Of a stretch of DNA of 64,000 nt, positions 1 through 64,000 are shown one piece after another. The notes beneath the pieces are model-generated. The model was not told the DNA's origin and searched no databases. It saw only the letters and a list, made by a program, of their open reading frames with translations. Made by a program: the position numbers and the translations under genes. Source of the stretch: Bacteroidetes bacterium GWF2_38_335 (lineage in GTDB: Bacteria > Bacteroidota > Bacteroidia > Bacteroidales > GWF2-38-335); NCBI GenBank assembly GCA_001769535.1, contig MEOH01000016.1, forward strand, positions 62,001 to 126,000, read 5' to 3'. Numbering within the stretch: position 1 is the first letter of the stretch; each line of letters begins with the position of its first letter.

Positions 1-1498
1 AAGCTTTTCCTTTTCCCTTCAGATAACCATCCTTTGAAACCACAAAAACATAGTCTGTATTTTTCTGCAAATTATATTTAAAAGTACCGTCTTCGATGGT
101 GGAGATTTCAATATCTGAACCATCAGAACCAAAAATCTTAATTTTTGCTCCGGCAATAGGATCATCTGTGGTTGCATCTTTCACTTTCCCCTGCAATGAA
201 AATTCAAGAGGAGGAAGTTCAAAGAAATATATATCATCACCGCCTTTTGATCCTGTGATTCTGCGAGAAGATGAAAAATATCCCTTTTCATCCCTGCCCA
301 TAAAAATAATTCCGAAATCATCTGAAGATGAATTGACCGGGTATTTCATATTTTCAACCTTCCATTTGCCATCAATCTGTTTTTCTGCTCTGAAAATATC
401 CAAACCACCCATTCCAAGATGGGTATTAGAAGCAAAATACAGTGCGCCGTCTTCACGAATAAAAGGGAACATTTCATTTCCGGGTGTATTGATTTCCTTT
501 CCCATGTTAACAGGCTTTGTCCATGGGGCACCTTTGCCCGACCTTTCGATCATCCATATATCATAACCACCCTGTCCGGTTATCTTGTTTGAAGAAAAGA
601 ATAACTGGGTTCCATCGGCCGACAATGAAGGATGATAGGCACTGATTGTGTCGCCGAATATTTCAACCAACTGGGTAGTTTCCCAATCGCTTCCAGCTTG
701 TCTCACAGACTGGTATACCTGACAAGCATTGGTTTCATTCTTTTTATTTACACAGCGGTTAAAGAACAGCTCTGTTCCATCAGAAGACAAGGTTGGAGAA
801 GCTTCATCATAATCGCTGTTTATTGTATCGTTTAGAGGCTCGGGAATTGACCATGCAAGCTTTTTTGTGAACTGGCTCATGAAAATATCAGAAAAATATT
901 CACCCGAAATGGGATTAATCTTTGTTGATGGCTTTGCCTGTCTGCTCGAAGTAAAATAAATTGTTTTATAATCCTGATCTGCGAATGAAGGCGAAAAATC
1001 AAGCTGTTTTGAATTGAATTCCTTTTGGTTTAATATCTCGTAACGGGTTGGCAGCTCGACCCATTTTGCTGCAAGCTCACAGGATTTTTCTCCTGTTTCA
1101 CCTCTGGGATCTTTGGGCACCAATGTTCTGTATTTCTGATATTCAGGAATTGCCTCCTCGTATTTCTGATTAATTTTCAGCGCATCAGCAAAATACAATA
1201 CAGCAACAGGATCTGCATAGCCCTTCATGATCGCTTTTCTGTAAAAGCTTTCTGCCTTATTAGGATTGTTAATAATTCTGTAGCATTCGGCAGTTTTAAA
1301 TAATATTTCAGCTTTCTCAGGATTATTGGTAGACTTTTTCACTGCTTCATCATATAATTCTATGGCTTTGAAGAATTCACCTTCGCTAAACGCCTCATCC
1401 CCTCTTTCTTTGTACTTATTCTGGGAAAAAACTGAAAAAGATAATAAAACAAAAACAACCGGTAATAATATTTGTTTTGTATTCGGTAAAAAACTCAT
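1..1498 (-). CDS. TPR/PD40 envelope protein, C-terminally truncated by window edge
   Basis: The reading frame starts at an ATG at 1498 and stays open to the window edge, giving 499 codons without a stop. The first 25 residues form a signal peptide (MSFLPNTKQILLPVVFVLLS, then SVFSQ). TPR-like helices follow at about 25-140, then PD40/WD40-like propeller blades with motifs such as TIYFTSSRQ, LFFSSNKITGQGGYDIW and LYFASNTHLGMGGLDIF at about 170-440. A carboxypeptidase-regulatory-like fold begins near 450 (LQGKVKDATTDDPIAGAKI). This order matches the T9SS-associated protein PorE and the relatives at 8.6, 29.0 and 31.3 kb, so an OmpA-type C-terminus probably lies outside the window, but that is inference. 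Substrate or partner unknown. Confidence 0.85.
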   Translation of the reverse strand, partial: MSFLPNTKQILLPVVFVLLSFSVFSQNKYKERGDEAFSEGEFFKAIELYDEAVKKSTNNPEKAEILFKTAECYRIINNPNKAESFYRKAIMKGYADPVAVLYFADALKINQKYEEAIPEYQKYRTLVPKDPRGETGEKSCELAAKWVELPTRYEILNQKEFNSKQLDFSPSFADQDYKTIYFTSSRQAKPSTKINPISGEYFSDIFMSQFTKKLAWSIPEPLNDTINSDYDEASPTLSSDGTELFFNRCVNKKNETNACQVYQSVRQAGSDWETTQLVEIFGDTISAYHPSLSADGTQLFFSSNKITGQGGYDIWMIERSGKGAPWTKPVNMGKEINTPGNEMFPFIREDGALYFASNTHLGMGGLDIFRAEKQIDGKWKVENMKYPVNSSSDDFGIIFMGRDEKGYFSSSRRITGSKGGDDIYFFELPPLEFSLQGKVKDATTDDPIAGAKIKIFGSDGSDIEISTIEDGTFKYNLQKNTDYVFVVSKDGYLKGKGKA

Positions 1499-1565
1499 AT
1501 AAATATTTTTTAATGTACAAACGGTATTAACTGAAATATATTGCAAACCTATTGTGAACCATCAG

Positions 1566-2210
1566 TTACTTGCTCTTAACTGATTTATAATACTCCTTCA
1601 TCTCATCCACCGAAATATATGCTGCTTCCTGTGCTGATGCAAATTCTTCATTTTCGATGCTGATTTCCTTACGGTCGTTATCAAGCCAGAAATACAATTT
1701 GCCATCGTAAAAATAATATCGGTTCTGGACTATTTTATCCTTTGACGAATCATAGGCCTCGGTACCATTTTCCTCCGCCATCTTTTCATCCACAAAATAA
1801 GGTGCATTGTAGGTAAAATCTCGTGTAAACATGAAGATCAGCTCGTTTTCATTGAAATAATACTCTTCTTCAAAATGGCCACCTTCGCCATAAACTTTAT
1901 GATGTATCTTCACTATATTTCCACTTTTATCAGTAAAATAATCAATTTCTCCTCCCTCGCTGGATGGCAGATATGATTCAAAAGTTTCCTTTTTTAGTGC
2001 AGATTCTGATTTATTGATTTCTTCAAAGACAGTCCTGATGCTAATAATTACTTCATCTTTATTTAGTCTTTCATCAACAGTAGCATAAACTACATTTTCA
2101 TTATCTGACAGACTATCATTTTTATTATTGTCGGACTTTCCATTTTCATCCTTGCTTTCCTGGCATGAAAACATTATTGCCGATATTGCTAAAACATATA
2201 AGTATTTCAT
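1566..2210 (-). CDS. Predicted lipoprotein of unknown function
   Basis: 214 residues. The N-terminus MKYLYVLAISAIMFSC is a lipoprotein signal with Cys16 as the probable lipidation site, followed by a polar, Asp/Asn/Ser-rich spacer (QESKDENGKSDNNKNDS) typical of surface-tethered Bacteroidota lipoproteins. The mature part is acidic and contains several aromatic strand-like segments (EEEYYFNENELIFMF, NRYYFYDGKLYFWLDND), suggesting a small beta-rich domain. I do not recognise a family. It lies between two envelope genes on the same strand, 68 bp from the one downstream, so co-expression is possible. Confidence 0.75.
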   Translation of the reverse strand: MKYLYVLAISAIMFSCQESKDENGKSDNNKNDSLSDNENVVYATVDERLNKDEVIISIRTVFEEINKSESALKKETFESYLPSSEGGEIDYFTDKSGNIVKIHHKVYGEGGHFEEEYYFNENELIFMFTRDFTYNAPYFVDEKMAEENGTEAYDSSKDKIVQNRYYFYDGKLYFWLDNDRKEISIENEEFASAQEAAYISVDEMKEYYKSVKSK

Positions 2211-2266
2211 TGTTCAATTTATTTATGGTAAAAGTATAAAAATATGAGTAAAAACACTTCATGGGT

Positions 2267-4558
2267 TTAAAATTTCATAATCCAAACATCTTTAAACTCT
2301 CCTGTAGCCACTTTTCTAAGCACACTATCAGCCTCTTCACGTGTTGAGAAAGAATACAACGGAATATAGTAAAATCCCTTTGTTGGCCCCAGAATACTTG
2401 TATGGTAACCCTTTGCATTCAGCTTATTGTAATATCTCTCAGCGTTTTCCTTTATTGAAAAACTGCCAGCTATTATATGGTATGGCCCTGATGAAACTGA
2501 AACGGTATTATCAAAATAATCAGGAATGATTTGCTTTTTGGTTTTACTTATTGCTGTTGTTCTTAAACCAGCCAAAAGCCACTTTTTATTTGCTTTTGCT
2601 GAAATATTACAGGTGACCCATGTATGTATCATATCAGGCAATCTGTATATATTATCTTTGGTTTTTTCCGAAACCTGCTTTTCTTCAATTGCAGCAATAG
2701 TATTTGGTATTTCTGATTGCTGTTGATGGCTGCCTTCATAATTAACGGCATTTTCTGACAATGAAGCAATTAATAAACCAGAATACTTTTTACTTAGTTT
2801 CATGGCAATGTTTCCGGAAACACCTCTTTCAGCTGTTTCAGCAATCAATAATTCAGATTGAATTTTAACATTGCCTTTTTCAGTTTTTAGTATGTTATTC
2901 AGTTTATTGCTGGCAATTTCCAAAAAATCTGAAACTTTAGTAAATCCCTTTTGAAAAATTTCAAAATCAATCTTAATTTTTCTCTTTTCTTCTGATAAAT
3001 TAGTCAGGACAATGTCTCCATCACAAGCATCAGTTGATAAAGTATCTCCCAAACTATAAAGGAATCCATCGCGTGAAGCAATAAATATTTTACCATCATT
3101 AGCAACCGGGGTAGCTTCAAAAATGCCTTCAAAAAAATCAAGCAGGGTAAATCTCAGTGAGTCATTAAAATTGAAAAGATACACGCCCGAATAACCAGCT
3201 GAAACAATTACATCTTTAAAAACCAAAGGGGTTGAGATAGAAGGGCCTGTTTTGTATTTAAACAAAAGTTTGGGTTTGGGAAACATAGTTTTGCCATCTG
3301 GTCCGGCAACCAAATTTACTTTATCAGTTTTCTTATGATCAACCACATACATATAGCCATCAATGGCATTAAAAGCACATACCGACTTTTCAGGCGCATA
3401 CAAATCAATGACAGAAGCACTTCCAATGACTCCCCCCTCCCAATCAGCAAACTCCACATCACCGGTTGGAAAAAACCAGACGACTGCATCATCAGGTTCT
3501 TTTGAGGGATCAAGCTTCATGACACCTCCCTGTCCGGAGATGTATTGTTTCTCAATCGTTACAATTAAGCAACTATCTGATGTAGCCACGGGAGAGCCAT
3601 CCATGTCTGAACCGGTCAAAAAATCCCAGTCGATCTTTCCCGAATTCAGGTTGTACCCATAAACATGTCCCGATCCGGAAGTAATATATATATGATTGCC
3701 GATACGGCATGGAGACGACTCAGTCACGAGGTTGCCTCCATGTCTGGCTCTGTCGAGATCAGAATACAATGGATGCTGGCTGATTACTTCTGGTCTTTTT
3801 ATTCCTTCACTTTCATAGCCATTATTAGCATCAAAAACCATTAACAACCCGTTTTCAAGTCCGATATAGGCAGTATCATTAATAACAAGAGTTGAGCCAT
3901 CCACATCCCTCGAATATGAATCGGTTTTTTTTATTCTCATTCTCCACAGTTCCTTTCCAGACAGGTATGAAACGGCCCTAAAGCTAGAAATACTGTCAGG
4001 GCTTTGCGGGTTTTCGTATCCTTTTCGACTGCCCTGAATAATATAATATTTTTTTTCAGGATCGGTTGACTCCTGATTTACACAGAATGTGCCGGTACCT
4101 TTAATGATATCATCATATCTGTATTGCCAGACAAGCTTACCTGTTGCAACATCAATTTTCTTCAGGTTATAATCGAAAGCGCCAATGAGAAGAAAATCCT
4201 TATCCTTTTCTCTGATAATAAGTGGCTGACCAGTCCATCCTGCTCCATACCATATTTCAGTTCCCTCCTCCTCGGTTACAACTGTTTTGCCCGAACCGAG
4301 GAAATGTTTCCAGATAATATCCAATTTAAGCGGAGGATTATAACCATAAAAATTACGGGTTTCATTTCCAAGATAAGTCCCGACTTTAACCTGAATATCA
4401 GGAAACTCAACTTCAATATGGCTTTCACTGAAAGTCAGCTTTTGTCCATAATTATTATCACCAGTAGTAAAAAAAGGAGGCACATATGAAACAAACAGCA
4501 GGAATGATGAAATTCCTAGGATGATATTTCGACCAGCTGGTAAGCCTGCGCTTTTCAT
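2267..4558 (-). CDS. PQQ-like beta-propeller protein with C-terminal SPOR domain
   Basis: 763 residues with a hydrophobic N-terminal segment (about 10-30) that is a signal sequence or anchor. Residues about 70-510 form a PQQ/YvrI-type propeller with recurring strands such as GKLVWQYRYDD, GKELWRMRI, GKIDWDFLTGSDMDGSPV and GKIFIASRDGFLYSLGD. No catalytic quinoprotein motif was seen, so it is more likely structural, like BamB, than a dehydrogenase. After a polar linker, residues about 690-763 are a SPOR domain (YHIIAGSFSIKENAERYYNK, ending FKDVWIMKF), which binds peptidoglycan lacking stem peptides at division sites. A periplasmic or outer-membrane scaffold tied to the septum is the likely role; this is inferred from domains only. 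Confidence 0.85.
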   Translation of the reverse strand: MKSAGLPAGRNIILGISSFLLFVSYVPPFFTTGDNNYGQKLTFSESHIEVEFPDIQVKVGTYLGNETRNFYGYNPPLKLDIIWKHFLGSGKTVVTEEEGTEIWYGAGWTGQPLIIREKDKDFLLIGAFDYNLKKIDVATGKLVWQYRYDDIIKGTGTFCVNQESTDPEKKYYIIQGSRKGYENPQSPDSISSFRAVSYLSGKELWRMRIKKTDSYSRDVDGSTLVINDTAYIGLENGLLMVFDANNGYESEGIKRPEVISQHPLYSDLDRARHGGNLVTESSPCRIGNHIYITSGSGHVYGYNLNSGKIDWDFLTGSDMDGSPVATSDSCLIVTIEKQYISGQGGVMKLDPSKEPDDAVVWFFPTGDVEFADWEGGVIGSASVIDLYAPEKSVCAFNAIDGYMYVVDHKKTDKVNLVAGPDGKTMFPKPKLLFKYKTGPSISTPLVFKDVIVSAGYSGVYLFNFNDSLRFTLLDFFEGIFEATPVANDGKIFIASRDGFLYSLGDTLSTDACDGDIVLTNLSEEKRKIKIDFEIFQKGFTKVSDFLEIASNKLNNILKTEKGNVKIQSELLIAETAERGVSGNIAMKLSKKYSGLLIASLSENAVNYEGSHQQQSEIPNTIAAIEEKQVSEKTKDNIYRLPDMIHTWVTCNISAKANKKWLLAGLRTTAISKTKKQIIPDYFDNTVSVSSGPYHIIAGSFSIKENAERYYNKLNAKGYHTSILGPTKGFYYIPLYSFSTREEADSVLRKVATGEFKDVWIMKF

Positions 4559-5022
4559 TTCTTTAATTCCTGTTCAAAAAATAAATTAATACAAAATAAG
4601 CCAATAGTTATTTAAAAGACAACTTTTAAAAAAAAGACTCCTGCAGTAAACGAAATAACCTGATTAATGCAATAAGTCAAATATTTTTTTACATACAAAA
4701 AACAAACATTCGTCATCAAAATTCAACGTTTGTCAAAGAAAAGTGTGTTTTAGTGTAAATTCATAAAAAAATCTTCTTCACGAATACCGCATCAATACTA
4801 AGATCCCAAAAAAAATGAAAAAAAAACATTTTTTTTTTGATAAAATATTTGGTTTTAGCCACACAAAGATATACCTTTACACAAAAATTATTAACATTCA
4901 TCAAAAAGAATCAATTAGTAATTTTTTCATAGTTTTCATAGTTTTTAGGTTAGAAAAAGGGAAGTCTCTCCGGCTTCCTTTTTCTTTTTGTGCTAACAGC
5001 CGGATAAACAACTCCGGATGAA
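4559..5022. other. AT-rich intergenic region
   Basis: 464 bp without a credible gene. It contains a very A/T-rich stretch at about 4805-4850 with adjoining poly-A and poly-T runs that could form a weak hairpin or a bent tract, and the stem-loop listed separately at 4955-4983 next to the 3' end of ribonuclease Z. The upstream region of the PQQ-like gene lies at its low-coordinate end. Confidence 0.6.
4955..4983 (-). terminator. Rho-independent terminator downstream of rnz
   Basis: Stem AAGGGAAG / CTTCCTTT around a nine-base loop, flanked by T-rich sequence on both strands, about 40 bp beyond the rnz stop codon on the minus strand. It would end the STAS-rnz transcript. Confidence 0.6.
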
Positions 5023-5934
5023 TCAGATATTCAAAGTCATGCCATCCTCTGCAATAATAACATCTTCAAATTCGCTTTTAGCTTCAGATAAAAAGGCATC
5101 ATAAGTTTTATATCTGGCAGAAAAATGGCCTAACATAAGTTTTCCAGCATTAGCTTTTTTTGCTAATCTGGCTGCCTGTATGGCTGTTGAATGTCCTGTC
5201 TCCCATGCTCGCTCTTTCATTTCTTCGAGAAAGGTGGCTTCATGATAGAGCAGATCCACACCGTTGATGTGCTTTGCAATACTTTCAGAGTACATGGTAT
5301 CCGAGCAATAGGCATAGGATCTGGGTTTATCAGGAGGAATTGTAAGTTTGTAATTGGGAATATGATAACCGTCGGCATCAATAAAGTCTTCGCCGGTTTT
5401 TATTTTTCTAATATCATTTACCGTAAGCTGAAATTCATCAATTGCTTCTTTTCTTAATTTATAAAGTCCCATATTTTCTTTAAATATGAAACCACTGGTT
5501 ACTATCCGATGTTTTAGTGGCAGACTGAATATATTCAGATGTTTATCATTATAAATTAAATTAACACCTTTAGCTTTAAGTGGAATGAACCGTATTGAGT
5601 AATTTAATGGTTCATCATACAATCCTGAATTAAAATCAAGGATTTTTTGCAATCCGGGCGGGCCGTAGATATTCAAGGTGTTTTTGCGGCCCAGCAAACT
5701 GAAAGAAGATATCAGGCCAAACAGACCGAAATAATGGTCGCCATGAAGGTGTGAAATAAATACGTTATCAATTTTGTTGAATGGGATTTTAAATTTTCTC
5801 AGTTGTATCTGGGTTCCTTCTCCACAATCAATTAAAAAAAAACGCTCATGTACGTTGAGTACCTGAGCTGTAGGAAACCTTGAGGAAGTAGGTAAAGCAG
5901 AGCTACTTCCCAAAATTGTTAAAGAAAAAGACAT
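5023..5934 (-). CDS. rnz: Ribonuclease Z
   Basis: 303 residues, normal length for the short-form tRNase Z, a cytoplasmic metallo-beta-lactamase-fold endonuclease that cuts the 3' trailer of tRNA precursors. The zinc motif HLHGDH (about residues 61-66) is intact. Further ligands and signatures are visible at YCSDT, YHEATF, the exosite-proximal GHSTAIQAARLA and LGHFSARY. The N-terminal LGSSSALPTSSR loop is also typical of the family. It starts 13 bp after the stop of the upstream STAS gene, so the two are probably one transcript. Confidence 0.95.
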   Translation of the reverse strand: MSFSLTILGSSSALPTSSRFPTAQVLNVHERFFLIDCGEGTQIQLRKFKIPFNKIDNVFISHLHGDHYFGLFGLISSFSLLGRKNTLNIYGPPGLQKILDFNSGLYDEPLNYSIRFIPLKAKGVNLIYNDKHLNIFSLPLKHRIVTSGFIFKENMGLYKLRKEAIDEFQLTVNDIRKIKTGEDFIDADGYHIPNYKLTIPPDKPRSYAYCSDTMYSESIAKHINGVDLLYHEATFLEEMKERAWETGHSTAIQAARLAKKANAGKLMLGHFSARYKTYDAFLSEAKSEFEDVIIAEDGMTLNI

Positions 5935-5947
5935 TATCTTTTGGTTA

Positions 5948-6304
5948 CTATTCCTTCTCGGTTTGTTTTATCACAAAACTGGCAGCTTTATCAACTGTAT
6001 CAGTGATGTTAAGAACAGTGTCGAGTTGTGAAATAGTAATAAGTCTTTCTACTGCAGTCTGTAAACCAGTCAGAACAAAAACACCATTGGCGTTTTTACA
6101 GAGTCGGTTAGCCACCAGGATAGAACTCAGTCCTGATGAATCACAATACCTGCAATTACTCAGATCAAGAATAATGTTTTTTTCACCGTTACCCGAAATT
6201 AACACCAGTTCCGACTTAAGAGTCGGAGCAATATGGGTGTCCAGTTTGTCGACAACTACTTGAACTAAAGTATAATTGTCTTTCTTAGTTATCTTAAAAT
6301 CCAT
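5948..6304 (-). CDS. STAS-domain anti-sigma factor antagonist-like protein
   Basis: 118 residues forming a single STAS domain of SpoIIAA/RsbV type. The core DLSNCRYCDSSGL contains the conserved DSSG motif, whose serine is phosphorylated by an anti-sigma kinase in the family. No other domain is attached. In partner-switching systems such proteins are dephosphorylated by SpoIIE/RsbU PP2C phosphatases; a SpoIIE-type phosphatase is encoded at 52.4 kb but no RsbW-like kinase is seen in the window, so the circuit is not established. The gene is followed by rnz after 13 bp. Confidence 0.9.
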   Translation of the reverse strand: MDFKITKKDNYTLVQVVVDKLDTHIAPTLKSELVLISGNGEKNIILDLSNCRYCDSSGLSSILVANRLCKNANGVFVLTGLQTAVERLITISQLDTVLNITDTVDKAASFVIKQTEKE

Positions 6305-6317
6305 AACAATAAAAGTA

Positions 6318-6353
6318 TAAAAATAAAAATAATTCCCGAAACATTCGGGAATT
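6318..6353 (-). terminator. Rho-independent terminator of rpsA
   Basis: Perfect 10-bp stem AATTCCCGAA / TTCGGGAATT with a three-base loop at 6331-6353, followed on the minus strand by a T-rich tract. It lies between the rpsA stop and the STAS start and separates the two transcription units. Confidence 0.85.
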
Positions 6354-6370
6354 ATTTTTAAAAAAGTATG

Positions 6371-8371
6371 TTATTTATTTTCAGCGTCCTCTTTTTCAGA
6401 TCTTTCCATCTCTGATTTTAAAGCTGCCAGGTCAGTAACGTCGCCTAAAGTAGTTTTTTCAACCTTTTCTTTCACGTTTTTCATTGCAGTTTTGGTTGAT
6501 TTATCCTTAGCTTTCTTTTCTGCATTAACTTCAGCTCTCTGAACATCTTCAAATACCCTACTGTGAGAAACGATGATTTTCTTAGCATCTTTATTAAACT
6601 CGATCACTTTAAATTCAAGTTTTTCATCAAGTTTAGCCTGATTGCCATCCTGTTTAACAAGATGTTTTGGAGTTGAAAATCCTTCAACGCCATAAGGCAG
6701 TGAAATGATTGCTCCTTTATCTGACATTTCGATGATTGTTCCTTCGTGAATTGAATCAACATTGAATAATGTTTCAAAAACATCCCATGGGTTTTCCTCG
6801 AGCTGTTTATGACCCAAACTTAATCTTCTGTTATCTTTGTCGATTTCAAGAACAACAACCTGGATATTTTCACCTATAGCGGTAAATTCTGCAGGATGTT
6901 TCACTTTTTTGGTCCATGAAAGATCTGAAATGTGGATTAACCCGTCAACACCCTCTTCAAGTTCAACAAATACACCAAAGTTTGTAAAGTTTCTTACTTT
7001 GGCAGTATGTTTTGAATTGAGTGAATATTTTTGGTCAATGTTTTCCCATGGATCCGGTTTCAGTTGTTTAATGCCGAGTGACATTTTTCTTTCTTCGCGG
7101 TCGAGTGTAAGAATAACTGCTTCAACTTCGTCGCCTACATTCAGAAATTCCTGTGCGCTTCTAAGATGCTGTGACCATGACATTTCTGAAACGTGTATCA
7201 AACCTTCAACTCCGGTTGCGATTTCAACAAAAGCACCATAGTCAGCCATAACCACTACCTTACCTTTTACTTTATCTCCTACTACCAGTGCCTGATCCAA
7301 AGAATCCCACGGATGTGGAGTGAGTTGTTTCAGACCAAGAGCGATACGTTTTTTGTCATCATCAAAATCAAGGATAACAACATTCAGTTTCTGATCAAGC
7401 TGTACAATTTCTTCGGGATGCGAAATTCTTCCCCATGAAAGGTCAGTGATGTGGATAAGTCCATCAACACCTCCAAGGTCAATAAACACACCATATGAGG
7501 TAATGTTTTTAACGGTTCCTTCAAGTACCTGACCTTTTTCAAGCTTGGCAATGATATCCTTTTTCTGTTGCTCGAGTTCTTCTTCAATAAGAGCTTTATG
7601 TGAAACAACAACGTTTTTAAATTCATGGTTGATTTTAACAACCTTAAATTCCATTGTTTTTCCAACAAAAACATCGTAATCGCGAATGGGTTTTACATCA
7701 ATTTGTGAACCTGGTAAAAATGCTTCAATTCCAAAAACTTCCACAATCATACCACCTTTGGTTCTGCACTTGATGTAACCTTTGATAACTTCGTCTTTTT
7801 CCAATGCTTCGTTTACCCTGTCCCAAGACCTGAGTGAACGTGCTTTTTTATGAGATAATATAAGTTGTCCGGTTTTATCTTCCTGACTTTCAACGTATAC
7901 TTCAACTATATCACCGGGTTTGATATCGGGATTATATCTGAATTCGTTTAAGGTAATAATACCTTCGGATTTGTAACCGATGTTAACAACTACTTCTCTT
8001 TTTGATACTGCCACAACTGTACCGTCGATAACTTCGTTCTCACTAATTGTGGATAATGTTTTGTCGTAAAGGGATTCAAGCTTGGATCTTTCGGCATCTG
8101 TATAAAATTCATTCTTTTTGCCAATGGTTTCCCAATTGAATTCCTGTTTTTCGGAAGCTTTAAGTTTAATCAGATTTGGCTCGTCATCAACTTCTTCTTC
8201 GAATTCTTCTTCGTCTTCTTCAATTTCTTCAAGTTCTTCAACTTCTTCAATTTCTTCAGACTCTTCAGTTTCTGTTGCATCAGCCTGGGCTACTTCCCCA
8301 GCAACTTCTTCAACATTTTCAGCAGCCTTTGGGGCTTTGCTTTTCACTTTTTTTTCTTCTTTTTCTGTCAT
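6371..8371 (-). CDS. rpsA: 30S ribosomal protein S1
   Basis: 666 residues. S1 binds mRNA at the ribosome and helps start translation on weakly structured or SD-less leaders, which is important in Bacteroidota where SD sequences are weak. Six S1 RNA-binding repeats are visible, each with the G-V-F/A-V/I-x-L core, for example TSYGVFIDLGGVDGLIHI, ADYGAFVEIATGVEGLIHV and TNFGVFVELEEGVDGLIHI. The first about 65 residues are an unusually acidic extension with long Glu runs, and the C-terminus is Lys/Glu-rich. Transcribed alone from the promoter at 8425. Confidence 0.96.
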   Translation of the reverse strand: MTEKEEKKVKSKAPKAAENVEEVAGEVAQADATETEESEEIEEVEELEEIEEDEEEFEEEVDDEPNLIKLKASEKQEFNWETIGKKNEFYTDAERSKLESLYDKTLSTISENEVIDGTVVAVSKREVVVNIGYKSEGIITLNEFRYNPDIKPGDIVEVYVESQEDKTGQLILSHKKARSLRSWDRVNEALEKDEVIKGYIKCRTKGGMIVEVFGIEAFLPGSQIDVKPIRDYDVFVGKTMEFKVVKINHEFKNVVVSHKALIEEELEQQKKDIIAKLEKGQVLEGTVKNITSYGVFIDLGGVDGLIHITDLSWGRISHPEEIVQLDQKLNVVILDFDDDKKRIALGLKQLTPHPWDSLDQALVVGDKVKGKVVVMADYGAFVEIATGVEGLIHVSEMSWSQHLRSAQEFLNVGDEVEAVILTLDREERKMSLGIKQLKPDPWENIDQKYSLNSKHTAKVRNFTNFGVFVELEEGVDGLIHISDLSWTKKVKHPAEFTAIGENIQVVVLEIDKDNRRLSLGHKQLEENPWDVFETLFNVDSIHEGTIIEMSDKGAIISLPYGVEGFSTPKHLVKQDGNQAKLDEKLEFKVIEFNKDAKKIIVSHSRVFEDVQRAEVNAEKKAKDKSTKTAMKNVKEKVEKTTLGDVTDLAALKSEMERSEKEDAENK

Positions 8372-8424
8372 TTAATTCCATTTATTAAGTTAGACATTAT
8401 ATTGATAATTAAAATTTCGGACTG

Positions 8425-8455
8425 CAAAAGTATAATTTTTATTCTAAAAAAGAAA
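8425..8455 (-). promoter_or_regulatory. Bacteroidota-type promoter of rpsA
   Basis: On the minus strand the sequence reads TTTC, 19 bases, TACTTTTG, close to the TTTG-N19-TAnnTTTG pattern recognised by the Bacteroidota primary sigma factor. The -7 element lies at 8425-8432, about 54 bp before the rpsA start. Confidence 0.6.
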
Positions 8456-8549
8456 TAGTTAGGTTACTTTTTATTTGAAATCCTTAAATAACTGAGGCCT
8501 TAAGATTGGGGTTTTGACCAACACTTCATGATTTATTATGAATTTTCGT

Positions 8550-8557
8550 TATCTTTG
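8550..8557 (+). promoter_or_regulatory. -7 promoter element of the OmpA-YfiR-kinase-HPt operon
   Basis: TATCTTTG is an exact match to the Bacteroidota -7 consensus TAnnTTTG, 55 bp before the GTG start at 8613. No clear -33 TTTG was found, so activity may need an activator. Confidence 0.5.
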
Positions 8558-8612
8558 GAGTAAACTTAACAAATATTGATTTTTTTATTTACTTTGTAAC
8601 AAATTTGATTGA

Positions 8613-11075
8613 GTGCGGTTTATTATTGTATATATAACATTGTTTGTCTTTCTGATTTCAGGAACAGCTCAAAATGCTTACTGTCAAGACAAACCCACAT
8701 TTGGAAAAGCCAGGAAACTTTTCGATGACAAGGAATATGACCGTGCTCTTGAAATGTTTCTTAACCTTTATAAAGCAAAATCAGAGGATTTCGAACTCAA
8801 TTTTTATATCGGAGCATGTTACCTCAACAGCGACTTCGAAAAAGTTAAGGCCATACCTTATCTGGAATATGCAGTTTCTAAAAAGGCAGACATGTTTCCT
8901 TCTCTTGTTTTTAAAGATCTGGCTGATTTATACCATATGGATTATCAATTTGATAAATCCATTGAGAACTATCGGAAATATTTATCATTTACCGATAAAA
9001 ACAAAAACATTATTAATATTGAGTATGCTGAAAAAATGATTCGGGTGTGTGAAACTGCTAAAAGACTGACAGCCGATTCACTTAAAGTTATCATTGAAAA
9101 AATTCCCGGTCTGGCCAATTCGGATGATTCTGATATTTTTCCGCTTGTTTCTGCAGACGAAAGTGTAATGTATTTCACCAGAAAAACTGCAAATGAAAAA
9201 CCATTTAGCCAGAAAAAAGAAACCATCATGTTTAGCCGGCTTACTGAATCAGGTTTTTCTGATCCACAGGAAATAAGACTTTCCTCCGAAAATAAATTCG
9301 AAGGTGTAATGACGCTTGCCGGAATTTCACCTGATGGAGACCATATCTTTCTTAAAGTTTCAAATGGCGAAAACGATGACCTTTATACCGGAATTATTAT
9401 CAACGGGGAAGTCAAATACATGGTTCCGTTTAATAATAAAATTAATTCTGCCTACTCTGAACTGAGCATGAGCATGACAGCCGATGGTCAGGATATTTAT
9501 TTCAGCAGCGACCGGCCGGGCGGACTGGGAGGGTATGATATTTATACCATAACAAAAGATGAACATGGTAACTGGAGCGAACCGAAAAACCTTGGTCCGA
9601 CTATTAATACCGAAACCGATGACATTGCCCCATTCATTCATCCCGACAAGCAAACCCTCTATTTCAGTTCAAAAGGACATGACAATATGGGAGGATATGA
9701 TATTTTCAAAACTTTATTTTATCCAAAAAACGATGTATGGGCTTCACCCGAAAATGCGGGATTTCCAGTAAATTCAACCGGTGATGACATTTTCTTTACC
9801 CTTAATGTGGATGGAAGCATAGGTTATTTTTCTTCTTCATATAACAACCTTTATGGCAATCATGATATTTATAAAGCTTCGTTCCAAAACTCAATTCCGC
9901 TTACTCTTGTTAAAGGCACTATTCTGGCCGGAGATCCTTTGAAACCTGTTAAAGCGAACATCAGGGTTGTTGATAAAACAAGTAATGAACGTGTCAAATA
10001 CATTTACAATCCCAATCCCGAAACAGGTAAATACCTTATGATTTTTCCTCCCGGAAAAAACTATGATATGGTAATTGAGGCTGAAGGATATCTTCCTCAC
10101 CGTTTAAATATTTATATACCAAATCAAACATATTTTTACGAACTTTTCCAGATCATCCACCTTGAACCGGTAAAATCACTTGGTGAGGTAATCGGTGAAG
10201 AAATAACTGTTACAAACAGCTTTTTTGATATTTATGATAACAGCAACGACTCTGCCCGGCATAATTATTCCGAATTATTGTCAATGATCGAAGAACTGAT
10301 CGTAACTACCGATTCTCTTGGATTGGAATACATCGATAAAATTTCATCACAGGTGATTAATAAAACATCGAACCCTGAGGATATATCTAAGGAAAAAAAT
10401 TACGACGGTTTGCTCAACCTGATTGAAAATGCCATAGAAACTACCGATTCGGCTGCCTTGCGAAAACTGGATGAAAACACTATTTACAGTCAGAAATCAG
10501 GTCGAATTTATTTCTATGGTCTCAGTGAAGATAAAACAGAGCTTGTTCCCTGTTTAATCGGCAAAGATACGGTCTATACGCTTCCTCCTATTATTATGAA
10601 AGATGAAGACAAGTATCCGCCTCTTAACCTTAGTGATCTTACTAATGAAAAGACTGACAGCTTAATTACATCGTTGCTGAATAATAATATTGCCGAGGAG
10701 AATACTGACTTTAGGAATTCTGATCCGAATAGAAGAAAAACGGTGTTAACTTATGTGATCTATTTCGAAACCGGAAAATTTGATATTAAGGAAGATTACA
10801 TAAATGACATTAAGCAGTTGGCTGACATGCTTAAAAATTACAATCTGGGCGCCGAAATTTACGGGTTCACCGATGATCAGGGTGATGATGAAAAAAATAA
10901 TACTCTTTCACAGCAAAGGGCAACTGCAGTATTTGAAATTTTTTCGGGACAGGGTATTACTCCCAGAAAAGCTATTGTTAAAGGAAAAGGTGAGATAATA
11001 TCCGGAAAAACTGAAACTGAAGTTTCTCGTGGAAAACACAGAAAAACTGTAATAAATATTTTTGAAATTGAATAG
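8613..11075 (+). CDS. PorE-like TPR/PD40/OmpA-family envelope protein
   Basis: 820 residues. The GTG at 8613 directly follows an in-frame TGA and precedes a signal peptide (RFIIVYITLFVFLISGTAQ), so it is the only good start. Domains: TPR helices at 30-150; PD40 propeller at 180-420 (QDIYFSSDRPGGLGGYDIYT, LYFSSKGHDNMGGYDIF); a carboxypeptidase-regulatory-like fold at 430-515; a 150-residue Asp/Ser-rich insert with duplicated ETTDS-type segments; and an OmpA-like peptidoglycan-binding domain at 700-815. The OmpA domain is divergent: the usual NRRVEF ending is replaced by HRKTVINI. It is the first gene of a four-gene operon, 3 bp before the YfiR-like gene, which suggests it is the envelope-sensing component of that system. 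Confidence 0.9.
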   Translation: MRFIIVYITLFVFLISGTAQNAYCQDKPTFGKARKLFDDKEYDRALEMFLNLYKAKSEDFELNFYIGACYLNSDFEKVKAIPYLEYAVSKKADMFPSLVFKDLADLYHMDYQFDKSIENYRKYLSFTDKNKNIINIEYAEKMIRVCETAKRLTADSLKVIIEKIPGLANSDDSDIFPLVSADESVMYFTRKTANEKPFSQKKETIMFSRLTESGFSDPQEIRLSSENKFEGVMTLAGISPDGDHIFLKVSNGENDDLYTGIIINGEVKYMVPFNNKINSAYSELSMSMTADGQDIYFSSDRPGGLGGYDIYTITKDEHGNWSEPKNLGPTINTETDDIAPFIHPDKQTLYFSSKGHDNMGGYDIFKTLFYPKNDVWASPENAGFPVNSTGDDIFFTLNVDGSIGYFSSSYNNLYGNHDIYKASFQNSIPLTLVKGTILAGDPLKPVKANIRVVDKTSNERVKYIYNPNPETGKYLMIFPPGKNYDMVIEAEGYLPHRLNIYIPNQTYFYELFQIIHLEPVKSLGEVIGEEITVTNSFFDIYDNSNDSARHNYSELLSMIEELIVTTDSLGLEYIDKISSQVINKTSNPEDISKEKNYDGLLNLIENAIETTDSAALRKLDENTIYSQKSGRIYFYGLSEDKTELVPCLIGKDTVYTLPPIIMKDEDKYPPLNLSDLTNEKTDSLITSLLNNNIAEENTDFRNSDPNRRKTVLTYVIYFETGKFDIKEDYINDIKQLADMLKNYNLGAEIYGFTDDQGDDEKNNTLSQQRATAVFEIFSGQGITPRKAIVKGKGEIISGKTETEVSRGKHRKTVINIFEIE

Positions 11076-11078
11076 GAT

Positions 11079-11651
11079 TTGAAGAATATTTCAACATATA
11101 ATTCTTTTGCATTAGTGAGTCTTTTCTTGCTGGTGTTCGGCTGCAACAATATGCAGGCACAGGACACCCAGTATAATGAGTACGAAGTGAAAGCCGCTTA
11201 TATTGTGAATTTTTCAAAATTTGTAACCTGGCCGGATGAAGCCTTTTCATCGGAGTCATCTCCCTTTGTTATCGGAGTGTATAAAAATGAGCAAATCAGC
11301 ACCTACCTGAAGAAAATGCTGCTGAACAAAAGAATTCTTGGCAGGATGCCCATTATTAAAAACTTTTCAAAACCCGAAGATATTTCAAAATGCCAGATTC
11401 TGTTTATCGGTAAAGTTGACAAACAGGAACTTAATGAGATATACAAAAAAGTAAAAGATCAACCTGTACTGACTGTCGGGGATAATATCTCAGAGTTCTG
11501 TGAGTCGGGCGGAATGATCAATTTCACCCACCAATATTCAAAATACCGTTTCGAAATAAATAATAACGCGGCTACCAAGGCAAAAATTAAGATCAGTTCC
11601 AAATTGCTTGCCCTGGCAAAAATTGTTACCGAGGATGAAATTAAGTTTTAG
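11079..11651 (+). CDS. YfiR-family (DUF4154) periplasmic protein
   Basis: 190 residues from a TTG start with AGGA just upstream. The N-terminus is a signal peptide, possibly a lipoprotein signal ending LLVFGC. The mature part matches the YfiR/DUF4154 fold: [19 protein letters not shown] near the start, CQILFIG in the middle, then [20 protein letters not shown] and [12 protein letters not shown] at the end. In Pseudomonas, YfiR is the periplasmic inhibitor of the diguanylate cyclase YfiN and is held off by the OmpA-like YfiB. Here the gene is 3 bp after an OmpA-domain gene and overlaps a HAMP kinase gene, an equivalent order, so it probably controls that kinase. Two mature cysteines (KCQI and FCES) might form a disulfide. 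Confidence 0.9.
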
Positions 11652-13521
11652 AAATAACTCCATCAGAACAAAAATGGTGCTGATAATTTTATCGGTAAGC
11701 TCATTAGCACTTATTATTTCAATGGTTATATTTTTCTTTTTTGACAGATCACAGTTTCATACAAAAAGTGAAAGAAGCTTATCCATTCTCACCAAGGTTG
11801 TTGGAGATATGAATGACGGCAACCTGATTTTCATTAATCAGGAGGAAGCTTATAAAACATTAAAAAGTTTAAAAGCCGATGAACATATACATCATGCGGT
11901 AATTTTAAATATCAATAACGACACACTTGTACAATATTTTAAAGAAAATGCGACCCTGCGTATAGATAAAATTCCGGGAAATGTAAAAGATACCATATAC
12001 TTTAGTAACAATAAATATCTTGTTGTTAAACCAATTTATGACAGGGATAATGAATATGTCGGAAAAATTATTCTGGCCGCCGATTTCAAAGAATACACCC
12101 AAAGAACCATGAGTTTTCTAAAAATCCTTGGTATTATTTTTATTGCAGCTTTGGTGGTGGCATTCCTTTTATCGGTAAATCTTCAGCGTCTGATTTCCCG
12201 ACCCATCCTTAAACTCGCTGAAACCGCCAAACTTATTTCTGTTAAAAAAGATTATTCCATTCGGATTCCCGTAAGCTCTGCCGATGAAGTAGGTCAGTTG
12301 ATTAAATCTTTTAATAACATGCTTTCGCAGATCGAACAACAAAATATCGCTCTCACACTAGCCAAAGACCAGGCCGAAAGTTCTGCAAAGGTTAAAGAGC
12401 AATTTTTGGCAAACATGAGCCATGAAATCAGAACACCCATGAATGCCATTGTGGGCATGGCAAATCTGCTGCTTGATACCCCAATGAATGAAGAACAGAA
12501 AAAATACCTCGATAACATCACTATATCTGCAAATAACCTGTTGGTAATTATTAATGACATTCTGGATATTTCAAAAATTGAAGCAGGAAAACTCGATTTT
12601 GAAGAGGTTAACTTCAACCTTAAAACGCTTATTGAAAAGCTTACCAACATGTTTGAGCTTAAAAGCAAAGAAAAATCGCTTGAGCTTAAAACCAATATTC
12701 ATCCAAATGTTCCCATTTACCTCAGCGGAGATGATGTCAGACTGAATCAGATTCTCATCAATTTAATAGGCAACGCCATTAAATTTACAGAAAAAGGTTT
12801 TGTTTCACTTGATGTTTCACTGCTTAGTGAATCTCATGAAACCGGAACCCTGCTCTTTAAAGTTAAGGATACAGGAATTGGCATCAATGAAGACCATCTG
12901 AAAGTTATTTTTGCAAGTTTTTCACAGGCAAGCAGCGATACAACAAGAAAATATGGAGGCACCGGACTTGGACTGACTATTTCCAAAATGCTGGTTGAGA
13001 TGCAGGGCGGACAAATTTCAGTGAACAGTAAACCGGGATCGGGGAGTGAGTTTAAATTTCATATCACTTATAAAAAAGTTGAACGGACTGATATAGAAAA
13101 ACCCGAATTAAAAAATACCAGAACACTTCCAGACAGCATTACTTCAAAAATAAAAGTTCTGGTAGTCGAAGACAATGCCATAAATATGCTTCTGGCAACT
13201 ACCTTATTGCAAAAAAGCGGATATATAGTCGATCAGGCTGAGGATGGAAACAAGGCTATTGAAAAATTCAGGGCAAATGATTACAATATAATCCTCATGG
13301 ACATTCACATGCCCAACCTCGATGGCTATGCTGCTTCCAAATTTATTCGTGAGAATTTCGAGGAAAATAAAAAAAATATTCCTATCATTGCACTTACAGC
13401 AGCAGCAATAAAAGGTGAAAAAGAAAAATGTTTTGCTGCCGGAATGAATGATTATGTTTCAAAACCGTTTAAACCTGATGAATTAATTGAAAAAATTCAA
13501 AAATTAGTTACTGTGTCATGA
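11635..13521 (+). CDS. Hybrid sensor histidine kinase with CHASE8-like sensor and HAMP
   Basis: 628 residues from the ATG at 11635, which overlaps the YfiR-like gene by 17 bp; an in-frame TTG at 11608 is less likely. Order: membrane helix 12-36; periplasmic region 37-155 resembling CHASE8, the sensor domain of YfiN ([20 protein letters not shown]); membrane helix 156-178; HAMP 179-232; HisKA with SHEIRTP (His about 263); HATPase with N-box NLIGNAIKF and G boxes DTGIGI and GGTGLGL; REC at 505-622 with acceptor Asp in LMDIHMP (about 556) and Lys in SKPF. The output is phosphorelay, not GGDEF. The stop overlaps the HPt gene start, so kinase, REC and HPt probably form one relay. Confidence 0.93.
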
Positions 13522-13877
13522 CGCCTACTTCACATCATATCGACCTCACCTACCTGAAAAACATGTCAGGTGAAAATAACGAGCTTATTATTGAAATGAT
13601 CAATATTTATAAAGCCCAGATTCCTGAATTCATCGAAATCATGAAAAAAGGGGTTGACGATACCGATTGGGAAGCTTTGGCATCCATCGCCCATAAAGCA
13701 AAATCATCTGTTGCCATTATGGGAATCAGTTACCTTTCTGAAGCACTGAAAGAAATGGAAGTAAGGGCAAAAGCAAAAACCGATTTGGAAACCATAATTA
13801 TGTACGTCGCCGATTTTGAACGCATTTGCCTTCAATCCATCGTAGAGCTTGATGAAGCTGTAAAAAACCTTAAATGA
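13518..13877 (+). CDS. HPt-domain phosphotransfer protein
   Basis: 119 residues, one HPt four-helix bundle. The phosphorylated histidine is in [16 protein letters not shown] (about residue 58), with the Lys and Ser/Gly after it that the family needs. ATG overlaps the stop of the hybrid kinase (ATGA), indicating translational coupling. It should accept phosphate from the kinase REC domain and pass it to a response regulator that is not encoded in this operon. Last gene of the unit. Confidence 0.92.
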
Positions 13878-14021
13878 TAAAAATATTTTTAAATATCAGT
13901 TTTTTAATCGACCACCTGAACAGATTTAACGGGTTATAATCCTTTTTTCTTACCCCATTTCCTTATTTTTACAGTTTTTCTGGCTTGCTTAAGCCAATTT
14001 ATTAATTTTAAAATCAATTAC

Positions 14022-15149
14022 ATGAAAATAATAGTATTAGGTGCCGGATTGGTCGGCGGACCAATGGCCATTGACCTTGCAAAAGAAAGTACATTCGAGG
14101 TAACTTGCGCTGACATCAGCAAAAAAAATCTGGATAAATTATCCTCTTTTCCCATAACTACAATTCAAAAGTACCTTTCAGATCCTGAAAATGTAAGATC
14201 ACTCGTGAAAGATTGTGATTATGTTATTAATGCCGTTCCGGGATTTATGGGGTTTCAGACTGTTAAAACCATAATAGAATCTGGTAAAGACCTGGTTGAC
14301 ATAGCTTTTTTTCCTGAAGATGCATTTCTTCTTGATGACCTGGCAAAAAAACACAATGTCACTGCAATTGTTGATTGCGGCGTGGCACCGGGAATGAGCA
14401 ACATACTTACCGGATATGCCCATCATCTTCTGGATGAAACTGAAACGGCTCTTACCTATGTTGGAGGATTGCCGCGTGTAAGACAATGGCCGTACGAATA
14501 CAAAGCAGTTTTTTCACCCATTGACGTCATTGAAGAATATACCCGTCCCGCTCGCTATATAGAAAATGGAAAGCTTGTTATTAAACCCGCTCTCTCTGAT
14601 CCTGAGCTTATTAATTTTCCTGAAATAGGCACACTTGAAGCATTTAACTCAGACGGTATAAGAAGTCTGGCCACAACCATTAACGCCCCAAATATCAAGG
14701 AAAAAACTCTACGGTACCCGGGACATATTGAAATAATGAGGATTCTGCGCGAAACAGGCTTTTTCTCACAGGAAGAAATCGAGGTTAAAGGAACAAAGGT
14801 TAAACCTATGGACCTAACTGCAAAACTTATGTTTCCAAAATGGGAGTTGAAAAACAACGAAACGGATATTACTGTGATGCAGGTCATTGTGGAAGGCAAA
14901 AAAGACGGTAAAAATGTCAGGTATATTTATGACCTTTTTGATGAACGTGATGAAAAAACCGGAATCCATTCCATGGCCCGCACTACAGGATACACCGCTA
15001 CCGTGGCTCTTAGAATGGTGATAAATGGTTTATATAATCACAAAGGTATTTCGGTTCCTGAATTTATTGGAAAACACCCTGAATGCGTGAAGTTTCTGCT
15101 AACCGGACTGGCAGAGCGCGGAGTGGTTTACCACGAAACAATAATTTAA
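14022..15149 (+). CDS. Saccharopine dehydrogenase-family oxidoreductase
   Basis: 375 residues. N-terminal Rossmann fold with IVLGAGLVGGPMA (residues 3-15) for NAD(P), followed by VINAVPGF and the family hallmark VDCGVAPGMSN (about 118-128). C-terminal half contains YVGGLPRVRQWPYEYKAVFS and the ending GLAERGVVYHE. Members act as saccharopine reductase, lysine 6-dehydrogenase or carboxynorspermidine synthase; the single-domain length near 375 fits a lysine 6-dehydrogenase-like or saccharopine reductase-like enzyme, but substrate cannot be read from sequence. No lysine pathway partners are adjacent. Confidence 0.85.
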   Translation: MKIIVLGAGLVGGPMAIDLAKESTFEVTCADISKKNLDKLSSFPITTIQKYLSDPENVRSLVKDCDYVINAVPGFMGFQTVKTIIESGKDLVDIAFFPEDAFLLDDLAKKHNVTAIVDCGVAPGMSNILTGYAHHLLDETETALTYVGGLPRVRQWPYEYKAVFSPIDVIEEYTRPARYIENGKLVIKPALSDPELINFPEIGTLEAFNSDGIRSLATTINAPNIKEKTLRYPGHIEIMRILRETGFFSQEEIEVKGTKVKPMDLTAKLMFPKWELKNNETDITVMQVIVEGKKDGKNVRYIYDLFDERDEKTGIHSMARTTGYTATVALRMVINGLYNHKGISVPEFIGKHPECVKFLLTGLAERGVVYHETII

Positions 15150-15156
15150 TTAACAG

Positions 15157-15224
15157 AGGATGTTTCAAAAGAACCTTTTCAAATTTTCATTGGTTTTGTC
15201 AAATTGGTACTTTTGAGACATCCT
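15157..15224 (+). repeat. Imperfect 19-bp inverted repeat; terminator or small repeat element
   Basis: Arms AGGATGTTTCAAAAGAACC (15157-15175) and GGTACTTTTGAGACATCCT (15206-15224) pair with two imperfections, one of them a wobble, around a 30-base loop. It lies 8 bp after a stop codon and 16 bp before the next start, so it may terminate transcription, although no run of T follows. The arm sequence also resembles terminal repeats of Bacteroidota insertion sequences. Confidence 0.6.
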
Positions 15225-15239
15225 TTCACCATTTAAACA

Positions 15240-16133
15240 ATGCAAAATAAAATCTGGCTTATTTATCTGGTAACCTCGCTTGCGATGCTTATCTGGGGGT
15301 TATCATACATATGGGTTGATGTGGCTCTGGATTATTATTCTGCTGCAACTATTGCTTCAGTGAGGGTATTCATTGCCACTGCTTTCATGATATCACTGGC
15401 TTTGATTACAGGAAAACTTGAAAAAGTCAGAAAAAAAGATCTGAAGCTGTTCATGATGTTCGGTTTCTTTGATCCGTTTTGTTATTTTTTGTGTGAAAGT
15501 TATGGGATTGATAATGCCACTCCTACGTCAGCTGCAGTTATTATAGCAACAATTCCGCTTCTCACACCTGTTTCGGCCTTTCTGATTTTAAAAGAAAAAC
15601 TTTCAATTATCAATATCTTAGGAATTATAGTTTCATTTTCAGGAGTAATATTGGTGGTGGTTACCCAAAACTTTAATCTGGCCATTGAGCCGGCAGGATT
15701 ATTTCTATTGACCGGAGCTGTAATCTGCGCAATTTTTTATAATTTTTTCCTTCGCAACCTTGCCGGCAAATACAATTTATATACAGTCATCTCGGTTCAA
15801 AATATTTTTGCATGCATTTATTTTTTGCCTGTTTTTCTGATACACGGAATACCGGATATGTCGGCAGTCAAGTTAAACACTGAGATAGCAGTTACAATGA
15901 TTGCGCTGTCAATACTTGCATCGGCCCTGGCATTTATATTTTATGCAAACGGGATTAAGTTCCTTGGTATTACAAAAGCCAATGTATTTGCAAATATGAT
16001 TCCGGTTTTTGCTGCTGTTTTTTCATATCTTCTTTTAGATGAAATACTCGAATTGCATCAGTTTATTGGCATAGCAGTTGTGATTGCAGGCGTGTTTCTT
16101 TCACAAACCGGGGTAAAAAATCAGTTAAAATAA
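15240..16133 (+). CDS. EamA-family (DMT superfamily) transporter
   Basis: 297 residues with ten predicted membrane helices arranged as two EamA repeats (about 8-140 and 150-290). The first repeat opens with LAMLIWGLSYIWVDVAL, and the repeat ends carry the typical AVIIATIPLLTPVSAFLILKE-like and ANMIPVFAAVFSYLLLDE-like segments with a Glu before the next helix. Family members export amino acids, nucleotide-related metabolites or drugs across the inner membrane. Substrate not predictable. Separated from the preceding gene by the inverted repeat at 15157. Confidence 0.92.
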   Translation: MQNKIWLIYLVTSLAMLIWGLSYIWVDVALDYYSAATIASVRVFIATAFMISLALITGKLEKVRKKDLKLFMMFGFFDPFCYFLCESYGIDNATPTSAAVIIATIPLLTPVSAFLILKEKLSIINILGIIVSFSGVILVVVTQNFNLAIEPAGLFLLTGAVICAIFYNFFLRNLAGKYNLYTVISVQNIFACIYFLPVFLIHGIPDMSAVKLNTEIAVTMIALSILASALAFIFYANGIKFLGITKANVFANMIPVFAAVFSYLLLDEILELHQFIGIAVVIAGVFLSQTGVKNQLK

Positions 16134-16207
16134 TTTTCATCTCGTTCGGTTTTAGTTTTAATCAAACGACTTTTTTTGTACCTTTAAGCCTTTAAAAATT
16201 TACTTAC

Positions 16208-18355
16208 ATGAAAATAAAGATTTTTACAATTGTTTCTCTGCTTATTATTAATTCTGCAGTCAGGGCTGATGAAGGAATGTGGATTCCCTTGCTTCTGAAA
16301 AAATACACCATTGAAGACATGCAGAAAAAAGGTTTCAAGCTAACCGCTGAAGATATTTACAGTGTAAATCAGGCATGTCTGAAAGATGCCATTGTTATTT
16401 TCGGTCGGGGATGTACCGGCGAACTGATTTCGGATCAGGGACTCATTCTTACCAACCACCATTGCGGTTACGGAAGGATTCAGGCACACAGCTCTCTTGA
16501 ACATGATTATCTTACCGATGGATTTTGGGCAATGTCACGGGATGAGGAATTGGCAAATCCCGGATTATCGGTCACTTTCCTTGTCAGGATGGAAGATGTT
16601 ACCAAAGACGTTCTTGACGGAATCACCGAAAAAGATGATGAAGCGGTACGCGAAAGGAAAATAGGAGAAAATATTACCAAAATACAAAATGAAAATTCAG
16701 ATGGCAGCAATTACCGTGTTTCCATAAAACCTTTTTATTACGGAAATGAATATTACATGTTCATTTACGAAGAATACAGGGATGTTAGACTTGTTGGCGC
16801 CCCTCCCTCCTCCATCGGAAAATTCGGCGGAGATACCGATAACTGGATGTGGCCCAGACATACCGGCGACTTTTCAATTTTCAGGATTTATGCAAATAAA
16901 GAAAACAAACCTGCAGATTATTCAAAAGACAATGTTCCCTATAAACCCAAAAAGCATCTTTCAATTTCAATGAAAGGCATAAACAAAGGTGATTTCACCA
17001 TGGTATTCGGATACCCAGGGAGCACTGAGCAGTATTTAACTTCACATGGCGTAAAAATGATCATGGACGATTCAAATCCGCATAAAATAAATATCCGGGC
17101 AAAACTGCTTGAGATTATGAAAACAGATATGGACGCCTCCGATAAGGTAAGAATTCAATATTCTTCCAAATATGCAGGAATTGCTAATTACTGGAAAAAA
17201 TGGATTGGTGAAAATAAGGGACTAAAAAAGCTAAATGCCATTAGAAAAAAAGAACAACTGGAAATGGAATTTCAGAAATGGGCTGAAGCCGACAGAAAAA
17301 GAAATGAAAAATACGGCCGGTTGCTGACTGATTTTGGGAAGATCTACAAAGAATTGACCCCATACAGCCTGACCCTCGACTACCTTTCAGAAGCCCTTTT
17401 ATCCCTTGATATGGTAAGGTTTGCGGGAAATTTCAGAGAAATAGAAAGCTTTACTGATAAAGAGGCTTTCATCAAACAATCTGAACAGTATAAAGCGCAA
17501 GCTGCAGGCTTTTTCAAAGATTTTAATACCCCAACATGCAAAAAGCTTTTTACTTCAATGGTCAGAATTTATCGCGACAGCGTGGATGCTGAATTCCAAC
17601 CCGGATTATTTAGTCAGATCGACGCAAAATTCAAAGGAAACATCGATGCTTTTGTAAGCGACATTTTTGAAAAATCCAATCTGACAACCGAGGAAAAATT
17701 CAATATGCTTTTTGAAAAACCAAGCCTTAAAACCATTTCAGTTATTAAAAACGATCCTTTCTACATTTTGTACAATGATCTGGTTTCGATATACCGAAAC
17801 AAATTGATGCTTAAAATAGATATGCTCAACAGCCGGCTTGACAAGCTTTACAGACTTTATGTTACCGGATTGAAAGAGATGCAGACCGAAAAAATATTTT
17901 ATCCTGATGCAAATTTTACAATGAGGATAGCATACGGAAAAGTTGATGATTACTTTCCCACCGACGGAGTATTCTATGAACATTTTACCACCCTCGAGGG
18001 AATAATGGAAAAAGACAACCCACTCATTTACGATTATGATGTACCCGACAAACTGCGCGAACTTTACAAATCAAAAGATTACGGCAGATATGCCGACAAA
18101 GAAGGTAAAATGCGCGTATGTTTCACTGCATCAAACCATACCACAGGCGGTAATTCGGGCAGTCCGGTCCTTAATGCCAATGGCGAACTAATCGGTGTTA
18201 ATTTTGACAGAAACTGGGAAGGTACAATGAGTGACATAATGTACAATCCCGACCAATGCAGAAATATCACCCTCGACATAAGATATGTGCTGTTTATCGT
18301 TGACAAATTTGCCGGAGCAACGCATTTAATCAATGAAATGACAATCATTGAATGA
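16208..18355 (+). CDS. S46-family dipeptidyl-peptidase, DPP11-like
   Basis: 715 residues, the usual length for S46 exopeptidases, with signal peptide (1-20) ending VRAD. The trypsin-like fold is split by an alpha-helical domain. Catalytic His lies in LTNHHCGYG (84/85) and the nucleophile Ser650 in TGGNSGSP; the Asp is probably in GGDTDNWMWPRHTGDF. Arg668, 18 residues after the serine in NFDRNWEG, matches the arginine that gives DPP11 its Asp/Glu specificity (Ser655/Arg673 in Porphyromonas DPP11), where DPP7 has Gly. It should release N-terminal dipeptides with acidic second residues in the periplasm, feeding amino acid fermentation. Single-gene unit ended by the terminator at 18374. Confidence 0.9.
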   Translation: MKIKIFTIVSLLIINSAVRADEGMWIPLLLKKYTIEDMQKKGFKLTAEDIYSVNQACLKDAIVIFGRGCTGELISDQGLILTNHHCGYGRIQAHSSLEHDYLTDGFWAMSRDEELANPGLSVTFLVRMEDVTKDVLDGITEKDDEAVRERKIGENITKIQNENSDGSNYRVSIKPFYYGNEYYMFIYEEYRDVRLVGAPPSSIGKFGGDTDNWMWPRHTGDFSIFRIYANKENKPADYSKDNVPYKPKKHLSISMKGINKGDFTMVFGYPGSTEQYLTSHGVKMIMDDSNPHKINIRAKLLEIMKTDMDASDKVRIQYSSKYAGIANYWKKWIGENKGLKKLNAIRKKEQLEMEFQKWAEADRKRNEKYGRLLTDFGKIYKELTPYSLTLDYLSEALLSLDMVRFAGNFREIESFTDKEAFIKQSEQYKAQAAGFFKDFNTPTCKKLFTSMVRIYRDSVDAEFQPGLFSQIDAKFKGNIDAFVSDIFEKSNLTTEEKFNMLFEKPSLKTISVIKNDPFYILYNDLVSIYRNKLMLKIDMLNSRLDKLYRLYVTGLKEMQTEKIFYPDANFTMRIAYGKVDDYFPTDGVFYEHFTTLEGIMEKDNPLIYDYDVPDKLRELYKSKDYGRYADKEGKMRVCFTASNHTTGGNSGSPVLNANGELIGVNFDRNWEGTMSDIMYNPDQCRNITLDIRYVLFIVDKFAGATHLINEMTIIE

Positions 18356-18373
18356 TATTTTGATATCGTTGAT

Positions 18374-18416
18374 AAAAAACCATTTTCGTTATACGCTTCT
18401 GAAAATGGTTTTTTTT
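18374..18416 (+). terminator. Rho-independent terminator of the S46 peptidase gene
   Basis: Perfect 14-bp stem AAAAAACCATTTTC / GAAAATGGTTTTTT with a 13-base loop and a T run, starting 19 bp after the stop codon. Confidence 0.9.
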
Positions 18417-18423
18417 ATCTTTG
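18416..18423 (+). promoter_or_regulatory. -7 promoter element of the soluble hybrid kinase gene
   Basis: TATCTTTG, an exact TAnnTTTG match, adjoining the terminator at 18374 and 22 bp before the ATG at 18445. No good -33 element was found, because the terminator stem occupies that position. Confidence 0.5.
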
Positions 18424-18444
18424 AAAAAGCCAAATTACCTTTGA

Positions 18445-20904
18445 ATGACCAGAGATGATATAACACTTGAAGAACTTGGGTTGACTGTTGAAGAACTTGA
18501 GTATAAAAATCCCGAAACGGGATATTTTGTAAGATACCTCTACCTTGGAAAAGGTATTTTTAAAGTTGAGTCAGAAGGATATGTTGATGATCTTTCAGCA
18601 GACCGCCAGTTTGAAATCGGTGAAAAAATCAGACAAAAACTACTGGACTCTGGAACCGGAATAAAATATTCGTTGATTTATGATGCGAAAAAACTCAAAA
18701 GCGGATCATATTACGCACGAAGTCTTCAACTGAAAAAATTCAAAACATATAAAAATCTGGGATCTGTTGCTGCTTATAACACCAATATTTATACGGCTGC
18801 CTATGCCAGGATCATAAAGCTCCTATTGCCTCATATTGACATTTCGTTACATAAAGACGAAGAGTCAGCTTTGAAATATGTATTAAAAACCCATCAGGTA
18901 AAAGAAAAAACCAATCAGATTCCCGAATACGTAATTGCCTTTAACAGGGAATGGGAAAAGAAAAAGGAGAAAATTAATCTTGAAGAAAAGGAATATAAAG
19001 TTGTATTCAAAGATGAATGGAGCTGGAAAAACGAACATGATGGATTTACTGTAAAATACGGCCTGCTTGAAAGAAATACCACATTAAGCTTTTTTTCGGG
19101 CCCTGCAACCAATGAAAACATCAGCAAAACAATGGAAGTAAGAAAAAAAATTCTTGCCGACATGAATATGCTCAATTTCAGATTGTACCAAATTATTGAT
19201 GTAAGCAGAGTATCATCCATCGACCGCAGCGGTAAGAAATTTCTCGATCAGTATTATCAGAAAAATCCCAATGAAATTCCTGATAAGACTTTTATTGTAA
19301 ATCCCCCCTATTTTCTGGCCTTTTTTGCCAAAATAATGCGTACCCTGAGGCCTGTCGAATACCAAAACCTTATTTTTGTCAAAAGCATTAAACATGCTCT
19401 GGATTTTATTCATGAAAATAAAAGTCCGGGCGAACCCGAAAATATTACCGAAAAAACAGGCTTTTCTCTGGAAGAAGAAAATCATTTCCTGCGCGAAAAA
19501 TTAAAGGAAGTTGAAGAAAACAGGGATAATCACCTTGACCAGATTTTCAATATAATAATGCGTGTTACCTGGGATGAAACCTACGAGCCAATTGAACTGA
19601 ACATATCCGAAAATGATCCTTTCGCCGATTTATTTGGTGCTTTAAGGGTATTACAGGAAGATGTGAAAGAAATTCTCAACAATTATATACAGGTCAATGA
19701 AGAACTGAAACAGCATAAGAATGAGCTTGAAAATCTTGTTGCAAAAAGAACCCGGGAGCTGAACCTTGCCAAGGAAAAAGCTGAAAAGGCCGACAAGCTT
19801 AAATCTGCCTTTCTTACCAATATGAGCCATGAAATCAGAACACCCATGAATTCAATTCTCGGATTTTCTGAATTGCTTGAAGAAACAGATCTCCCGGAAT
19901 CTGCTCGCCAGAAATACATTGAAATAATACAGTCGAACGGCAACCACCTCATGAACATCATCAATGACATTATTGATATTTCAAAAATTGAAGCAGGTGA
20001 ACTGATATTGATAAAAGAAAGCGTTGAAGTTGGAAAATTACTTGAGCAATTGTTTAATGATTTTAGTAAAATAAAGGAAACAAAATACAAAAAATCCGGC
20101 GTGGAAATCAGGCTGAATTTACCAAAAGAATCAGAACAGGTATTTATCGAACTTGACCGCAACAGACTCAAACAAGCTATTTCAAATCTTATTCACAATT
20201 CGCTGAAATACACCGATTCCGGGTTTATTGAAATCGGTTATTATGAGTTTAACCATGAAGTAAGAATATATGTTAAAGATTCGGGTTCCGGAATCCCCTC
20301 CGAAATGCAGAATTTTATTTTTGAACGGTTTGCACAACTGAATAAATCAGGTGAATTAAATGCCGGAACCGGACTTGGACTTCCAATCAGTAAAAATCTG
20401 GTTGAACTCATGGGCGGGAAGATTGATCTCATTTCGATCCCCGAAAAAGGTTCTGAGTTCACCATTACATTCAGACCAGGAAAACCTGTGAATGAAAATA
20501 CTGTTAATGAGATTCAGCAACCAGGAAAAATCCCTTTTTGGAAAGGGAGATCTATCCTTATTGTTGAAGATGAAGAGTTTAATTTTCTGTTTGCCAAGGA
20601 AGTACTTGAAAAAACCAAAGCAAATGTTTTCCATGCCAAAAACGGACAAGAAGCCATTGAAATACTTAACTATCAAACTTTCAATGTAGTGTTGCTTGAC
20701 TTAAGAATGCCTGATTTAAACGGATATGAAACCATAAAACTGATCAGGAAAAAAAATACGACTATACCTGTCATAGCAAATACAGCCTTTGCAATGGTTG
20801 GTGAACGTGAAAACTGTTTGAATCTTGGTTTTTCGGATTATATCTCAAAACCATTTAAATCTGGCGATCTGTACAGGGTAATCGAAAAACACATTATTAC
20901 CTGA
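18445..20904 (+). CDS. Cytoplasmic hybrid histidine kinase with duplicated STAS-like sensor
   Basis: 819 residues with no signal peptide or membrane helix. The N-terminus holds two related alpha/beta domains, about 25-150 and 195-340, each with a strand-rich start, a central Asp-containing strand (SLIYDAKKL and [16 protein letters not shown]) and an ending that reads like ALKYV or ALDFI; the pattern resembles SpoIIAA/STAS-like folds. A coiled coil at about 355-455 leads to HisKA ([14 protein letters not shown], His462), HATPase (N-box [25 protein letters not shown]) and REC (Asp752 in LLDLRMPDL, Lys in SKPF). It therefore senses a cytoplasmic signal. The last 8 bp overlap convergently with rfbD. 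Confidence 0.9.
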
Positions 20905-21769
20905 TAGGATCGATCCTTTTTATGCATTTTTCCAGACTTTCTTTCCATCCGGATATTTCAATTCCGAAGGTGTTTTTAATCTTTGTTTTATCCAACAAAC
21001 TATATTCAGGTCTTTTCGCAGCGGTTGGATATTCTGAGGTGGCAATAGGCTTTACAAAACAATTTACACCTGCCATTCGATGGATTTCAAGAGCAAATTC
21101 GTACCAGGAACAAACTCCTTCATTTGAATAATGATAGATTCCGGGATTCCATCTGTGCAAGAAAGAAAACTCAATAATCTGTAAAATTGCCAAAGCAAGA
21201 TCCTCAGCATTGGTCGGCGAACCCACCTGATCAGAAACAACTCCCAACTGCTCACGCTCATTTCCAAGTCGGATCATTGTTTTAACAAAATTATTCCCAT
21301 AAACCGAATACAACCAGGCAGTCCGGATAATTATCGCATCAGGGTTTTCAACCAAAAGTGCTTTTTCGCCATCAAGTTTGGTAACCCCATACACTGAAAC
21401 AGGATTGGTAAAATCATCTTCCTTAAGCGGGATTGATGAGCTGCCATCAAAAACATAATCAGTCGAAGTATGGATAACCCTGAAATTGTGTTTTTTCGCC
21501 AATTTACCAATCAGACCGGGAGCCAGCGCATTAATTCTTCTTGCATTTTCCTGATCACTTTCAGCTTTATCAACAGCGGTGTAGGCTGCACAATTTATCA
21601 GAATATCCGGACAAATTGATGATAAATAATTGTCAAGTTTTTTTTCATCCGTAATATCAAGCTCATCAACATCTGTAAAAACAAATCTGAATTGAGGAAA
21701 TACCGGACTTAAATACTGCAGTTCACTTCCAAGCTGCCCCTTCGATCCTGTTACCAGTATAGTTTTCAT
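20897..21769 (-). CDS. rfbD: dTDP-4-dehydrorhamnose reductase
   Basis: 290 residues. Last enzyme of dTDP-L-rhamnose synthesis, reducing dTDP-4-dehydro-L-rhamnose with NAD(P)H. Extended SDR features: [10 protein letters not shown] nucleotide loop, [21 protein letters not shown] and the catalytic YGVTKLDGE (Tyr and Lys). Length is normal. Last gene of the minus-strand nucleotide-sugar operon, 9 bp after rfbC; its 3' end overlaps the convergent kinase gene by 8 bp. Confidence 0.95.
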
Positions 21770-21778
21770 TTTCTTTGA

Positions 21779-22327
21779 TTAAAAATTGATTTCGGCTTTA
21801 TCTAGTCCGGGAAGTATTTTGTCTTTGGCAGATAAAATCATCTTTTCGGGATCAAGTTTCCAATCCACATTTATGCTCTTATCATTATATATTATGCCAC
21901 CCTCCGATTCTTTGTTATAAAACTCATCACATTTATAAAAAACCACAGCCGAAGGCGACAAAACTGAAAAGCCGTGAGCAAAGCCCTTTGGGACAAGAAG
22001 TTGTTTCTTGTTTTCAGACGAAAGCTCCACCCCTGCCCATTTACCGAAGGTGGGTGAATTTTTCCTGATATCAACAGCCACATCAAAAATTTTCCCTTCA
22101 AGAACCCTGATCAGTTTTGTCTGTGCATAAGGTGCAAGCTGAAAATGCAGTCCTCTTACGACTCCAAAGGAAGACCGTGATTGGTTATCCTGCACAAAGT
22201 TAAAATTCAGGTTGTGCTTATTAAAAACCTGAAGGTTATAGCTTTCGTAAAAATAACCCCTTTCATCCTCGAACACTGTTGGTTCAATTATGAATAAATC
22301 TTTAATATCAGTATTAATCAACTTCAT
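21779..22327 (-). CDS. rfbC: dTDP-4-dehydrorhamnose 3,5-epimerase
   Basis: 182 residues, standard length for RmlC, a cupin-fold epimerase. Signatures: DERGYFYESYN, FVQDNQSRSSFGVVRGLHFQ with the catalytic His, KLIRVLEGKIFDVAVDIRK, and PKGFAHGFSVLSPSA. Start codon overlaps the rfbA stop (TAATG), indicating translational coupling. Confidence 0.96.
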   Translation of the reverse strand: MKLINTDIKDLFIIEPTVFEDERGYFYESYNLQVFNKHNLNFNFVQDNQSRSSFGVVRGLHFQLAPYAQTKLIRVLEGKIFDVAVDIRKNSPTFGKWAGVELSSENKKQLLVPKGFAHGFSVLSPSAVVFYKCDEFYNKESEGGIIYNDKSINVDWKLDPEKMILSAKDKILPGLDKAEINF

Positions 22328-23211
22328 TATTCAAAAGTATTTATTTCTTCTCTGGCAATTTTAAGCAAATATTCACCATACTGATTATTTTTCAAAGGTT
22401 CAGCAAGTTTCAACAACTGTTCCTTATTGATAAAACCTCTGTTATAGGCAATTTCTTCAATACAGGAAGCCTTAAGCCCCTGCCGTTGTTCAATAGTGGC
22501 AATAAAATTTCCTGCCTGAAGCAAACTTTCATGGGTGCCGGTATCGAGCCAGGCAAAGCCCCTTCCCAATAATTTTACTGTAAGTCTACCCTCATCCAGA
22601 TACAATCTGTTAAGGTCGGTTATTTCAAGTTCTCCTCTTTTTGAAGGTTTCAGTGATTTGGCTTTTTCAACCACATCGTTTCCATAAAAATACAAACCGG
22701 TAACTGCATAGTTTGATTTGGGGTTTTGTGGTTTTTCTTCCAGACTGACTGCTTTACGATCCTTATCAAACTCAACAACACCATATCTTTGAGGATCATT
22801 CACATAATACCCGAAAACCACGGCTCCGGTTTGAATATTTGCAGCTTCAAGCATCATTCCACCAAAACCACGTCCGTAAAAAATATTATCTCCCAAAACA
22901 AGACAGGCAGTATCGCCATTTAAAAATTTCTCGCCAATGATAAATGCCTGCGCCAAACCGTCGGGTGAAGGTTGAATTGCATATTCAATTTTTATGCCCA
23001 GTTGTGAGCCATCCTTAAGTAAATCTTCATACAGATGAATATCCTTGGGTGTAGAAATAATAAGTACTTCTTTTAATCCGGCCAACATAAGCACCGACAA
23101 AGGATAATAAATCATTGGTTTGTCATAAACCGGAATAATTTGTTTTGAAATCGCCATTGTTATGGGATATAATCTGGTGCCCGCTCCGCCGGCTAAAATA
23201 ATTCCTTTCAT
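22327..23211 (-). CDS. rfbA: Glucose-1-phosphate thymidylyltransferase
   Basis: 294 residues. Makes dTDP-glucose from glucose 1-phosphate and dTTP. The N-terminal signature [20 protein letters not shown] and the motifs [47 protein letters not shown] and [13 protein letters not shown] are all present. It is flanked by a UDP-xylose synthase-like gene (2 bp upstream) and rfbC, while rfbB, which normally belongs to this set, is absent from the window. Confidence 0.96.
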
Positions 23212-23213
23212 TT

Positions 23214-24155
23214 TTAAAGGTTTAAGAGATTTTTAAAATACTGTACAGTTTTAACCAATCCTTCCTCAAGCGGAATGGTTGGTTCCCATCCATTAAGCAT
23301 CTGTTTAGCTAATGAAATATCGGGCTGGCGCTGGGTTGGATCATCAGCAGGCAAAGGAAGAAAAACAAGTTTTGATTTTGATCCGGTAGTTTTTAATACT
23401 TTTTCAGCCAGTTCGATCATAGTAAATTCACCAGGGTTTCCAATATTCACAGGCCCTGTAAAAGACTCATCTGTATTCATCATTCTTATCATTCCCTCAA
23501 CAAGGTCATCCACATACTGAAAACTTCGGGTTTGTTTTCCATCGCCGAAAATAGTAATATCCTCACCCTTAAGTGCCTGAACGATGAAATTTGAAACAAC
23601 CCTACCGTCGTTTGGGTGCATGCGCGGACCATAGGTATTGAATATCCTTATAATCTTAATTCTGACTTTATTTTGGAGGTGATAATTCACAAATAAAGAC
23701 TCAGCGCAACGTTTTCCCTCGTCGTAGCACGATCTGGTGCCGATGGGGTTAACATTTCCCCAGTAGGATTCCTTTTGGGGATGCTGTTCCGGATCGCCAT
23801 AAACCTCACTGGTAGATGCATGCAGAATTTTTGCTCCGATGCGTTTAGCCAGTCCCAGCATATTAATCGACCCCATAACCGAAGTCTTGATAGTTTTAAT
23901 GGGATTATGCTGGTAATGTATGGGAGATGCGGGACATGCAAGGTTATAAATTTCGTCAACCTCAATAAAAAAAGGCATGGTGATATCATGCCTGATCAAT
24001 TCGAAAAAAGGATTATCCAGCAGGTGAACGATGTTGTTTTTTGATCCGGTAAAATAGTTATCCAGACAAATAACTTCATTGCCCTCGTTAAGCAGTCTCT
24101 CGCACAGATGGGAGCCCACAAACCCGGCACCGCCGGTAACCAGAATTTTTTTCAT
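23214..24155 (-). CDS. UDP-glucuronate decarboxylase (UDP-xylose synthase)
   Basis: 313 residues from the ATG at 24155; an in-frame TTG two codons earlier is possible. Extended SDR with [27 protein letters not shown] (a UXS signature), STSEVYGDP, catalytic Tyr/Lys in [11 protein letters not shown], and [18 protein letters not shown], which distinguishes UDP-xylose synthases from dTDP-glucose 4,6-dehydratase and UDP-galactose epimerase. It converts UDP-glucuronate to UDP-xylose and CO2. The upstream gene makes UDP-glucuronate, giving a two-step route. It stands where rfbB would be expected. Confidence 0.92.
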
Positions 24156-24234
24156 TTGCAAATGTTTAATCAGGATTCAAATTTAATAAAAAAACTGATT
24201 AAACCGCAGATTGTAGAATTTTGCATTATGGAAA

Positions 24235-25560
24235 CTACCTGATAGTCTTCCTTCCAATACTATAATAAGTCCATCCCCATTCCAGCATTTCTTCGGGATC
24301 ATAGATGTTTCGTCCGTCAAAAATCACCTTTTGAGACATCAGCTTTTCCATCATCCTCCATTTGGGAACCCTGAACTCATTCCATTCGGTAATTAATACC
24401 AGTGCATCGGCATCGGTAAGAATTTCATACTGGTCGTTGCCATAGGTAATAACCTCGCCGATTCTTCTTTTGCACTCATGGGTGGCCACAGGATCGTATG
24501 CTTTTACTTCGGCCCCGGCTTCAAGCAATTGCTCAATCAAAACCAGAGCAGGAGCTTCGCGCATATCATCTGTATTGGGTTTGAATGACAATCCCCAGAT
24601 AGCAATTTTCTTGCCCTTTACTTTTCCTTCAAAGTATTCGTTGATTTTTCTGAAAAGAACTTTTTTCTGCCTGTCATTTACATCTTCAACAGATTTAAGA
24701 ATCTCAAGAGAATGTCCGTTTTCATCAGATGTTTTAATAAGAGCTTTTACATCTTTGGGAAAACATGATCCTCCATATCCGGCACCGGCATATATGAATT
24801 TCTGTCCGATACGGGAATCAGATCCAATACCTTTACGCACCATATTTATGTCGGCTCCCACAATTTCGCAAAGGTTTGCGATGTCATTCATAAAGCTGAT
24901 CTTTGTTGCAAGCATTGAGTTGGCAGCATATTTTGTGAGTTCAGCTGAAGGAACATCCATAAAAATAATGGGATGGTTATTCAACAAAAACGGTTTGTAC
25001 AACCTGGTCATAATCTTTCTTGCATCTTCAGATTCAATACCAATTACAATTCTGTCGGGTTTAAGAAAATCATCAATTGCAGCACCTTCTTTCAGAAATT
25101 CAGGATTTGAGGCCACATCAAACTTAAGTTTTGATCCCCTTTTATTAAGTTCTTCCTGAACAGCTGCTTTTACTTTAACCGCCGTTCCGATTGGCACAGT
25201 ACTTTTTGTTACCACGACAAGATATTCTTCCATGTAGCGGCCAATTTCACGCGCTACACTCAAAACATACTGAAGGTCGGCGCTTCCGTCCTCATCGGGC
25301 GGAGTACCAACGGCAATAAAAACAGCCTCGGCACCAACCAGACTTTCCTTTATATCAGTGGTAAAAAACAATCTTTCTTTTTTAACATTATTTTCAATCA
25401 TTGAGTCAAGACCAGGCTCATAAATAGGCATGATACCCTTATTCAGATTTTCAATTTTCTGAACATCAACATCAACACAGGTAACATTCACTCCGGTTTC
25501 GGCAAAACAGGTACCTGAGACCAATCCGACATATCCGGTTCCAACAACAGAAATTTTCAT
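24235..25560 (-). CDS. ugd: UDP-glucose 6-dehydrogenase
   Basis: 441 residues, typical bacterial Ugd length. It oxidises UDP-glucose twice with NAD to UDP-glucuronate. N-terminal Rossmann motif VVGTGYVGLVSGTCFAETG, NPEFLKEGAAIDDF, the catalytic cysteine in GAGYGGSCFPKDVKAL, and the C-terminal KKIAIWGLSFKPNTDDMREA second nucleotide fold. First gene of the nucleotide-sugar operon, 79 bp before the UDP-xylose synthase gene. Confidence 0.97.
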   Translation of the reverse strand: MKISVVGTGYVGLVSGTCFAETGVNVTCVDVDVQKIENLNKGIMPIYEPGLDSMIENNVKKERLFFTTDIKESLVGAEAVFIAVGTPPDEDGSADLQYVLSVAREIGRYMEEYLVVVTKSTVPIGTAVKVKAAVQEELNKRGSKLKFDVASNPEFLKEGAAIDDFLKPDRIVIGIESEDARKIMTRLYKPFLLNNHPIIFMDVPSAELTKYAANSMLATKISFMNDIANLCEIVGADINMVRKGIGSDSRIGQKFIYAGAGYGGSCFPKDVKALIKTSDENGHSLEILKSVEDVNDRQKKVLFRKINEYFEGKVKGKKIAIWGLSFKPNTDDMREAPALVLIEQLLEAGAEVKAYDPVATHECKRRIGEVITYGNDQYEILTDADALVLITEWNEFRVPKWRMMEKLMSQKVIFDGRNIYDPEEMLEWGWTYYSIGRKTIR

Positions 25561-25800
25561 AAACAGACTATTAAATTAATTTTTAGAAAAATCTATTGCA
25601 AAATAAGTCAATTTTATTCATACAATTATCAATCGAAAACATATTATATAATACCTGAACCGGGTTTTGCCATCACAATAAACATAAAAAGTATCCAGAT
25701 TATCCAATTAACATCCAAAAGTTAATAACTTAAACACTACCCCCTAAAATCTAATTAGTTATGTGTTTACTTTCGTCAAAACCGAATAAAAGAAAAAGCC

Positions 25801-27798
25801 ATGAAGTTCAAAGCAACTTTCTTAATTGTATTTTTTCTCATCACTTATTTCTTTCAGGCTCAAAACGTTGAGTTTAAAGCCAAAAATTTCAAAGACAAGA
25901 AAGAATATAAGGAAGCTGTTTCAAATCTCCAGAAAGGGGATGGCATTTATATGCAGCAGCAAATTTACATGTTTCCTCAGGCATTGGAATATTACCTTAA
26001 AGCCCAGGATTTTAATCCAAACAATGCACTTTTAAATTATAAAATAGGCAACATACTTCTGAATATCAACGATAAAGGTTCTGCCCTGCCTTATTTTCAG
26101 AAAGCAGAACAACTAAACCCGGCAGTAGATCCAAGTATATCCTATAAACTGGCTCAGGCTTATCATTACAGCATGGACTGGAATAATGCCATTATGAAAT
26201 ATGAGCATTATCTGTACAACCTTTCAGAACTTCTCAGGGCCGAAATGCAACCCGAAATTGAACGCAAGATGATGGAGTGCAAAAATGGTATTGAGATAAC
26301 CAGCAACCCTGTAAAATTTGAGCTAATCAACATGGAATCAATTAACAGTGAATTCAATGATTATGCCCCACTGATTACAGAAGACAAATCAAAAATGATA
26401 TTTACCTCACGCCGAAAAGGTACCGAAGCAAGCCAGATGGATCTTTTTTCGGAGGAATATTTCGAAGATCTTTATGAAGCAACTGCCGATGGTGAAAACT
26501 GGAAAAATCCTGTTCTTATGAGCAGTGTTTTGAACACTTCCTCACATGAAGCTTCTGCCGGAATTTCAAAAGACGGAAAAACGCTTTTTATTTACAAAGG
26601 ACTTACAAACGGAGGCGATATTTATGAGAGCAAACTCATCGATACTGCATGGTCAGTTCCCGCGCCCCTTTCTGTAAAAATAAATACCGAGGATCATGAG
26701 TCCTCAGCTTCTCTTTCAGCAGACGGAAAAACCCTGTACTTCACAAGTTCAAGACCTGATAAAAGCATTGGTTTGAGAGATATTTATGTTACCACCAAAG
26801 ACGAAAAAGGAAACTGGACCGAAGCCCACAACCTTGGTCCGGTCGTTAATACCCCTTACGATGAAGAAGGTGTGTTTTTCCATTCCGACAACAAAACATT
26901 ATACTTTAGTTCCAAAGGACATAATTCCATGGGCGGGTACGACATTTTCAAAACCAGTTTGGGCGCCGACGGAAATTGGTCAGAACCAGAAAACCTTGGC
27001 TATCCGATCAACTCACCTGATGATGAACTTCATATTGCTGTAATAAGCGAAGGCATCGATATGTACGGATTGTATTCAACACAGCGCAGCGACGGCAAGG
27101 GAGGAAAAGATATTTACCGTATTAAGCCCATCAGGGAAGCTTTTCTGGCCGACAACAATAACTCAGACAGTCTGCTTTCTTATCAGGATGCAAACAACGA
27201 TGGCATTCCCGATGATGATACCCGCGTAATGGTTGATCTTGACAATCAGAATAATAACGGAACCAATAATGATGTCAATAACAACAACGGAAATAAAACA
27301 AACGGAAACGATGGCCAAAATACCGACAACAATAATAATCAGGCCAATAACACAAATAATAATAATAATAATAATAATAACACCGATAACAACAATACAA
27401 ACAATAACAATTCCGACAATAACCAGGCAAACAATAATAACAACAATAATACTGACAATAACAATCTTGCTAACAATAACAATTCGGCTAACAATTCCAT
27501 TTTCCCGGGCGTTTTATATAAGGTTCAGGTTGGTGCCAGCCGCAAACCAATGCCCGCATATGAATTGAAGAAAAGATACCCTGGCGGTATGAAAGTTATA
27601 GAGATTCAACATGAAGGTTGGTATAAATATCTGATCGGTACATATAATACCTACGCTGAGGCAAAAAATATCAAAGATGGTTGCGGTACTGCAGATGCAT
27701 GGATTGTAACAGAGAAAAACGGAGTCAGGGTTCACATACGCGAAGTAATGCAAATGCTTTCATATCATTACTTTATATATGAATTGCTGAATTCTTAA
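25801..27798 (+). CDS. TPR/PD40 envelope protein with poly-Asn linker and SPOR domain
   Basis: 665 residues with a signal peptide ending FFQAQ. TPR helices (25-165) and PD40 propeller blades (185-450; TLYFTSSRPDKSIGLRDIYV, TLYFSSKGHNSMGGYDIF) match the paralogues downstream. The C-terminus differs: a Thr/Asp-containing polyasparagine linker of about 95 residues (470-565) connects to a SPOR-type peptidoglycan-binding domain (YKVQVGASRKP, WYKYLIGTYNTYAEAKN, AWIVTEKNGVRV). The linker is coded by AAT/AAC repeats, including about nine consecutive AAT units near 27355-27381. Probably a periplasmic or outer-membrane scaffold attached to septal glycan. First gene of a series of related envelope genes. 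Confidence 0.88.
   Translation: MKFKATFLIVFFLITYFFQAQNVEFKAKNFKDKKEYKEAVSNLQKGDGIYMQQQIYMFPQALEYYLKAQDFNPNNALLNYKIGNILLNINDKGSALPYFQKAEQLNPAVDPSISYKLAQAYHYSMDWNNAIMKYEHYLYNLSELLRAEMQPEIERKMMECKNGIEITSNPVKFELINMESINSEFNDYAPLITEDKSKMIFTSRRKGTEASQMDLFSEEYFEDLYEATADGENWKNPVLMSSVLNTSSHEASAGISKDGKTLFIYKGLTNGGDIYESKLIDTAWSVPAPLSVKINTEDHESSASLSADGKTLYFTSSRPDKSIGLRDIYVTTKDEKGNWTEAHNLGPVVNTPYDEEGVFFHSDNKTLYFSSKGHNSMGGYDIFKTSLGADGNWSEPENLGYPINSPDDELHIAVISEGIDMYGLYSTQRSDGKGGKDIYRIKPIREAFLADNNNSDSLLSYQDANNDGIPDDDTRVMVDLDNQNNNGTNNDVNNNNGNKTNGNDGQNTDNNNNQANNTNNNNNNNNNTDNNNTNNNNSDNNQANNNNNNNTDNNNLANNNNSANNSIFPGVLYKVQVGASRKPMPAYELKKRYPGGMKVIEIQHEGWYKYLIGTYNTYAEAKNIKDGCGTADAWIVTEKNGVRVHIREVMQMLSYHYFIYELLNS
27355..27381 (+). 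repeat. AAT trinucleotide microsatellite in coding sequence
   Basis: About nine AAT units in frame inside the poly-Asn linker of the SPOR-tailed TPR/PD40 protein. Slippage would alter linker length without a frameshift. Confidence 0.8.
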
Positions 27799-27841
27799 AA
27801 TACTTTCTTTTTTAGGTTTTTTAATTTATATCTTTGAATAG

Positions 27842-27871
27842 TCCCGGTTTTTATTCCGGGATTATTTTTTT
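27842..27871 (+). terminator. Rho-independent terminator after the SPOR-tailed protein gene
   Basis: Stem TCCCGG / CCGGGA with an eight-base loop followed by TTATTTTTTT, about 45 bp beyond the stop codon. An exact TATCTTTG -7-like element (27829-27836) sits directly before it. Confidence 0.75.
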
Positions 27872-27947
27872 AAGGCATAATTATTGATTTGAAAATTCAA
27901 AGATTTTTTTAATTTTACACGTTGATTAACTAAAAAAGAATGATCTT

Positions 27948-28991
27948 ATGAAAAATAAATTTTTAACATTTTTATTTTCAGTTGTTTTCGTTTCTTTATC
28001 CTTGGCGCAGGATTCCACATTGATTGTGGCCGAAAACCAGGAAGCTGAAGTTGCCTATAACAGGGGAATCGATAATTTTAATAGTAAAAATTACTCTCAG
28101 GCCATTACAGATTTTACTGAAGCCATCTCATTCAAGCCTGAATTTTCAAAGGCCTATTTCAACAGAGGTAGTGTATATATGGAACTAGGTAAACAAAGTG
28201 AAGCCATCAAAGATTTTGATCTTGCTGTTGAAACTGATCCCACTTTTGGAAATGCATACTACAGCAGAGGAAGGGCAAAGCAGTTGACCAATGACGCGCA
28301 AGGTGCTTTGGCAGATTTTGACCTTGCCATTCAAAAGGGCTATGTTGAAGGCAATGTTTATTATTACCGCGGAGTGATAAAATTTCAGGCCGAAGATTAT
28401 GAAGGTGCCAAACTTGACTTCTCCGATGCCATCAGAAAAGAACCAAACTACGCATATGCATACAACGACAGAGGAAGTGCAAACAGAAAACTTGAGAAAT
28501 ACGATGATGCGGTGAGTGATTATAAAATGGCTTTCGGACTTGATAAATCCATGGCTTTTTCGCATAACAACCTGGGGAGTGTTTACAGAAAAATGGAAAA
28601 ATACGACCTGGCAATTGAACAATACGGCGAAGCAATCAGAAAAAAATCAGATTATTACATGGCTTACAACAACCGCGGCAGTGCAAAATACGACAAAGGA
28701 GATTATGAAGGAGCCATTAAGGATTTTGAAGAAGCACTGAAAATCAAATCCGACTATGCTTTTGCATATAACAACATCGGAACAGCAAAAATGAAGTTAA
28801 AAGACTATCAGGGTGCCATTAAAGCTTTTGATAAAGCCATTTCGCTTGACGAGAATTACGGCTATGCCTATATGAACAGAGGCAATGCCAAGGAACTTGT
28901 ACGTGATCAAAAAGGTGCCTGTGCCGACTGGCTTAAAGCTTCAGAACTGAATGTTAAACAGGCAGCTTCTTTTGCTCAGGAATGTCAGTAG
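27948..28991 (+). CDS. Exported TPR-repeat protein
   Basis: 347 residues: signal peptide (1-20, ending LSLAQ) and then about eight tandem tetratricopeptide repeats filling the rest, each with the AYYNRGSAKxxxGDYEGAI-DF pattern. Such arrays are protein interaction scaffolds. No enzymatic domain. It lies 49 bp before the next PorE-like gene and may act with it at the periplasmic face; that is inference from position. Confidence 0.9.
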   Translation: MKNKFLTFLFSVVFVSLSLAQDSTLIVAENQEAEVAYNRGIDNFNSKNYSQAITDFTEAISFKPEFSKAYFNRGSVYMELGKQSEAIKDFDLAVETDPTFGNAYYSRGRAKQLTNDAQGALADFDLAIQKGYVEGNVYYYRGVIKFQAEDYEGAKLDFSDAIRKEPNYAYAYNDRGSANRKLEKYDDAVSDYKMAFGLDKSMAFSHNNLGSVYRKMEKYDLAIEQYGEAIRKKSDYYMAYNNRGSAKYDKGDYEGAIKDFEEALKIKSDYAFAYNNIGTAKMKLKDYQGAIKAFDKAISLDENYGYAYMNRGNAKELVRDQKGACADWLKASELNVKQAASFAQECQ

Positions 28992-29040
28992 TGAATATAA
29001 TTTACAGTTTAATAAATCGAAGATTTTAAAAAACTTAACA

Positions 29041-31146
29041 ATGAAAACTTCAGATAAAAATCAAAATATGAAAATATCAAAGTTTGCTTTACTGTTTTTA
29101 TTTGCCCTGGCGGTGAACTTTGCCTATTCACAAAAAGATGTGGAATTTAATAAAGACAACTTCAAAAATGATAAGGCAGGATTCAAAGCAGCAATGGATC
29201 AACTGGAGGAAGGTGATAAATATTTTGAGTATCAAACAAGAGGATCATTTCCACTTGCCCTTGAACACTATTTACCTGCACAGAAATTTAATCCTAACAG
29301 CTCAAAGCTAAATTATAAAATCGGAAGATGTTATGAAGGGTCCATTCAAAAAAAGAAATCTCTTGAATACTTCAAAAAAGCATATGAGCTAAACCCTGCA
29401 GTTGCCCCGGATATAAGATATTACCTTGCAAGGGGTTATCATTTAAACATGGAATTTGACAAGGCAATAGCTGAGTACAACGCATACAAAGGATCTCTTG
29501 CTCCAAAAGAACTTCAGGAAAAACGTAAGATGATCGAGAAAAAAGTTCAGGAATGTGAAAATGGTAAAAAACTTATTAAAGACCCGCAAAGAGTTTTTAT
29601 AGATAATATTGGTACTACTGTAAATTCAGAATATCCTGATTATAGTCCTCTAATTTCAACCGACGAATCCATGATGATTTTCACATCAAGAAGGGCTGAT
29701 ACATATGGTGGAGGAAGAGACGAATCTGACCAGCAGTTTTACGAAGACATTTATGTTACTTATAATATTGATGGTACATGGCAAGTTCCAAAAAATATGG
29801 GAAAACCACTTAATACTGACAGAAACGATGCTACTGTCGGCTTATCCCCCGACGGACAACAGCTTTTCATTTTTAACGGTCAGGAAGGTGGCGGTAACAT
29901 TATGGTTTGCGAACTTAAGGGAACCGAATGGTCAAAACCCGACGATGGCACTTTGAAAAAATATATCAACACCGATTTTCATGAATCCTCTGCCTCATTC
30001 TCATTTGATGGCAAAACAATGTACTTCACCTCCAGTCGCGAAGATCTGTCACACGGCGGCCATGATATCTTTTTTACCACATGGGATGAAGAAAAAGAAA
30101 GATGGGGAGAAGCAAGAAATTTGAGCGCCATATTAAATACCGAATACGAAGAAGAAGGTGTCTTTATGCACCCCGACGGCCGCACTATTTATTTCAGTTC
30201 ACAAGGACATAATTCTATGGGCGGATTTGATATTTTTAAATCTGAACTTAATGATGGTGGTACCTGGAGTGCTCCAATTAACCTTGGATACCCAATTAAT
30301 ACTCCCGATGACGATGTATTCTTTGTTCTCAATGCAAGTGGTAAAAGAGGATATTACTCCTCTGCCAGCGATGAAGGAGTGGGATCATATGATATTTTTG
30401 TCATCACCTTCCTCGGTCCCGAAAAACCACTCGTACAGGGCAACGAAGATATTCTTCTCGCCAGCGTGGCTAACCCCATAACCGAAACAGTTATTGAAGC
30501 CACTGTTGAAATAAAAACAATGCGCCTTACCATTTTAAAAGGAACAATAACCGACGGATTTACAGGTGCACCCGTTGCCGCCGAAATAGAAATCGTTGAC
30601 AACGAGAAAAACCAGGTGATTTCTGTTTCTTCTTCAAACTCAGCTACAGGTAAATACCTTGTTTCCCTGCCATCCGGTAAAAACTATGGTATCGCCGTTA
30701 AAAACCCGGATTACCTGTTCCACTCCGAAAACTTTAATATTCCTTCTGCCACCAACTACCAGGAAATTACAAAAGATATTGCCCTGATGAAGATGAAAAT
30801 CGGATCAAGCGTGATCCTTAAAAACGTTTTCTTCGATTATGCTAAGGCAACTCTGAGACCTGAATCATACCCCGAACTCGATCGTTTGCACAAACTGCTT
30901 ACCGATTTCCCTTCGGCCAGAATCAAAGTAACCGGCCATACCGACAGCCGCGGTTCAGTCGAAACCAATACACGATTATCGAACGACCGTGCCAAAGCTG
31001 TGGTTGAATACCTGAAAACTAAGGGAATTGCTGACAGCAGACTGCAATATGAGGGCATGGCTTCTAAAAAGCCAATTGTTCCGAGTGCCAAGACTGAAGA
31101 AGACCATCAGCAAAACAGAAGGGTGGAATTCGAAATTATTGAATAA
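29041..31146 (+). CDS. PorE-like TPR/PD40/CRD/OmpA envelope protein
   Basis: 701 residues from the ATG at 29041; an upstream in-frame start would overlap the preceding gene, and a second ATG at 29068 is also possible. Signal peptide ends NFAYS. Order: TPR 50-185, PD40 propeller 200-470 (TIYFSSQGHNSMGGFDIF), carboxypeptidase-regulatory-like fold 505-585, OmpA-like domain 590-700 with GHTDSRGSVETNTRLSNDRA and NRRVEFEI. This is the domain order and length of Porphyromonas PorE, which links the type IX secretion machinery to peptidoglycan. The presence of T9SS cargo in the window supports this reading, but several paralogues exist and their roles may differ. Confidence 0.9.
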   Translation: MKTSDKNQNMKISKFALLFLFALAVNFAYSQKDVEFNKDNFKNDKAGFKAAMDQLEEGDKYFEYQTRGSFPLALEHYLPAQKFNPNSSKLNYKIGRCYEGSIQKKKSLEYFKKAYELNPAVAPDIRYYLARGYHLNMEFDKAIAEYNAYKGSLAPKELQEKRKMIEKKVQECENGKKLIKDPQRVFIDNIGTTVNSEYPDYSPLISTDESMMIFTSRRADTYGGGRDESDQQFYEDIYVTYNIDGTWQVPKNMGKPLNTDRNDATVGLSPDGQQLFIFNGQEGGGNIMVCELKGTEWSKPDDGTLKKYINTDFHESSASFSFDGKTMYFTSSREDLSHGGHDIFFTTWDEEKERWGEARNLSAILNTEYEEEGVFMHPDGRTIYFSSQGHNSMGGFDIFKSELNDGGTWSAPINLGYPINTPDDDVFFVLNASGKRGYYSSASDEGVGSYDIFVITFLGPEKPLVQGNEDILLASVANPITETVIEATVEIKTMRLTILKGTITDGFTGAPVAAEIEIVDNEKNQVISVSSSNSATGKYLVSLPSGKNYGIAVKNPDYLFHSENFNIPSATNYQEITKDIALMKMKIGSSVILKNVFFDYAKATLRPESYPELDRLHKLLTDFPSARIKVTGHTDSRGSVETNTRLSNDRAKAVVEYLKTKGIADSRLQYEGMASKKPIVPSAKTEEDHQQNRRVEFEIIE

Positions 31147-31150
31147 GCCA

Positions 31151-31196
31151 GTGAAGCAATCTCAAATCAAAATAATTTGAGATTGCTTCATTTTTA
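31151..31196 (+). terminator. Rho-independent terminator after the PorE-like gene
   Basis: Perfect 16-bp stem TGAAGCAATCTCAAAT / ATTTGAGATTGCTTCA with a seven-base loop and a T run, beginning 6 bp after the stop codon. Confidence 0.9.
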
Positions 31197-31275
31197 TATA
31201 ATCTGACCTGAACAATGTATACTTTCGGAAGTTTTTTCCGTATAACATATGTTTTTGACAGATAAAGGAGAATAA

Positions 31276-33273
31276 ATGAACTGCACGCAAAAACATATTC
31301 TTGTTTTTTTACTCCTGTTTTACGGACTGATTTCCTTTTCCCAAAATGTCGAGTTTGATAAATCCAATTTCAAGGACGACAAGGAAGGGCTAAAAGCAGC
31401 TCAGGATCAAATTGTTGAAGGAGACGATCTGTATGAACAAGGCGTTGGGGTTTACATGAAAGCCCTTGAGTATTATCTGAATGCGAATAATTTCAATCCC
31501 AACAATGCGCTCCTCAATTACAAAATTGGAAACTGCTATATTTATTCTATTCAAAAAGATCTGGCAATTACTTATTTCTTAAAAGCTTACGAGCTTGATC
31601 CGAAAATCAACCGGGATGTCCTCTTTAAAATCGGTCTGGCTTATCAGCATAGCTATGAATTCAATCAGGCAATGAAAAACTACCGCAGTTTTGAAAAATC
31701 CCTCACCCCTGATGAAAACGATAAATGGGATAAAATCCTGCAGAAAAAAATGTCCGAGTGTGAAACCGGCGCCGAACTCCTTAAAAATCCGGCAAAAGTT
31801 GATATCACAAACCTGGGAAGCCAGATAAACACACAATACCCCGAACATTCTCCTGTTATTTCGGCCGATGAGTCTGTTATGTACTTTACCTCGAGGCGTG
31901 TTACCACGACCGGGGGACAAATTGACCCGCTGGATTTTCATTATTATGAAGATATTTATATCTCAAAAAATATTAATGGAAAATGGACTGAGGCCATACC
32001 GGCCGAAAAGCCTATTAACACAGAAGAACACGATGCAACAGTCGGGATCTCTCCCGATGGTCAGCGCCTTTTTATTTACAAAGGGAAAAGGCAAAGAGGC
32101 GATATTTACCTTTGCAAGCAAAAAGGCGAAAGCTGGACACCTCCAAAAAAACTCCCTGATAATATCAATTCACAGTTTCACGAAAGTTCGGCCTGTTTCA
32201 ACCATGATGACAGCAGAATTTACTTTGTGTCAGATCGTCTTGAAAACAATTTTGGCGGAAGGGATATATATTACGTAGAAAAAAATGAAGACGGCTCCTG
32301 GTCTGAAGCCACAAATATGGGAAAACCCATCAATACCATTTATGATGAAGACTGTGTTTTTATGCATCCCGATGGCAAAACCATGTATTTCAGTTCAAAC
32401 GGACCAGGCAATATGGGCGGTTACGACATATTTTATTCGGTAATGAGCGATGAAGGAGACTGGAACACTCCGGTTAATATTGGATATCCCATTAACACCC
32501 CTGATGACGATGTATTTTTTACCATTTCAGCCAGCGGAAAACATGGATATTATGCTTCATTCAGAAAAGACGGACTGGGTGAAAAAGATATTTTCAGGGT
32601 AGAGTTTCTTGCCGATAAAAAACAGGAAACCAAAGACGAGGTTATCCATCTGGTTACAATTGTCAAAGGAAAAATTACCGAAGCCGACAATACGACACCC
32701 ATTTCTGCAGATATTGAAATATGGGATATCGAAAAAAATGTGCGAATTGCCACATTTACTTCCAATTCAGCCACCGGAAACTATCTGCTTTCTCTTCCCT
32801 CAGGAAAAAACTATGGGATAAATGTCGCTGCCGAAGGATATCTGTTCCATTCAGAGAACTTCAACATTCAGGAAAACAGTGGTTTCGCTGAGATTATTAA
32901 AAATATCACACTCAATAAACTCACGCAGGGCTCATCCATTATTCTGAATAATATTTTCTTTGATTACGCAAAAGCTACCCTTAAATCAGAGTCATTTACC
33001 GAACTTGATAAGATCGTAAAAATAATGAATGCTTTTCCATCCATGAAAATTGAAATTGGCGGACATACAGATAATGTCAGTTCTGCCGAAACAAATGCGA
33101 AATTATCAGAAGAAAGAGCCAAATCAGTTGTTGATTATCTCATCCTTGAAGGCATAAACAACAACAGGTTAAGCTATAAGGGTTACTCATTCAGTAAACC
33201 CATTGCGCCAAATGATACTGAAGTTGGACGAGCCAAAAACAGAAGAGTGGAATTTACAATAATTGAAAAATAA
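31276..33273 (+). CDS. PorE-like TPR/PD40/CRD/OmpA envelope protein (paralogue)
   Basis: 665 residues with signal peptide ending LISFS. The domain order equals that of the gene before it: TPR 30-165, PD40 180-440 (TMYFSSNGPGNMGGYDIF), regulatory-like fold 455-545, OmpA-like domain 550-660 (GGHTDNVSSAETNAKLSEER, NRRVEFTI). The N-terminal motif VEFDKSNFKDDKEGLKAAQD is shared with both neighbouring paralogues (VEFNKDNF..., VEFKAKNF...), so the three arose by duplication. It has its own unit after the terminator at 31151. Confidence 0.9.
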   Translation: MNCTQKHILVFLLLFYGLISFSQNVEFDKSNFKDDKEGLKAAQDQIVEGDDLYEQGVGVYMKALEYYLNANNFNPNNALLNYKIGNCYIYSIQKDLAITYFLKAYELDPKINRDVLFKIGLAYQHSYEFNQAMKNYRSFEKSLTPDENDKWDKILQKKMSECETGAELLKNPAKVDITNLGSQINTQYPEHSPVISADESVMYFTSRRVTTTGGQIDPLDFHYYEDIYISKNINGKWTEAIPAEKPINTEEHDATVGISPDGQRLFIYKGKRQRGDIYLCKQKGESWTPPKKLPDNINSQFHESSACFNHDDSRIYFVSDRLENNFGGRDIYYVEKNEDGSWSEATNMGKPINTIYDEDCVFMHPDGKTMYFSSNGPGNMGGYDIFYSVMSDEGDWNTPVNIGYPINTPDDDVFFTISASGKHGYYASFRKDGLGEKDIFRVEFLADKKQETKDEVIHLVTIVKGKITEADNTTPISADIEIWDIEKNVRIATFTSNSATGNYLLSLPSGKNYGINVAAEGYLFHSENFNIQENSGFAEIIKNITLNKLTQGSSIILNNIFFDYAKATLKSESFTELDKIVKIMNAFPSMKIEIGGHTDNVSSAETNAKLSEERAKSVVDYLILEGINNNRLSYKGYSFSKPIAPNDTEVGRAKNRRVEFTIIEK

Positions 33274-33399
33274 TTGCCAATATAAAACGTTCTGTTACAA
33301 ATAAGTAAGAAACGAGTCTAAAAAAAATCATTTTTTTTTAGTTAGCCGGACAACCAAACGGACTCCAGTTTTGTCTTATTAGTGAAGACAGTAAAAGTC

Positions 33400-33954
33400 A
33401 TGATAGACGACAAAAAGCTCATAAAAAAGTGTCTTAAAAAAGACACAGGTGCTTTGGAAGAATTATACAAACAATTTTCTCCGAAACTATATGGCATTTG
33501 TCTTCGCTATACTAAAAACAAAATGGAAGCAGAAGACCTGCTGCATGATGGGTTTATAAGGATTTTGGACAACCTGGAAACATACAGGGGCGACGGTTCT
33601 TTTGAAGGCTGGCTTTGCAGAATTATGGTAACCACTGCTATCAACTATTACAGGAAAAAAGGAACACGGTATGAAGATGTGGAAATTAATAACATTGGTC
33701 AGGAAGATGTTATTGAAAACGACATTACATCCATGATGTCACACAATGAAATGCTTGATGTGATTCAACAACTTCCTGAAGGGTACAGGGTTGTATTCAA
33801 CATGTACGCAATTGAAGGTTATTCGCACAAGGAAATTTCAGAAATGCTGAACATTTCAGAGAATACTTCCAAAACCCAGCTTTTAAAAGCAAGAAGGACA
33901 TTACAAAAAAAAATTTTTACAGATAAACAAATAAAATATGAAAAATCGGCCTGA
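33400..33954 (+). CDS. ECF-type RNA polymerase sigma factor
   Basis: 184 residues from the ATG at 33400; a GTG six codons earlier is the alternative. Sigma region 2 is visible at FSPKLYGICLRYTKNKMEAEDLLHDGFIRI with the DNA-melting helix near YRGDGSFEGWLCRIMVT, and region 4 at LPEGYRVVFNMYAIEGYSHKEISEMLNISENTSKTQLLKARR. Overlaps the next gene by 17 bp, which encodes its probable membrane regulator. The pair probably responds to envelope or outer-membrane state. Confidence 0.95.
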   Translation: MIDDKKLIKKCLKKDTGALEELYKQFSPKLYGICLRYTKNKMEAEDLLHDGFIRILDNLETYRGDGSFEGWLCRIMVTTAINYYRKKGTRYEDVEINNIGQEDVIENDITSMMSHNEMLDVIQQLPEGYRVVFNMYAIEGYSHKEISEMLNISENTSKTQLLKARRTLQKKIFTDKQIKYEKSA

Positions 33955-35602
33955 AAATAAAATTGACGAGCTTTTCAGCGAGGCATTCAAGGGCTATAGT
34001 CCCGCACCTCCGGGTGCTGTTTGGGATCGTATAAAAAGCACTGTTGCTGACGATTCCAAAAACAAGCCGAAAAGTTTCTGGATTAAATACCGGATGTTTT
34101 TCACCATTGCTGCGTGCTTAATCATTGTATCCGGTGTTTCTTCCGCTTATCTACTCAGCGGGGGCAGTGACCTGTCATCTGGCAAGTCCATTTCCCTGAA
34201 TACAACTGAAAAAAGTCAGTCAGACCGGACTGTCGACAACACCAATGAAATATCCGGAACAACAAACAATTCAATGACAAATGAAATTGCCGATGAAACA
34301 AACTATACTCAAAAAACAACCAACCAAAACAATAACAGTATAATCAATAAAACTGCCGGAACTGTAAAAACCGGCAATAATGCTTCTGAAAATTCTGCTT
34401 CCGAAAAGAGTCAGGCCCTTTCCAATGCAGAAAAAACAACAGTGAAAAATCCAGATTTGTCCTCAAAAAATGATGTGGCAGAAAAATCCGACAAACTTTC
34501 ATCTGAAAGTAAGTCAGCAAATAAAGATCTTATCTATAACAACTCATCTGAAAAATCTGTAAAAACAGATCTCCAAAATGCTGAAGCTAAACTGACAAAC
34601 CCGAATGAAAAACTCACCACTCCTGTTGATAATAAAACTACTCACACAGCTACTGCCGATTCAAACACCGAAAAATCCGTAAACACCGAAACTGCAGTTA
34701 ATAATAACGAACAGGTATTGGTTGCTGCAAACGGAGTTGAATCAAAGGTTACCAGCAATAATGACGATGCAAAATTAAACGACCACAGTAATGACGATGT
34801 ATCACACAATTATAATGATTACGCAAAAAATTACGAAACCGACAACAAACCGGTAATACTGAAAGCCGAAACCATGAAGGATTCAATAACTGGTCCGTCA
34901 ATTGACCTGCCGGTTCCAACCAAAGCAAGTTACACTCCATCGAAATTTGCCATTGGGGTACATTATACTGCAGAAAACCTTTTCCACCTCACTGATGCAA
35001 AATATTTGCCTGATCAGACTTATAACATGACAGGTAACTCCTATGAAGTTTCCCTGAATTTCAGAATCACTCCGAAACTTACTTTATCAACCGGAATTGG
35101 ATACACCGAATATCGCGAAAATGTATATTATGAAGTGGTTCACGATAAACAGGTTATTGTTGATTCCGTTTACACCGGCTCAGAATGGGCTTACGTATAT
35201 GAAACCCAGACAATGACTTACGAAGAGCAACTTAAAAACTCATACAGTTATGTGAGAATGCCATTGTCAATAAGATACAAATTACTTGAAGCCGAAAGGT
35301 TTTCATTACATGCGTCAATTGGAGGAATTTTCTCACAAATCATGAACAAAATGGAGCGCGAACCGGTAATTCCTGATGGAATCAATCTGGTTTCAGTAAC
35401 CAGAAAAACACCCGAGCAAAACACTTACACCATCATGTTTGCAACAGGTTTAAGCGCTCATTACAAACTGTCAGATTTTCTGACCCTTGCAGGCGACGTT
35501 CTTTATAAAACCAATATGTCAACCTATTACAAAGACAATGGAACAGAAATGAAAGTTCCTTATTCCATCGGCTTTAGAGTAGGTTTATACGCTAATTTTT
35601 AA
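33938..35602 (+). CDS. Anti-sigma-like membrane protein with C-terminal outer-membrane beta-barrel
   Basis: 554 residues. The first about 45 residues (IDELFSEAFKGYSPAPPGAVWDRI) resemble the cytoplasmic stub found on proteins paired with Bacteroidota ECF sigma factors. One membrane helix follows (about 50-72, MFFTIAACLIIVSGVSSAYLL). Residues 80-315 are a long Ser/Thr/Asn/Lys linker, and 325-554 look like a small outer-membrane beta-barrel (YEVSLNFRITPKLTLSTGIG, YSIGFRVGLYANF with terminal Phe). One chain could thus span the inner membrane and periplasm and reach the outer membrane. It overlaps the sigma factor by 17 bp, so it probably regulates it. The barrel is a prediction from strand pattern only. 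Confidence 0.85.
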   Translation: MKNRPENKIDELFSEAFKGYSPAPPGAVWDRIKSTVADDSKNKPKSFWIKYRMFFTIAACLIIVSGVSSAYLLSGGSDLSSGKSISLNTTEKSQSDRTVDNTNEISGTTNNSMTNEIADETNYTQKTTNQNNNSIINKTAGTVKTGNNASENSASEKSQALSNAEKTTVKNPDLSSKNDVAEKSDKLSSESKSANKDLIYNNSSEKSVKTDLQNAEAKLTNPNEKLTTPVDNKTTHTATADSNTEKSVNTETAVNNNEQVLVAANGVESKVTSNNDDAKLNDHSNDDVSHNYNDYAKNYETDNKPVILKAETMKDSITGPSIDLPVPTKASYTPSKFAIGVHYTAENLFHLTDAKYLPDQTYNMTGNSYEVSLNFRITPKLTLSTGIGYTEYRENVYYEVVHDKQVIVDSVYTGSEWAYVYETQTMTYEEQLKNSYSYVRMPLSIRYKLLEAERFSLHASIGGIFSQIMNKMEREPVIPDGINLVSVTRKTPEQNTYTIMFATGLSAHYKLSDFLTLAGDVLYKTNMSTYYKDNGTEMKVPYSIGFRVGLYANF

Positions 35603-35622
35603 GCACTTTTTCATAACTAATG

Positions 35623-35651
35623 AAAGGCGGGGTTAATCTCCGCTTTTTTTA
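35623..35651 (+). terminator. Rho-independent terminator after the sigma/anti-sigma operon
   Basis: Stem GCGGGG / CTCCGC with a TTAAT loop and the tail TTTTTTTATTT, about 25 bp after the stop codon. Confidence 0.85.
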
Positions 35652-35716
35652 TTTCTAAAAAAATCACCGTCTGAGACGTTGGCTTTAATAAACAACCCAT
35701 TTAAAAAGGGAATATT

Positions 35717-35784
35717 GAACAAGGAACATCGATATTCGATTTTAGAAGTTAAGTTCATAAATCCAAAATCGGTGTTCCTTGTTC
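35717..35784. repeat. Inverted repeat, GAACAAGGAACA family, copy 1
   Basis: Arms GAACAAGGAACATCGA (35717-35732) and TCGGTGTTCCTTGTTC (35769-35784) match at 15 of 16 positions. The same arms occur at 57819-57866, so this is a dispersed palindromic repeat family rather than a gene-specific terminator. Confidence 0.85.
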
Positions 35785-35889
35785 TTAAATCAAAAATTAT
35801 TTTTATGGCCAAGCCATTAATACATAACCACCTTCTAAGAAGGTGTATTTTTGATTTTAATTAAACTCCGCGAAGCATATATCTTTTTC

Positions 35890-35897
35890 TATCTTTG
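35890..35897 (+). promoter_or_regulatory. -7 promoter element of the RlmD-like gene
   Basis: TATCTTTG, exact TAnnTTTG. It covers the TTG at 35895 that could otherwise be read as the start, so translation more likely begins at the GTG at 35910 on a nearly leaderless transcript. Confidence 0.5.
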
Positions 35898-35909
35898 TCA
35901 AAAAAAAAC

Positions 35910-37319
35910 GTGGGAAGAAAAAACAAACCTTTACCGGTTATTGAAAAGCTCGAAATTATTGATGTGGCAGCCGAAGGCAAGGCAATCGGTAAATTTAACG
36001 AGCTTGTGGTTTTTGTTCCGGGTGTCATTCCGGGCGATATCGTTGACGTGCAGATAAACCGTAAAAAATCATCCTTCATGGAAGGTTACCCCATACGGTT
36101 TCATAAACATTCCGACAAAAAAACCAGTCCCGAATGTGCGCATTTTGGCGAATGTGGCGGATGCAAATGGCAAAACCTGCCCTACCCCGATCAGCTTTTT
36201 TACAAACAAAAACAGGTAACTGACAGTTTCCAGAGAATAGGCAAGGTTGAGCTACCCGAAACAGCTCCAATTATCGGCTCCGAAAATATTTATTATTACC
36301 GAAACAAACTGGAATTTACCTTCTCAAACCGCAGGTGGATGACCCGCGAAGAAGTGGCAAATAAAACCGAAATCGAAAATTTCAATGCACTGGGCTTTCA
36401 TGTCCCAAAAATGTTCGACCGGGTTGTTGACATCAATAAATGCCTGCTGCAGGGTGATCCCTCAAACGAAATCAGAAATCACATCCGGACTTTTGCCCTG
36501 GAAAACAACCTGAGTTTTTATGACCTTAGAGCAAATTCAGGTTTGCTGCGCACAATGATAATCCGCACTACCGACATTGGCGAGCTTATGGTTATTGTAA
36601 TTTTCGGCGCAAATGATAAACCCGGAATTGAGAAAGTGCTTGAATCACTTAAAAAAACCTTCCCGCAAATCACCTCGCTTCAATATGTAATAAATCTAAA
36701 ATTGAATGATACCATTACCGACCAGAATGTTATTGTTTACTCGGGCAATGAATTCATTTTTGAAGAAATGGCCGGATTGAAATTCAAGATCGGACCCAAA
36801 TCATTTTATCAGACAAACTCAAAACAGGCCTTCACCTTATACAAAAAAGCAAAGGAATTTGCAGGGCTACACAAAGAAGATACCGTTTATGATTTGTACA
36901 CCGGAACAGGTACCATTGCCAACTTTGTTGCATCCGATTGCAAAAAGGTAATTGGAATCGAATATGTGCCCGAAGCCATTGAAGATGCAAAGGAAAACTC
37001 AAAAATAAACGGATTGACCAATACCTTGTTTTTTGCCGGTGACATGAAAGATGTGCTAAATGAAGGTTTTATCAACAAACACGGCAGACCTGATGTGATT
37101 ATAACCGATCCTCCGCGGGCCGGAATGCACCAGGATGTAATCAACACCATTCTTAATATACTGCCCGCAAAAATTGTGTACGTCAGCTGCAACCCTGCTA
37201 CCCAGGCCCGTGATGTGAATTTACTTAGCGAAAAGTATCAGGTCACTGCCATTCAGCCCGTTGACATGTTCCCGCACACGCATCATGTGGAAAATGTGGC
37301 TCTGTTGAAGCTGAAATAA
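35910..37319 (+). CDS. rlmD: 23S rRNA (uracil-5-)-methyltransferase, RlmD-like
   Basis: About 469 residues from the GTG at 35910; a TTG at 35895 lies inside the promoter element. The N-terminus is a TRAM RNA-binding domain (IIDVAAEGKAIGKFNELVVFV). A cysteine cluster CAHFGECGGCKWQ, with a later Cys in INKCLLQ, should hold the 4Fe-4S cluster. The SAM domain contains YDLYTGTGTIANFVA, and the catalytic motifs DPPRAGMHQDV and YVSCNPATQARD carry the nucleophilic cysteine. It methylates a uridine in 23S rRNA (U1939 in E. coli for RlmD; the target may differ here). Monocistronic. Confidence 0.92.
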   Translation: MGRKNKPLPVIEKLEIIDVAAEGKAIGKFNELVVFVPGVIPGDIVDVQINRKKSSFMEGYPIRFHKHSDKKTSPECAHFGECGGCKWQNLPYPDQLFYKQKQVTDSFQRIGKVELPETAPIIGSENIYYYRNKLEFTFSNRRWMTREEVANKTEIENFNALGFHVPKMFDRVVDINKCLLQGDPSNEIRNHIRTFALENNLSFYDLRANSGLLRTMIIRTTDIGELMVIVIFGANDKPGIEKVLESLKKTFPQITSLQYVINLKLNDTITDQNVIVYSGNEFIFEEMAGLKFKIGPKSFYQTNSKQAFTLYKKAKEFAGLHKEDTVYDLYTGTGTIANFVASDCKKVIGIEYVPEAIEDAKENSKINGLTNTLFFAGDMKDVLNEGFINKHGRPDVIITDPPRAGMHQDVINTILNILPAKIVYVSCNPATQARDVNLLSEKYQVTAIQPVDMFPHTHHVENVALLKLK

Positions 37320-37349
37320 ATTGGTATTGGATATTCGCTGCGCTGATAC

Positions 37350-37380
37350 TTGGCTATTACTTCGTGATATTGTATATTTG
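37350..37380 (+). promoter_or_regulatory. Bacteroidota-type promoter
   Basis: TTGG (37350-37353), 19 bases, TATATTTG (37373-37380): one of the best matches in the window to the TTTG-N19-TAnnTTTG pattern. It lies 74 bp before the ATG at 37455. Confidence 0.7.
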
Positions 37381-37454
37381 TTTCGTTAGTGGTTATTTAT
37401 AATTAAACATTGAGAGTGTGAAAAAAATGTAGAATAAACAATAAAATTTAAAAA

Positions 37455-39011
37455 ATGAAAAGAAATCTTCTTTTAGGTCTTATTTTAATTTCAGTTTTGA
37501 CTTTTTCTCAAAATTCTTCCACAGCAAAATTCAAAATTGGAAAAATTCATTTAAAATCAGCTACAAAAGTAATTACAGAGTTTGTTGGCATTGACGGGAC
37601 AGATTTATATATTACACATAAAGATTATCAGGGTTATACATTATCGGATTTTTGTATTGAAAAGAATTTAACATTGTCTGATTCTGTTGTTTCTAAAGAT
37701 ATTAGACTGACAAAAGATGGAATTGGAGGCAACTTTGAATTTGCAACCGTTTTTAATGGTAAAGTTCTGATCTTTTTTACAATAAAGGATAAAAAAAGTG
37801 ATTTAAACCAGCTTTACGTCCAAAGTATTAATAAAGAATCCTTGGTACTAAATCATGATATGAAATTAATAAATACTACAGAACTAATTGGTGATGGTGT
37901 AAATGGCGGAACTTATTTTTCATATATTATTTCACAGGACAAATCAAAAATTGTAATAAAAAGTGCAACTAAACTTTTATCAGAAAAAAAAGGGAATGCA
38001 CATTATACGGCATTAGATAATGAATTAAATATTTTATGGGATAAAGATATTCCTTTACATTATAATGGTTTGTACTTATCTGTCTTTTATGAAACTTTTG
38101 AAAATGACGGCAACTTGTTTTTGGTATCAATTCCAAACAAAACCTTGATAAATAAGAAGGCATACATAGATCCAAATTATAATAACATTATTATTGCAAT
38201 TACTGATAACGGAAAAAAAATCACCCAATTTCCTGTCGGAGTAGATGAATATTTTTTGCCTCATATGTGCCTAGAACCCATTGGAGAGGATAAACTAATT
38301 TGCATCGGTTTTTATTCAGACAAAAACTCCTTTATTGTAAAAGGTTGTTATTCTATAATATTTGACTATTCTAAAAATGAAATTATTTCAAAAGATTTTA
38401 GTGAATTCAAGGGGAATTTCATCAACCGTTTCATTTCAAAAAATACGAATAGAAATTCTATGTATGACGACCTGAAAGGATATAAAGGATTATTATACGA
38501 CTATTTTTTTAGTGATATCACATTTCAGGGAGATAAGGGCATTGTTGTATCTGAACAATTTTATAACGGAGATTCTGAAAAACCTATTCCACAAGGTCTA
38601 TATCATGGTAGTTTAATTGTAATTTCCTTTGATAAAAACGGCAAAATAAACGATCCAATAATAATACCTAAGTACCAAAGTGGAAATTATCAAGTCGGTA
38701 ATTCATATTTAAAATTACATGTAAATAACGAGATATATCTGATTTTTAATGATACCCAAAAAAACAACAATCCTAAGGAAAAGGATAAAATCTACGGATA
38801 CTCAAACACACTTGGGATAGATAAGAATACCGAAACAGTATTAATTAAAATAGATGAAAACTATAATCTTTCCAGAGAAACCTTATTTAATTACGATAAT
38901 ATTGAAACTCTTCTATATCTGCCATTTTCAGAGCAAATAAATGACAATGAAGCATTATTGTATTGCAAAAAATATAGATACTCTAGAATTGTCAGGCTGA
39001 CAATAAAATGA
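37455..39011 (+). CDS. Exported protein of unknown function
   Basis: 518 residues with a clear signal peptide (MKRNLLLGLILISVLTFSQ). The mature part is rich in short beta-strand-like segments separated by polar turns (GKVLIFFTIKDKKSD, GNLFLVSIPNK, KIVIKSATKLL), which could form a propeller, but no repeat is strong enough to name a family and no T9SS sorting domain is visible at the C-terminus. Noticeably richer in A+T than the methyltransferase gene before it. Preceded by its own good promoter. Function not recognised. Confidence 0.75.
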   Translation: MKRNLLLGLILISVLTFSQNSSTAKFKIGKIHLKSATKVITEFVGIDGTDLYITHKDYQGYTLSDFCIEKNLTLSDSVVSKDIRLTKDGIGGNFEFATVFNGKVLIFFTIKDKKSDLNQLYVQSINKESLVLNHDMKLINTTELIGDGVNGGTYFSYIISQDKSKIVIKSATKLLSEKKGNAHYTALDNELNILWDKDIPLHYNGLYLSVFYETFENDGNLFLVSIPNKTLINKKAYIDPNYNNIIIAITDNGKKITQFPVGVDEYFLPHMCLEPIGEDKLICIGFYSDKNSFIVKGCYSIIFDYSKNEIISKDFSEFKGNFINRFISKNTNRNSMYDDLKGYKGLLYDYFFSDITFQGDKGIVVSEQFYNGDSEKPIPQGLYHGSLIVISFDKNGKINDPIIIPKYQSGNYQVGNSYLKLHVNNEIYLIFNDTQKNNNPKEKDKIYGYSNTLGIDKNTETVLIKIDENYNLSRETLFNYDNIETLLYLPFSEQINDNEALLYCKKYRYSRIVRLTIK

Positions 39012-39105
39012 TTAAACAACAATAATTAATCAGCTTGTTAATTTTATTTGGGCGATCATCGGTTTGGAAAGTTTAATGCTTACAAAATATCAGAAAGTAA
39101 ACACC

Positions 39106-39693
39106 CTACAAAACCGGTTTCAAATCAACCTGTTCAGCCCCGAAAGAAACTTTAATTTCGTTTCCGCCGGTTCCCATTAAATGAGCTGTGCCGCATATTT
39201 TCCCTTTGTTTACAGAGGTAATTTCGACTTCACCCGGGTTTTTTATTCCTTCGATATTGTGGTATATGTTGCGGTCACCCACCTGCAGGGTAAAAGCTAC
39301 TTTGTTGTTTTCGCCGTCATAGGTATATTTTCCGGGTTTGAATTCGCCACCCTCGGGTTCAAACAGTCCAATCACCATTTTGACCTGCCCTTTTTTTAGA
39401 TCGCCAAAATCGCTGAACTCACTCAAATCATAATTGGTAAAAATAATACGGTATGACATTCCCACATACAAATTAGAAAAAACGTTTGTAAAACCGGCAT
39501 CAAAATCTTTACCGTCAATTTTCAGAATCTCAACAGAATCGGGGTAATCACACATCTCATAAACCTCTGTGACAGTATCCTTTACCAGAGTATCTTTGGA
39601 TTCTTGTTTTTTCTCCGTTTCCTTTTTTTCATTATTGCATGAAACCATTACAAAAAATGAAAGGGCAGAAATAAAAAATACAAACTTTTTCAT
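39106..39693 (-). CDS. Predicted lipoprotein of unknown function
   Basis: 195 residues from the ATG at 39693, chosen because the lipoprotein signal MKKFVFFISALSFFVMVSC begins there; an upstream in-frame ATG would bury it behind 21 extra residues. Lipidation at Cys19, followed by a charged Lys/Glu spacer. The mature domain is beta-rich (KKGQVKMVIGLFEPEGGEF, NKVAFTLQVGDRNIYHNIEG, CGTAHLMGTGGNEIKVSFGA). No family recognised. It is divergent from the T9SS-sorted gene to its right. Confidence 0.75.
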   Translation of the reverse strand: MKKFVFFISALSFFVMVSCNNEKKETEKKQESKDTLVKDTVTEVYEMCDYPDSVEILKIDGKDFDAGFTNVFSNLYVGMSYRIIFTNYDLSEFSDFGDLKKGQVKMVIGLFEPEGGEFKPGKYTYDGENNKVAFTLQVGDRNIYHNIEGIKNPGEVEITSVNKGKICGTAHLMGTGGNEIKVSFGAEQVDLKPVL

Positions 39694-39822
39694 GGTCTGA
39701 GTTTTTGTTTTTACAAATATATTGAATTCTGTATTGAGATTGAATTTTAGTGACAAAAAAATAAAACTTTATAAATAATGCAACTATTTTTATAATTTAT
39801 TAGTCTATTTAAAAATATTAAA

Positions 39823-41085
39823 ATGTCAGTTAATATGAGAATAATTATTTTTTTGACCATAATTGTTTCCCTTGCAAAACCTATTAAATCATATTCACAA
39901 TGGACAGAAATAAGTTATATTACAACTAAAAACCTTGTTGATGGCTGTTTCATCAACGACTCAACAGCAATTATTATTTCCCAAAATGGTGCGATATTTA
40001 AATCCCACGACAACGGTCATACATGGAATAATATAAAAAATATAAATAGTTTTTTTACTAAAATTTATGCTGCGAGTGAAGACACAATTTTTGCAGGTGG
40101 AATAAATCTCTATAAATCTACAGACCAAGGATTTACATGGAATTTTATTAAATCATTTAACCAACCCATTTCAGATCTTGATTTTTTCAATTCAAAAATA
40201 GGCTATATTATTATTCCCCAATATGATACAATCCCAAGCAGTTGGGGAGAATATGGATATATAGTAAATGATAATTATAAAGCTTTCAAAACGGTAGATT
40301 TTGGATCAAATTGGAATATAGCTTTACATACAGGAGAAAGTAACAACAAAATGCAAATAACTGATTTCGGATCTGCATTTATTTCTTGTGATTATATTGA
40401 GATATTAGCACATGGTTGTGGCCCATGGGTTGACATATCTAAAAGGACATCTGATTTTGGTGAAACATGGAATCTTTCCCTCAGACCAACTCCCAGCCAT
40501 GTCTTTGATTTTATTAATGATAGTATTGGTTATTTTATCAATTGGGGTAGTATTGTAAAAACCGTCATTGGGACTGATGTTCCTATAGTTTTATATGACC
40601 AATTTATTGACTATTCAGTAAAAGATTGCTTTTTTTTGAGTGAAGTATATGGAGTTATTATCAGTGATTATTACATTTTTGAAACCACCACAGGAGGATA
40701 TTCGTTGACAACCAGTTATACTTCAGAGAAAAAGTTAAATCGTGTTTTTTCAAATAAAAAAGGTAACATTATTTGCATTGGTGAAAATGGGTTAATTCTT
40801 ACAAAAAAAGTTGATTTAGACTCATTAACTTATATTAATTTCAATAATGAAATACCTGTTTCAACTGCTTTTCCAAACCCTTTCATCGATTTTGTAAAAT
40901 TTGAAATAGATTTGGCTGGAGAATGTGAAATTTTTGTTTATGATATTCTATCCCAGTTTATATATCAAAATAAATTCATTAGATTTATCACAATTGAAAC
41001 ATCTGATTTTAATAAAGGTGCTTATATTTACATCATAAAAAACAATGGCAAGATTTTGAAAAAAGGAAAAATATTAAAAATATAA
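39823..41085 (+). CDS. BNR/Ycf48-like repeat protein with T9SS sorting domain
   Basis: 420 residues with a signal peptide ending IKSYSQ. Asp-box-type propeller repeats recur: SHDNGHTWNNI, STDQGFTWNFI, TVDFGSNWNIA, TSDFGETWNLS. The C-terminal 75 residues form a type A T9SS sorting domain: AFPNPFIDFVKFEID, CEIFVYDILSQ, FNKGAYIYIIKNNGKILKKG. The protein should cross the outer membrane by type IX secretion and be attached to the cell surface or released. Ligand unknown. A+T-rich like the exported protein at 37.4 kb. Confidence 0.88.
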   Translation: MSVNMRIIIFLTIIVSLAKPIKSYSQWTEISYITTKNLVDGCFINDSTAIIISQNGAIFKSHDNGHTWNNIKNINSFFTKIYAASEDTIFAGGINLYKSTDQGFTWNFIKSFNQPISDLDFFNSKIGYIIIPQYDTIPSSWGEYGYIVNDNYKAFKTVDFGSNWNIALHTGESNNKMQITDFGSAFISCDYIEILAHGCGPWVDISKRTSDFGETWNLSLRPTPSHVFDFINDSIGYFINWGSIVKTVIGTDVPIVLYDQFIDYSVKDCFFLSEVYGVIISDYYIFETTTGGYSLTTSYTSEKKLNRVFSNKKGNIICIGENGLILTKKVDLDSLTYINFNNEIPVSTAFPNPFIDFVKFEIDLAGECEIFVYDILSQFIYQNKFIRFITIETSDFNKGAYIYIIKNNGKILKKGKILKI

Positions 41086-41093
41086 ATTACGCT

Positions 41094-41837
41094 TTGAAAA
41101 AACTCGGCCTAATCGGTTACCCCCTCACCCACTCTTTTTCGGCAAGATATTTTGCCGAAAAGTTTCACAATGAATTTATTGAGGGATGGGATTACCAATT
41201 GTATCCCCTGCTTTCAGTCGACGAGCTGCCTGCCCTTATAAAAGCCAATCCCGGTATATGCGGACTTAATGTTACCATCCCTTATAAAGAGCAGGTAATT
41301 CAGTTTATCCACAAAATGGATAGTACCGCAAAAAAAACCGGAGCGGTCAATACAATTAAAATAAACGGAAACAAACTCACCGGGTACAATACCGATATTA
41401 CCGGTTTTAAAAAATCGCTTACCGAACATCTCAGGAAGCACCATGATTTTGCTATGGTCCTGGGAACCGGGGGCGCAGCAAAAGCAGTCTGTTTTACCCT
41501 TGATGAACTGAAAATTCCGTTTATTTCCGTTTCACGAAAACCCAATGAAAAGAGCATTATTCCTTATGCGCAAGTGGATGATGGTCTGATTGAAAAAGCA
41601 AAATTAATAATCAACACTACACCGTTGGGCATGTTTCCCAATGCTAATTCATGCCCCGATTTACCCTATAGTGCAATTACAAAAAAGCACCTCCTTTTTG
41701 ACCTTGTTTACAATCCACAGGAAACAGTTTTCATGAAAAAAGGTACCGAAAAAGGGGCCGCGGTTGTAAACGGAATGGACATGCTGAAATATCAGGCCGA
41801 AGCAGCATGGAAAATATGGACTACTTCCTGTAGTTAG
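41094..41837 (+). CDS. aroE: Shikimate dehydrogenase
   Basis: 247 residues from a TTG start (no ATG is available; KKLGLIGYPLTHSFSARYF follows directly). It reduces 3-dehydroshikimate with NADPH in the aromatic amino acid pathway. Substrate residues lie in HSFSARY, NVTIPYKE (catalytic Lys) and YNTDITGF (catalytic Asp); the NADP loop is LGTGGAAKAV. The ending GMDMLKYQAEAAWKIW is typical. Shorter than E. coli AroE but normal for Bacteroidota. Overlaps convergently with the DUF1338 gene by 17 bp. Confidence 0.95.
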   Translation: MKKLGLIGYPLTHSFSARYFAEKFHNEFIEGWDYQLYPLLSVDELPALIKANPGICGLNVTIPYKEQVIQFIHKMDSTAKKTGAVNTIKINGNKLTGYNTDITGFKKSLTEHLRKHHDFAMVLGTGGAAKAVCFTLDELKIPFISVSRKPNEKSIIPYAQVDDGLIEKAKLIINTTPLGMFPNANSCPDLPYSAITKKHLLFDLVYNPQETVFMKKGTEKGAAVVNGMDMLKYQAEAAWKIWTTSCS

Positions 41838-42624
41838 TTGATTCGAAGATTTTATCGGCCGAAGCAGCTATAAATCCATTGTATAATTTTCCCGATTTAT
41901 CAGGATAACGACGGGCAAATTCATAATAGCAGGCCGGGACTTCAAATACGCCCTCTTTAAACTCAATTTTCACGATATCAGCCATAATACTTGACTGCTG
42001 CAACAACTGTTCGGGCGTACCTTTAATTTCGCCGCCGCTGCTGTTCATTACAAAACCATTTTTTTTAAGCAAATCATTCAGGTCTTCCAGTCGTTCATAC
42101 TTTTTCATGGAATTTGAAAATACGGTGAAATGGTTGGCCCTGAATCCGTGAACATAAAGCCATGCAGCATATTCCGACTCATCCATCAGTTTTCTGTAAA
42201 CTTCATAGGAAGGTTTTGTCCAGGGGACTCCTGCAAAAATCAAATCACCCGAACCATACAAATGATCAGGAATCTCATTTAGTTTTTCAGTGATTTTTTG
42301 CCTGAGAAAATCGCTGAATTCACTGGTAATTAACTGAGAAATAAATATTTTCGGCGCATCGGGTTCAGACTTAATCTCATAATGTTTTGCAAACAATTTC
42401 TTTTCCTCAAAGCGATAATTTCCGGCTTCCTCATATCCGGCTTCTATGAACTTTTGCGAAAGCACATCAATGTTTATGCGGGGATCGTCGAAGGTCCTGA
42501 ATGCAATATGGTCATTTAAAAAGTTCTCTCCTTCATTTCTGAACAAATTATGAATGGCCTTAGCCGAGGGGTTCTGAGCAGAATAATCTGCCCAAAGCCT
42601 ATCAAATAATTCTTTTTTCTTCAT
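41821..42624 (-). CDS. DUF1338-family protein (2-oxoadipate dioxygenase/decarboxylase-like)
   Basis: 267 residues matching the DUF1338/HglS family, Fe(II) vicinal-oxygen-chelate-like enzymes; characterised members convert 2-oxoadipate to D-2-hydroxyglutarate with O2 in lysine breakdown. Visible features: LNDHIAFRTFDDPRINIDVL with the first metal His, FRANHFTVFSN with a second His, and a Glu in PACYYEFARRYP. Length is that of the short bacterial form. An O2-dependent activity would be unexpected in a strict anaerobe, so the substrate may differ. Convergent with aroE. Confidence 0.82.
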   Translation of the reverse strand: MKKKELFDRLWADYSAQNPSAKAIHNLFRNEGENFLNDHIAFRTFDDPRINIDVLSQKFIEAGYEEAGNYRFEEKKLFAKHYEIKSEPDAPKIFISQLITSEFSDFLRQKITEKLNEIPDHLYGSGDLIFAGVPWTKPSYEVYRKLMDESEYAAWLYVHGFRANHFTVFSNSMKKYERLEDLNDLLKKNGFVMNSSGGEIKGTPEQLLQQSSIMADIVKIEFKEGVFEVPACYYEFARRYPDKSGKLYNGFIAASADKIFESTNYRK

Positions 42625-42857
42625 CTGTTTTTGTTTTCAAAATTACATATTATTTAGAATTATTCCAAATAAAAATAATAAAAAAGCATAATTAATTGAA
42701 ATTCTATTATTTATACCAGTTTTTAATAAGTGTTCAAAAAAGTTGCTTTATAACACCAAAAAAACATCTTTTTAATTTAGAGATTAATAGTGATTTATTA
42801 ATGCATTTATCTAAATTTGGAAAGAACCATATTATTAACTTAAACCACATAACTACA
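42625..42857. other. Intergenic region upstream of pta
   Basis: AT-rich divergent intergenic region between the DUF1338 gene and pta. It carries the pta -7 element at 42812. An open frame running through it from 42696 continues into pta but has no coding character, so it is treated as leader. Confidence 0.6.
42812..42819 (+). promoter_or_regulatory. -7 promoter element of pta
   Basis: TAAATTTG, exact TAnnTTTG, 38 bp before the ATG at 42858. Its position inside the upstream extension of the pta frame argues for the shorter start. Confidence 0.5.
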
Positions 42858-43868
42858 ATGGATTTGATGCAGAAAATCAAGGACAACGCGAAGAAAAATG
42901 TAAGAATCATCACCCTTCCCGAAGGTCCCGAAGAAAGAACATTAAAGGCAGCCGATCAGATTTTAATTGAAGGATTTGCAAAACTCGTTCTCATTGGCGA
43001 CCCCAAAGAAATCATGGAAAATGCCTCAAAATTCGGATTGAAAAATATTGGTTTAGCCACCATAGTTGACCCGAAAAACAACGAGTACAAAGAACGCTAT
43101 ATTAAGCTGATGATGGAAATCCGCAAGTCAAAAGGCCTGACTTACGAAGAAGCATTGAAGCAGATAGAAAATCCATATTATCTTGGTACATTAATGATTA
43201 AAGCAGGCGATGCTCATGGCATGGTTGCAGGAGCCATCTGCTCAACCGGTGACACCATCCGTCCTGCCCTGCAATATATCAAAACAGCTCCCGGAATCAG
43301 TGTTGTATCCGGTGCATTTGTAATGATTGTTAAAGACAAAACCTTTGGCGATGACGGTATTCTTGTATTTGCCGATTGTGCAGTACACCCAAACCCCAAT
43401 GCTGCCGAGCTGGCTCAGATTGCAGTGTGTTCTGCACAAACAGCCAGGTCTATTGCCCAGATTGAGCCCAGAATTGCCATGTTGAGTTTCTCAACCAAAG
43501 GCAGTGCCAAACACGAATTTGTTGACAAAGTAGTTGAAGCCACCCGCATTGCAAAAGAAATGGATCCATCATTGAAAATTGATGGCGAATTTCAGGCCGA
43601 TGCAGCTCTGATTCCATCAATCGGACAGAAAAAAGCTCCGGGTAGCGAAATCGCCGGAAAAGCAAACGTATTGGTATTCCCCGACCTTCAAGCCGGAAAC
43701 ATTGGTTACAAACTCGTTGAACGTCTTGCCGGTGCCGAAGCTGTTGGTCCTGTTCTTCAGGGCATGGCTGCTCCGATCAATGACCTGTCGCGCGGTTGCT
43801 CTGTGAGTGACATAGTCAACCTTGTTGCCATTACAGTTAATCAGGCAGCGGGAATGGATAAAAAATAA
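42858..43868 (+). CDS. pta: Phosphate acetyltransferase
   Basis: 336 residues from the ATG at 42858, the normal length of single-domain Pta; a start at 42696 would add 54 unrelated residues and lie upstream of the promoter. It interconverts acetyl-CoA and acetyl phosphate. Typical motifs: ITLPEGPEERTLKAADQIL, GDAHGMVAGAICSTGDTIRPAL, FADCAVHPNPNAAELAQIA, DGEFQADAALIP, NVLVFPDLQAGNIGYKL. Followed by a strong terminator, and then by ackA, so pta and ackA may be transcribed at different levels. Confidence 0.95.
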   Translation: MDLMQKIKDNAKKNVRIITLPEGPEERTLKAADQILIEGFAKLVLIGDPKEIMENASKFGLKNIGLATIVDPKNNEYKERYIKLMMEIRKSKGLTYEEALKQIENPYYLGTLMIKAGDAHGMVAGAICSTGDTIRPALQYIKTAPGISVVSGAFVMIVKDKTFGDDGILVFADCAVHPNPNAAELAQIAVCSAQTARSIAQIEPRIAMLSFSTKGSAKHEFVDKVVEATRIAKEMDPSLKIDGEFQADAALIPSIGQKKAPGSEIAGKANVLVFPDLQAGNIGYKLVERLAGAEAVGPVLQGMAAPINDLSRGCSVSDIVNLVAITVNQAAGMDKK

Positions 43869-43872
43869 TTTT

Positions 43873-43902
43873 GAAAAGACCTTTTTGGTCTTTTCTTTTT
43901 TT
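43873..43902 (+). terminator. Rho-independent terminator after pta
   Basis: Perfect 9-bp stem GAAAAGACC / GGTCTTTTC with a TTTTT loop and seven further T residues, directly after the pta stop and 87 bp before ackA. Confidence 0.9.
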
Positions 43903-43988
43903 ATCATAGCTAAATTAATACCCATCCCGAAGGTATCGGAAAAACAACTAAACAGATAAACAATAAACAACTAAACAACCATAACCAC

Positions 43989-45221
43989 ATGAAAGTACTC
44001 GTTTTAAATTGCGGAAGTTCGTCAATTAAGTATCAGTTTCTTGAAATGGCAGGCGAACCTATCCTATTAGCCAAAGGATTGCTTGAAAGAATCGGTCTGA
44101 AAGACGGTGAGTTTGCTCATAAAACCTCAGACGGCAAAAAACATCAGGTTGTTGTTGATATTCCCGATCACACATTCGGAATCTCAATTCTTCTTGAAGC
44201 CCTCACAAATAAAGACCATGGAGTAATTACGAGTGTTAAGGAAATAGATGCAGTAGGCCACCGGGTTGTTCATGGCGGTGAAGAATTTACCAAATCAGTG
44301 CTAATCAATGAGCAAATCAAAGCGAAAATTAAAGAATGCATTGAACTGGCTCCTCTTCACAATCCCGCTAATTTAAAAGGCATTGAAGCGATGGAAGCAA
44401 ACGCTCCCGGCATCCCACAGGTTGCAGTTTTCGACACATCCTTCCATCAAACAATGCCTAAACACGCATACATATATGGGCTACCTTACGAATATTACGA
44501 AAAATATAAAGTAAGAAGATATGGGTTTCATGGAACCAGTCATAAATACGTTGCTCAAAGAACAGCTGAATTCCTTGGAAAAGATTATAATAAATTAAAA
44601 ATTATTACCTGTCACCTTGGCAATGGAGCCTCCATCACTGCAGTTAAAAACGGAATATCTGTTGATACATCAATGGGTATGACTCCGGTTGAAGGTCTGC
44701 TTATGGGAACACGCTGTGGAGATACAGGGTTGGGCACATTTCTTTACCTTATTGAAAAGGAAAACATGTGTTACAAAGATGTAAATACACTGATTAATAA
44801 AAAAGGGGGATTGCTTGGGATTTCCGGACTATCACCCGACATGAGAGATTTGAAACAGGCAGCTGATGAAGGACACGAAAGAGCTGCACTTGCCATTGAA
44901 ATCTTTGCTTACCGGGTAAAAAAATACATTGGAGCTTACACAATGGCCATGGGTGGTGTTGATGCAATTGTTTTTACAGGTGGAATCGGAGAAAATGCAA
45001 AATTTATCAGGGAAATGATTTGTTCTGATATGGGATTTATCGGATTGCATTTTGATAAAGATAAAAATAATCAGGTACAGGGTGTTGCAGCAGAAATATC
45101 AACCCCTGCATCAACCGTAAAATGCATTGTTATGCCAACAAACGAAGAATTGGTCATTGCTACCGACACAAAAGAAATTGTTGGTAAAATTGGCGGATGC
45201 GGTTGTGGATGTAAACATTGA
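43989..45221 (+). CDS. ackA: Acetate kinase, first copy
   Basis: 410 residues, full-length AckA of the ASKHA fold, making ATP and acetate from acetyl phosphate. Motifs: VLNCGSSSIKYQFLE, GHRVVHGGEEF, APLHNPANLKGI, FDTSFHQTMP, RRYGFHGTSHKYV, CHLGNGASI, GLLMGTRCGD with the catalytic Arg, FTGGIGENA and PTNEELVIATD. The C-terminus carries an additional tail GKIGGCGCGCKH with four cysteines (counting one in the preceding segment, three in the tail proper) that is absent from the second copy and could bind metal. The second copy follows 169 bp downstream. Confidence 0.95.
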   Translation: MKVLVLNCGSSSIKYQFLEMAGEPILLAKGLLERIGLKDGEFAHKTSDGKKHQVVVDIPDHTFGISILLEALTNKDHGVITSVKEIDAVGHRVVHGGEEFTKSVLINEQIKAKIKECIELAPLHNPANLKGIEAMEANAPGIPQVAVFDTSFHQTMPKHAYIYGLPYEYYEKYKVRRYGFHGTSHKYVAQRTAEFLGKDYNKLKIITCHLGNGASITAVKNGISVDTSMGMTPVEGLLMGTRCGDTGLGTFLYLIEKENMCYKDVNTLINKKGGLLGISGLSPDMRDLKQAADEGHERAALAIEIFAYRVKKYIGAYTMAMGGVDAIVFTGGIGENAKFIREMICSDMGFIGLHFDKDKNNQVQGVAAEISTPASTVKCIVMPTNEELVIATDTKEIVGKIGGCGCGCKH

Positions 45222-45252
45222 TGTATGATGTACACAATTGTGGACGTAACAA

Positions 45253-45280
45253 CTCCCCTCCTTGGAGGGGTTGGGGGAGG
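45253..45280. repeat. Dispersed palindromic G/C-rich repeat
   Basis: CCCCTCC-TT-GGAGGGG palindrome followed by TTGGGGGAGG, located between the two acetate kinase genes. G+C-rich elements of this form are found scattered in Bacteroidota genomes. It is surrounded by short TGTATGATG direct repeats (45228 and 45292 areas). May also act as a transcript-processing or stabilising hairpin. Confidence 0.75.
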
Positions 45281-45390
45281 GTAAACTCTCTTTGTATGAT
45301 GCATGATGTGTTAAATGCAAATTACTGATTACTATCTAGTTAAAAAAAGAAATATTTATTAAAAATTAAAACAATAACAATAAAAATCGG

Positions 45391-46593
45391 ATGAAAATTT
45401 TAGTATTAAATTGTGGAAGTTCATCAATAAAATATCAATTGCTTGATATGAAAGATGAAAGTGTATTGGCTCAGGGAATTGTTGAAAGGGTTGGCTGTAA
45501 ATCAGCAGAGCTCACACATAAAGTTCCAGGCAGGGATAAATATATCCTCGAGCAGGAAATTATGGACCATACCGCCGGTATTGATTTAATCCTCAATAAA
45601 TTGATGGATGCAACCGTTGGTGTTTTAAAAGACAAAAACGAGATCACAGCAGTAGGTCATCGCGTAGTACATGGAGGAGAAACTTTCAGCGGCAGTGTAA
45701 AAATAACCCAGCAGGTCATTGATAAAATGGAAGAATGTGTAGATTTGGCTCCTCTTCACAATCCTGCAAACCTGAAAGGTATTTATGCCATGCAGAAACT
45801 TCTGCCTGATGTTCCCCAATGCGGAACTTTTGATACTGCCTTTCACCAAACCATGCCCGAACATGCTTTCATGTATGCTATTCCTTATGAATTGTATGAT
45901 AAATACAAAATCAGAAGGTATGGTTTCCATGGTGCCAGTCACAAATTTATTTCAGAAACTGCAGCTGAATTTATCGGCAAAAAATACAACGAGGTTAAAA
46001 TCATCACCTGCCACCTTGGCAATGGTGCTTCAATAGCCGCCGTTAAAAACGGAAAATCAGTTGACACATCAATGGGACTTACTCCGGTTGAAGGTCTGAT
46101 CATGGGCACACGCGCCGGCGACTTTGATCTTGGTGCATTATTCTACATCATGGACAAGGAAAAAATGGATGCCAAAGACGCCAACAACATGGTAAATAAA
46201 AAATCAGGCGTTCTTGGAATTTCAGGTGTCGGATCAGATATGAGAGACATTGAAAATGCTGCCTGGAAAGAAAATAACCACCGTGCAAAACTGGCTTTGG
46301 AAATGTATTCCTACCGTGTAAAAAAATACATCGGCTCTTACGCTGCTGCCATGGGCGGTTGCGACATTATTGTTTTTTCTGGTGGTGTGGGTGAAAATGG
46401 TCCCGAAACCAGGGAAGCTATTTGCAGCGGACTTGAGTTTATGGGTGTTGAGTTTAACCCCGAAGCGAATAAAGGATTGCGTGGCAAGCTAACTGATATT
46501 TCCAAACCATCTTCAAAAGTAAAAGTACTTGTAGTACCTACCAATGAAGAACTGGTAATAGCACGCGATGCCATGACCATTATTAATGGATAG
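45391..46593 (+). CDS. Acetate/propionate kinase, second copy
   Basis: 400 residues, complete AckA-family kinase with all active-site motifs: LNCGSSSIKYQLLD, GHRVVHGGETF, APLHNPANLKGI, FDTAFHQTMPEHAF, RRYGFHGASHKFI, GLIMGTRAGDFDLG, FSGGVGENGPETRE and PTNEELVIARD. It differs from the first copy near the catalytic Arg (TRAGDFDLG against TRCGDTGLG) and lacks the Cys-rich tail, so it could prefer another short acyl phosphate such as propionyl phosphate. It lies upstream of ptb-buk, separated by the hairpin at 46605. Confidence 0.93.
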   Translation: MKILVLNCGSSSIKYQLLDMKDESVLAQGIVERVGCKSAELTHKVPGRDKYILEQEIMDHTAGIDLILNKLMDATVGVLKDKNEITAVGHRVVHGGETFSGSVKITQQVIDKMEECVDLAPLHNPANLKGIYAMQKLLPDVPQCGTFDTAFHQTMPEHAFMYAIPYELYDKYKIRRYGFHGASHKFISETAAEFIGKKYNEVKIITCHLGNGASIAAVKNGKSVDTSMGLTPVEGLIMGTRAGDFDLGALFYIMDKEKMDAKDANNMVNKKSGVLGISGVGSDMRDIENAAWKENNHRAKLALEMYSYRVKKYIGSYAAAMGGCDIIVFSGGVGENGPETREAICSGLEFMGVEFNPEANKGLRGKLTDISKPSSKVKVLVVPTNEELVIARDAMTIING

Positions 46594-46604
46594 TAACTGA
46601 TTTC

Positions 46605-46629
46605 AGTGACCGGCTACATACCGGTCACT
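46605..46629 (+). terminator. Stem-loop between second acetate kinase gene and ptb
   Basis: Perfect 9-bp stem AGTGACCGG / CCGGTCACT with a seven-base loop, followed by AT-rich sequence and a run of ten T from about 46640. A terminator or attenuator. Confidence 0.75.
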
Positions 46630-46652
46630 TTAATATTTAATTTTTTTTTTGA

Positions 46653-47552
46653 ATGGAACTGAAACAATTATCGGCTTTTATTGATAAAGCAAAAGGAAAA
46701 ACCATAAAAAGACTTGTTGTGGCAGCCGCAGCCGACGAACCGGTGCTTGAAGCTGTGCGCGATGCAGTAAAAGAAGGAATCATCGTACCCATCCTTGTTG
46801 GTGATAAAACAGAAATCACAAACATCTGCAATAAAATCAATTTTAAACTTGACGGAATAGAAATCGTTCAGGAAAAAGATCCCCTGGCCGCTTCAGCTAA
46901 AGCAGTCGAAATAATTAAAAGCGGAAAAGGCGATATACTTATGAAGGGACTTGTTGGTACCGGCCCAATGCTAAAATATGTACTTGACAAAGAAAAAGGA
47001 TTGAGAAAGGGAAGCACTTTAAGTCACATTGCAATCTTTGAATCACCCTATTACCATAAACTTATTGCAGTGACTGATGCTGCGATGAATGTGACTCCAG
47101 ATTTTGATGAAAAAGTTGCCATCATCAACAATGCCGTTGAAGCCATGAAAAAACTGGGATACAAAAATCCAAAAATTGCTGTTATCGGTGCCGTTGAAAC
47201 CGTAAATCCTAAAATGGAAGCTACCGTTCATGCTGCCATGCTCACACAAATGAATAAACGCAATCAGATAAAAGGCTGCATCATTGACGGTCCGCTTGCC
47301 CTCGACAACGCCGTTTCAAAAGAAGCTGCCCATCACAAAGGAATTGTTAGCGAAGTGGCAGGCGATTGCGACCTGATCATGACTCCGGATATCAATTGCG
47401 GAAATATACTATACAAAAGCATCAATTTCCTGGGCGGAGGAATTTGCGCTGCAGTTATTATGGGTGCAACTGTTCCCATCGTTTTAACATCAAGATCTGA
47501 CAGCGACAGAAGTAAATTAATGTCTATTGCCATGGCTGCTGCAATGGAATAA
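46653..47552 (+). CDS. ptb: Phosphate butyryltransferase
   Basis: 299 residues, the usual Ptb length and shorter than Pta. It converts butyryl-CoA (or branched acyl-CoA such as isovaleryl-CoA) to the acyl phosphate. Motifs: GDILMKGLVGTGPMLKYVLD, STLSHIAIFESPYYHKLI, VTDAAMNVTPDFDEKVAIIN, VIGAVETVNPKMEATVHAA, CIIDGPLALDNAVS and LIMTPDINCGNILYKS. Followed after 12 bp by buk, with which it forms the standard two-enzyme route to butyrate and ATP. Confidence 0.95.
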   Translation: MELKQLSAFIDKAKGKTIKRLVVAAAADEPVLEAVRDAVKEGIIVPILVGDKTEITNICNKINFKLDGIEIVQEKDPLAASAKAVEIIKSGKGDILMKGLVGTGPMLKYVLDKEKGLRKGSTLSHIAIFESPYYHKLIAVTDAAMNVTPDFDEKVAIINNAVEAMKKLGYKNPKIAVIGAVETVNPKMEATVHAAMLTQMNKRNQIKGCIIDGPLALDNAVSKEAAHHKGIVSEVAGDCDLIMTPDINCGNILYKSINFLGGGICAAVIMGATVPIVLTSRSDSDRSKLMSIAMAAAME

Positions 47553-47564
47553 AAATGATTCGTT

Positions 47565-48641
47565 ATGAGTTTTTACAAAATTATCGTGATTAACCCGGGG
47601 TCAACTTCAACAAAAGTTGCCGTGACCCTTAACACAAAACTTCTTTTTCTGAAAAATATCAAGCACTCTCTTGAAGAAATTTCTCAGTTCAGAAAGATTG
47701 CCGATCAATATGAATTCAGAAAAAAAATCATTCTGGATGAGTTGGAAGATGCCGACATCAATATCAGCAAAGTAAATGCAGTCATTGGCCGTGGCGGTTT
47801 ATTAAAACCCATCGAGGGTGGTGTTTACCGGGTAAACGAAGCCATGATTAGAGATATCCATAATCCTATGGGTGAGCATGTTTCAAACCTTGGCGGAATT
47901 ATTGCCTATGAAATTGCTGCCATGATTGGAAAAGATATTCCTGCTTTTATTTCTGACCCAACCTGCATGGATGAATTGGAAGATGTGGCTAGAATATCAG
48001 GCCTTCCTGAAATTCCCCGTTTAAGTTTTCTTCACGCCCTGAACCAAAAAGCCACAGCACGAAGGTTTGCAAAGGAAAACGGCAAGCATTATGAAGAAAT
48101 GAATCTGATTGTTGTGCACATGGGTGGCGGTATTACTGTTGGCGCACACAAAAACGGAAGGATTATTGACACCAACAATGGGTTGAACGGCGATGGCCCT
48201 TTTAGTCCGGAACGTGCCGGAGGATTGCCATCCGGACAATTGGTTGAACTTTGTTATTCTGAAAAATATACCAAAACCGAAGTGCTTCATAAACTGAAAG
48301 GCGGCGGAGGCATGATTGCACACCTCGGCACAACCGACCTTATTGAAGTAGAAGACAGAATCGAAAAAGGTGACAAAAAAGCCGAGCTGATTTACGAAGC
48401 CATGGTGTATCAGACTGCCAAACTGATTGGCGGTATGAGCACTGTGCTAAAGGGAAAAGTGGAAGGCATTATTTTAACTGGTGGAATTGCATTCAGTGAA
48501 AAGTTTACCACCATGCTGATTGAACGCATCAACCATTTGGGACCCATTGTAATTTATCCCGGCGAAGATGAAATGTTGGCCCTGGCCATGAACTGCTTTA
48601 TGGCTCTGAAAGGCGAATTGGATGTAAAAGAATACATTTAA
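47565..48641 (+). CDS. buk: Butyrate kinase
   Basis: 358 residues, normal Buk length. ASKHA-fold kinase making ATP from butyryl phosphate or branched-chain acyl phosphates. Motifs: VINPGSTSTKVAV at the N-terminus, VIGRGGLLKPIEGGVYRVN, HVSNLGGIIAYEIA, FLHALNQKATARRFA, VVHMGGGITVGAHKNGRIID and GIILTGGIAFSEKF. Co-transcribed with ptb. Confidence 0.96.
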   Translation: MSFYKIIVINPGSTSTKVAVTLNTKLLFLKNIKHSLEEISQFRKIADQYEFRKKIILDELEDADINISKVNAVIGRGGLLKPIEGGVYRVNEAMIRDIHNPMGEHVSNLGGIIAYEIAAMIGKDIPAFISDPTCMDELEDVARISGLPEIPRLSFLHALNQKATARRFAKENGKHYEEMNLIVVHMGGGITVGAHKNGRIIDTNNGLNGDGPFSPERAGGLPSGQLVELCYSEKYTKTEVLHKLKGGGGMIAHLGTTDLIEVEDRIEKGDKKAELIYEAMVYQTAKLIGGMSTVLKGKVEGIILTGGIAFSEKFTTMLIERINHLGPIVIYPGEDEMLALAMNCFMALKGELDVKEYI

Positions 48642-48666
48642 TAACAGCTCCCTTAAATCTGAAAAT

Positions 48667-48696
48667 TTTGATATTTCAGAACTTTGTTTAGATTTG
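48667..48696 (+). promoter_or_regulatory. Bacteroidota-type promoter of the carboxyltransferase gene
   Basis: TTTG (48667-48670), 18 bases, TAGATTTG (48689-48696), 29 bp before the ATG at 48725. Confidence 0.65.
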
Positions 48697-48724
48697 CATT
48701 TGAATGAACTAACAACGATATTTT

Positions 48725-50332
48725 ATGTTTGTATTAGAAACAAAAATCAATACAAACTCTGACGAGTTCAAAAAGAACAAGGAAGAGTTTTTGAAACTCC
48801 TTGACAATTACAAGGAAATCCATAAAAAAACAACCTACGGCAGAGTAGACAGTGCCATTGACCTGCACAAAAAAAGAGGCAAACTTTTAGCAAGGGAACG
48901 CATCGACCTGTTGGTTGATCCCAACACGCCATTTCTCGAACTGTCAGCACTTGCTGCAATTGACCAGTATGATAATGGGTTCCCTTCAGCCGGAATTGTA
49001 ACCGGGATAGGTATCGTTCACGGCCGCGAAGTGGTTATCATTGCCAATGACGCGACTGTTAAAGGCGGTACTTACATGAAATGGACCATCAAAAAACACC
49101 TTCGTGCACAGGAAATTGCCATGGAAAATCTTTTGCCATGTATTTATATGGTAGACAGTGGTGGTGCTTTTCTTCCCGAGCAGGATACTGTTTTTCCCGA
49201 TAAAGACCATTTTGGAAGATTCTTCTATAATCAGGCCCGTATGTCATCAATGGATATTCCTCAGGTTGCCATTGTTATGGGATCTTGTACAGCAGGCGGA
49301 GCTTATGTTCCGGCTATGTCTGACGAAACCATCATCATCAGAAACCAGGGAACCATTTTCCTTGGGGGACCTCCATTGGTTAAAGCTGCTACCGGCGAAG
49401 TGGTGACTCCCGAAGAACTTGGCGGCGCCGAAGTACACACATCCATTTCGGGTGTTGCCGACCATATTGCAGAAGATGATACCCATGCCATCCAGATTTG
49501 CAGAAATATTTTCCAGTCAATGCGAAAAAAACAAAGACAAAAACTGGATATCGCTCCCATCGAAGAGCCAGCTTATGACCCCACTGAACTGTATGGAATC
49601 GCCCCCATCGATCTTAAAAAAATGATCGACCCACGCGAAATTATCATGAGGATTGTTGACGGAAGTAAATTTCATGAATTCAAAGAAAAATACGCCACCA
49701 CCATTGTCACCGGTTTTGCCCGTGTAATGGGTTATCCTGTTGGTATTATTGCTAATAATGGTGTGCTTTTTTCCGAATCTGCCCTCAAAGCCACTCATTT
49801 TATTGAGATATGCAACACCCGCAAAATTCCATTGGTCTTTTTACAGAATATCACCGGATTTATTGTAGGTAAAGACTTTGAAAGAAAAGGTATTGCGAAA
49901 GACGGAGCCAAAATGGTTCACGCTGTCGCCAATGCCAATGTACCAAAATTTACTTTCCTTATCGGAGGTTCATTCGGTGCCGGTAATTACGGGATGTCGG
50001 GCAGGGCATTTGGACCAAGAATGTTGTTCATGTGGCCCAATGCAAAAATATCTGTTATGGGAGGCGAACAGGCTGCCAATGTTCTGATTCAGGTTAAAAT
50101 GGATCAGTATAAATCAAAAGGACAGGAAATGCCAAAAGAAGAAGTTGACCAGATGAAATCATCCATCATGGCAAAATACGAAAAAGAAGGTTCTTGCTAC
50201 TATTCAACTTCGAGATTATGGGATGACGGTATCCTTGATCCTGTTGATACACGCAAAGTCATTGCCATGGGAATTGCAACTTCATTGAACAATCCTTACC
50301 CTGAACATAAGGTGGGTGTATTTAGAATGTAA
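48725..50332 (+). CDS. Acyl-CoA carboxyltransferase, methylcrotonyl-CoA carboxylase beta-like
   Basis: 535 residues, the length of methylcrotonyl-CoA carboxylase beta (LiuB). It moves a carboxyl group between biotin and an acyl-CoA. Subfamily-like stretches: [85 protein letters not shown], and in the C-terminal half [20 protein letters not shown] and [13 protein letters not shown]. Both oxyanion-forming glycine regions are intact. No biotin carboxylase is encoded in the window; the only biotin carrier is the 5S-like protein at 55.6 kb, with which it could form a complex. Followed by repeat array A and a LiuC-like hydratase. Confidence 0.9.
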
Positions 50333-50339
50333 TTTTTTG

Positions 50340-50560
50340 GCCGCTAATGCGCTAATGATATTATATTTTTTTGGCCGCTAATGCGCTAATATTTTAATTT
50401 GTAATCTATTCGCATATTAGCGGCAAAACAAAACCAACTATATACCAAACATTCGCGCATTAGCGGCTATAAAACATCAACAACAATTAACCCATTCATT
50501 CGCGCATTAGCGGCCAAAAATATCAACAACAATTAATCCATTCATTCGCGCATTAGCGGC
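50340..50560. repeat. Repeat array A: six copies of a 17-bp repeat
   Basis: Consensus GCCGCTAATGCGCGAAT, containing the dyad CGC-TAAT-GCG. Copies 1-2 read on the plus strand (50340-50356, 50374-50390) and copies 3-6 in the opposite orientation (50408-50424, 50451-50467, 50498-50514, 50544-50560). The last three are tandem with 46-47 bp spacing and similar spacers containing ATCAACAACAATTAA. The last copy ends 13 bp before the LiuC-like gene. Confidence 0.95.
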
Positions 50561-50573
50561 AAATAAAAACAAT

Positions 50574-51362
50574 ATGAAAAAACACGAAACAATAGAATTC
50601 GAATTAAAAGACGGTATCGGAACCGTTTGGTTCAATCGTCCCGATAAACACAATGCCCTTAACGATGTCATGATTTCGGAAGTCATTGACTGTTTTGAGG
50701 AAATAAACAAAATGCCTGAAGTCAGGATTGCTGTTGTCAAAGGGCGCGGACCATCATTCTGTGCCGGTGCCGACCTCAACTACATGAAAGGCATTGCACA
50801 ATTTGGATATGAGCAAAACTATCAGGATAGTTTGCGTCTTGCCAAATGTTTCAACGTTATTTACACCTGCAACAAACCCACCATTGCAGTAGTTCATGGT
50901 GCCGCCATTGGCGGAGCAAACGGAATTTTAGCCGCCTGCGATTTTGTTTATTGCGACGACGAAACAAAATTTGCTTTCAGCGAAGTGAAACTGGGAATTG
51001 CTCCGGCCACCATCTCCCCTTACGTCACAAAAAGGGTGGGCGAATATGGCTCGCGCGACTTAATGCTCACCGGACGCAGATTTACCGGAAAAGAAGCAGA
51101 GTGGTATCGCTTGGTCAATAAATCAGTCCCGGCAGCCGAACTTGAAGAATACGTGACCAAAATGATCGGAGTACTTATGACCAGTGGTCCGGACGCCATG
51201 GCCGCCTGCAAAAAACTCATATTCGACATTTCGAACAAGCTTTCATTTGATGAATCCATTGACTACACAGCCAGATTAATTGCCGAACTCAGGGCATCGA
51301 AAGAAGGACAGGAAGGTATGGCTTCATTTTTGGAGAAGAGGAAGCCGAATTGGGTGAAATAG
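50574..51362 (+). CDS. Enoyl-CoA hydratase/isomerase, LiuC (methylglutaconyl-CoA hydratase)-like
   Basis: 262 residues, crotonase fold. Oxyanion-hole segments FCAGADLNYMKG and AAIGGANGILAACDF are present. Canonical crotonase carries Glu in the second segment (GGGCELA); here it is GGANGILA, while the second catalytic Glu is kept in FSEVKLGIAPATISPYV. Both features, especially LGIAPATISPYV, match LiuC-type methylglutaconyl-CoA hydratases of leucine degradation. The product would be 3-hydroxy-3-methylglutaryl-CoA. It follows a methylcrotonyl-CoA carboxylase beta-like gene, which supports this, although HMG-CoA lyase is not in the window. Confidence 0.87.
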   Translation: MKKHETIEFELKDGIGTVWFNRPDKHNALNDVMISEVIDCFEEINKMPEVRIAVVKGRGPSFCAGADLNYMKGIAQFGYEQNYQDSLRLAKCFNVIYTCNKPTIAVVHGAAIGGANGILAACDFVYCDDETKFAFSEVKLGIAPATISPYVTKRVGEYGSRDLMLTGRRFTGKEAEWYRLVNKSVPAAELEEYVTKMIGVLMTSGPDAMAACKKLIFDISNKLSFDESIDYTARLIAELRASKEGQEGMASFLEKRKPNWVK

Positions 51363-51464
51363 TACCCTTTCCAAAATCTACGAGGGCTCTCTAACTTAGC
51401 AGTAACGAGTTGAAGTTAAGGGGTTAATTTATTTGTTTTTTTTAGGTTACCTAGAAAATATTAC

Positions 51465-51472
51465 TATATTTG
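51465..51472 (+). promoter_or_regulatory. -7 promoter element of the outer-membrane/SpoIIE pair
   Basis: TATATTTG, exact TAnnTTTG, 34 bp before the TTG start at 51506. A TTAG at 51442 sits at the -33 distance, a weak match. Confidence 0.5.
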
Positions 51473-51505
51473 TTTGTGATTATTAACCTATAAAGAAAAA
51501 GACCT

Positions 51506-52411
51506 TTGAACAGCAACAAAGTAAATAAATATCTTTTCAGGATCATTTTTGTTTGGTCACTTTTCCTTTTTCAGCCGGTTTGTTCTCAGGATTATATAGA
51601 TTTATTAAGTGCCGGCACAAACTATGTGCCCGACAATAAATACGAAAACAGTGATTCAAGTTTCAAATTAGCCCATAATTTCTTACATATTCAATATCCA
51701 AAAGTCTTTGAAAACAAAGATGTTTTTCTCACGAAATTATCCTTAAACCATTATCGCTGGGCCGAAACATCCAATCTCGATTTTTATAATATTTATCTTC
51801 AACTTGGACTTCTGAAACACTTCGGTGAAAAAACCAGTCTGAGATTCGCTGTAACCCCAAAAATATCAAGTCAGCTAAAAGACATCGAAGGCAATGATTT
51901 TGTGGTTCCCGTGATCGGAGTTTTACAGCTCAAGCCCAAAGAAACTTTTTCCTGGGGATTGGGAATCTATTACTCCTATGAGTTTTTTGGACATTACTTT
52001 AATCCTGCCATTTATATCAAGTGGGACATCAATGACCATCTGACATTCTATTCGGATTTCCCATCTTACGGATATCTTGCTTATCACAAAGATCAGAAAC
52101 TGAATACAGGAATTTGGATTGCCTCTTCCACAACATCAGTCAGATTATCCAACGAATACAACAGCAGATATATTCAGAAAGGTTATGTGGATGCCTCCTG
52201 GTTTTATGACCTCTATCTTACAAAAAACATTGTCATCAGAGCCAAGGCAGGGTATTCTGTAATGAGAGCACTCGACCTGTATGCAAAAAATGACAAAGTG
52301 CCTTTCACTTTTTCAGTGATGGAATTCAACGACGAAAGAGTCCAGCTGAATGATGATATTGACGATGCATTTTTCTTTGAAATCAGTTTAAATTACAGAT
52401 ATCATTACTAG
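51506..52411 (+). CDS. Predicted outer-membrane beta-barrel protein (DUF6268-like)
   Basis: 301 residues from a TTG start; no in-frame ATG precedes the mature region, and the first 28 residues form a signal peptide ending QPVCSQ. The rest alternates amphipathic strands and short turns (FLTKLSLNHYRWAETSNLDF, SWGLGIYYSYEFFGHYFNPA, IVIRAKAGYSVMRALDLY) and ends in aromatic NYRYHY, consistent with an outer-membrane barrel of the DUF6268 type. Family assignment is tentative. It precedes the DISM/SpoIIE gene by 3 bp, so the two products probably function together. Confidence 0.75.
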   Translation: MNSNKVNKYLFRIIFVWSLFLFQPVCSQDYIDLLSAGTNYVPDNKYENSDSSFKLAHNFLHIQYPKVFENKDVFLTKLSLNHYRWAETSNLDFYNIYLQLGLLKHFGEKTSLRFAVTPKISSQLKDIEGNDFVVPVIGVLQLKPKETFSWGLGIYYSYEFFGHYFNPAIYIKWDINDHLTFYSDFPSYGYLAYHKDQKLNTGIWIASSTTSVRLSNEYNSRYIQKGYVDASWFYDLYLTKNIVIRAKAGYSVMRALDLYAKNDKVPFTFSVMEFNDERVQLNDDIDDAFFFEISLNYRYHY

Positions 52412-52414
52412 ACC

Positions 52415-54616
52415 ATGAAAATTAACCTTTATATAAAAGCCGGACTTATTCAATTGAATATCCTGTTTTTGCTTTTATCTGCTTCCATGGTCGCACAATC
52501 TGGTTTTGAAGCAAAAAACGGCATTCTTGATCTTTCAAATTACGATCTGGTTAACAGTCGGAATGCCAGTTTAAAAGGCGAATGGAAATATTGCCCTGAA
52601 AAACTACTGAGTCCTGAAATGGCATTATCCAATATCAATTGGTGCCTCGTAAAAGTCCCCAAAAACCTGAAAGGACAGGAATGCGGTTCAAATGTTCTTG
52701 AAGCAAAAGGATTTGGCACTTATTATCTGATGGTGCTGATAAACCCTGAACTAAAAGGAAAAAGATTGCTTTTAAAAACAACCGGAATACCTTCATCATC
52801 ATTGGTATATATTAACAATGAACTTGTTGGAAAGAGCGGAACGGTATCTGAAAATGAAGAAAGTTATCAGCCCGACATGAAAATTCATTTTCAGGAATTC
52901 ACTCCGGTTTCCGACACCCTGCATATTGTAGTGCAGGTTTCAAATTACAAAATCAGCAAGTTTGGTTTGTATTATAATATTGAGCTCGGACTGGCAGATA
53001 ATATCCGGTCATCAGAGCTCATGGGCGTTGCCTGGGATTTCTTTATTATTGGCTGCATTTTATTGATGATGATGTATCATCTGGTGTTGTTTTTCCTCAG
53101 GAAAAAAGACAGGTCAAATTTGTTTTTTGCCATTGCCTGTTTCGCATTCGCCTATTATACTTTGAGTCTGAGCGAAACATTTTTTCAGATTATGCCCGAA
53201 ATGGGATTTTCTGAGGCTCTTAAGCTTAAACGAATTGCCCTTTACATTTCACTCCCGGCCATGTCGCTTTTCTTCTTTCATGTGCTGAGAAAGGACTTTT
53301 CAAAACTCATGCTGAAAATCATTGTTATCATTTGCAGTGCTTATATTTTAGCCAACATTTTCCTGAAGCTCAGCATCAGTGACAATTTGATTGTTTCATT
53401 CAGGTTTGTGGGATTAATAATTACCCTATATATCCTTTTCGTCATTATAAAAGCGCTTATAAAAAAACGCGAGGGAGCATTAATTCTGGCCATTGGCAAT
53501 TTAATTCTGCTTGCCTCCATCATAAATGATTTTTTATACAACGCCCAGGTTATTTACAGTACTGATCTCATGCCACTCGGAATGCTTTTCTTTCTCTTCC
53601 TTCAATCATATTTATTGGCTACAAGGTTTAACCGGTCTTTTGTCATGAATGAAAAACTGACTGAGGAACTGACTTACATCAACAAAAACCTTGAAAAAAT
53701 CGTTGAAGAAAGAACCGAAGAAATTACATTCCAGAAAAAACAAATTGAAGAGAAAAACGAAGAACTGCACCAGCTTCTGGAGGAAGTCTCATCACAAAGA
53801 GATGAAATAGAAGCCCAGCGTGATCTGGTCACAGAACAAAAAGAGCACATTGAGGAAATACACAAGGAAGTGTCGCAGAGTATTGACTATGCCACCCGCC
53901 TGCAGTCTGCTATTTTACCCGATAAAAACATTCTGAAAGATAATATTTCCGATTTCTTTGTCATGTTTCACCCACGCGACAAGGTCTCAGGTGATTTTTA
54001 CTGGTGGGCAAACATAGAAGGCCACACTATTATTACGGCTGTTGACTGCACCGGACATGGTGTTCCGGGTGCATTTATGAGCATGTTGGGTGTTTCGTAT
54101 CTCAGGGAAATTGTATTAAAGGAATATGTGACACACCCCGGAGTCATACTGAGAAAAATGCGCAAGGAAATCATCCGCTCACTCAAGCAAAAAGGCGTTT
54201 CGGGCGAGCAAAAAGACGGTATGGACATGGCATTGGTTTCTATCAGTCATGCTGATAATAAAATGCTGTTTGCCGGAGCCAACAATCCATTGTATTTTAT
54301 AAGAAACGGCGTACTTACCGAATATAAACCAGATAAAATGCCCATTGCCATCTATGAGAAAATGGACAATTACACAGTGCATGAAATAACCGTTGAAAAA
54401 GGAGATATGTTTTACTTGTTCAGCGATGGCTTGGCCGATCAGTTTGGCGGACCCAACGGAAAGAAATTCATGTACAAGCAATTCAAAGAAATACTCACTG
54501 CCAACAGTCATCTGCCCATGGAAGAACAAAAACAGGCCCTGAGCGATGCCTTCGAAAGCTGGAAAGGATACCATGAGCAAATTGATGATGTTGTGGTTAT
54601 TGGGATTCGGATTTGA
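52415..54616 (+). CDS. 7TMR-DISM receptor with coiled coil and SpoIIE-type PP2C phosphatase
   Basis: 733 residues. Signal peptide (1-28); extracytoplasmic jelly-roll domain of the DISM type (40-195, FGTYYLMVLINPELKGKRLL); seven membrane helices (205-405, starting FFIIGCILLMMMYHLVLFFL); a Glu-rich coiled coil (410-490); and a SpoIIE/RsbU phosphatase (500-733) with DKVSGDFYWW, TAVDCTGHGVPGAFMSMLG, GMDMALVSI, FSDGLADQFGG and a terminal DDVVVIGI metal site. It should detect a small ligand outside the membrane and dephosphorylate a STAS protein in the cytoplasm; the STAS gene at 5.9 kb is a candidate, but the link is speculative. Co-transcribed with the outer-membrane gene. Confidence 0.92.
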   Translation: MKINLYIKAGLIQLNILFLLLSASMVAQSGFEAKNGILDLSNYDLVNSRNASLKGEWKYCPEKLLSPEMALSNINWCLVKVPKNLKGQECGSNVLEAKGFGTYYLMVLINPELKGKRLLLKTTGIPSSSLVYINNELVGKSGTVSENEESYQPDMKIHFQEFTPVSDTLHIVVQVSNYKISKFGLYYNIELGLADNIRSSELMGVAWDFFIIGCILLMMMYHLVLFFLRKKDRSNLFFAIACFAFAYYTLSLSETFFQIMPEMGFSEALKLKRIALYISLPAMSLFFFHVLRKDFSKLMLKIIVIICSAYILANIFLKLSISDNLIVSFRFVGLIITLYILFVIIKALIKKREGALILAIGNLILLASIINDFLYNAQVIYSTDLMPLGMLFFLFLQSYLLATRFNRSFVMNEKLTEELTYINKNLEKIVEERTEEITFQKKQIEEKNEELHQLLEEVSSQRDEIEAQRDLVTEQKEHIEEIHKEVSQSIDYATRLQSAILPDKNILKDNISDFFVMFHPRDKVSGDFYWWANIEGHTIITAVDCTGHGVPGAFMSMLGVSYLREIVLKEYVTHPGVILRKMRKEIIRSLKQKGVSGEQKDGMDMALVSISHADNKMLFAGANNPLYFIRNGVLTEYKPDKMPIAIYEKMDNYTVHEITVEKGDMFYLFSDGLADQFGGPNGKKFMYKQFKEILTANSHLPMEEQKQALSDAFESWKGYHEQIDDVVVIGIRI

Positions 54617-54625
54617 GTTATAATT

Positions 54626-54906
54626 GCCGCTAATGCGCTAATGAATAATTATAAATATAAATGCCTTTTTCTTTTATTTGCCGCTAATGCGCGAATGAAA
54701 AATAATAAGTGAAAAGTATTTTTTATGTAAGACGACAACTTTTACACAATTCATTCGCGAATTAGCGGCTAAAAAATATCAAAAATTTTACCAATTCATT
54801 CGCGCATTAGCGGCTAAAAATATCAACAACATTTTACCCATTTATTCTCGCATTAGCGGCCAAAAAAATCAACAACATTTTACCAATTCATTCGCGCATT
54901 AGCGGC
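54626..54906. repeat. Repeat array B: six copies of the 17-bp repeat
   Basis: Same family and same orientation pattern as array A: two plus-strand copies (54626-54642, 54680-54696) followed by four inverted copies (54753-54769, 54798-54814, 54844-54860, 54890-54906) at 45-46 bp spacing. The third and fifth copies carry single substitutions (ATTCGCGAATTAGCGGC, ATTCTCGCATTAGCGGC). It fills the 308-bp gap between the SpoIIE gene and the GxxExxY gene. Confidence 0.95.
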
Positions 54907-54924
54907 CAAAAAAACCAGCAGCAA

Positions 54925-55320
54925 TTATTTAAACCGACTATTCTCCAACACAATCCTTTTATAATTAAGTCTGGGCTCACCAAAATTCACTAAAAGGCAC
55001 AATTTGTTTCCAGATAGTTTCAGATAGTTTATACATTGAGCAATATGTTCCTCAGAAAAACCCTTTGAAAGCGCTTTTACTTCAAAAATTATTTGGTCTG
55101 ATATTACAAAGTCTGCTTTAAAACGATGTGGTAAAATTATCCCTTTATAATTAACGGTATAAAGCACTTCCCTATCAAATATAATATCAGCATTTTCAAA
55201 CTCCATTTCCAGTGCATCCTTATATACAATTTCCTTAAAACCATGACCAAGATTGTTATGAACTTCCATACAAAGCCCAATAATCTGAAAAACCTCTTTT
55301 TTATAAATCAAATCAGACAT
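54925..55320 (-). CDS. GxxExxY protein, PDDEXK nuclease-like
   Basis: 131 residues from the ATG at 55320; another ATG four codons upstream is possible. The family signature GFKEIVY follows CMEVHNNLGHG, and the PDDEXK-type core is visible as FKADFVISDQIIFEVKAL (Asp, then Glu-x-Lys), ending in LLVNFGEPRLNYKRIV. Related proteins are small and found in many genomes without a settled function; the fold suggests a nuclease. The gene is on the minus strand, between repeat arrays B and C, 18 bp from the nearest B copy, which suggests that gene and repeats moved or expanded together. Confidence 0.88.
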   Translation of the reverse strand: MSDLIYKKEVFQIIGLCMEVHNNLGHGFKEIVYKDALEMEFENADIIFDREVLYTVNYKGIILPHRFKADFVISDQIIFEVKALSKGFSEEHIAQCINYLKLSGNKLCLLVNFGEPRLNYKRIVLENSRFK

Positions 55321-55417
55321 GAAAATATTCATTTTTATTAACTAATTTTTTTTACAATTATACAATAATATTTATTAATTTATAATTTTTTTTATGTTAT
55401 ATTATAATCTATTAAAC

Positions 55418-55563
55418 ATTCGCGCATTAGCGGCTTAAAGAAATCCTACCATCAAAATCATTCGCGCATTAGCGGCATAAAATAAAAAACATCAAAAAAA
55501 CACATTCGCGCATTAGCGGCTTAAAATAAAAAACATCAAAAAACACATTCGCGCATTAGCGGC
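55418..55563. repeat. Repeat array C: four copies of the 17-bp repeat
   Basis: Copies at 55418-55434, 55460-55476, 55504-55520 and 55547-55563, all identical to ATTCGCGCATTAGCGGC and all in the inverted orientation, with 42-44 bp spacing and AAAATAAAAAACATCAAA spacers. It lies between the start of the GxxExxY gene and the start of the biotinylated carboxyltransferase gene. Confidence 0.95.
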
Positions 55564-55616
55564 ATACTAAAAAAATCAATATATTAGCATCGTTATTGAA
55601 TGAACAAACGGAATCT

Positions 55617-57785
55617 ATGAAAAAACAAATAAAATTCAGCCTGATCTACCGCGACATGTGGCAGTCTTCGGGCAAGTACGTTCCCCGTGTGGATCAGCTT
55701 AAGCGCATCGCTCCTGTTATCATTGACATGGGATGCTTTTCGCGCGTGGAAACCAACGGCGGTGCCTTTGAACAGGTAAACCTCCTTTATGGCGAAAACC
55801 CCAATACAGCTGTCCGGGAATGGGTTAAGCCATTTAATGAAGCAGGTATCCAGACTCACATGCTCGAACGCGCGCTCAACGGAATCAGAATGTTTCCCGT
55901 GCCTGCTGATGTGCGCAAACTCATGTATAAAGTTAAAAAAGCTCAGGGTGTTGATATTGCCCGCTCTTTCTGCGGACTCAATGACCACCGCAACCTCGAA
56001 CTATCAATAAAATATGCCAAGGAAGCCGGAATGATTTCTCAGGCCACCCTCAGCATCACCCATTCACCGCTTCATACCGTTGAATATTTTATGGGCGTGG
56101 TTGACAAAGCCGTTGAATACGGAACCGACGAAATATGCCTCAAAGACATGGCAGGCGTTGGTCGTCCCGCCACCCTCGGAAAACTTGTAAAAGCCATCAA
56201 AGATAAATACCCGCACATCATCGTTCAGTATCATGGTCATACCGGACCAGGTTTCTCCGTTGCATCCATGCTCGAAGTTGCCCGCGCCGGAGCCGATTAC
56301 CTCGATTGCGCCATGGAACCCCTGTCATGGGGAATGGTTCATCCCGATGTAATCACCATCCGCCACATGCTGCTCGATGACGGTTTCGACGTGCCCGATA
56401 TCAACATGAATGCCTACATGGAAGCCCGCTCACTCACACAGGAATTCATGGACGATTTCCTCGGATATTTCATCGACCCGAAAAACAGATATCTATCTTC
56501 GCTGATGGTCGATTCAGGACTGCCCGGAGGAATGATGGGCTCCCTCATGGCCGACCTCAAAGGCGTGCATCAGGGAATTAATGCATCACTCGCTGCTGCA
56601 GGAAAATCAGAGCTTTCAGAAGACGAACTCATGGTGAAGCTTTTCGATGAAGTCACCTACATCTGGCCATTGATGGGCTATCCCCCATTGGTTACCCCTT
56701 TCAGTCAGTACGTTAAAAATACTGCCTTGGTCAATGTCATGAATCTTGCCATGGGAAAAGAAAGATTCCAAAGTATTGATCCCAATTCATGGGACATGCT
56801 GCTTGGAAAAGCAGGCCATCTGCCCGGCCCCATCGACCCCATTTTCGTGAAACTGGCCAAAGAGCAAAAACGCGAATTTTACACAGGATTGCCACAGGAT
56901 GCCTATCCCGATGCGCTCGACAAGTACCGCAAAGAAATGAAAGACAACGGCTGGGATACCGGTCCGGATGACGAAGAGCTTTTCGAACTGGCCATGCACG
57001 ACACACAATACAGAGATTACAAATCGGGCGCAGCCAAAGAACGATTCGAAGCAGAAATTGCCAAGTTTAAAACACCTAAAACAACCGTAGCCGTGAACAC
57101 AATAGCAAACCAAAAACCCAACCGCTCATCATACAGCAAAAAAGAACCCAACGAAAGCACCGCCATTGCAGGATTTCTGGCATATGGGTTCAACACCCGT
57201 CAGATCGACCTCAATCCCTACTGGCCGCAAAAACACAATGTTTGGAACTCAATCGGAAGATGGAGAAACACCAATTCAGTTTTCATTGAAGTCGGAAAAG
57301 AGAAAAAAGAAATTTTCTATTCAAAAACCGGAAACAAAGATTTCAAGTTCATCATTGACCACGCCGATTTCGAGACCAAACTGGTTTACATAGAAACCGG
57401 AGAAGTAGATTTCACCGTTAACGGAGACGCCTATTTTGCCAAAGTGGTTAAAGATTCCGAAGGATTTGCCGTGACCATCAACGGAAAAAAATTCAATCTG
57501 AACCGACATGACATGCTCCTTGACGAAACCCATTCCAGCGAAGGACATTCAGGCGGCGAAGGCGACAACTACATCAAATCGCCCATGCCCGGAAAGGTTT
57601 TCAAGCTCAACGTCAAAGAAGGCGACAAAGTAAAAAAAGGCGACACCCTGGTAGTAGTCGAAGCCATGAAAATGGAAAATTCCCTGAACGCTGCCAAAGA
57701 CGGAGTGGTGAAAAAAGTCAACGCCAAGCTGGGCGCCATGGTTGAGATTTCGACTGTATTGGTTGAGTTGGAGGATTTGAAATAA
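55617..57785 (+). CDS. Biotin-dependent carboxyltransferase (5S/PycB/OadA-like) with biotinyl domain
   Basis: 722 residues from the ATG at 55617; an in-frame TTG at 55596 is the alternative. The N-terminal TIM barrel (10-300) resembles transcarboxylase 5S/OadA: SLIYRDMWQSSGKYVP, FCGLNDHRNLELSIKYAKEA, CLKDMAGVG (catalytic Lys) and the metal site QYHGHTGPGFSVA. The pocket differs from pyruvate enzymes: LLRGQN is replaced by MLERALNG and HTHCTSG by HGHTGPG. A helical domain follows, then a linker, and a C-terminal biotinyl domain (650-722) with VVEAMKMENSLNA. No biotin carboxylase domain is present. Substrate uncertain: pyruvate/oxaloacetate or another 2-oxo acid. Confidence 0.9.
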   Translation: MKKQIKFSLIYRDMWQSSGKYVPRVDQLKRIAPVIIDMGCFSRVETNGGAFEQVNLLYGENPNTAVREWVKPFNEAGIQTHMLERALNGIRMFPVPADVRKLMYKVKKAQGVDIARSFCGLNDHRNLELSIKYAKEAGMISQATLSITHSPLHTVEYFMGVVDKAVEYGTDEICLKDMAGVGRPATLGKLVKAIKDKYPHIIVQYHGHTGPGFSVASMLEVARAGADYLDCAMEPLSWGMVHPDVITIRHMLLDDGFDVPDINMNAYMEARSLTQEFMDDFLGYFIDPKNRYLSSLMVDSGLPGGMMGSLMADLKGVHQGINASLAAAGKSELSEDELMVKLFDEVTYIWPLMGYPPLVTPFSQYVKNTALVNVMNLAMGKERFQSIDPNSWDMLLGKAGHLPGPIDPIFVKLAKEQKREFYTGLPQDAYPDALDKYRKEMKDNGWDTGPDDEELFELAMHDTQYRDYKSGAAKERFEAEIAKFKTPKTTVAVNTIANQKPNRSSYSKKEPNESTAIAGFLAYGFNTRQIDLNPYWPQKHNVWNSIGRWRNTNSVFIEVGKEKKEIFYSKTGNKDFKFIIDHADFETKLVYIETGEVDFTVNGDAYFAKVVKDSEGFAVTINGKKFNLNRHDMLLDETHSSEGHSGGEGDNYIKSPMPGKVFKLNVKEGDKVKKGDTLVVVEAMKMENSLNAAKDGVVKKVNAKLGAMVEISTVLVELEDLK

Positions 57786-57818
57786 TCTATTGTTGATAAA
57801 AACTTCCTAAATCTTATA

Positions 57819-57866
57819 TCGGTGTTCCTTGTTCATTATTTTTTATTTAAGAACAAGGAACACCGA
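57819..57866. repeat. Inverted repeat, GAACAAGGAACA family, copy 2
   Basis: Perfect 16-bp arms TCGGTGTTCCTTGTTC (57819-57834) and GAACAAGGAACACCGA (57851-57866) with a 16-base AT-rich loop. The arms are in the reverse order from copy 1 at 35717-35784. Could also serve as terminator for the biotin enzyme gene. Confidence 0.9.
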
Positions 57867-57948
57867 TTTTTGATTTTTGAAGTTTCCACCGCTAATAAAT
57901 CGTGGGAAAAATCAAAATCTAACCTACCATCTATTTTTTTGCCAATAC

Positions 57949-58080
57949 GCCCCAAAGGGGCCCAAGCACCAACACAGGGCAACGCCCTGTGAAAAACACA
58001 GGAAAAAACTAGCCCTGAAAGGGCGTTTCAATTCAGCCCAAGGCAACGCCTTGGGCTGAAATAAGCTGGGCTTTCAGCCC
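57949..58080. repeat. Composite cluster of five short palindromes
   Basis: GCCCC-AAA-GGGGC (57949), CACAGGGC-AAC-GCCCTGTG (57973-57991), GCCCT-GAA-AGGGC (58012-58024), TTCAGCCCAAGGC-AAC-GCCTTGGGCTGAA (58032-58060) and GGGCT-TTC-AGCCC (58068-58080). Three share an AAC or GAA/TTC centre. REP-like elements of this kind are dispersed in many Bacteroidota. Confidence 0.9.
58061..58080 (+). repeat. Direct repeat flanking the RhuM-Fic gene, left copy
   Basis: ATAAGCTGGGCTTTCAGCCC. An 18/20 match in the same orientation lies at 59194-59213, on the other side of the gene. Confidence 0.8.
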
Positions 58081-58114
58081 GAAATAACATGAATTAACTT
58101 GCTAAAAAGTTCTC

Positions 58115-59116
58115 TTAGTTATTTTTATTTATCAGATTAACAATCACCTTAGTCATAATATCCTTTTCCTCAGGCTTACTCACAGCGATCATTAAAGTGA
58201 GCGCCACCAATGCATTATCAGCAATTCTTTTATTTCCACTTTCATCAAACAAGATGCTGTTTCTCTCCAAAAAGTATAAAAACAGAAAAGCTGCAATTCG
58301 CTTATTCCCATCAGAAAACGAATGGTTCTTTGTGATGAAATATAATAAATTAGCTGCCTTTTCCTCAATACTTGGATACAAGTCCTTTCCTTCGAATGTT
58401 TGATAAATGGTTGAAATAGAACTTTTGAAAGACTCATCTTTTTCCCGTCCGAACAAATCGCTATTCCCAAGAGCTTTTTTCACAAGCATTATTTTGGCAA
58501 TTGCTTCTTTGTATGACAATTGATAAGTCTCCTTACCAGAAGTATCTTTTATTTCAAGCTTTTGATAATCATACTGATCTAAAATATCCAATGCATGGGC
58601 ATAATCTGAAATTATTTTCAGGAGCCCTGTGCTTTCATCGTTTGTCAGAGGTTTATAACTCAAAACATCTCCAAGTATTTTAACAGAATTTTGTAGTTCC
58701 TTCAGGTGTTCATTTTGTTTTCTGATTAGCTTTTCATTGATCGAATAACCTTTTATTAAGTATTCCTTCAAAATTTTATTTGCCCACATTCTGAATTCAG
58801 TACCACGAATTGAATTGACCCTATACCCAACAGCAATAATCACATCAAGATTGTAGAATTTGATATTACGTTTTATTTCTCTATCGCCTTCTTTTTGAAC
58901 CTGTGCAATTTTTGCACAAGTTGAGTCAACGTCTAATTCATTTGATTTATAAATATTTAAAATATGCTTATTTATAGATGTTCTGTTTGTTTCAAAAAGT
59001 GATTCAAGTTGATATTGATTTAACCAAACTGTTTCATTTTCAAGTTTTACCTGTATTTCAGTTTTCCCATCTTTTGTTCTAAATATCTGAATATCTGAAT
59101 TATTCATTTTGCCCAT
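58115..59116 (-). CDS. RhuM-Fic/Doc fusion protein
   Basis: 333 residues. The first about 120 match the virulence protein RhuM family (TEIQVKLENETVWLNQYQLE, LFETNRTSINKHI, NLDVIIAVGYRVNS, FRMWANKILKEYLIKGY). Residues about 190-330 are a Fic/Doc domain with the complete motif HSFSDGNKRIAAFLF, needed for AMP- or phosphate-transfer to a target protein. This fusion is known in other genomes. No separate Doc-type antitoxin gene adjoins it and no inhibitory helix was recognised, so whether it is a toxin, a regulator or tolerated as is remains open. Palindromes and direct repeats flank it, suggesting mobility. Confidence 0.92.
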   Translation of the reverse strand: MGKMNNSDIQIFRTKDGKTEIQVKLENETVWLNQYQLESLFETNRTSINKHILNIYKSNELDVDSTCAKIAQVQKEGDREIKRNIKFYNLDVIIAVGYRVNSIRGTEFRMWANKILKEYLIKGYSINEKLIRKQNEHLKELQNSVKILGDVLSYKPLTNDESTGLLKIISDYAHALDILDQYDYQKLEIKDTSGKETYQLSYKEAIAKIMLVKKALGNSDLFGREKDESFKSSISTIYQTFEGKDLYPSIEEKAANLLYFITKNHSFSDGNKRIAAFLFLYFLERNSILFDESGNKRIADNALVALTLMIAVSKPEEKDIMTKVIVNLINKNN

Positions 59117-59193
59117 TTTCTTGTAAAAATACTAATTTTAAGTTACAAATGTATGTGTTTACAAGATGTTTGATACAGAACCATTAACACAGG

Positions 59194-59213
59194 ATAAGCC
59201 GGGATTTCAGCCC
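59194..59213 (+). repeat. Direct repeat flanking the RhuM-Fic gene, right copy
   Basis: ATAAGCCGGGATTTCAGCCC, 18/20 identical with 58061-58080. The hairpin core GGG-N-TTTCAGCCC is partly lost in this copy. Confidence 0.8.
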
Positions 59214-59277
59214 AAAAAAACCTGAACATAACCTCATAGCAAGACACAAATCCCTCCCCAAATATTAACCCCAATTC

Positions 59278-59308
59278 TTGATTTCCACCCAATTATCCCC
59301 TATCTTTG
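59278..59308 (+). promoter_or_regulatory. Bacteroidota-type promoter giving a nearly leaderless transcript
   Basis: TTG (59278-59280), 20 bases, TATCTTTG (59301-59308). The ATG at 59316 begins only 7 bp after the -7 element, so the mRNA would start at or within a few bases of the start codon. Confidence 0.65.
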
Positions 59309-59315
59309 TTTATCT

Positions 59316-60983
59316 ATGAAGAAAATTGTTATAATATTATTTGTTTTTTTCTTTTCTCTAATTGGGGAAGCTCAGGAATGGAGAAGTTTTGCAGGAGGAG
59401 ATTGGGCAGAGTCTGGATTTATAAAATCACTTAAAATTCACAACGATAGCCTACTAATAGGTGGTGGTTTTATGTTGAAAAATGAAACTGTGAATAGAAT
59501 TTGTTTTATGTGGGATAGTATTAATATTGATACATTTAATTATGTTGGTTTAAATGGGATGATTCCTATGGGCCTTGCTAATGATTCTTATATTTTTAAT
59601 GATAAATTATATTCCGGCGGAGAACTTTTAGAAAATAGTGGCTATGTTTTATTAAAAAATCTTGTCCATTGGAACGACACAAGTTGGTTGCCTGTTGGTG
59701 AAATAGGAAACCCTAATTCAATAGTTTATGCTATGGAAGAGTATAATGAAATGTTGTTTATTGGCGGGGCGTTTACTGTAATTGGTAGTGAAGAATTCGA
59801 TCATATTGCAGCATGGGATGGTGAACAATGGCAACATGTTGATGTAGGGTTTGGAGGAACTATGACAGGTGTTGAGGACTTGGTTGTATATAATGGCGAA
59901 CTTATTGCCGGAGGGATGATTGCTGTTCCTGGGGGTGCATTGGATTACATAGCTGCTTATGACGGCACGGAGTGGAAAGATATAGGAAACGGAGTAAGTG
60001 ATTGTGTTTATGGATTGTGTACTGATACTATAAACAATTTTTTATATGCAGGAGGTGTGTTTACTTTTGTTGATGATTCGTTTTATGCAAATGGCATTGC
60101 AAGATGGAATGGATTTTATTGGGAAAACGTATGCGAGTTTAATGATGTAATATGTGGACCATTGGAAATGTGTTTTTATAGGAATAAATTGTTTGCAGGT
60201 GGTATTTATATCAATGGTTCAGATACAATTAATGGTATTGCTTATTTTGAGAATGATAAATGGCATCCATTAAATGTTTTAGATGGCACAAATGGAGGCG
60301 TTCATGCACTTTCAGAATACAAAGACGAATTATACATTGGAGGTATATTTACCCAAGCTGGAGGACAACCTGCAACAGGTTTAGCAAAATGGTATATGCC
60401 AGAGGATACAAGTTGTTATTATTTGATGCCACGTGTTTTTTCAACAACAGATGAATACTACCTTTCAGGCGGTGAGGTTGAACTTCAATTTTTTAACAAC
60501 AACGCCTACGTCAATTCCTGGCAATGGGACTTCGGTGATTCAGGCACTGCCAACGTAAAAGACCCCATGCACATTTACACCGCCACCGGCGATTACAACG
60601 TGCAGGTAACGGTAACCGATGGGGCCTGTGTCAAAACTGCTTCAAAAACAATCCATGTTTTGCTTGGTGATGAAATTCCTGAGATTGAAAATATTGATTT
60701 CAAAATTTACCCCAACCCCAGCGACGGGATGGTTTACGTTGAGCTTGGAAATAGTCAGAGCGCGACTTGGACCAGTCAGGGCGCGACTCAAAGTCGCACC
60801 CTGACTAAGCGCGAGGGCCTCACCCTCCGCATCACCGGCCTAAACGGCCACACCAAAACCACCATTCCCGTTACCAACGAAAAAACCGCCATCAACACCA
60901 ACGGCTGGGCCAAGGGAACCTATCTGGTCAATTTGTTTGTCGGGGGTAAACTGGTACGGACTGAGAAGTTGGTGGTGGAGTAA
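59316..60983 (+). CDS. Secreted propeller/PKD protein with T9SS sorting domain
   Basis: 555 residues. Signal peptide ends LIGEAQ. Residues 25-370 hold repeats of the form AAWDGEQWQHV, AAYDGTEWKDIGNGV, ARWNGFYWENV and LAKWYMPED, indicating a kelch- or propeller-like fold. A PKD domain at 385-450 (WQWDFGDSGTANVKDPMHIY, GDYNVQVTVTDGACVKTASK) is followed by a T9SS type A sorting domain (FKIYPNPSDGMVYVELGN ... GTYLVNLFVGGKLVRTEKLV). Inside this domain a 20-odd-residue segment SQSATWTSQGATQSRTLTKR is encoded by a palindromic DNA element. The first two thirds are A+T-rich and the last third G+C-richer, indicating mixed origin. Confidence 0.88.
   Translation: MKKIVIILFVFFFSLIGEAQEWRSFAGGDWAESGFIKSLKIHNDSLLIGGGFMLKNETVNRICFMWDSINIDTFNYVGLNGMIPMGLANDSYIFNDKLYSGGELLENSGYVLLKNLVHWNDTSWLPVGEIGNPNSIVYAMEEYNEMLFIGGAFTVIGSEEFDHIAAWDGEQWQHVDVGFGGTMTGVEDLVVYNGELIAGGMIAVPGGALDYIAAYDGTEWKDIGNGVSDCVYGLCTDTINNFLYAGGVFTFVDDSFYANGIARWNGFYWENVCEFNDVICGPLEMCFYRNKLFAGGIYINGSDTINGIAYFENDKWHPLNVLDGTNGGVHALSEYKDELYIGGIFTQAGGQPATGLAKWYMPEDTSCYYLMPRVFSTTDEYYLSGGEVELQFFNNNAYVNSWQWDFGDSGTANVKDPMHIYTATGDYNVQVTVTDGACVKTASKTIHVLLGDEIPEIENIDFKIYPNPSDGMVYVELGNSQSATWTSQGATQSRTLTKREGLTLRITGLNGHTKTTIPVTNEKTAINTNGWAKGTYLVNLFVGGKLVRTEKLVVE
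60753..60806. repeat. Palindromic repeat element inside a coding sequence
   Basis: AGTCAGAGCGCGACT (60753-60767) and AGTCAGGGCGCGACT (60774-60788) are direct repeats; AGTCGCACCCTGACT (60792-60806) is the inverted partner. The element is a multiple of three and leaves the frame of the T9SS sorting domain open. Confidence 0.88.
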
Positions 60984-61010
60984 TACATTTTATAGTTTGA
61001 GTTTAATATA

Positions 61011-61057
61011 GAAAAATTGGTTCTTTGAAAATCACAAAATGTGATTTCCAATTTTTC
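61011..61057 (+). terminator. Two-part stem-loop after the T9SS protein gene
   Basis: Outer stem GAAAAATTGG / CCAATTTTTC and inner stem AAATCACA / TGTGATTT, both perfect, 28 bp after the stop codon. The T-rich arm may act as terminator. Confidence 0.65.
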
Positions 61058-61113
61058 ATTAACCCTCCTTATAAGTTCTATCAGGATGAGATAAAAAAAG
61101 CATCCTCATAGTT

Positions 61114-61177
61114 ATTCGCGCATTAGCAGCATATTAATCAACCCAAATTCCCCATTAACCATTCGCGCATTCGCGGC
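61114..61177. repeat. Repeat array D: two diverged copies of the 17-bp repeat
   Basis: ATTCGCGCATTAGCAGC (61114-61130) and ATTCGCGCATTCGCGGC (61161-61177), each with one substitution, 47 bp apart and both in the inverted orientation. Probably an older remnant of the family in arrays A-C. Confidence 0.9.
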
Positions 61178-61289
61178 AAAAAAACATCCCCCCTCCCCCT
61201 ATTCCATATCTCAAAAAAAATTTTTATCTTTATATCGAAAAGGTTTTAGCAATTGAAAACCTATTGTTGCAATTAAAAAACATTTGAAT

Positions 61290-62438
61290 ATGAACTTTGA
61301 ATTAACCGAAGAACAAGGGTTTATCAGGGATTCTATCCGCGATTTCGCCGAAAGGGAAATCCGTCCCCTGGCAAAAGAACTCGACGACAAACAGGAATTT
61401 TCTGTTGAACTTACTAAAAAAATGGGTGAAATGGGTCTTTTTGGGATGATCGTTTCACCGGAATATGGCGGACAGGGTCTCGACTATATTTCCTACATCA
61501 TTGCTGTTGAAGAACTGGCAAGGGTTGACAGCTCTCAGGCCGCCACAGTGGCCGCCCACAACTCCCTTGGTGTAAATCCTCTGTACTATTTCGGTACCGA
61601 AGAGCAAAAGAAAAAATACGTTCCCCAACTCTGCACCGGCGAAGCTTTATGGGGTTTCGGACTTACCGAACCGGGTGCCGGATCTGACTCCAGAGCATCT
61701 AAAACCACTGCCAAACTTGAAAACGGTAAGTGGACCATCAACGGCTCCAAAATTTTTATTACCAATGCTTCTGCTACTATTTCAAAAGGATCGACCATTC
61801 AGGCCGTTTCTGATGATAAAGACGGTAAAAAAGAATTTTCTGCCATCATTGTGGAGCAAAACACTCCGGGCTTTACCGCCAAAACAATGCACGACAAAAT
61901 GATGTGGCGCGCTTCAAACACTGCCGAACTGTATCTCGACGACTGCGCAGTTCCCGAAGGAAACCTTCTCGGAAAACGCGGCGACGGATCTAAAATCATG
62001 CTAAACACATTGGATCATGGCAGACTTTCAATCGCTGCAATGGGTCTGGGTTGTGCACAGGGTGCTTTCGAACTGGCGCTGAACTATGCCAAAGAAAGAG
62101 TTCAGTTTGGAAAACCGCTGTCACACAATCAGGTGGTTGCCAACAAACTTGGTGATATGGCACTGAAAATCGAACTGGCAAGAAATCTCCTCTACAAAGC
62201 ATGCTGGCTGAAAGACAATAAAAAACCTTTCGCAAAAGAAGCTGCCATGTCAAAACTGTATTGCTCAGAGATTGCCAAGCAGGTAGCCGACGAAGGCGTT
62301 CAAATCCACGGCGGATACGGTCTGATGAAAGATTACGACATCGAACGTTTCTACAGAGACCAGAGATTATTACAGATTGGCGAAGGAACTTCTGAAATCC
62401 AGAGATTGGTTGTTTCCCGTCACATCGGATGTTATTAA
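61290..62438 (+). CDS. Acyl-CoA dehydrogenase, short-chain type
   Basis: 382 residues from the ATG at 61290; a TTG two codons earlier is possible. FAD enzyme forming a trans-2,3 double bond in acyl-CoA, passing electrons to ETF. Motifs: [58 protein letters not shown]-like [20 protein letters not shown], and [19 protein letters not shown]. The Glu in GEGTSEI is the catalytic base of butyryl-CoA-type enzymes; isovaleryl-CoA dehydrogenases have Gly there. No etfAB genes adjoin it. It is followed by CoA-transferase genes, so it probably belongs to butyrate or branched acyl-CoA metabolism. Confidence 0.93.
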
Positions 62439-62461
62439 TAGAAAATAAATTACATATTTAT

Positions 62462-63154
62462 ATGAATAAAGTTGTTAAAAACGCTCAAGAAGCCATTGCT
62501 GGAATCAAAGATGGCATGACCATCCTTTTCGGCGGCTTCGGACTATGCGGTATTCCCGAAAACTGCATCAATGCGCTTGTTGAAAATGGCATTAAGGACC
62601 TGACCTGTATTTCGAACAATGCCGGTGTTGATACTTTCGGTCTGGGATTACTCCTGAGAAAACATCAGATGAAAAAAATGATGGCTTCTTATGTGGGTGA
62701 AAACAAGGAATTCGAAAGACAACTGCTCAGCGGTGAGCTTGAAGTGGAATTGATTCCGCAAGGCACACTAGCCGAAAGAATCAGGGCTGGCGGATTTGGT
62801 ATTCCTGCTTTCTTTGTTCCCGCTGGTTACGGAACCGAAGTTCAGGGAAACAAAGAAGTCCGTGAATTCAACGGCAAACCCCACATCCTCGAGATGGGAA
62901 TCACCGGCGATTATGCCATCATCAAAGCATGGAAAGGCGATACCAACGGAAACCTCATTTACCGCAATACTGCAAACAATTTCAATGGTCCCATGGCTGC
63001 TGCCGGAAAAATAACCATTGCCGAAGTTGAAGAACTGGTTCCATTTGGCCAGCTTGACCCCAACCAGATTCATACCCCCGGAATTTTCATCCAGAAAATC
63101 TTCCAGGGAACGAACTATGAGAAGAGAATTGAATTTGTAACAGAACGCGAGTAA
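62462..63154 (+). CDS. 3-oxoacid CoA-transferase subunit A
   Basis: 230 residues from the ATG at 62462; the open frame begins earlier but the extra 11 residues overlap the dehydrogenase gene and are not conserved-looking. Family I CoA-transferase alpha subunit with [68 protein letters not shown] and [12 protein letters not shown]. With subunit B it moves CoA between acetoacetate (or butyrate) and succinate or acetate. Lies 23 bp after the dehydrogenase and 20 bp before subunit B, one operon. Confidence 0.95.
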
Positions 63155-63174
63155 TCATTTAAAAATTTAGACTT

Positions 63175-63831
63175 ATGGCTCTTGATAAAAATAGTATTGC
63201 AAAAAGGATTGCTCAGGAATTAAAGGACGGTTACTACGTCAATCTGGGCATCGGAATACCCACGCTGGTTGCAAATTACATCCCTCAGGGAATGAATGTG
63301 GTGCTGCAATCTGAAAACGGAATGTTGGGCATCGGTCCGTTCCCCGAAAAAGGAAAAGCCGATGCAGATTTGATCAATGCAGGAAAGCAGACCGTGACCA
63401 TACTACCTGGAGGTGCATTTTTTGATTCATCCACCAGTTTCGGAATGATTCGTGGCGGCCATGTTGACCTCACCGTACTTGGTGCTTTCGAAGTAACCGA
63501 AGAAGGCGACATCGCCAGCTGGAAAGTACCCGGAAAACTTGTTAAAGGCATGGGCGGCGCCATGGATTTGGTTGCTGCAGCAAAAAACATCATTGTAGCG
63601 ATGATGCATGCCGACAAAGACGGCAATTCAAAACTGCTGAAAAAGTGTACTTTGCCGCTAACCGGAGTAAAATGTGTGAAGCGTATTGTTACCGATCTGG
63701 CTGTGCTGGATGTTACTCCGAACGGCTTCAAACTCATTGAAAGAGCACCCGGAGTTTCGGTTGAAGAAATCAAATCAAAAACCGAGGGAAAACTGATCAT
63801 TGAGGGAGAAATTCCGGAGATGAAACTATAA
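63175..63831 (+). CDS. 3-oxoacid CoA-transferase subunit B
   Basis: 218 residues, normal beta subunit. The catalytic glutamate that forms the CoA thioester is in [12 protein letters not shown] (about residue 44). Further signatures: [59 protein letters not shown] and [18 protein letters not shown]. In leucine degradation this enzyme activates the acetoacetate released from HMG-CoA; it can also feed butyrate formation. Last gene of the operon, ended by a strong terminator. Confidence 0.96.
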
Positions 63832-63841
63832 GAATTAATAG

Positions 63842-63871
63842 AAGAGTGGATTTTTTCCACTCTTTTTTTTT
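63842..63871 (+). terminator. Rho-independent terminator of the dehydrogenase/CoA-transferase operon
   Basis: Perfect 9-bp stem AAGAGTGGA / TCCACTCTT with a TTTTT loop and a following T run, 10 bp after the stop codon. Confidence 0.92.
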
Positions 63872-64000
63872 ATTTATAATCCCCAACATTATTTCAAACT
63901 ATTATACTCACACTTTTCGAAAAATCCCGGCCTTAAAACCTGACAACTATTTTAAACCGGTCAGTGGTGAAAGTTCAATCTATTAATCATCTTATTATTA

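Follow-up and report, generated by a model that had tools for sequence, protein, structure and literature searches.

A 5S-type carboxyltransferase in place of a biotin carboxylase: a probable ATP-independent methylcrotonyl-CoA transcarboxylase in Bacteroidales

How would an acyl-CoA carboxyltransferase of the leucine-degradation type obtain its carboxyl group in a genome in which no biotin carboxylase is found? The question is raised by a 64,000-nucleotide stretch of Bacteroidetes bacterium GWF2_38_335 (contig MEOH01000016.1, positions 62,001 to 126,000; hereafter the window). An earlier note on this DNA had recognised a methylcrotonyl-CoA carboxylase (MCC) beta-like carboxyltransferase (CT), a LiuC-like hydratase and a 5S-like carboxyltransferase fused to a biotinyl domain, and had cast the CT in the 12S role of an ATP-free methylcrotonyl-CoA transcarboxylation. 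All three gene assignments hold; an additional BT (BC-CT interaction) domain separates the 5S part from the biotinyl part. That domain, the replacement of MccA among relatives and the lack of a biotin carboxylase give the overall reading strong, though indirect, support. We consider it probable that the CT and fusion genes encode the two halves of an ATP-independent methylcrotonyl-CoA transcarboxylase, which would assemble into a complex, draw on oxaloacetate as donor and act in the catabolic direction.

The CT gene (48725-50332, plus strand) encodes a 535-residue protein of the LiuB/MccB type (Pfam PF01039, Carboxyl_trans, 509 bits) that retains a GGSFGAGN motif. Among solved structures its nearest relatives are MCC beta subunits, whose PDB chains score 685-726 bits, whereas the Propionibacterium 12S subunit (1on3) scores only 268.6 bits. 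Thus, the beta carboxyltransferase feature of 3-methylcrotonyl-CoA carboxylase (EC 6.4.1.4) is present, and the 12S subunit for methylmalonyl-/propionyl-CoA expected of EC 2.1.3.1 is not matched, as judged by kinship alone. The same kinship, together with the clustering of LiuC, HMG-CoA lyase and acyl-CoA dehydrogenase genes, suggests 3-methylcrotonyl-CoA as the substrate. All NCBIfam models listed for the CT and the 5S protein (for the latter, the best 25 of 40) fell below cut-off, and family names were therefore used as leads only.

The fusion gene (55617-57785, plus strand) encodes 722 residues counted from an ATG; an alternative TTG start is possible 21 bases upstream. Residues 1-482 (55617-57062, plus strand) form the 5S-type carboxyltransferase part, supported by profile alignment to 5ks8, 1rqb and 2nx9, and residues 650-722 (57564-57782, plus strand) form a biotinyl (BCCP) domain (Pfam Biotin_lipoyl, 69.5 bits). 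The latter carries an EAMKMEN motif in which Lys685 is, by motif position, the predicted biotin site; the equivalent lysine is present in 16/16 complete long forms. The linker between these parts (about residues 505-640; 57129-57536, plus strand) is an MccA BT domain, identified by blastp, HHalign (99.6%, E 7.5e-25), an AlphaFold2 model and a fold search. All 16 complete linkers match MccA at residues 437-591 by blastp, HHalign and blastp together place the linker on MccA residues about 450-590, and the predicted domain comprises one long helix and eight strands. Structure predictions were built from alignments A1 (40 rows) and A2 (3 rows), and the fold search was run with the biotinyl domain included in the model. 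As the fold search also revealed BT in PCC and ACC enzymes, the domain alone does not name MCC as the partner. Both the BT and BCCP features of EC 6.4.1.4 are present in the fusion protein, and the separate 1.3S carrier of EC 2.1.3.1 is not matched, the carrier being joined to 5S via BT. The fusion gene looks like an MccA gene whose ATP-dependent domain was exchanged for a 5S domain.

Within the 5S part, D13, Q16, R85, K176, H206 and H208, which we take to be the metal ligands, the carbamyl-lysine position and the arginine and glutamine of the 2-oxo-acid site, align with their counterparts in 5ks8, 1rqb and 2nx9. The 5S subunit feature of EC 2.1.3.1 (metal site and carbamyl-lysine position) is thus present. 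In structure the part matches 5S chains at Z about 39 (rmsd 3.1-3.3 over 449-455 residues), and pyruvate carboxylase B and OadA rank higher, at Z 44.4 and Z 40.0; in both sequence and fold these two are slightly nearer than the Propionibacterium 5S subunit, and they are the best NCBIfam names among the matches listed (289 bits against a cut-off of 402, and 263 against 756.5). In the profile alignment the MLERALN stretch corresponds to MLLRGQN once a two-residue insertion is allowed for, and R85 therefore matches the conserved arginine; a single-sequence alignment had positioned this stretch differently. The suggestion that an unusual pocket (MLERALNG, HGHTGPG) hints at a new donor was not borne out. 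The HGH of HGHxGPG retains both metal histidines, the arginine and glutamine of the 2-oxo-acid site are kept, and the MLxRxLN and HGHxGPG patterns are common to long and short 5S forms, which rules out these motifs as evidence for a new donor. The 5S part does depart from pyruvate enzymes at N47, at a mostly conserved C119 and by the two-residue insertion, and the donor is therefore not fixed. Position 47 is asparagine in 79/79 short forms and position 119 is cysteine in 75/79, so these changes are nothing special to the window. Oxaloacetate would be the likeliest carboxyl donor, because the metal and 2-oxo-acid residues are conserved in 21/21 genomes possessing the long form (counted per genome rather than per locus).

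The surrounding genes suit a leucine-type pathway. A phosphate butyryltransferase-like gene (46653-47552, plus strand; NCBIfam 383 bits, just below the cut-off of 399) and a butyrate kinase gene (47565-48641, plus strand; TIGR02707, 513 bits, above cut-off) precede the CT; the former also lies 5' of the CT in L123, L125, L126 and L131. The LiuC-like 3-methylglutaconyl-CoA hydratase gene follows (50574-51362, plus strand), with gamma-carboxygeranoyl-CoA hydratase as its best NCBIfam match, though below cut-off (240 bits against 426). The CT, LiuC and 5S genes form an adjacent trio in 17 relatives; the window differs in that a DUF6268 gene, a 7TMR-DISM/SpoIIE gene and a minus-strand PDDEXK_3 gene separate LiuC from 5S, leaving 5.3 kb between CT and 5S. 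Further downstream lie an acyl-CoA dehydrogenase gene (61284-62438, plus strand; Pfam), which by context may act as isovaleryl-CoA dehydrogenase and whose counterparts, in the 5S-type loci that show one, are 69-82% identical to it, and 3-oxoacid CoA-transferase subunits A (62429-63154, plus strand; TIGR02429, above cut-off; present in some of the clusters) and B (63175-63831, plus strand; TIGR02428, above cut-off). Directly past the window end are two HMG-CoA-lyase-like genes (L001 8865-9710 and 9858-10865; 180 and 192 bits, below the cut-off of 246).

Profile searches with PF02785 and PF00289 found no biotin carboxylase, and thus no MccA, in the whole genome, a 96.7%-complete draft from which a single gene could be absent; control searches with each profile were positive in 13/14 genomes, the exception being Thermotoga maritima. 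The absence seen in the window by the earlier note therefore extends to the genome, and its search for an MccA elsewhere, proposed as a refuting test, returned none. The biotin carboxylase domain of the EC 6.4.1.4 alpha subunit is missing from both fusion gene and genome, and subunit A of a two-subunit pyruvate carboxylase is likewise not found in the genome. This absence agrees with the ATP-free carboxyl transfer characteristic of EC 2.1.3.1. The sole family mate of the window genome also lacks a biotin carboxylase, and MccA was found in 0/21 of the genomes with long 5S.

Long 5S genes occur in 21/247 genomes of the same order, with BT seen in 20; the 5S gene of G245 is cut before BT and was counted as long from its CT-LiuC-5S order, so that its co-occurrence with a CT is not an independent test. 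An MCC-beta-like CT is encoded in all 21 and lies within 6 kb of 5S in 18. The question of whether 5S always pairs with some other partner is hence answered in the negative, by the 20 genomes with BT and the truncated twenty-first. A CT match was present in 107 genomes; nine at 46-50% identity were excluded from the neighbourhood count and all 98 closer ones were examined. Within 6 kb of the CT, 5S is found in 18 of these, MccA in 60 and neither in 20. The partner immediately follows LiuC in 17/18 5S genomes and 56/60 MccA genomes (counts that take in G042 and G244, judged from a separate neighbourhood view), so that MccA and 5S are alternative occupants of one slot. A second CT copy in G035 is also near an MccA. 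The 20 genomes with neither partner include three with long 5S (G001, G011 and G088, the last with CT and 5S on different contigs, not neighbours); downstream sequence is shorter than 4 kb in eight of the other 17 and longer in nine. Among genomes with a CT, long 5S is present in 5/5 without a biotin carboxylase (G245 among them) and 16/93 with one (Fisher's test, p 0.0003, ignoring relatedness of genomes). No short, BT-less 5S paralogue was found next to an MCC-beta-like CT. In four named loci (L002, L003, L037 and L080) CT and LiuC also lie directly 5' of 5S. L037 and L080 are truncated, which leaves BT visible only in L002 and L003; as contigs of G177 and G245, respectively, L003 and L037 add no new cases. 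Across a phylum-wide sample, 5/392 genomes, including that of the window, match at E <= 1e-80, all within the same order; with no more than two candidates scored per genome in this initial screen, distant cases may have gone unnoticed.

Phylogenetic analysis placed the 21 5S-partnered CT rows on one side of a single branch (SH-aLRT 94), nested long 5S within short 5S, and nested its BT-BCCP part within MccA. With SH-aLRT values of 94, 84 and 81, none of them starred, a single origin is moderately supported, and one swap event agrees with the trees at that level. The fusion probably arose by exchange of the biotin-carboxylase domain of MccA for a 5S domain.

The predicted set shares with Propionibacterium transcarboxylase (12S, 5S, 1.3S) an acyl-CoA CT, a 5S 2-oxo-acid CT with the same fold and residues and a biotin carrier, with no biotin carboxylase; it differs in its MCC-beta-type acyl-CoA subunit, in a carrier joined to 5S through an MCC-type BT, and in methylcrotonyl-CoA as predicted acceptor. 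With 3-methylcrotonyl-CoA carboxylase (MccA/MccB, LiuD/LiuB) it has in common the beta subunit, BT, BCCP and leucine-type gene cluster, but a 5S domain replaces the biotin carboxylase domain, so that a step using ATP is not predicted. Pyruvate carboxylase subunit B and oxaloacetate decarboxylase alpha (5ks8, 2nx9) contain a homologous CT domain, with a C-terminal biotinyl domain in 5ks8; unlike these, the fusion has BT, falls far below their NCBIfam cut-offs, and is encoded without an OadB alongside or any biotin carboxylase partner found in the genome. A transcarboxylase of Giardia is said to be fused and free of biotin carboxylase in a fermenting organism, and is reportedly one polypeptide with an acyl-CoA part that is ACC/PCC-like rather than MCC-like. 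King Jordan et al. 2003, on the Giardia enzyme, stands in the reference lists of PMC3199775, PMC12141560 and PMC8700996, and PMC11575231 states that Xylanibacter ruminicola employs not a transcarboxylase but a Na+ methylmalonyl-CoA decarboxylase. No methylcrotonyl-CoA transcarboxylase was found among the open-access papers searched, a scope outside which most subscription journals lie.

In the transcarboxylase that we propose, the 5S domain would transfer to the biotin of its own BCCP a carboxyl group taken from a 2-oxo acid, for which oxaloacetate (yielding pyruvate) is the likeliest candidate, and BT would dock the fusion protein on the CT. Carboxybiotin would swing to the CT, where 3-methylcrotonyl-CoA would become 3-methylglutaconyl-CoA in leucine breakdown, with LiuC and then HMG-CoA lyase as the final steps. 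The genome encodes an ATP-type PEP carboxykinase, a potential oxaloacetate source, and also a BPL/LplA-family ligase. Biotin transcarboxylation is reversible in principle, and the Ptb-Buk pair directly 5' of the CT would fit a complex running in reverse, from methylglutaconyl-CoA (supplied from HMG-CoA via LiuC) and pyruvate to oxaloacetate and methylcrotonyl-CoA, toward isovalerate and ATP from Ptb-Buk. We regard this direction as unlikely, though worth bearing in mind: HMG-CoA lyase and CoA-transferase suit catabolism, and sister genomes possess much the same gene set but with MccA, which is taken as catabolic in direction.

Other arrangements of the same proteins appear considerably less probable than reversal. 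The homology of the 5S part to OadA and the single OadB/MmdB-type subunit in the genome could suggest that the carrier feeds a Na+-pumping decarboxylase acting on methylglutaconyl-CoA or oxaloacetate; this is very improbable, since the only OadB-type gene found sits on contig C3 in a methylmalonyl-CoA epimerase-MmdA-BCCP cluster (pairing in trans being possible) and the long form carries BT, a dock for acyl-CoA carboxyltransferases. Still harder to sustain is an ordinary MCC working in trans, with 5S as a side activity and a separate AccC charging BT-BCCP at the expense of ATP. A single AccC-type enzyme is indeed present in 16/21 long-5S genomes, but it adjoins its own BCCP and CT in 15 and lies at a contig end in the sixteenth, the remaining five genomes (the window genome among them) show no biotin carboxylase, and all 21 retain the conserved 5S residues. 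Hardly any weight is left for the view that the two genes are unrelated neighbours, the CT working elsewhere and the 5S protein being a pyruvate carboxylase B or oxaloacetate decarboxylase, as its top profile names, the 5.3 kb gap with three unrelated genes and the short paralogues lying apart from MCC-beta-like CTs might imply. Against it stand the CT in 21/21 long-5S genomes and near in 18, the replacement of MccA, the BT domain, and the finding that 0/8 genomes with a CT and only short 5S have the two within 6 kb.

It is tempting to speculate that some Bacteroidales dropped ATP-driven biotin carboxylation more widely, 5S proteins charged by oxaloacetate or another 2-oxo acid having taken over from the biotin carboxylase in at least two enzymes: 5S-BT-BCCP in place of MccA, and short 5S, whether or not next to PCC/ACC-type CTs, in place of AccC. 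Even the malonyl-CoA needed for fatty acids would then arise by transcarboxylation. We hold this extension tentatively and rather doubt it; a 5S relative of the fusion's family occurs in 38/90 genomes without a biotin carboxylase and 44/157 with one, which counts against a general rule. The main reading also raises the question of where malonyl-CoA comes from in the 90/247 sampled genomes that show no biotin carboxylase. Carboxylases and transcarboxylases are commonly regarded as distinct designs; here, the same operon encodes a domain that uses ATP in some related genomes and one that uses a 2-oxo acid in others, each joined to docking and carrier modules of one kind. If true, this natural domain swap would remove the need for ATP from a step that otherwise consumes it, and could provide a template for engineered ATP-free carboxylation. 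It also predicts a new acceptor for transcarboxylases and a possible route by which anaerobes may save ATP during leucine breakdown.

The genes placed by the earlier note are where it put them: the acyl-CoA carboxyltransferase resembling the beta subunit of methylcrotonyl-CoA carboxylase (MCC), here CT, at 48725-50332, the LiuC-like hydratase at 50574-51362 and the gene joining a 5S-type 2-oxo-acid carboxyltransferase to a biotinyl domain at 55617-57785. The closest solved relatives of CT are MCC beta subunits (685-726 bits), with the Propionibacterium 12S subunit far below them at 268.6 bits; the best-matching chain, 9tps, is labelled PCC beta, and the identical sequence appears in 9tqc, titled L. 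pneumophila MCC. Downstream in the window lie an acyl-CoA dehydrogenase and CoA-transferase A and B, followed just beyond the window edge by two HMG-CoA-lyase-like genes, while phosphate butyryltransferase and butyrate kinase lie upstream of CT. Judged from its sequence, this gene set is leucine-type. Genes for DUF6268, 7TMR-DISM/SpoIIE and PDDEXK_3 proteins (51506-55332) separate LiuC from 5S in the window and are not found between them in 17 relatives with adjoining CT, LiuC and 5S genes; the stretch is a probable insertion. Directly 5' of CT, the stretch 43989-48641 carries two tandem acetate kinase genes and then the phosphate butyryltransferase and butyrate kinase genes. Elsewhere, 25801-33273 encodes a row of several long, mutually similar, outer-membrane-like proteins with, by eye, TPR-, PD40- and OmpA-like stretches.

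About 150 residues separate the 5S part of the fusion from its biotinyl domain. With the biotinyl end trimmed, all 16 complete linkers match MccA, the ATP-using alpha subunit of MCC, within residues 437-591 (blastp, best three matches per linker; lowest E of each linker between 4e-22 and 1e-7), and profile-profile comparison aligns the linker with MccA 459-589 (99.6%, E 7.5e-25). An AlphaFold2 model of the linker-biotinyl part (mean pLDDT 71, pTM 0.52, from an alignment of 3 sequences) shows a long helix, eight strands and the biotinyl barrel, and its best Foldseek matches are PCC and MCC alpha subunits (E down to 1.4e-13). VIA-align places model residues 18-235 on human PCC alpha 467-728 and 26-237 on human MCC alpha 501-717 with Z of 12.2-14.0 but an rmsd of 15-18, which a different relative placement of the two domains would account for; many other top rows cover the biotinyl domain alone. 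The stretch between the 5S and biotinyl parts is a BT domain, the docking domain between biotin carboxylase and carboxyltransferase. The alpha and beta subunits of MCC are joined through this domain. For PCC, PMC3199775 describes the same arrangement.

Our sample of the order comprised 247 genomes with a completeness of 90% or more, the window's genome among them. CT is found in 107 of these at E <= 1e-120, with about 60% identity or more in 98 (close CT), and a 5S relative in 82 at E <= 1e-60. Long 5S proteins with BT, of about 700-735 aa, occur in 21 genomes (BT was seen in 20; the G245 gene is cut), and forms without it are mostly 550-640 aa, with a few just above 700. Co-occurrence of the two families, which the earlier note had proposed to check, is complete from the side of the long form, with a close CT in 21/21. 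A biotin carboxylase match is present in 157 genomes and absent from 90. CT occurs in five of the latter, every one of which has a long 5S, and a close CT was found in none of the other 85.

The neighbourhoods of all 98 close-CT genomes, read within a 6-kb radius, reveal what the long 5S stands in for. A long 5S lies within 6 kb of CT in 18 genomes, MccA in 60 and neither in 20. By gene order (95 loci counted), the partner is directly 3' of LiuC at 17/18 long-5S loci and 56/60 MccA loci, so that CT-LiuC is continued by 5S in the first group and by MccA in the second; the window is the sole 5S exception. In G042 and G244 the partner lies about 3 kb further downstream. Dehydrogenase, CoA-transferase and lyase genes then follow in many loci (L119 and L130, for example). 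Genomes with a close CT and only short 5S proteins never place a 5S within 6 kb of CT (0/8). In the set of 80 named 5S-relative loci, CT and LiuC stand directly upstream in L002, L003, L037 and L080, and no such CT was found within the locus DNA examined for the other 76.

Is an MccA nevertheless present elsewhere in the long-5S genomes? Exactly one biotin carboxylase match was found in 16 of the 21 and none in five. The enzymes at those 16 loci are 501-515 aa long (one split over two frames), no BT match lies beside any of them, and 15 have a biotin carrier together with a PCC/ACC-type carboxyltransferase as neighbours; the 16th is at a contig end. With this length, no BT match and, in 15 cases, such neighbours, they resemble AccC-type enzymes that belong to a different system, as far as sequence can tell. 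A genome-wide search for an MccA/PccA-type enzyme, as the earlier note had suggested, found none in the window's own genome (a draft of 5.27 Mb in 29 contigs, 96.68% complete): neither the C-terminal domain PF02785 nor the N-terminal domain PF00289 gave a match, and PF02785 was also without a match in the sole other genome of the family. Each profile was positive in 13 of 14 control genomes; the exception, Thermotoga maritima, is likewise without a biotin carboxylase match. The genome encodes three carboxyltransferases, with biotin-type carriers adjoining two of them and within the window's 5S protein. In one of these sets (L207 7831-13003, on contig C3), an MmdA-like carboxyltransferase and a biotin carrier lie with a Na+ decarboxylase beta subunit, the genome's one OadB-type subunit, and with genes that by eye resemble methylmalonyl-CoA epimerase and TerC; another (L208, contig C24) pairs a carboxyltransferase with a 103-aa carrier. 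The better of two BPL/LplA/LipB-family matches is probably a biotin ligase.

Phylogenetic trees agree with a putative chimeric origin of the long 5S. Its catalytic parts form one group nested in the short forms (own branch 84; the enclosing starred set has 22 rows), and its BT-BCCP parts form one group nested in MccA (own branch 81; here the enclosing starred set is made up of 19 MccA rows and 16 long ones). The 21 partner CTs make up one side of a single branch (support 94); the starred set of 24 CT rows holds these, two MccA-partnered CTs and one for which no partner was seen.

The earlier note suggested from the differing 5S pocket that the carboxyl donor may be new, a proposal that alignment with pyruvate carboxylase B, the P. 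shermanii 5S subunit and OadA does not support. Asp13, Gln16, Arg85, Lys176, His206 and His208 are kept in the window 5S and conserved in 21/21 long-5S genomes, which would fit a donor of the pyruvate/oxaloacetate type. The differences from pyruvate enzymes, namely Asn47 in place of Trp, position 119 (Asp in those enzymes; Cys in 19/21 long-5S genomes and Asp in two) and a two-residue insertion, are common to short 5S forms. Scores and fold place the domain a little closer to pyruvate carboxylase B and OadA than to the Propionibacterium 5S. Since the active-site residues are kept and the odd positions are shared with short forms, oxaloacetate is favored and is probably the donor.

It is tempting to speculate that such exchange extends beyond this locus. 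G082 is another genome with no biotin carboxylase match, and at its locus L209 (8783-12957 of the locus, on contig C24) a short 5S immediately precedes a carboxyltransferase of PCC/ACC type and a separate carrier, whereas the same kind of pair is adjoined by an AccC-type enzyme in 15 relatives. This possible second case hints at repeated replacement of biotin carboxylases by 5S proteins. There is no general rule, however: among the 90 genomes without biotin carboxylase, 38 have a 5S relative at E <= 1e-60 and 52 do not, and 44 of the 157 with the enzyme have both; the main finding does not need wider replacement. In the short 5S proteins, among them the genome's own (L206 9372-11129, on contig C9), the C-terminal end is mostly a biotinyl-like domain, in many without the biotin lysine motif and in others with AMKT or AMKV instead of AMKM. 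By eye, two indolepyruvate ferredoxin oxidoreductase-like subunit genes (L206 12793-15289) lie next but one to this short 5S gene, and a 794-aa frame at L206 4495-6879 resembles a tandem fusion of two phosphoglycerate kinase units. Acetyl-CoA carboxylase is normally required for fatty acid synthesis, a need despite which the 90 genomes show no biotin carboxylase match.

The domain architecture, the conserved residues, the gene context, the replacement of MccA and the lack of any biotin carboxylase match are all observed in sequence. On this basis, we envisage that the long 5S docks on CT through BT, that its 5S domain would convert oxaloacetate and biotin to pyruvate and carboxybiotin, and that CT would then carboxylate methylcrotonyl-CoA, the net direction being presumably catabolic. 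The window's genome encodes an ATP-type PEP carboxykinase, which may supply the oxaloacetate; with oxaloacetate from this source, the ATP spent by MCC would be spared.
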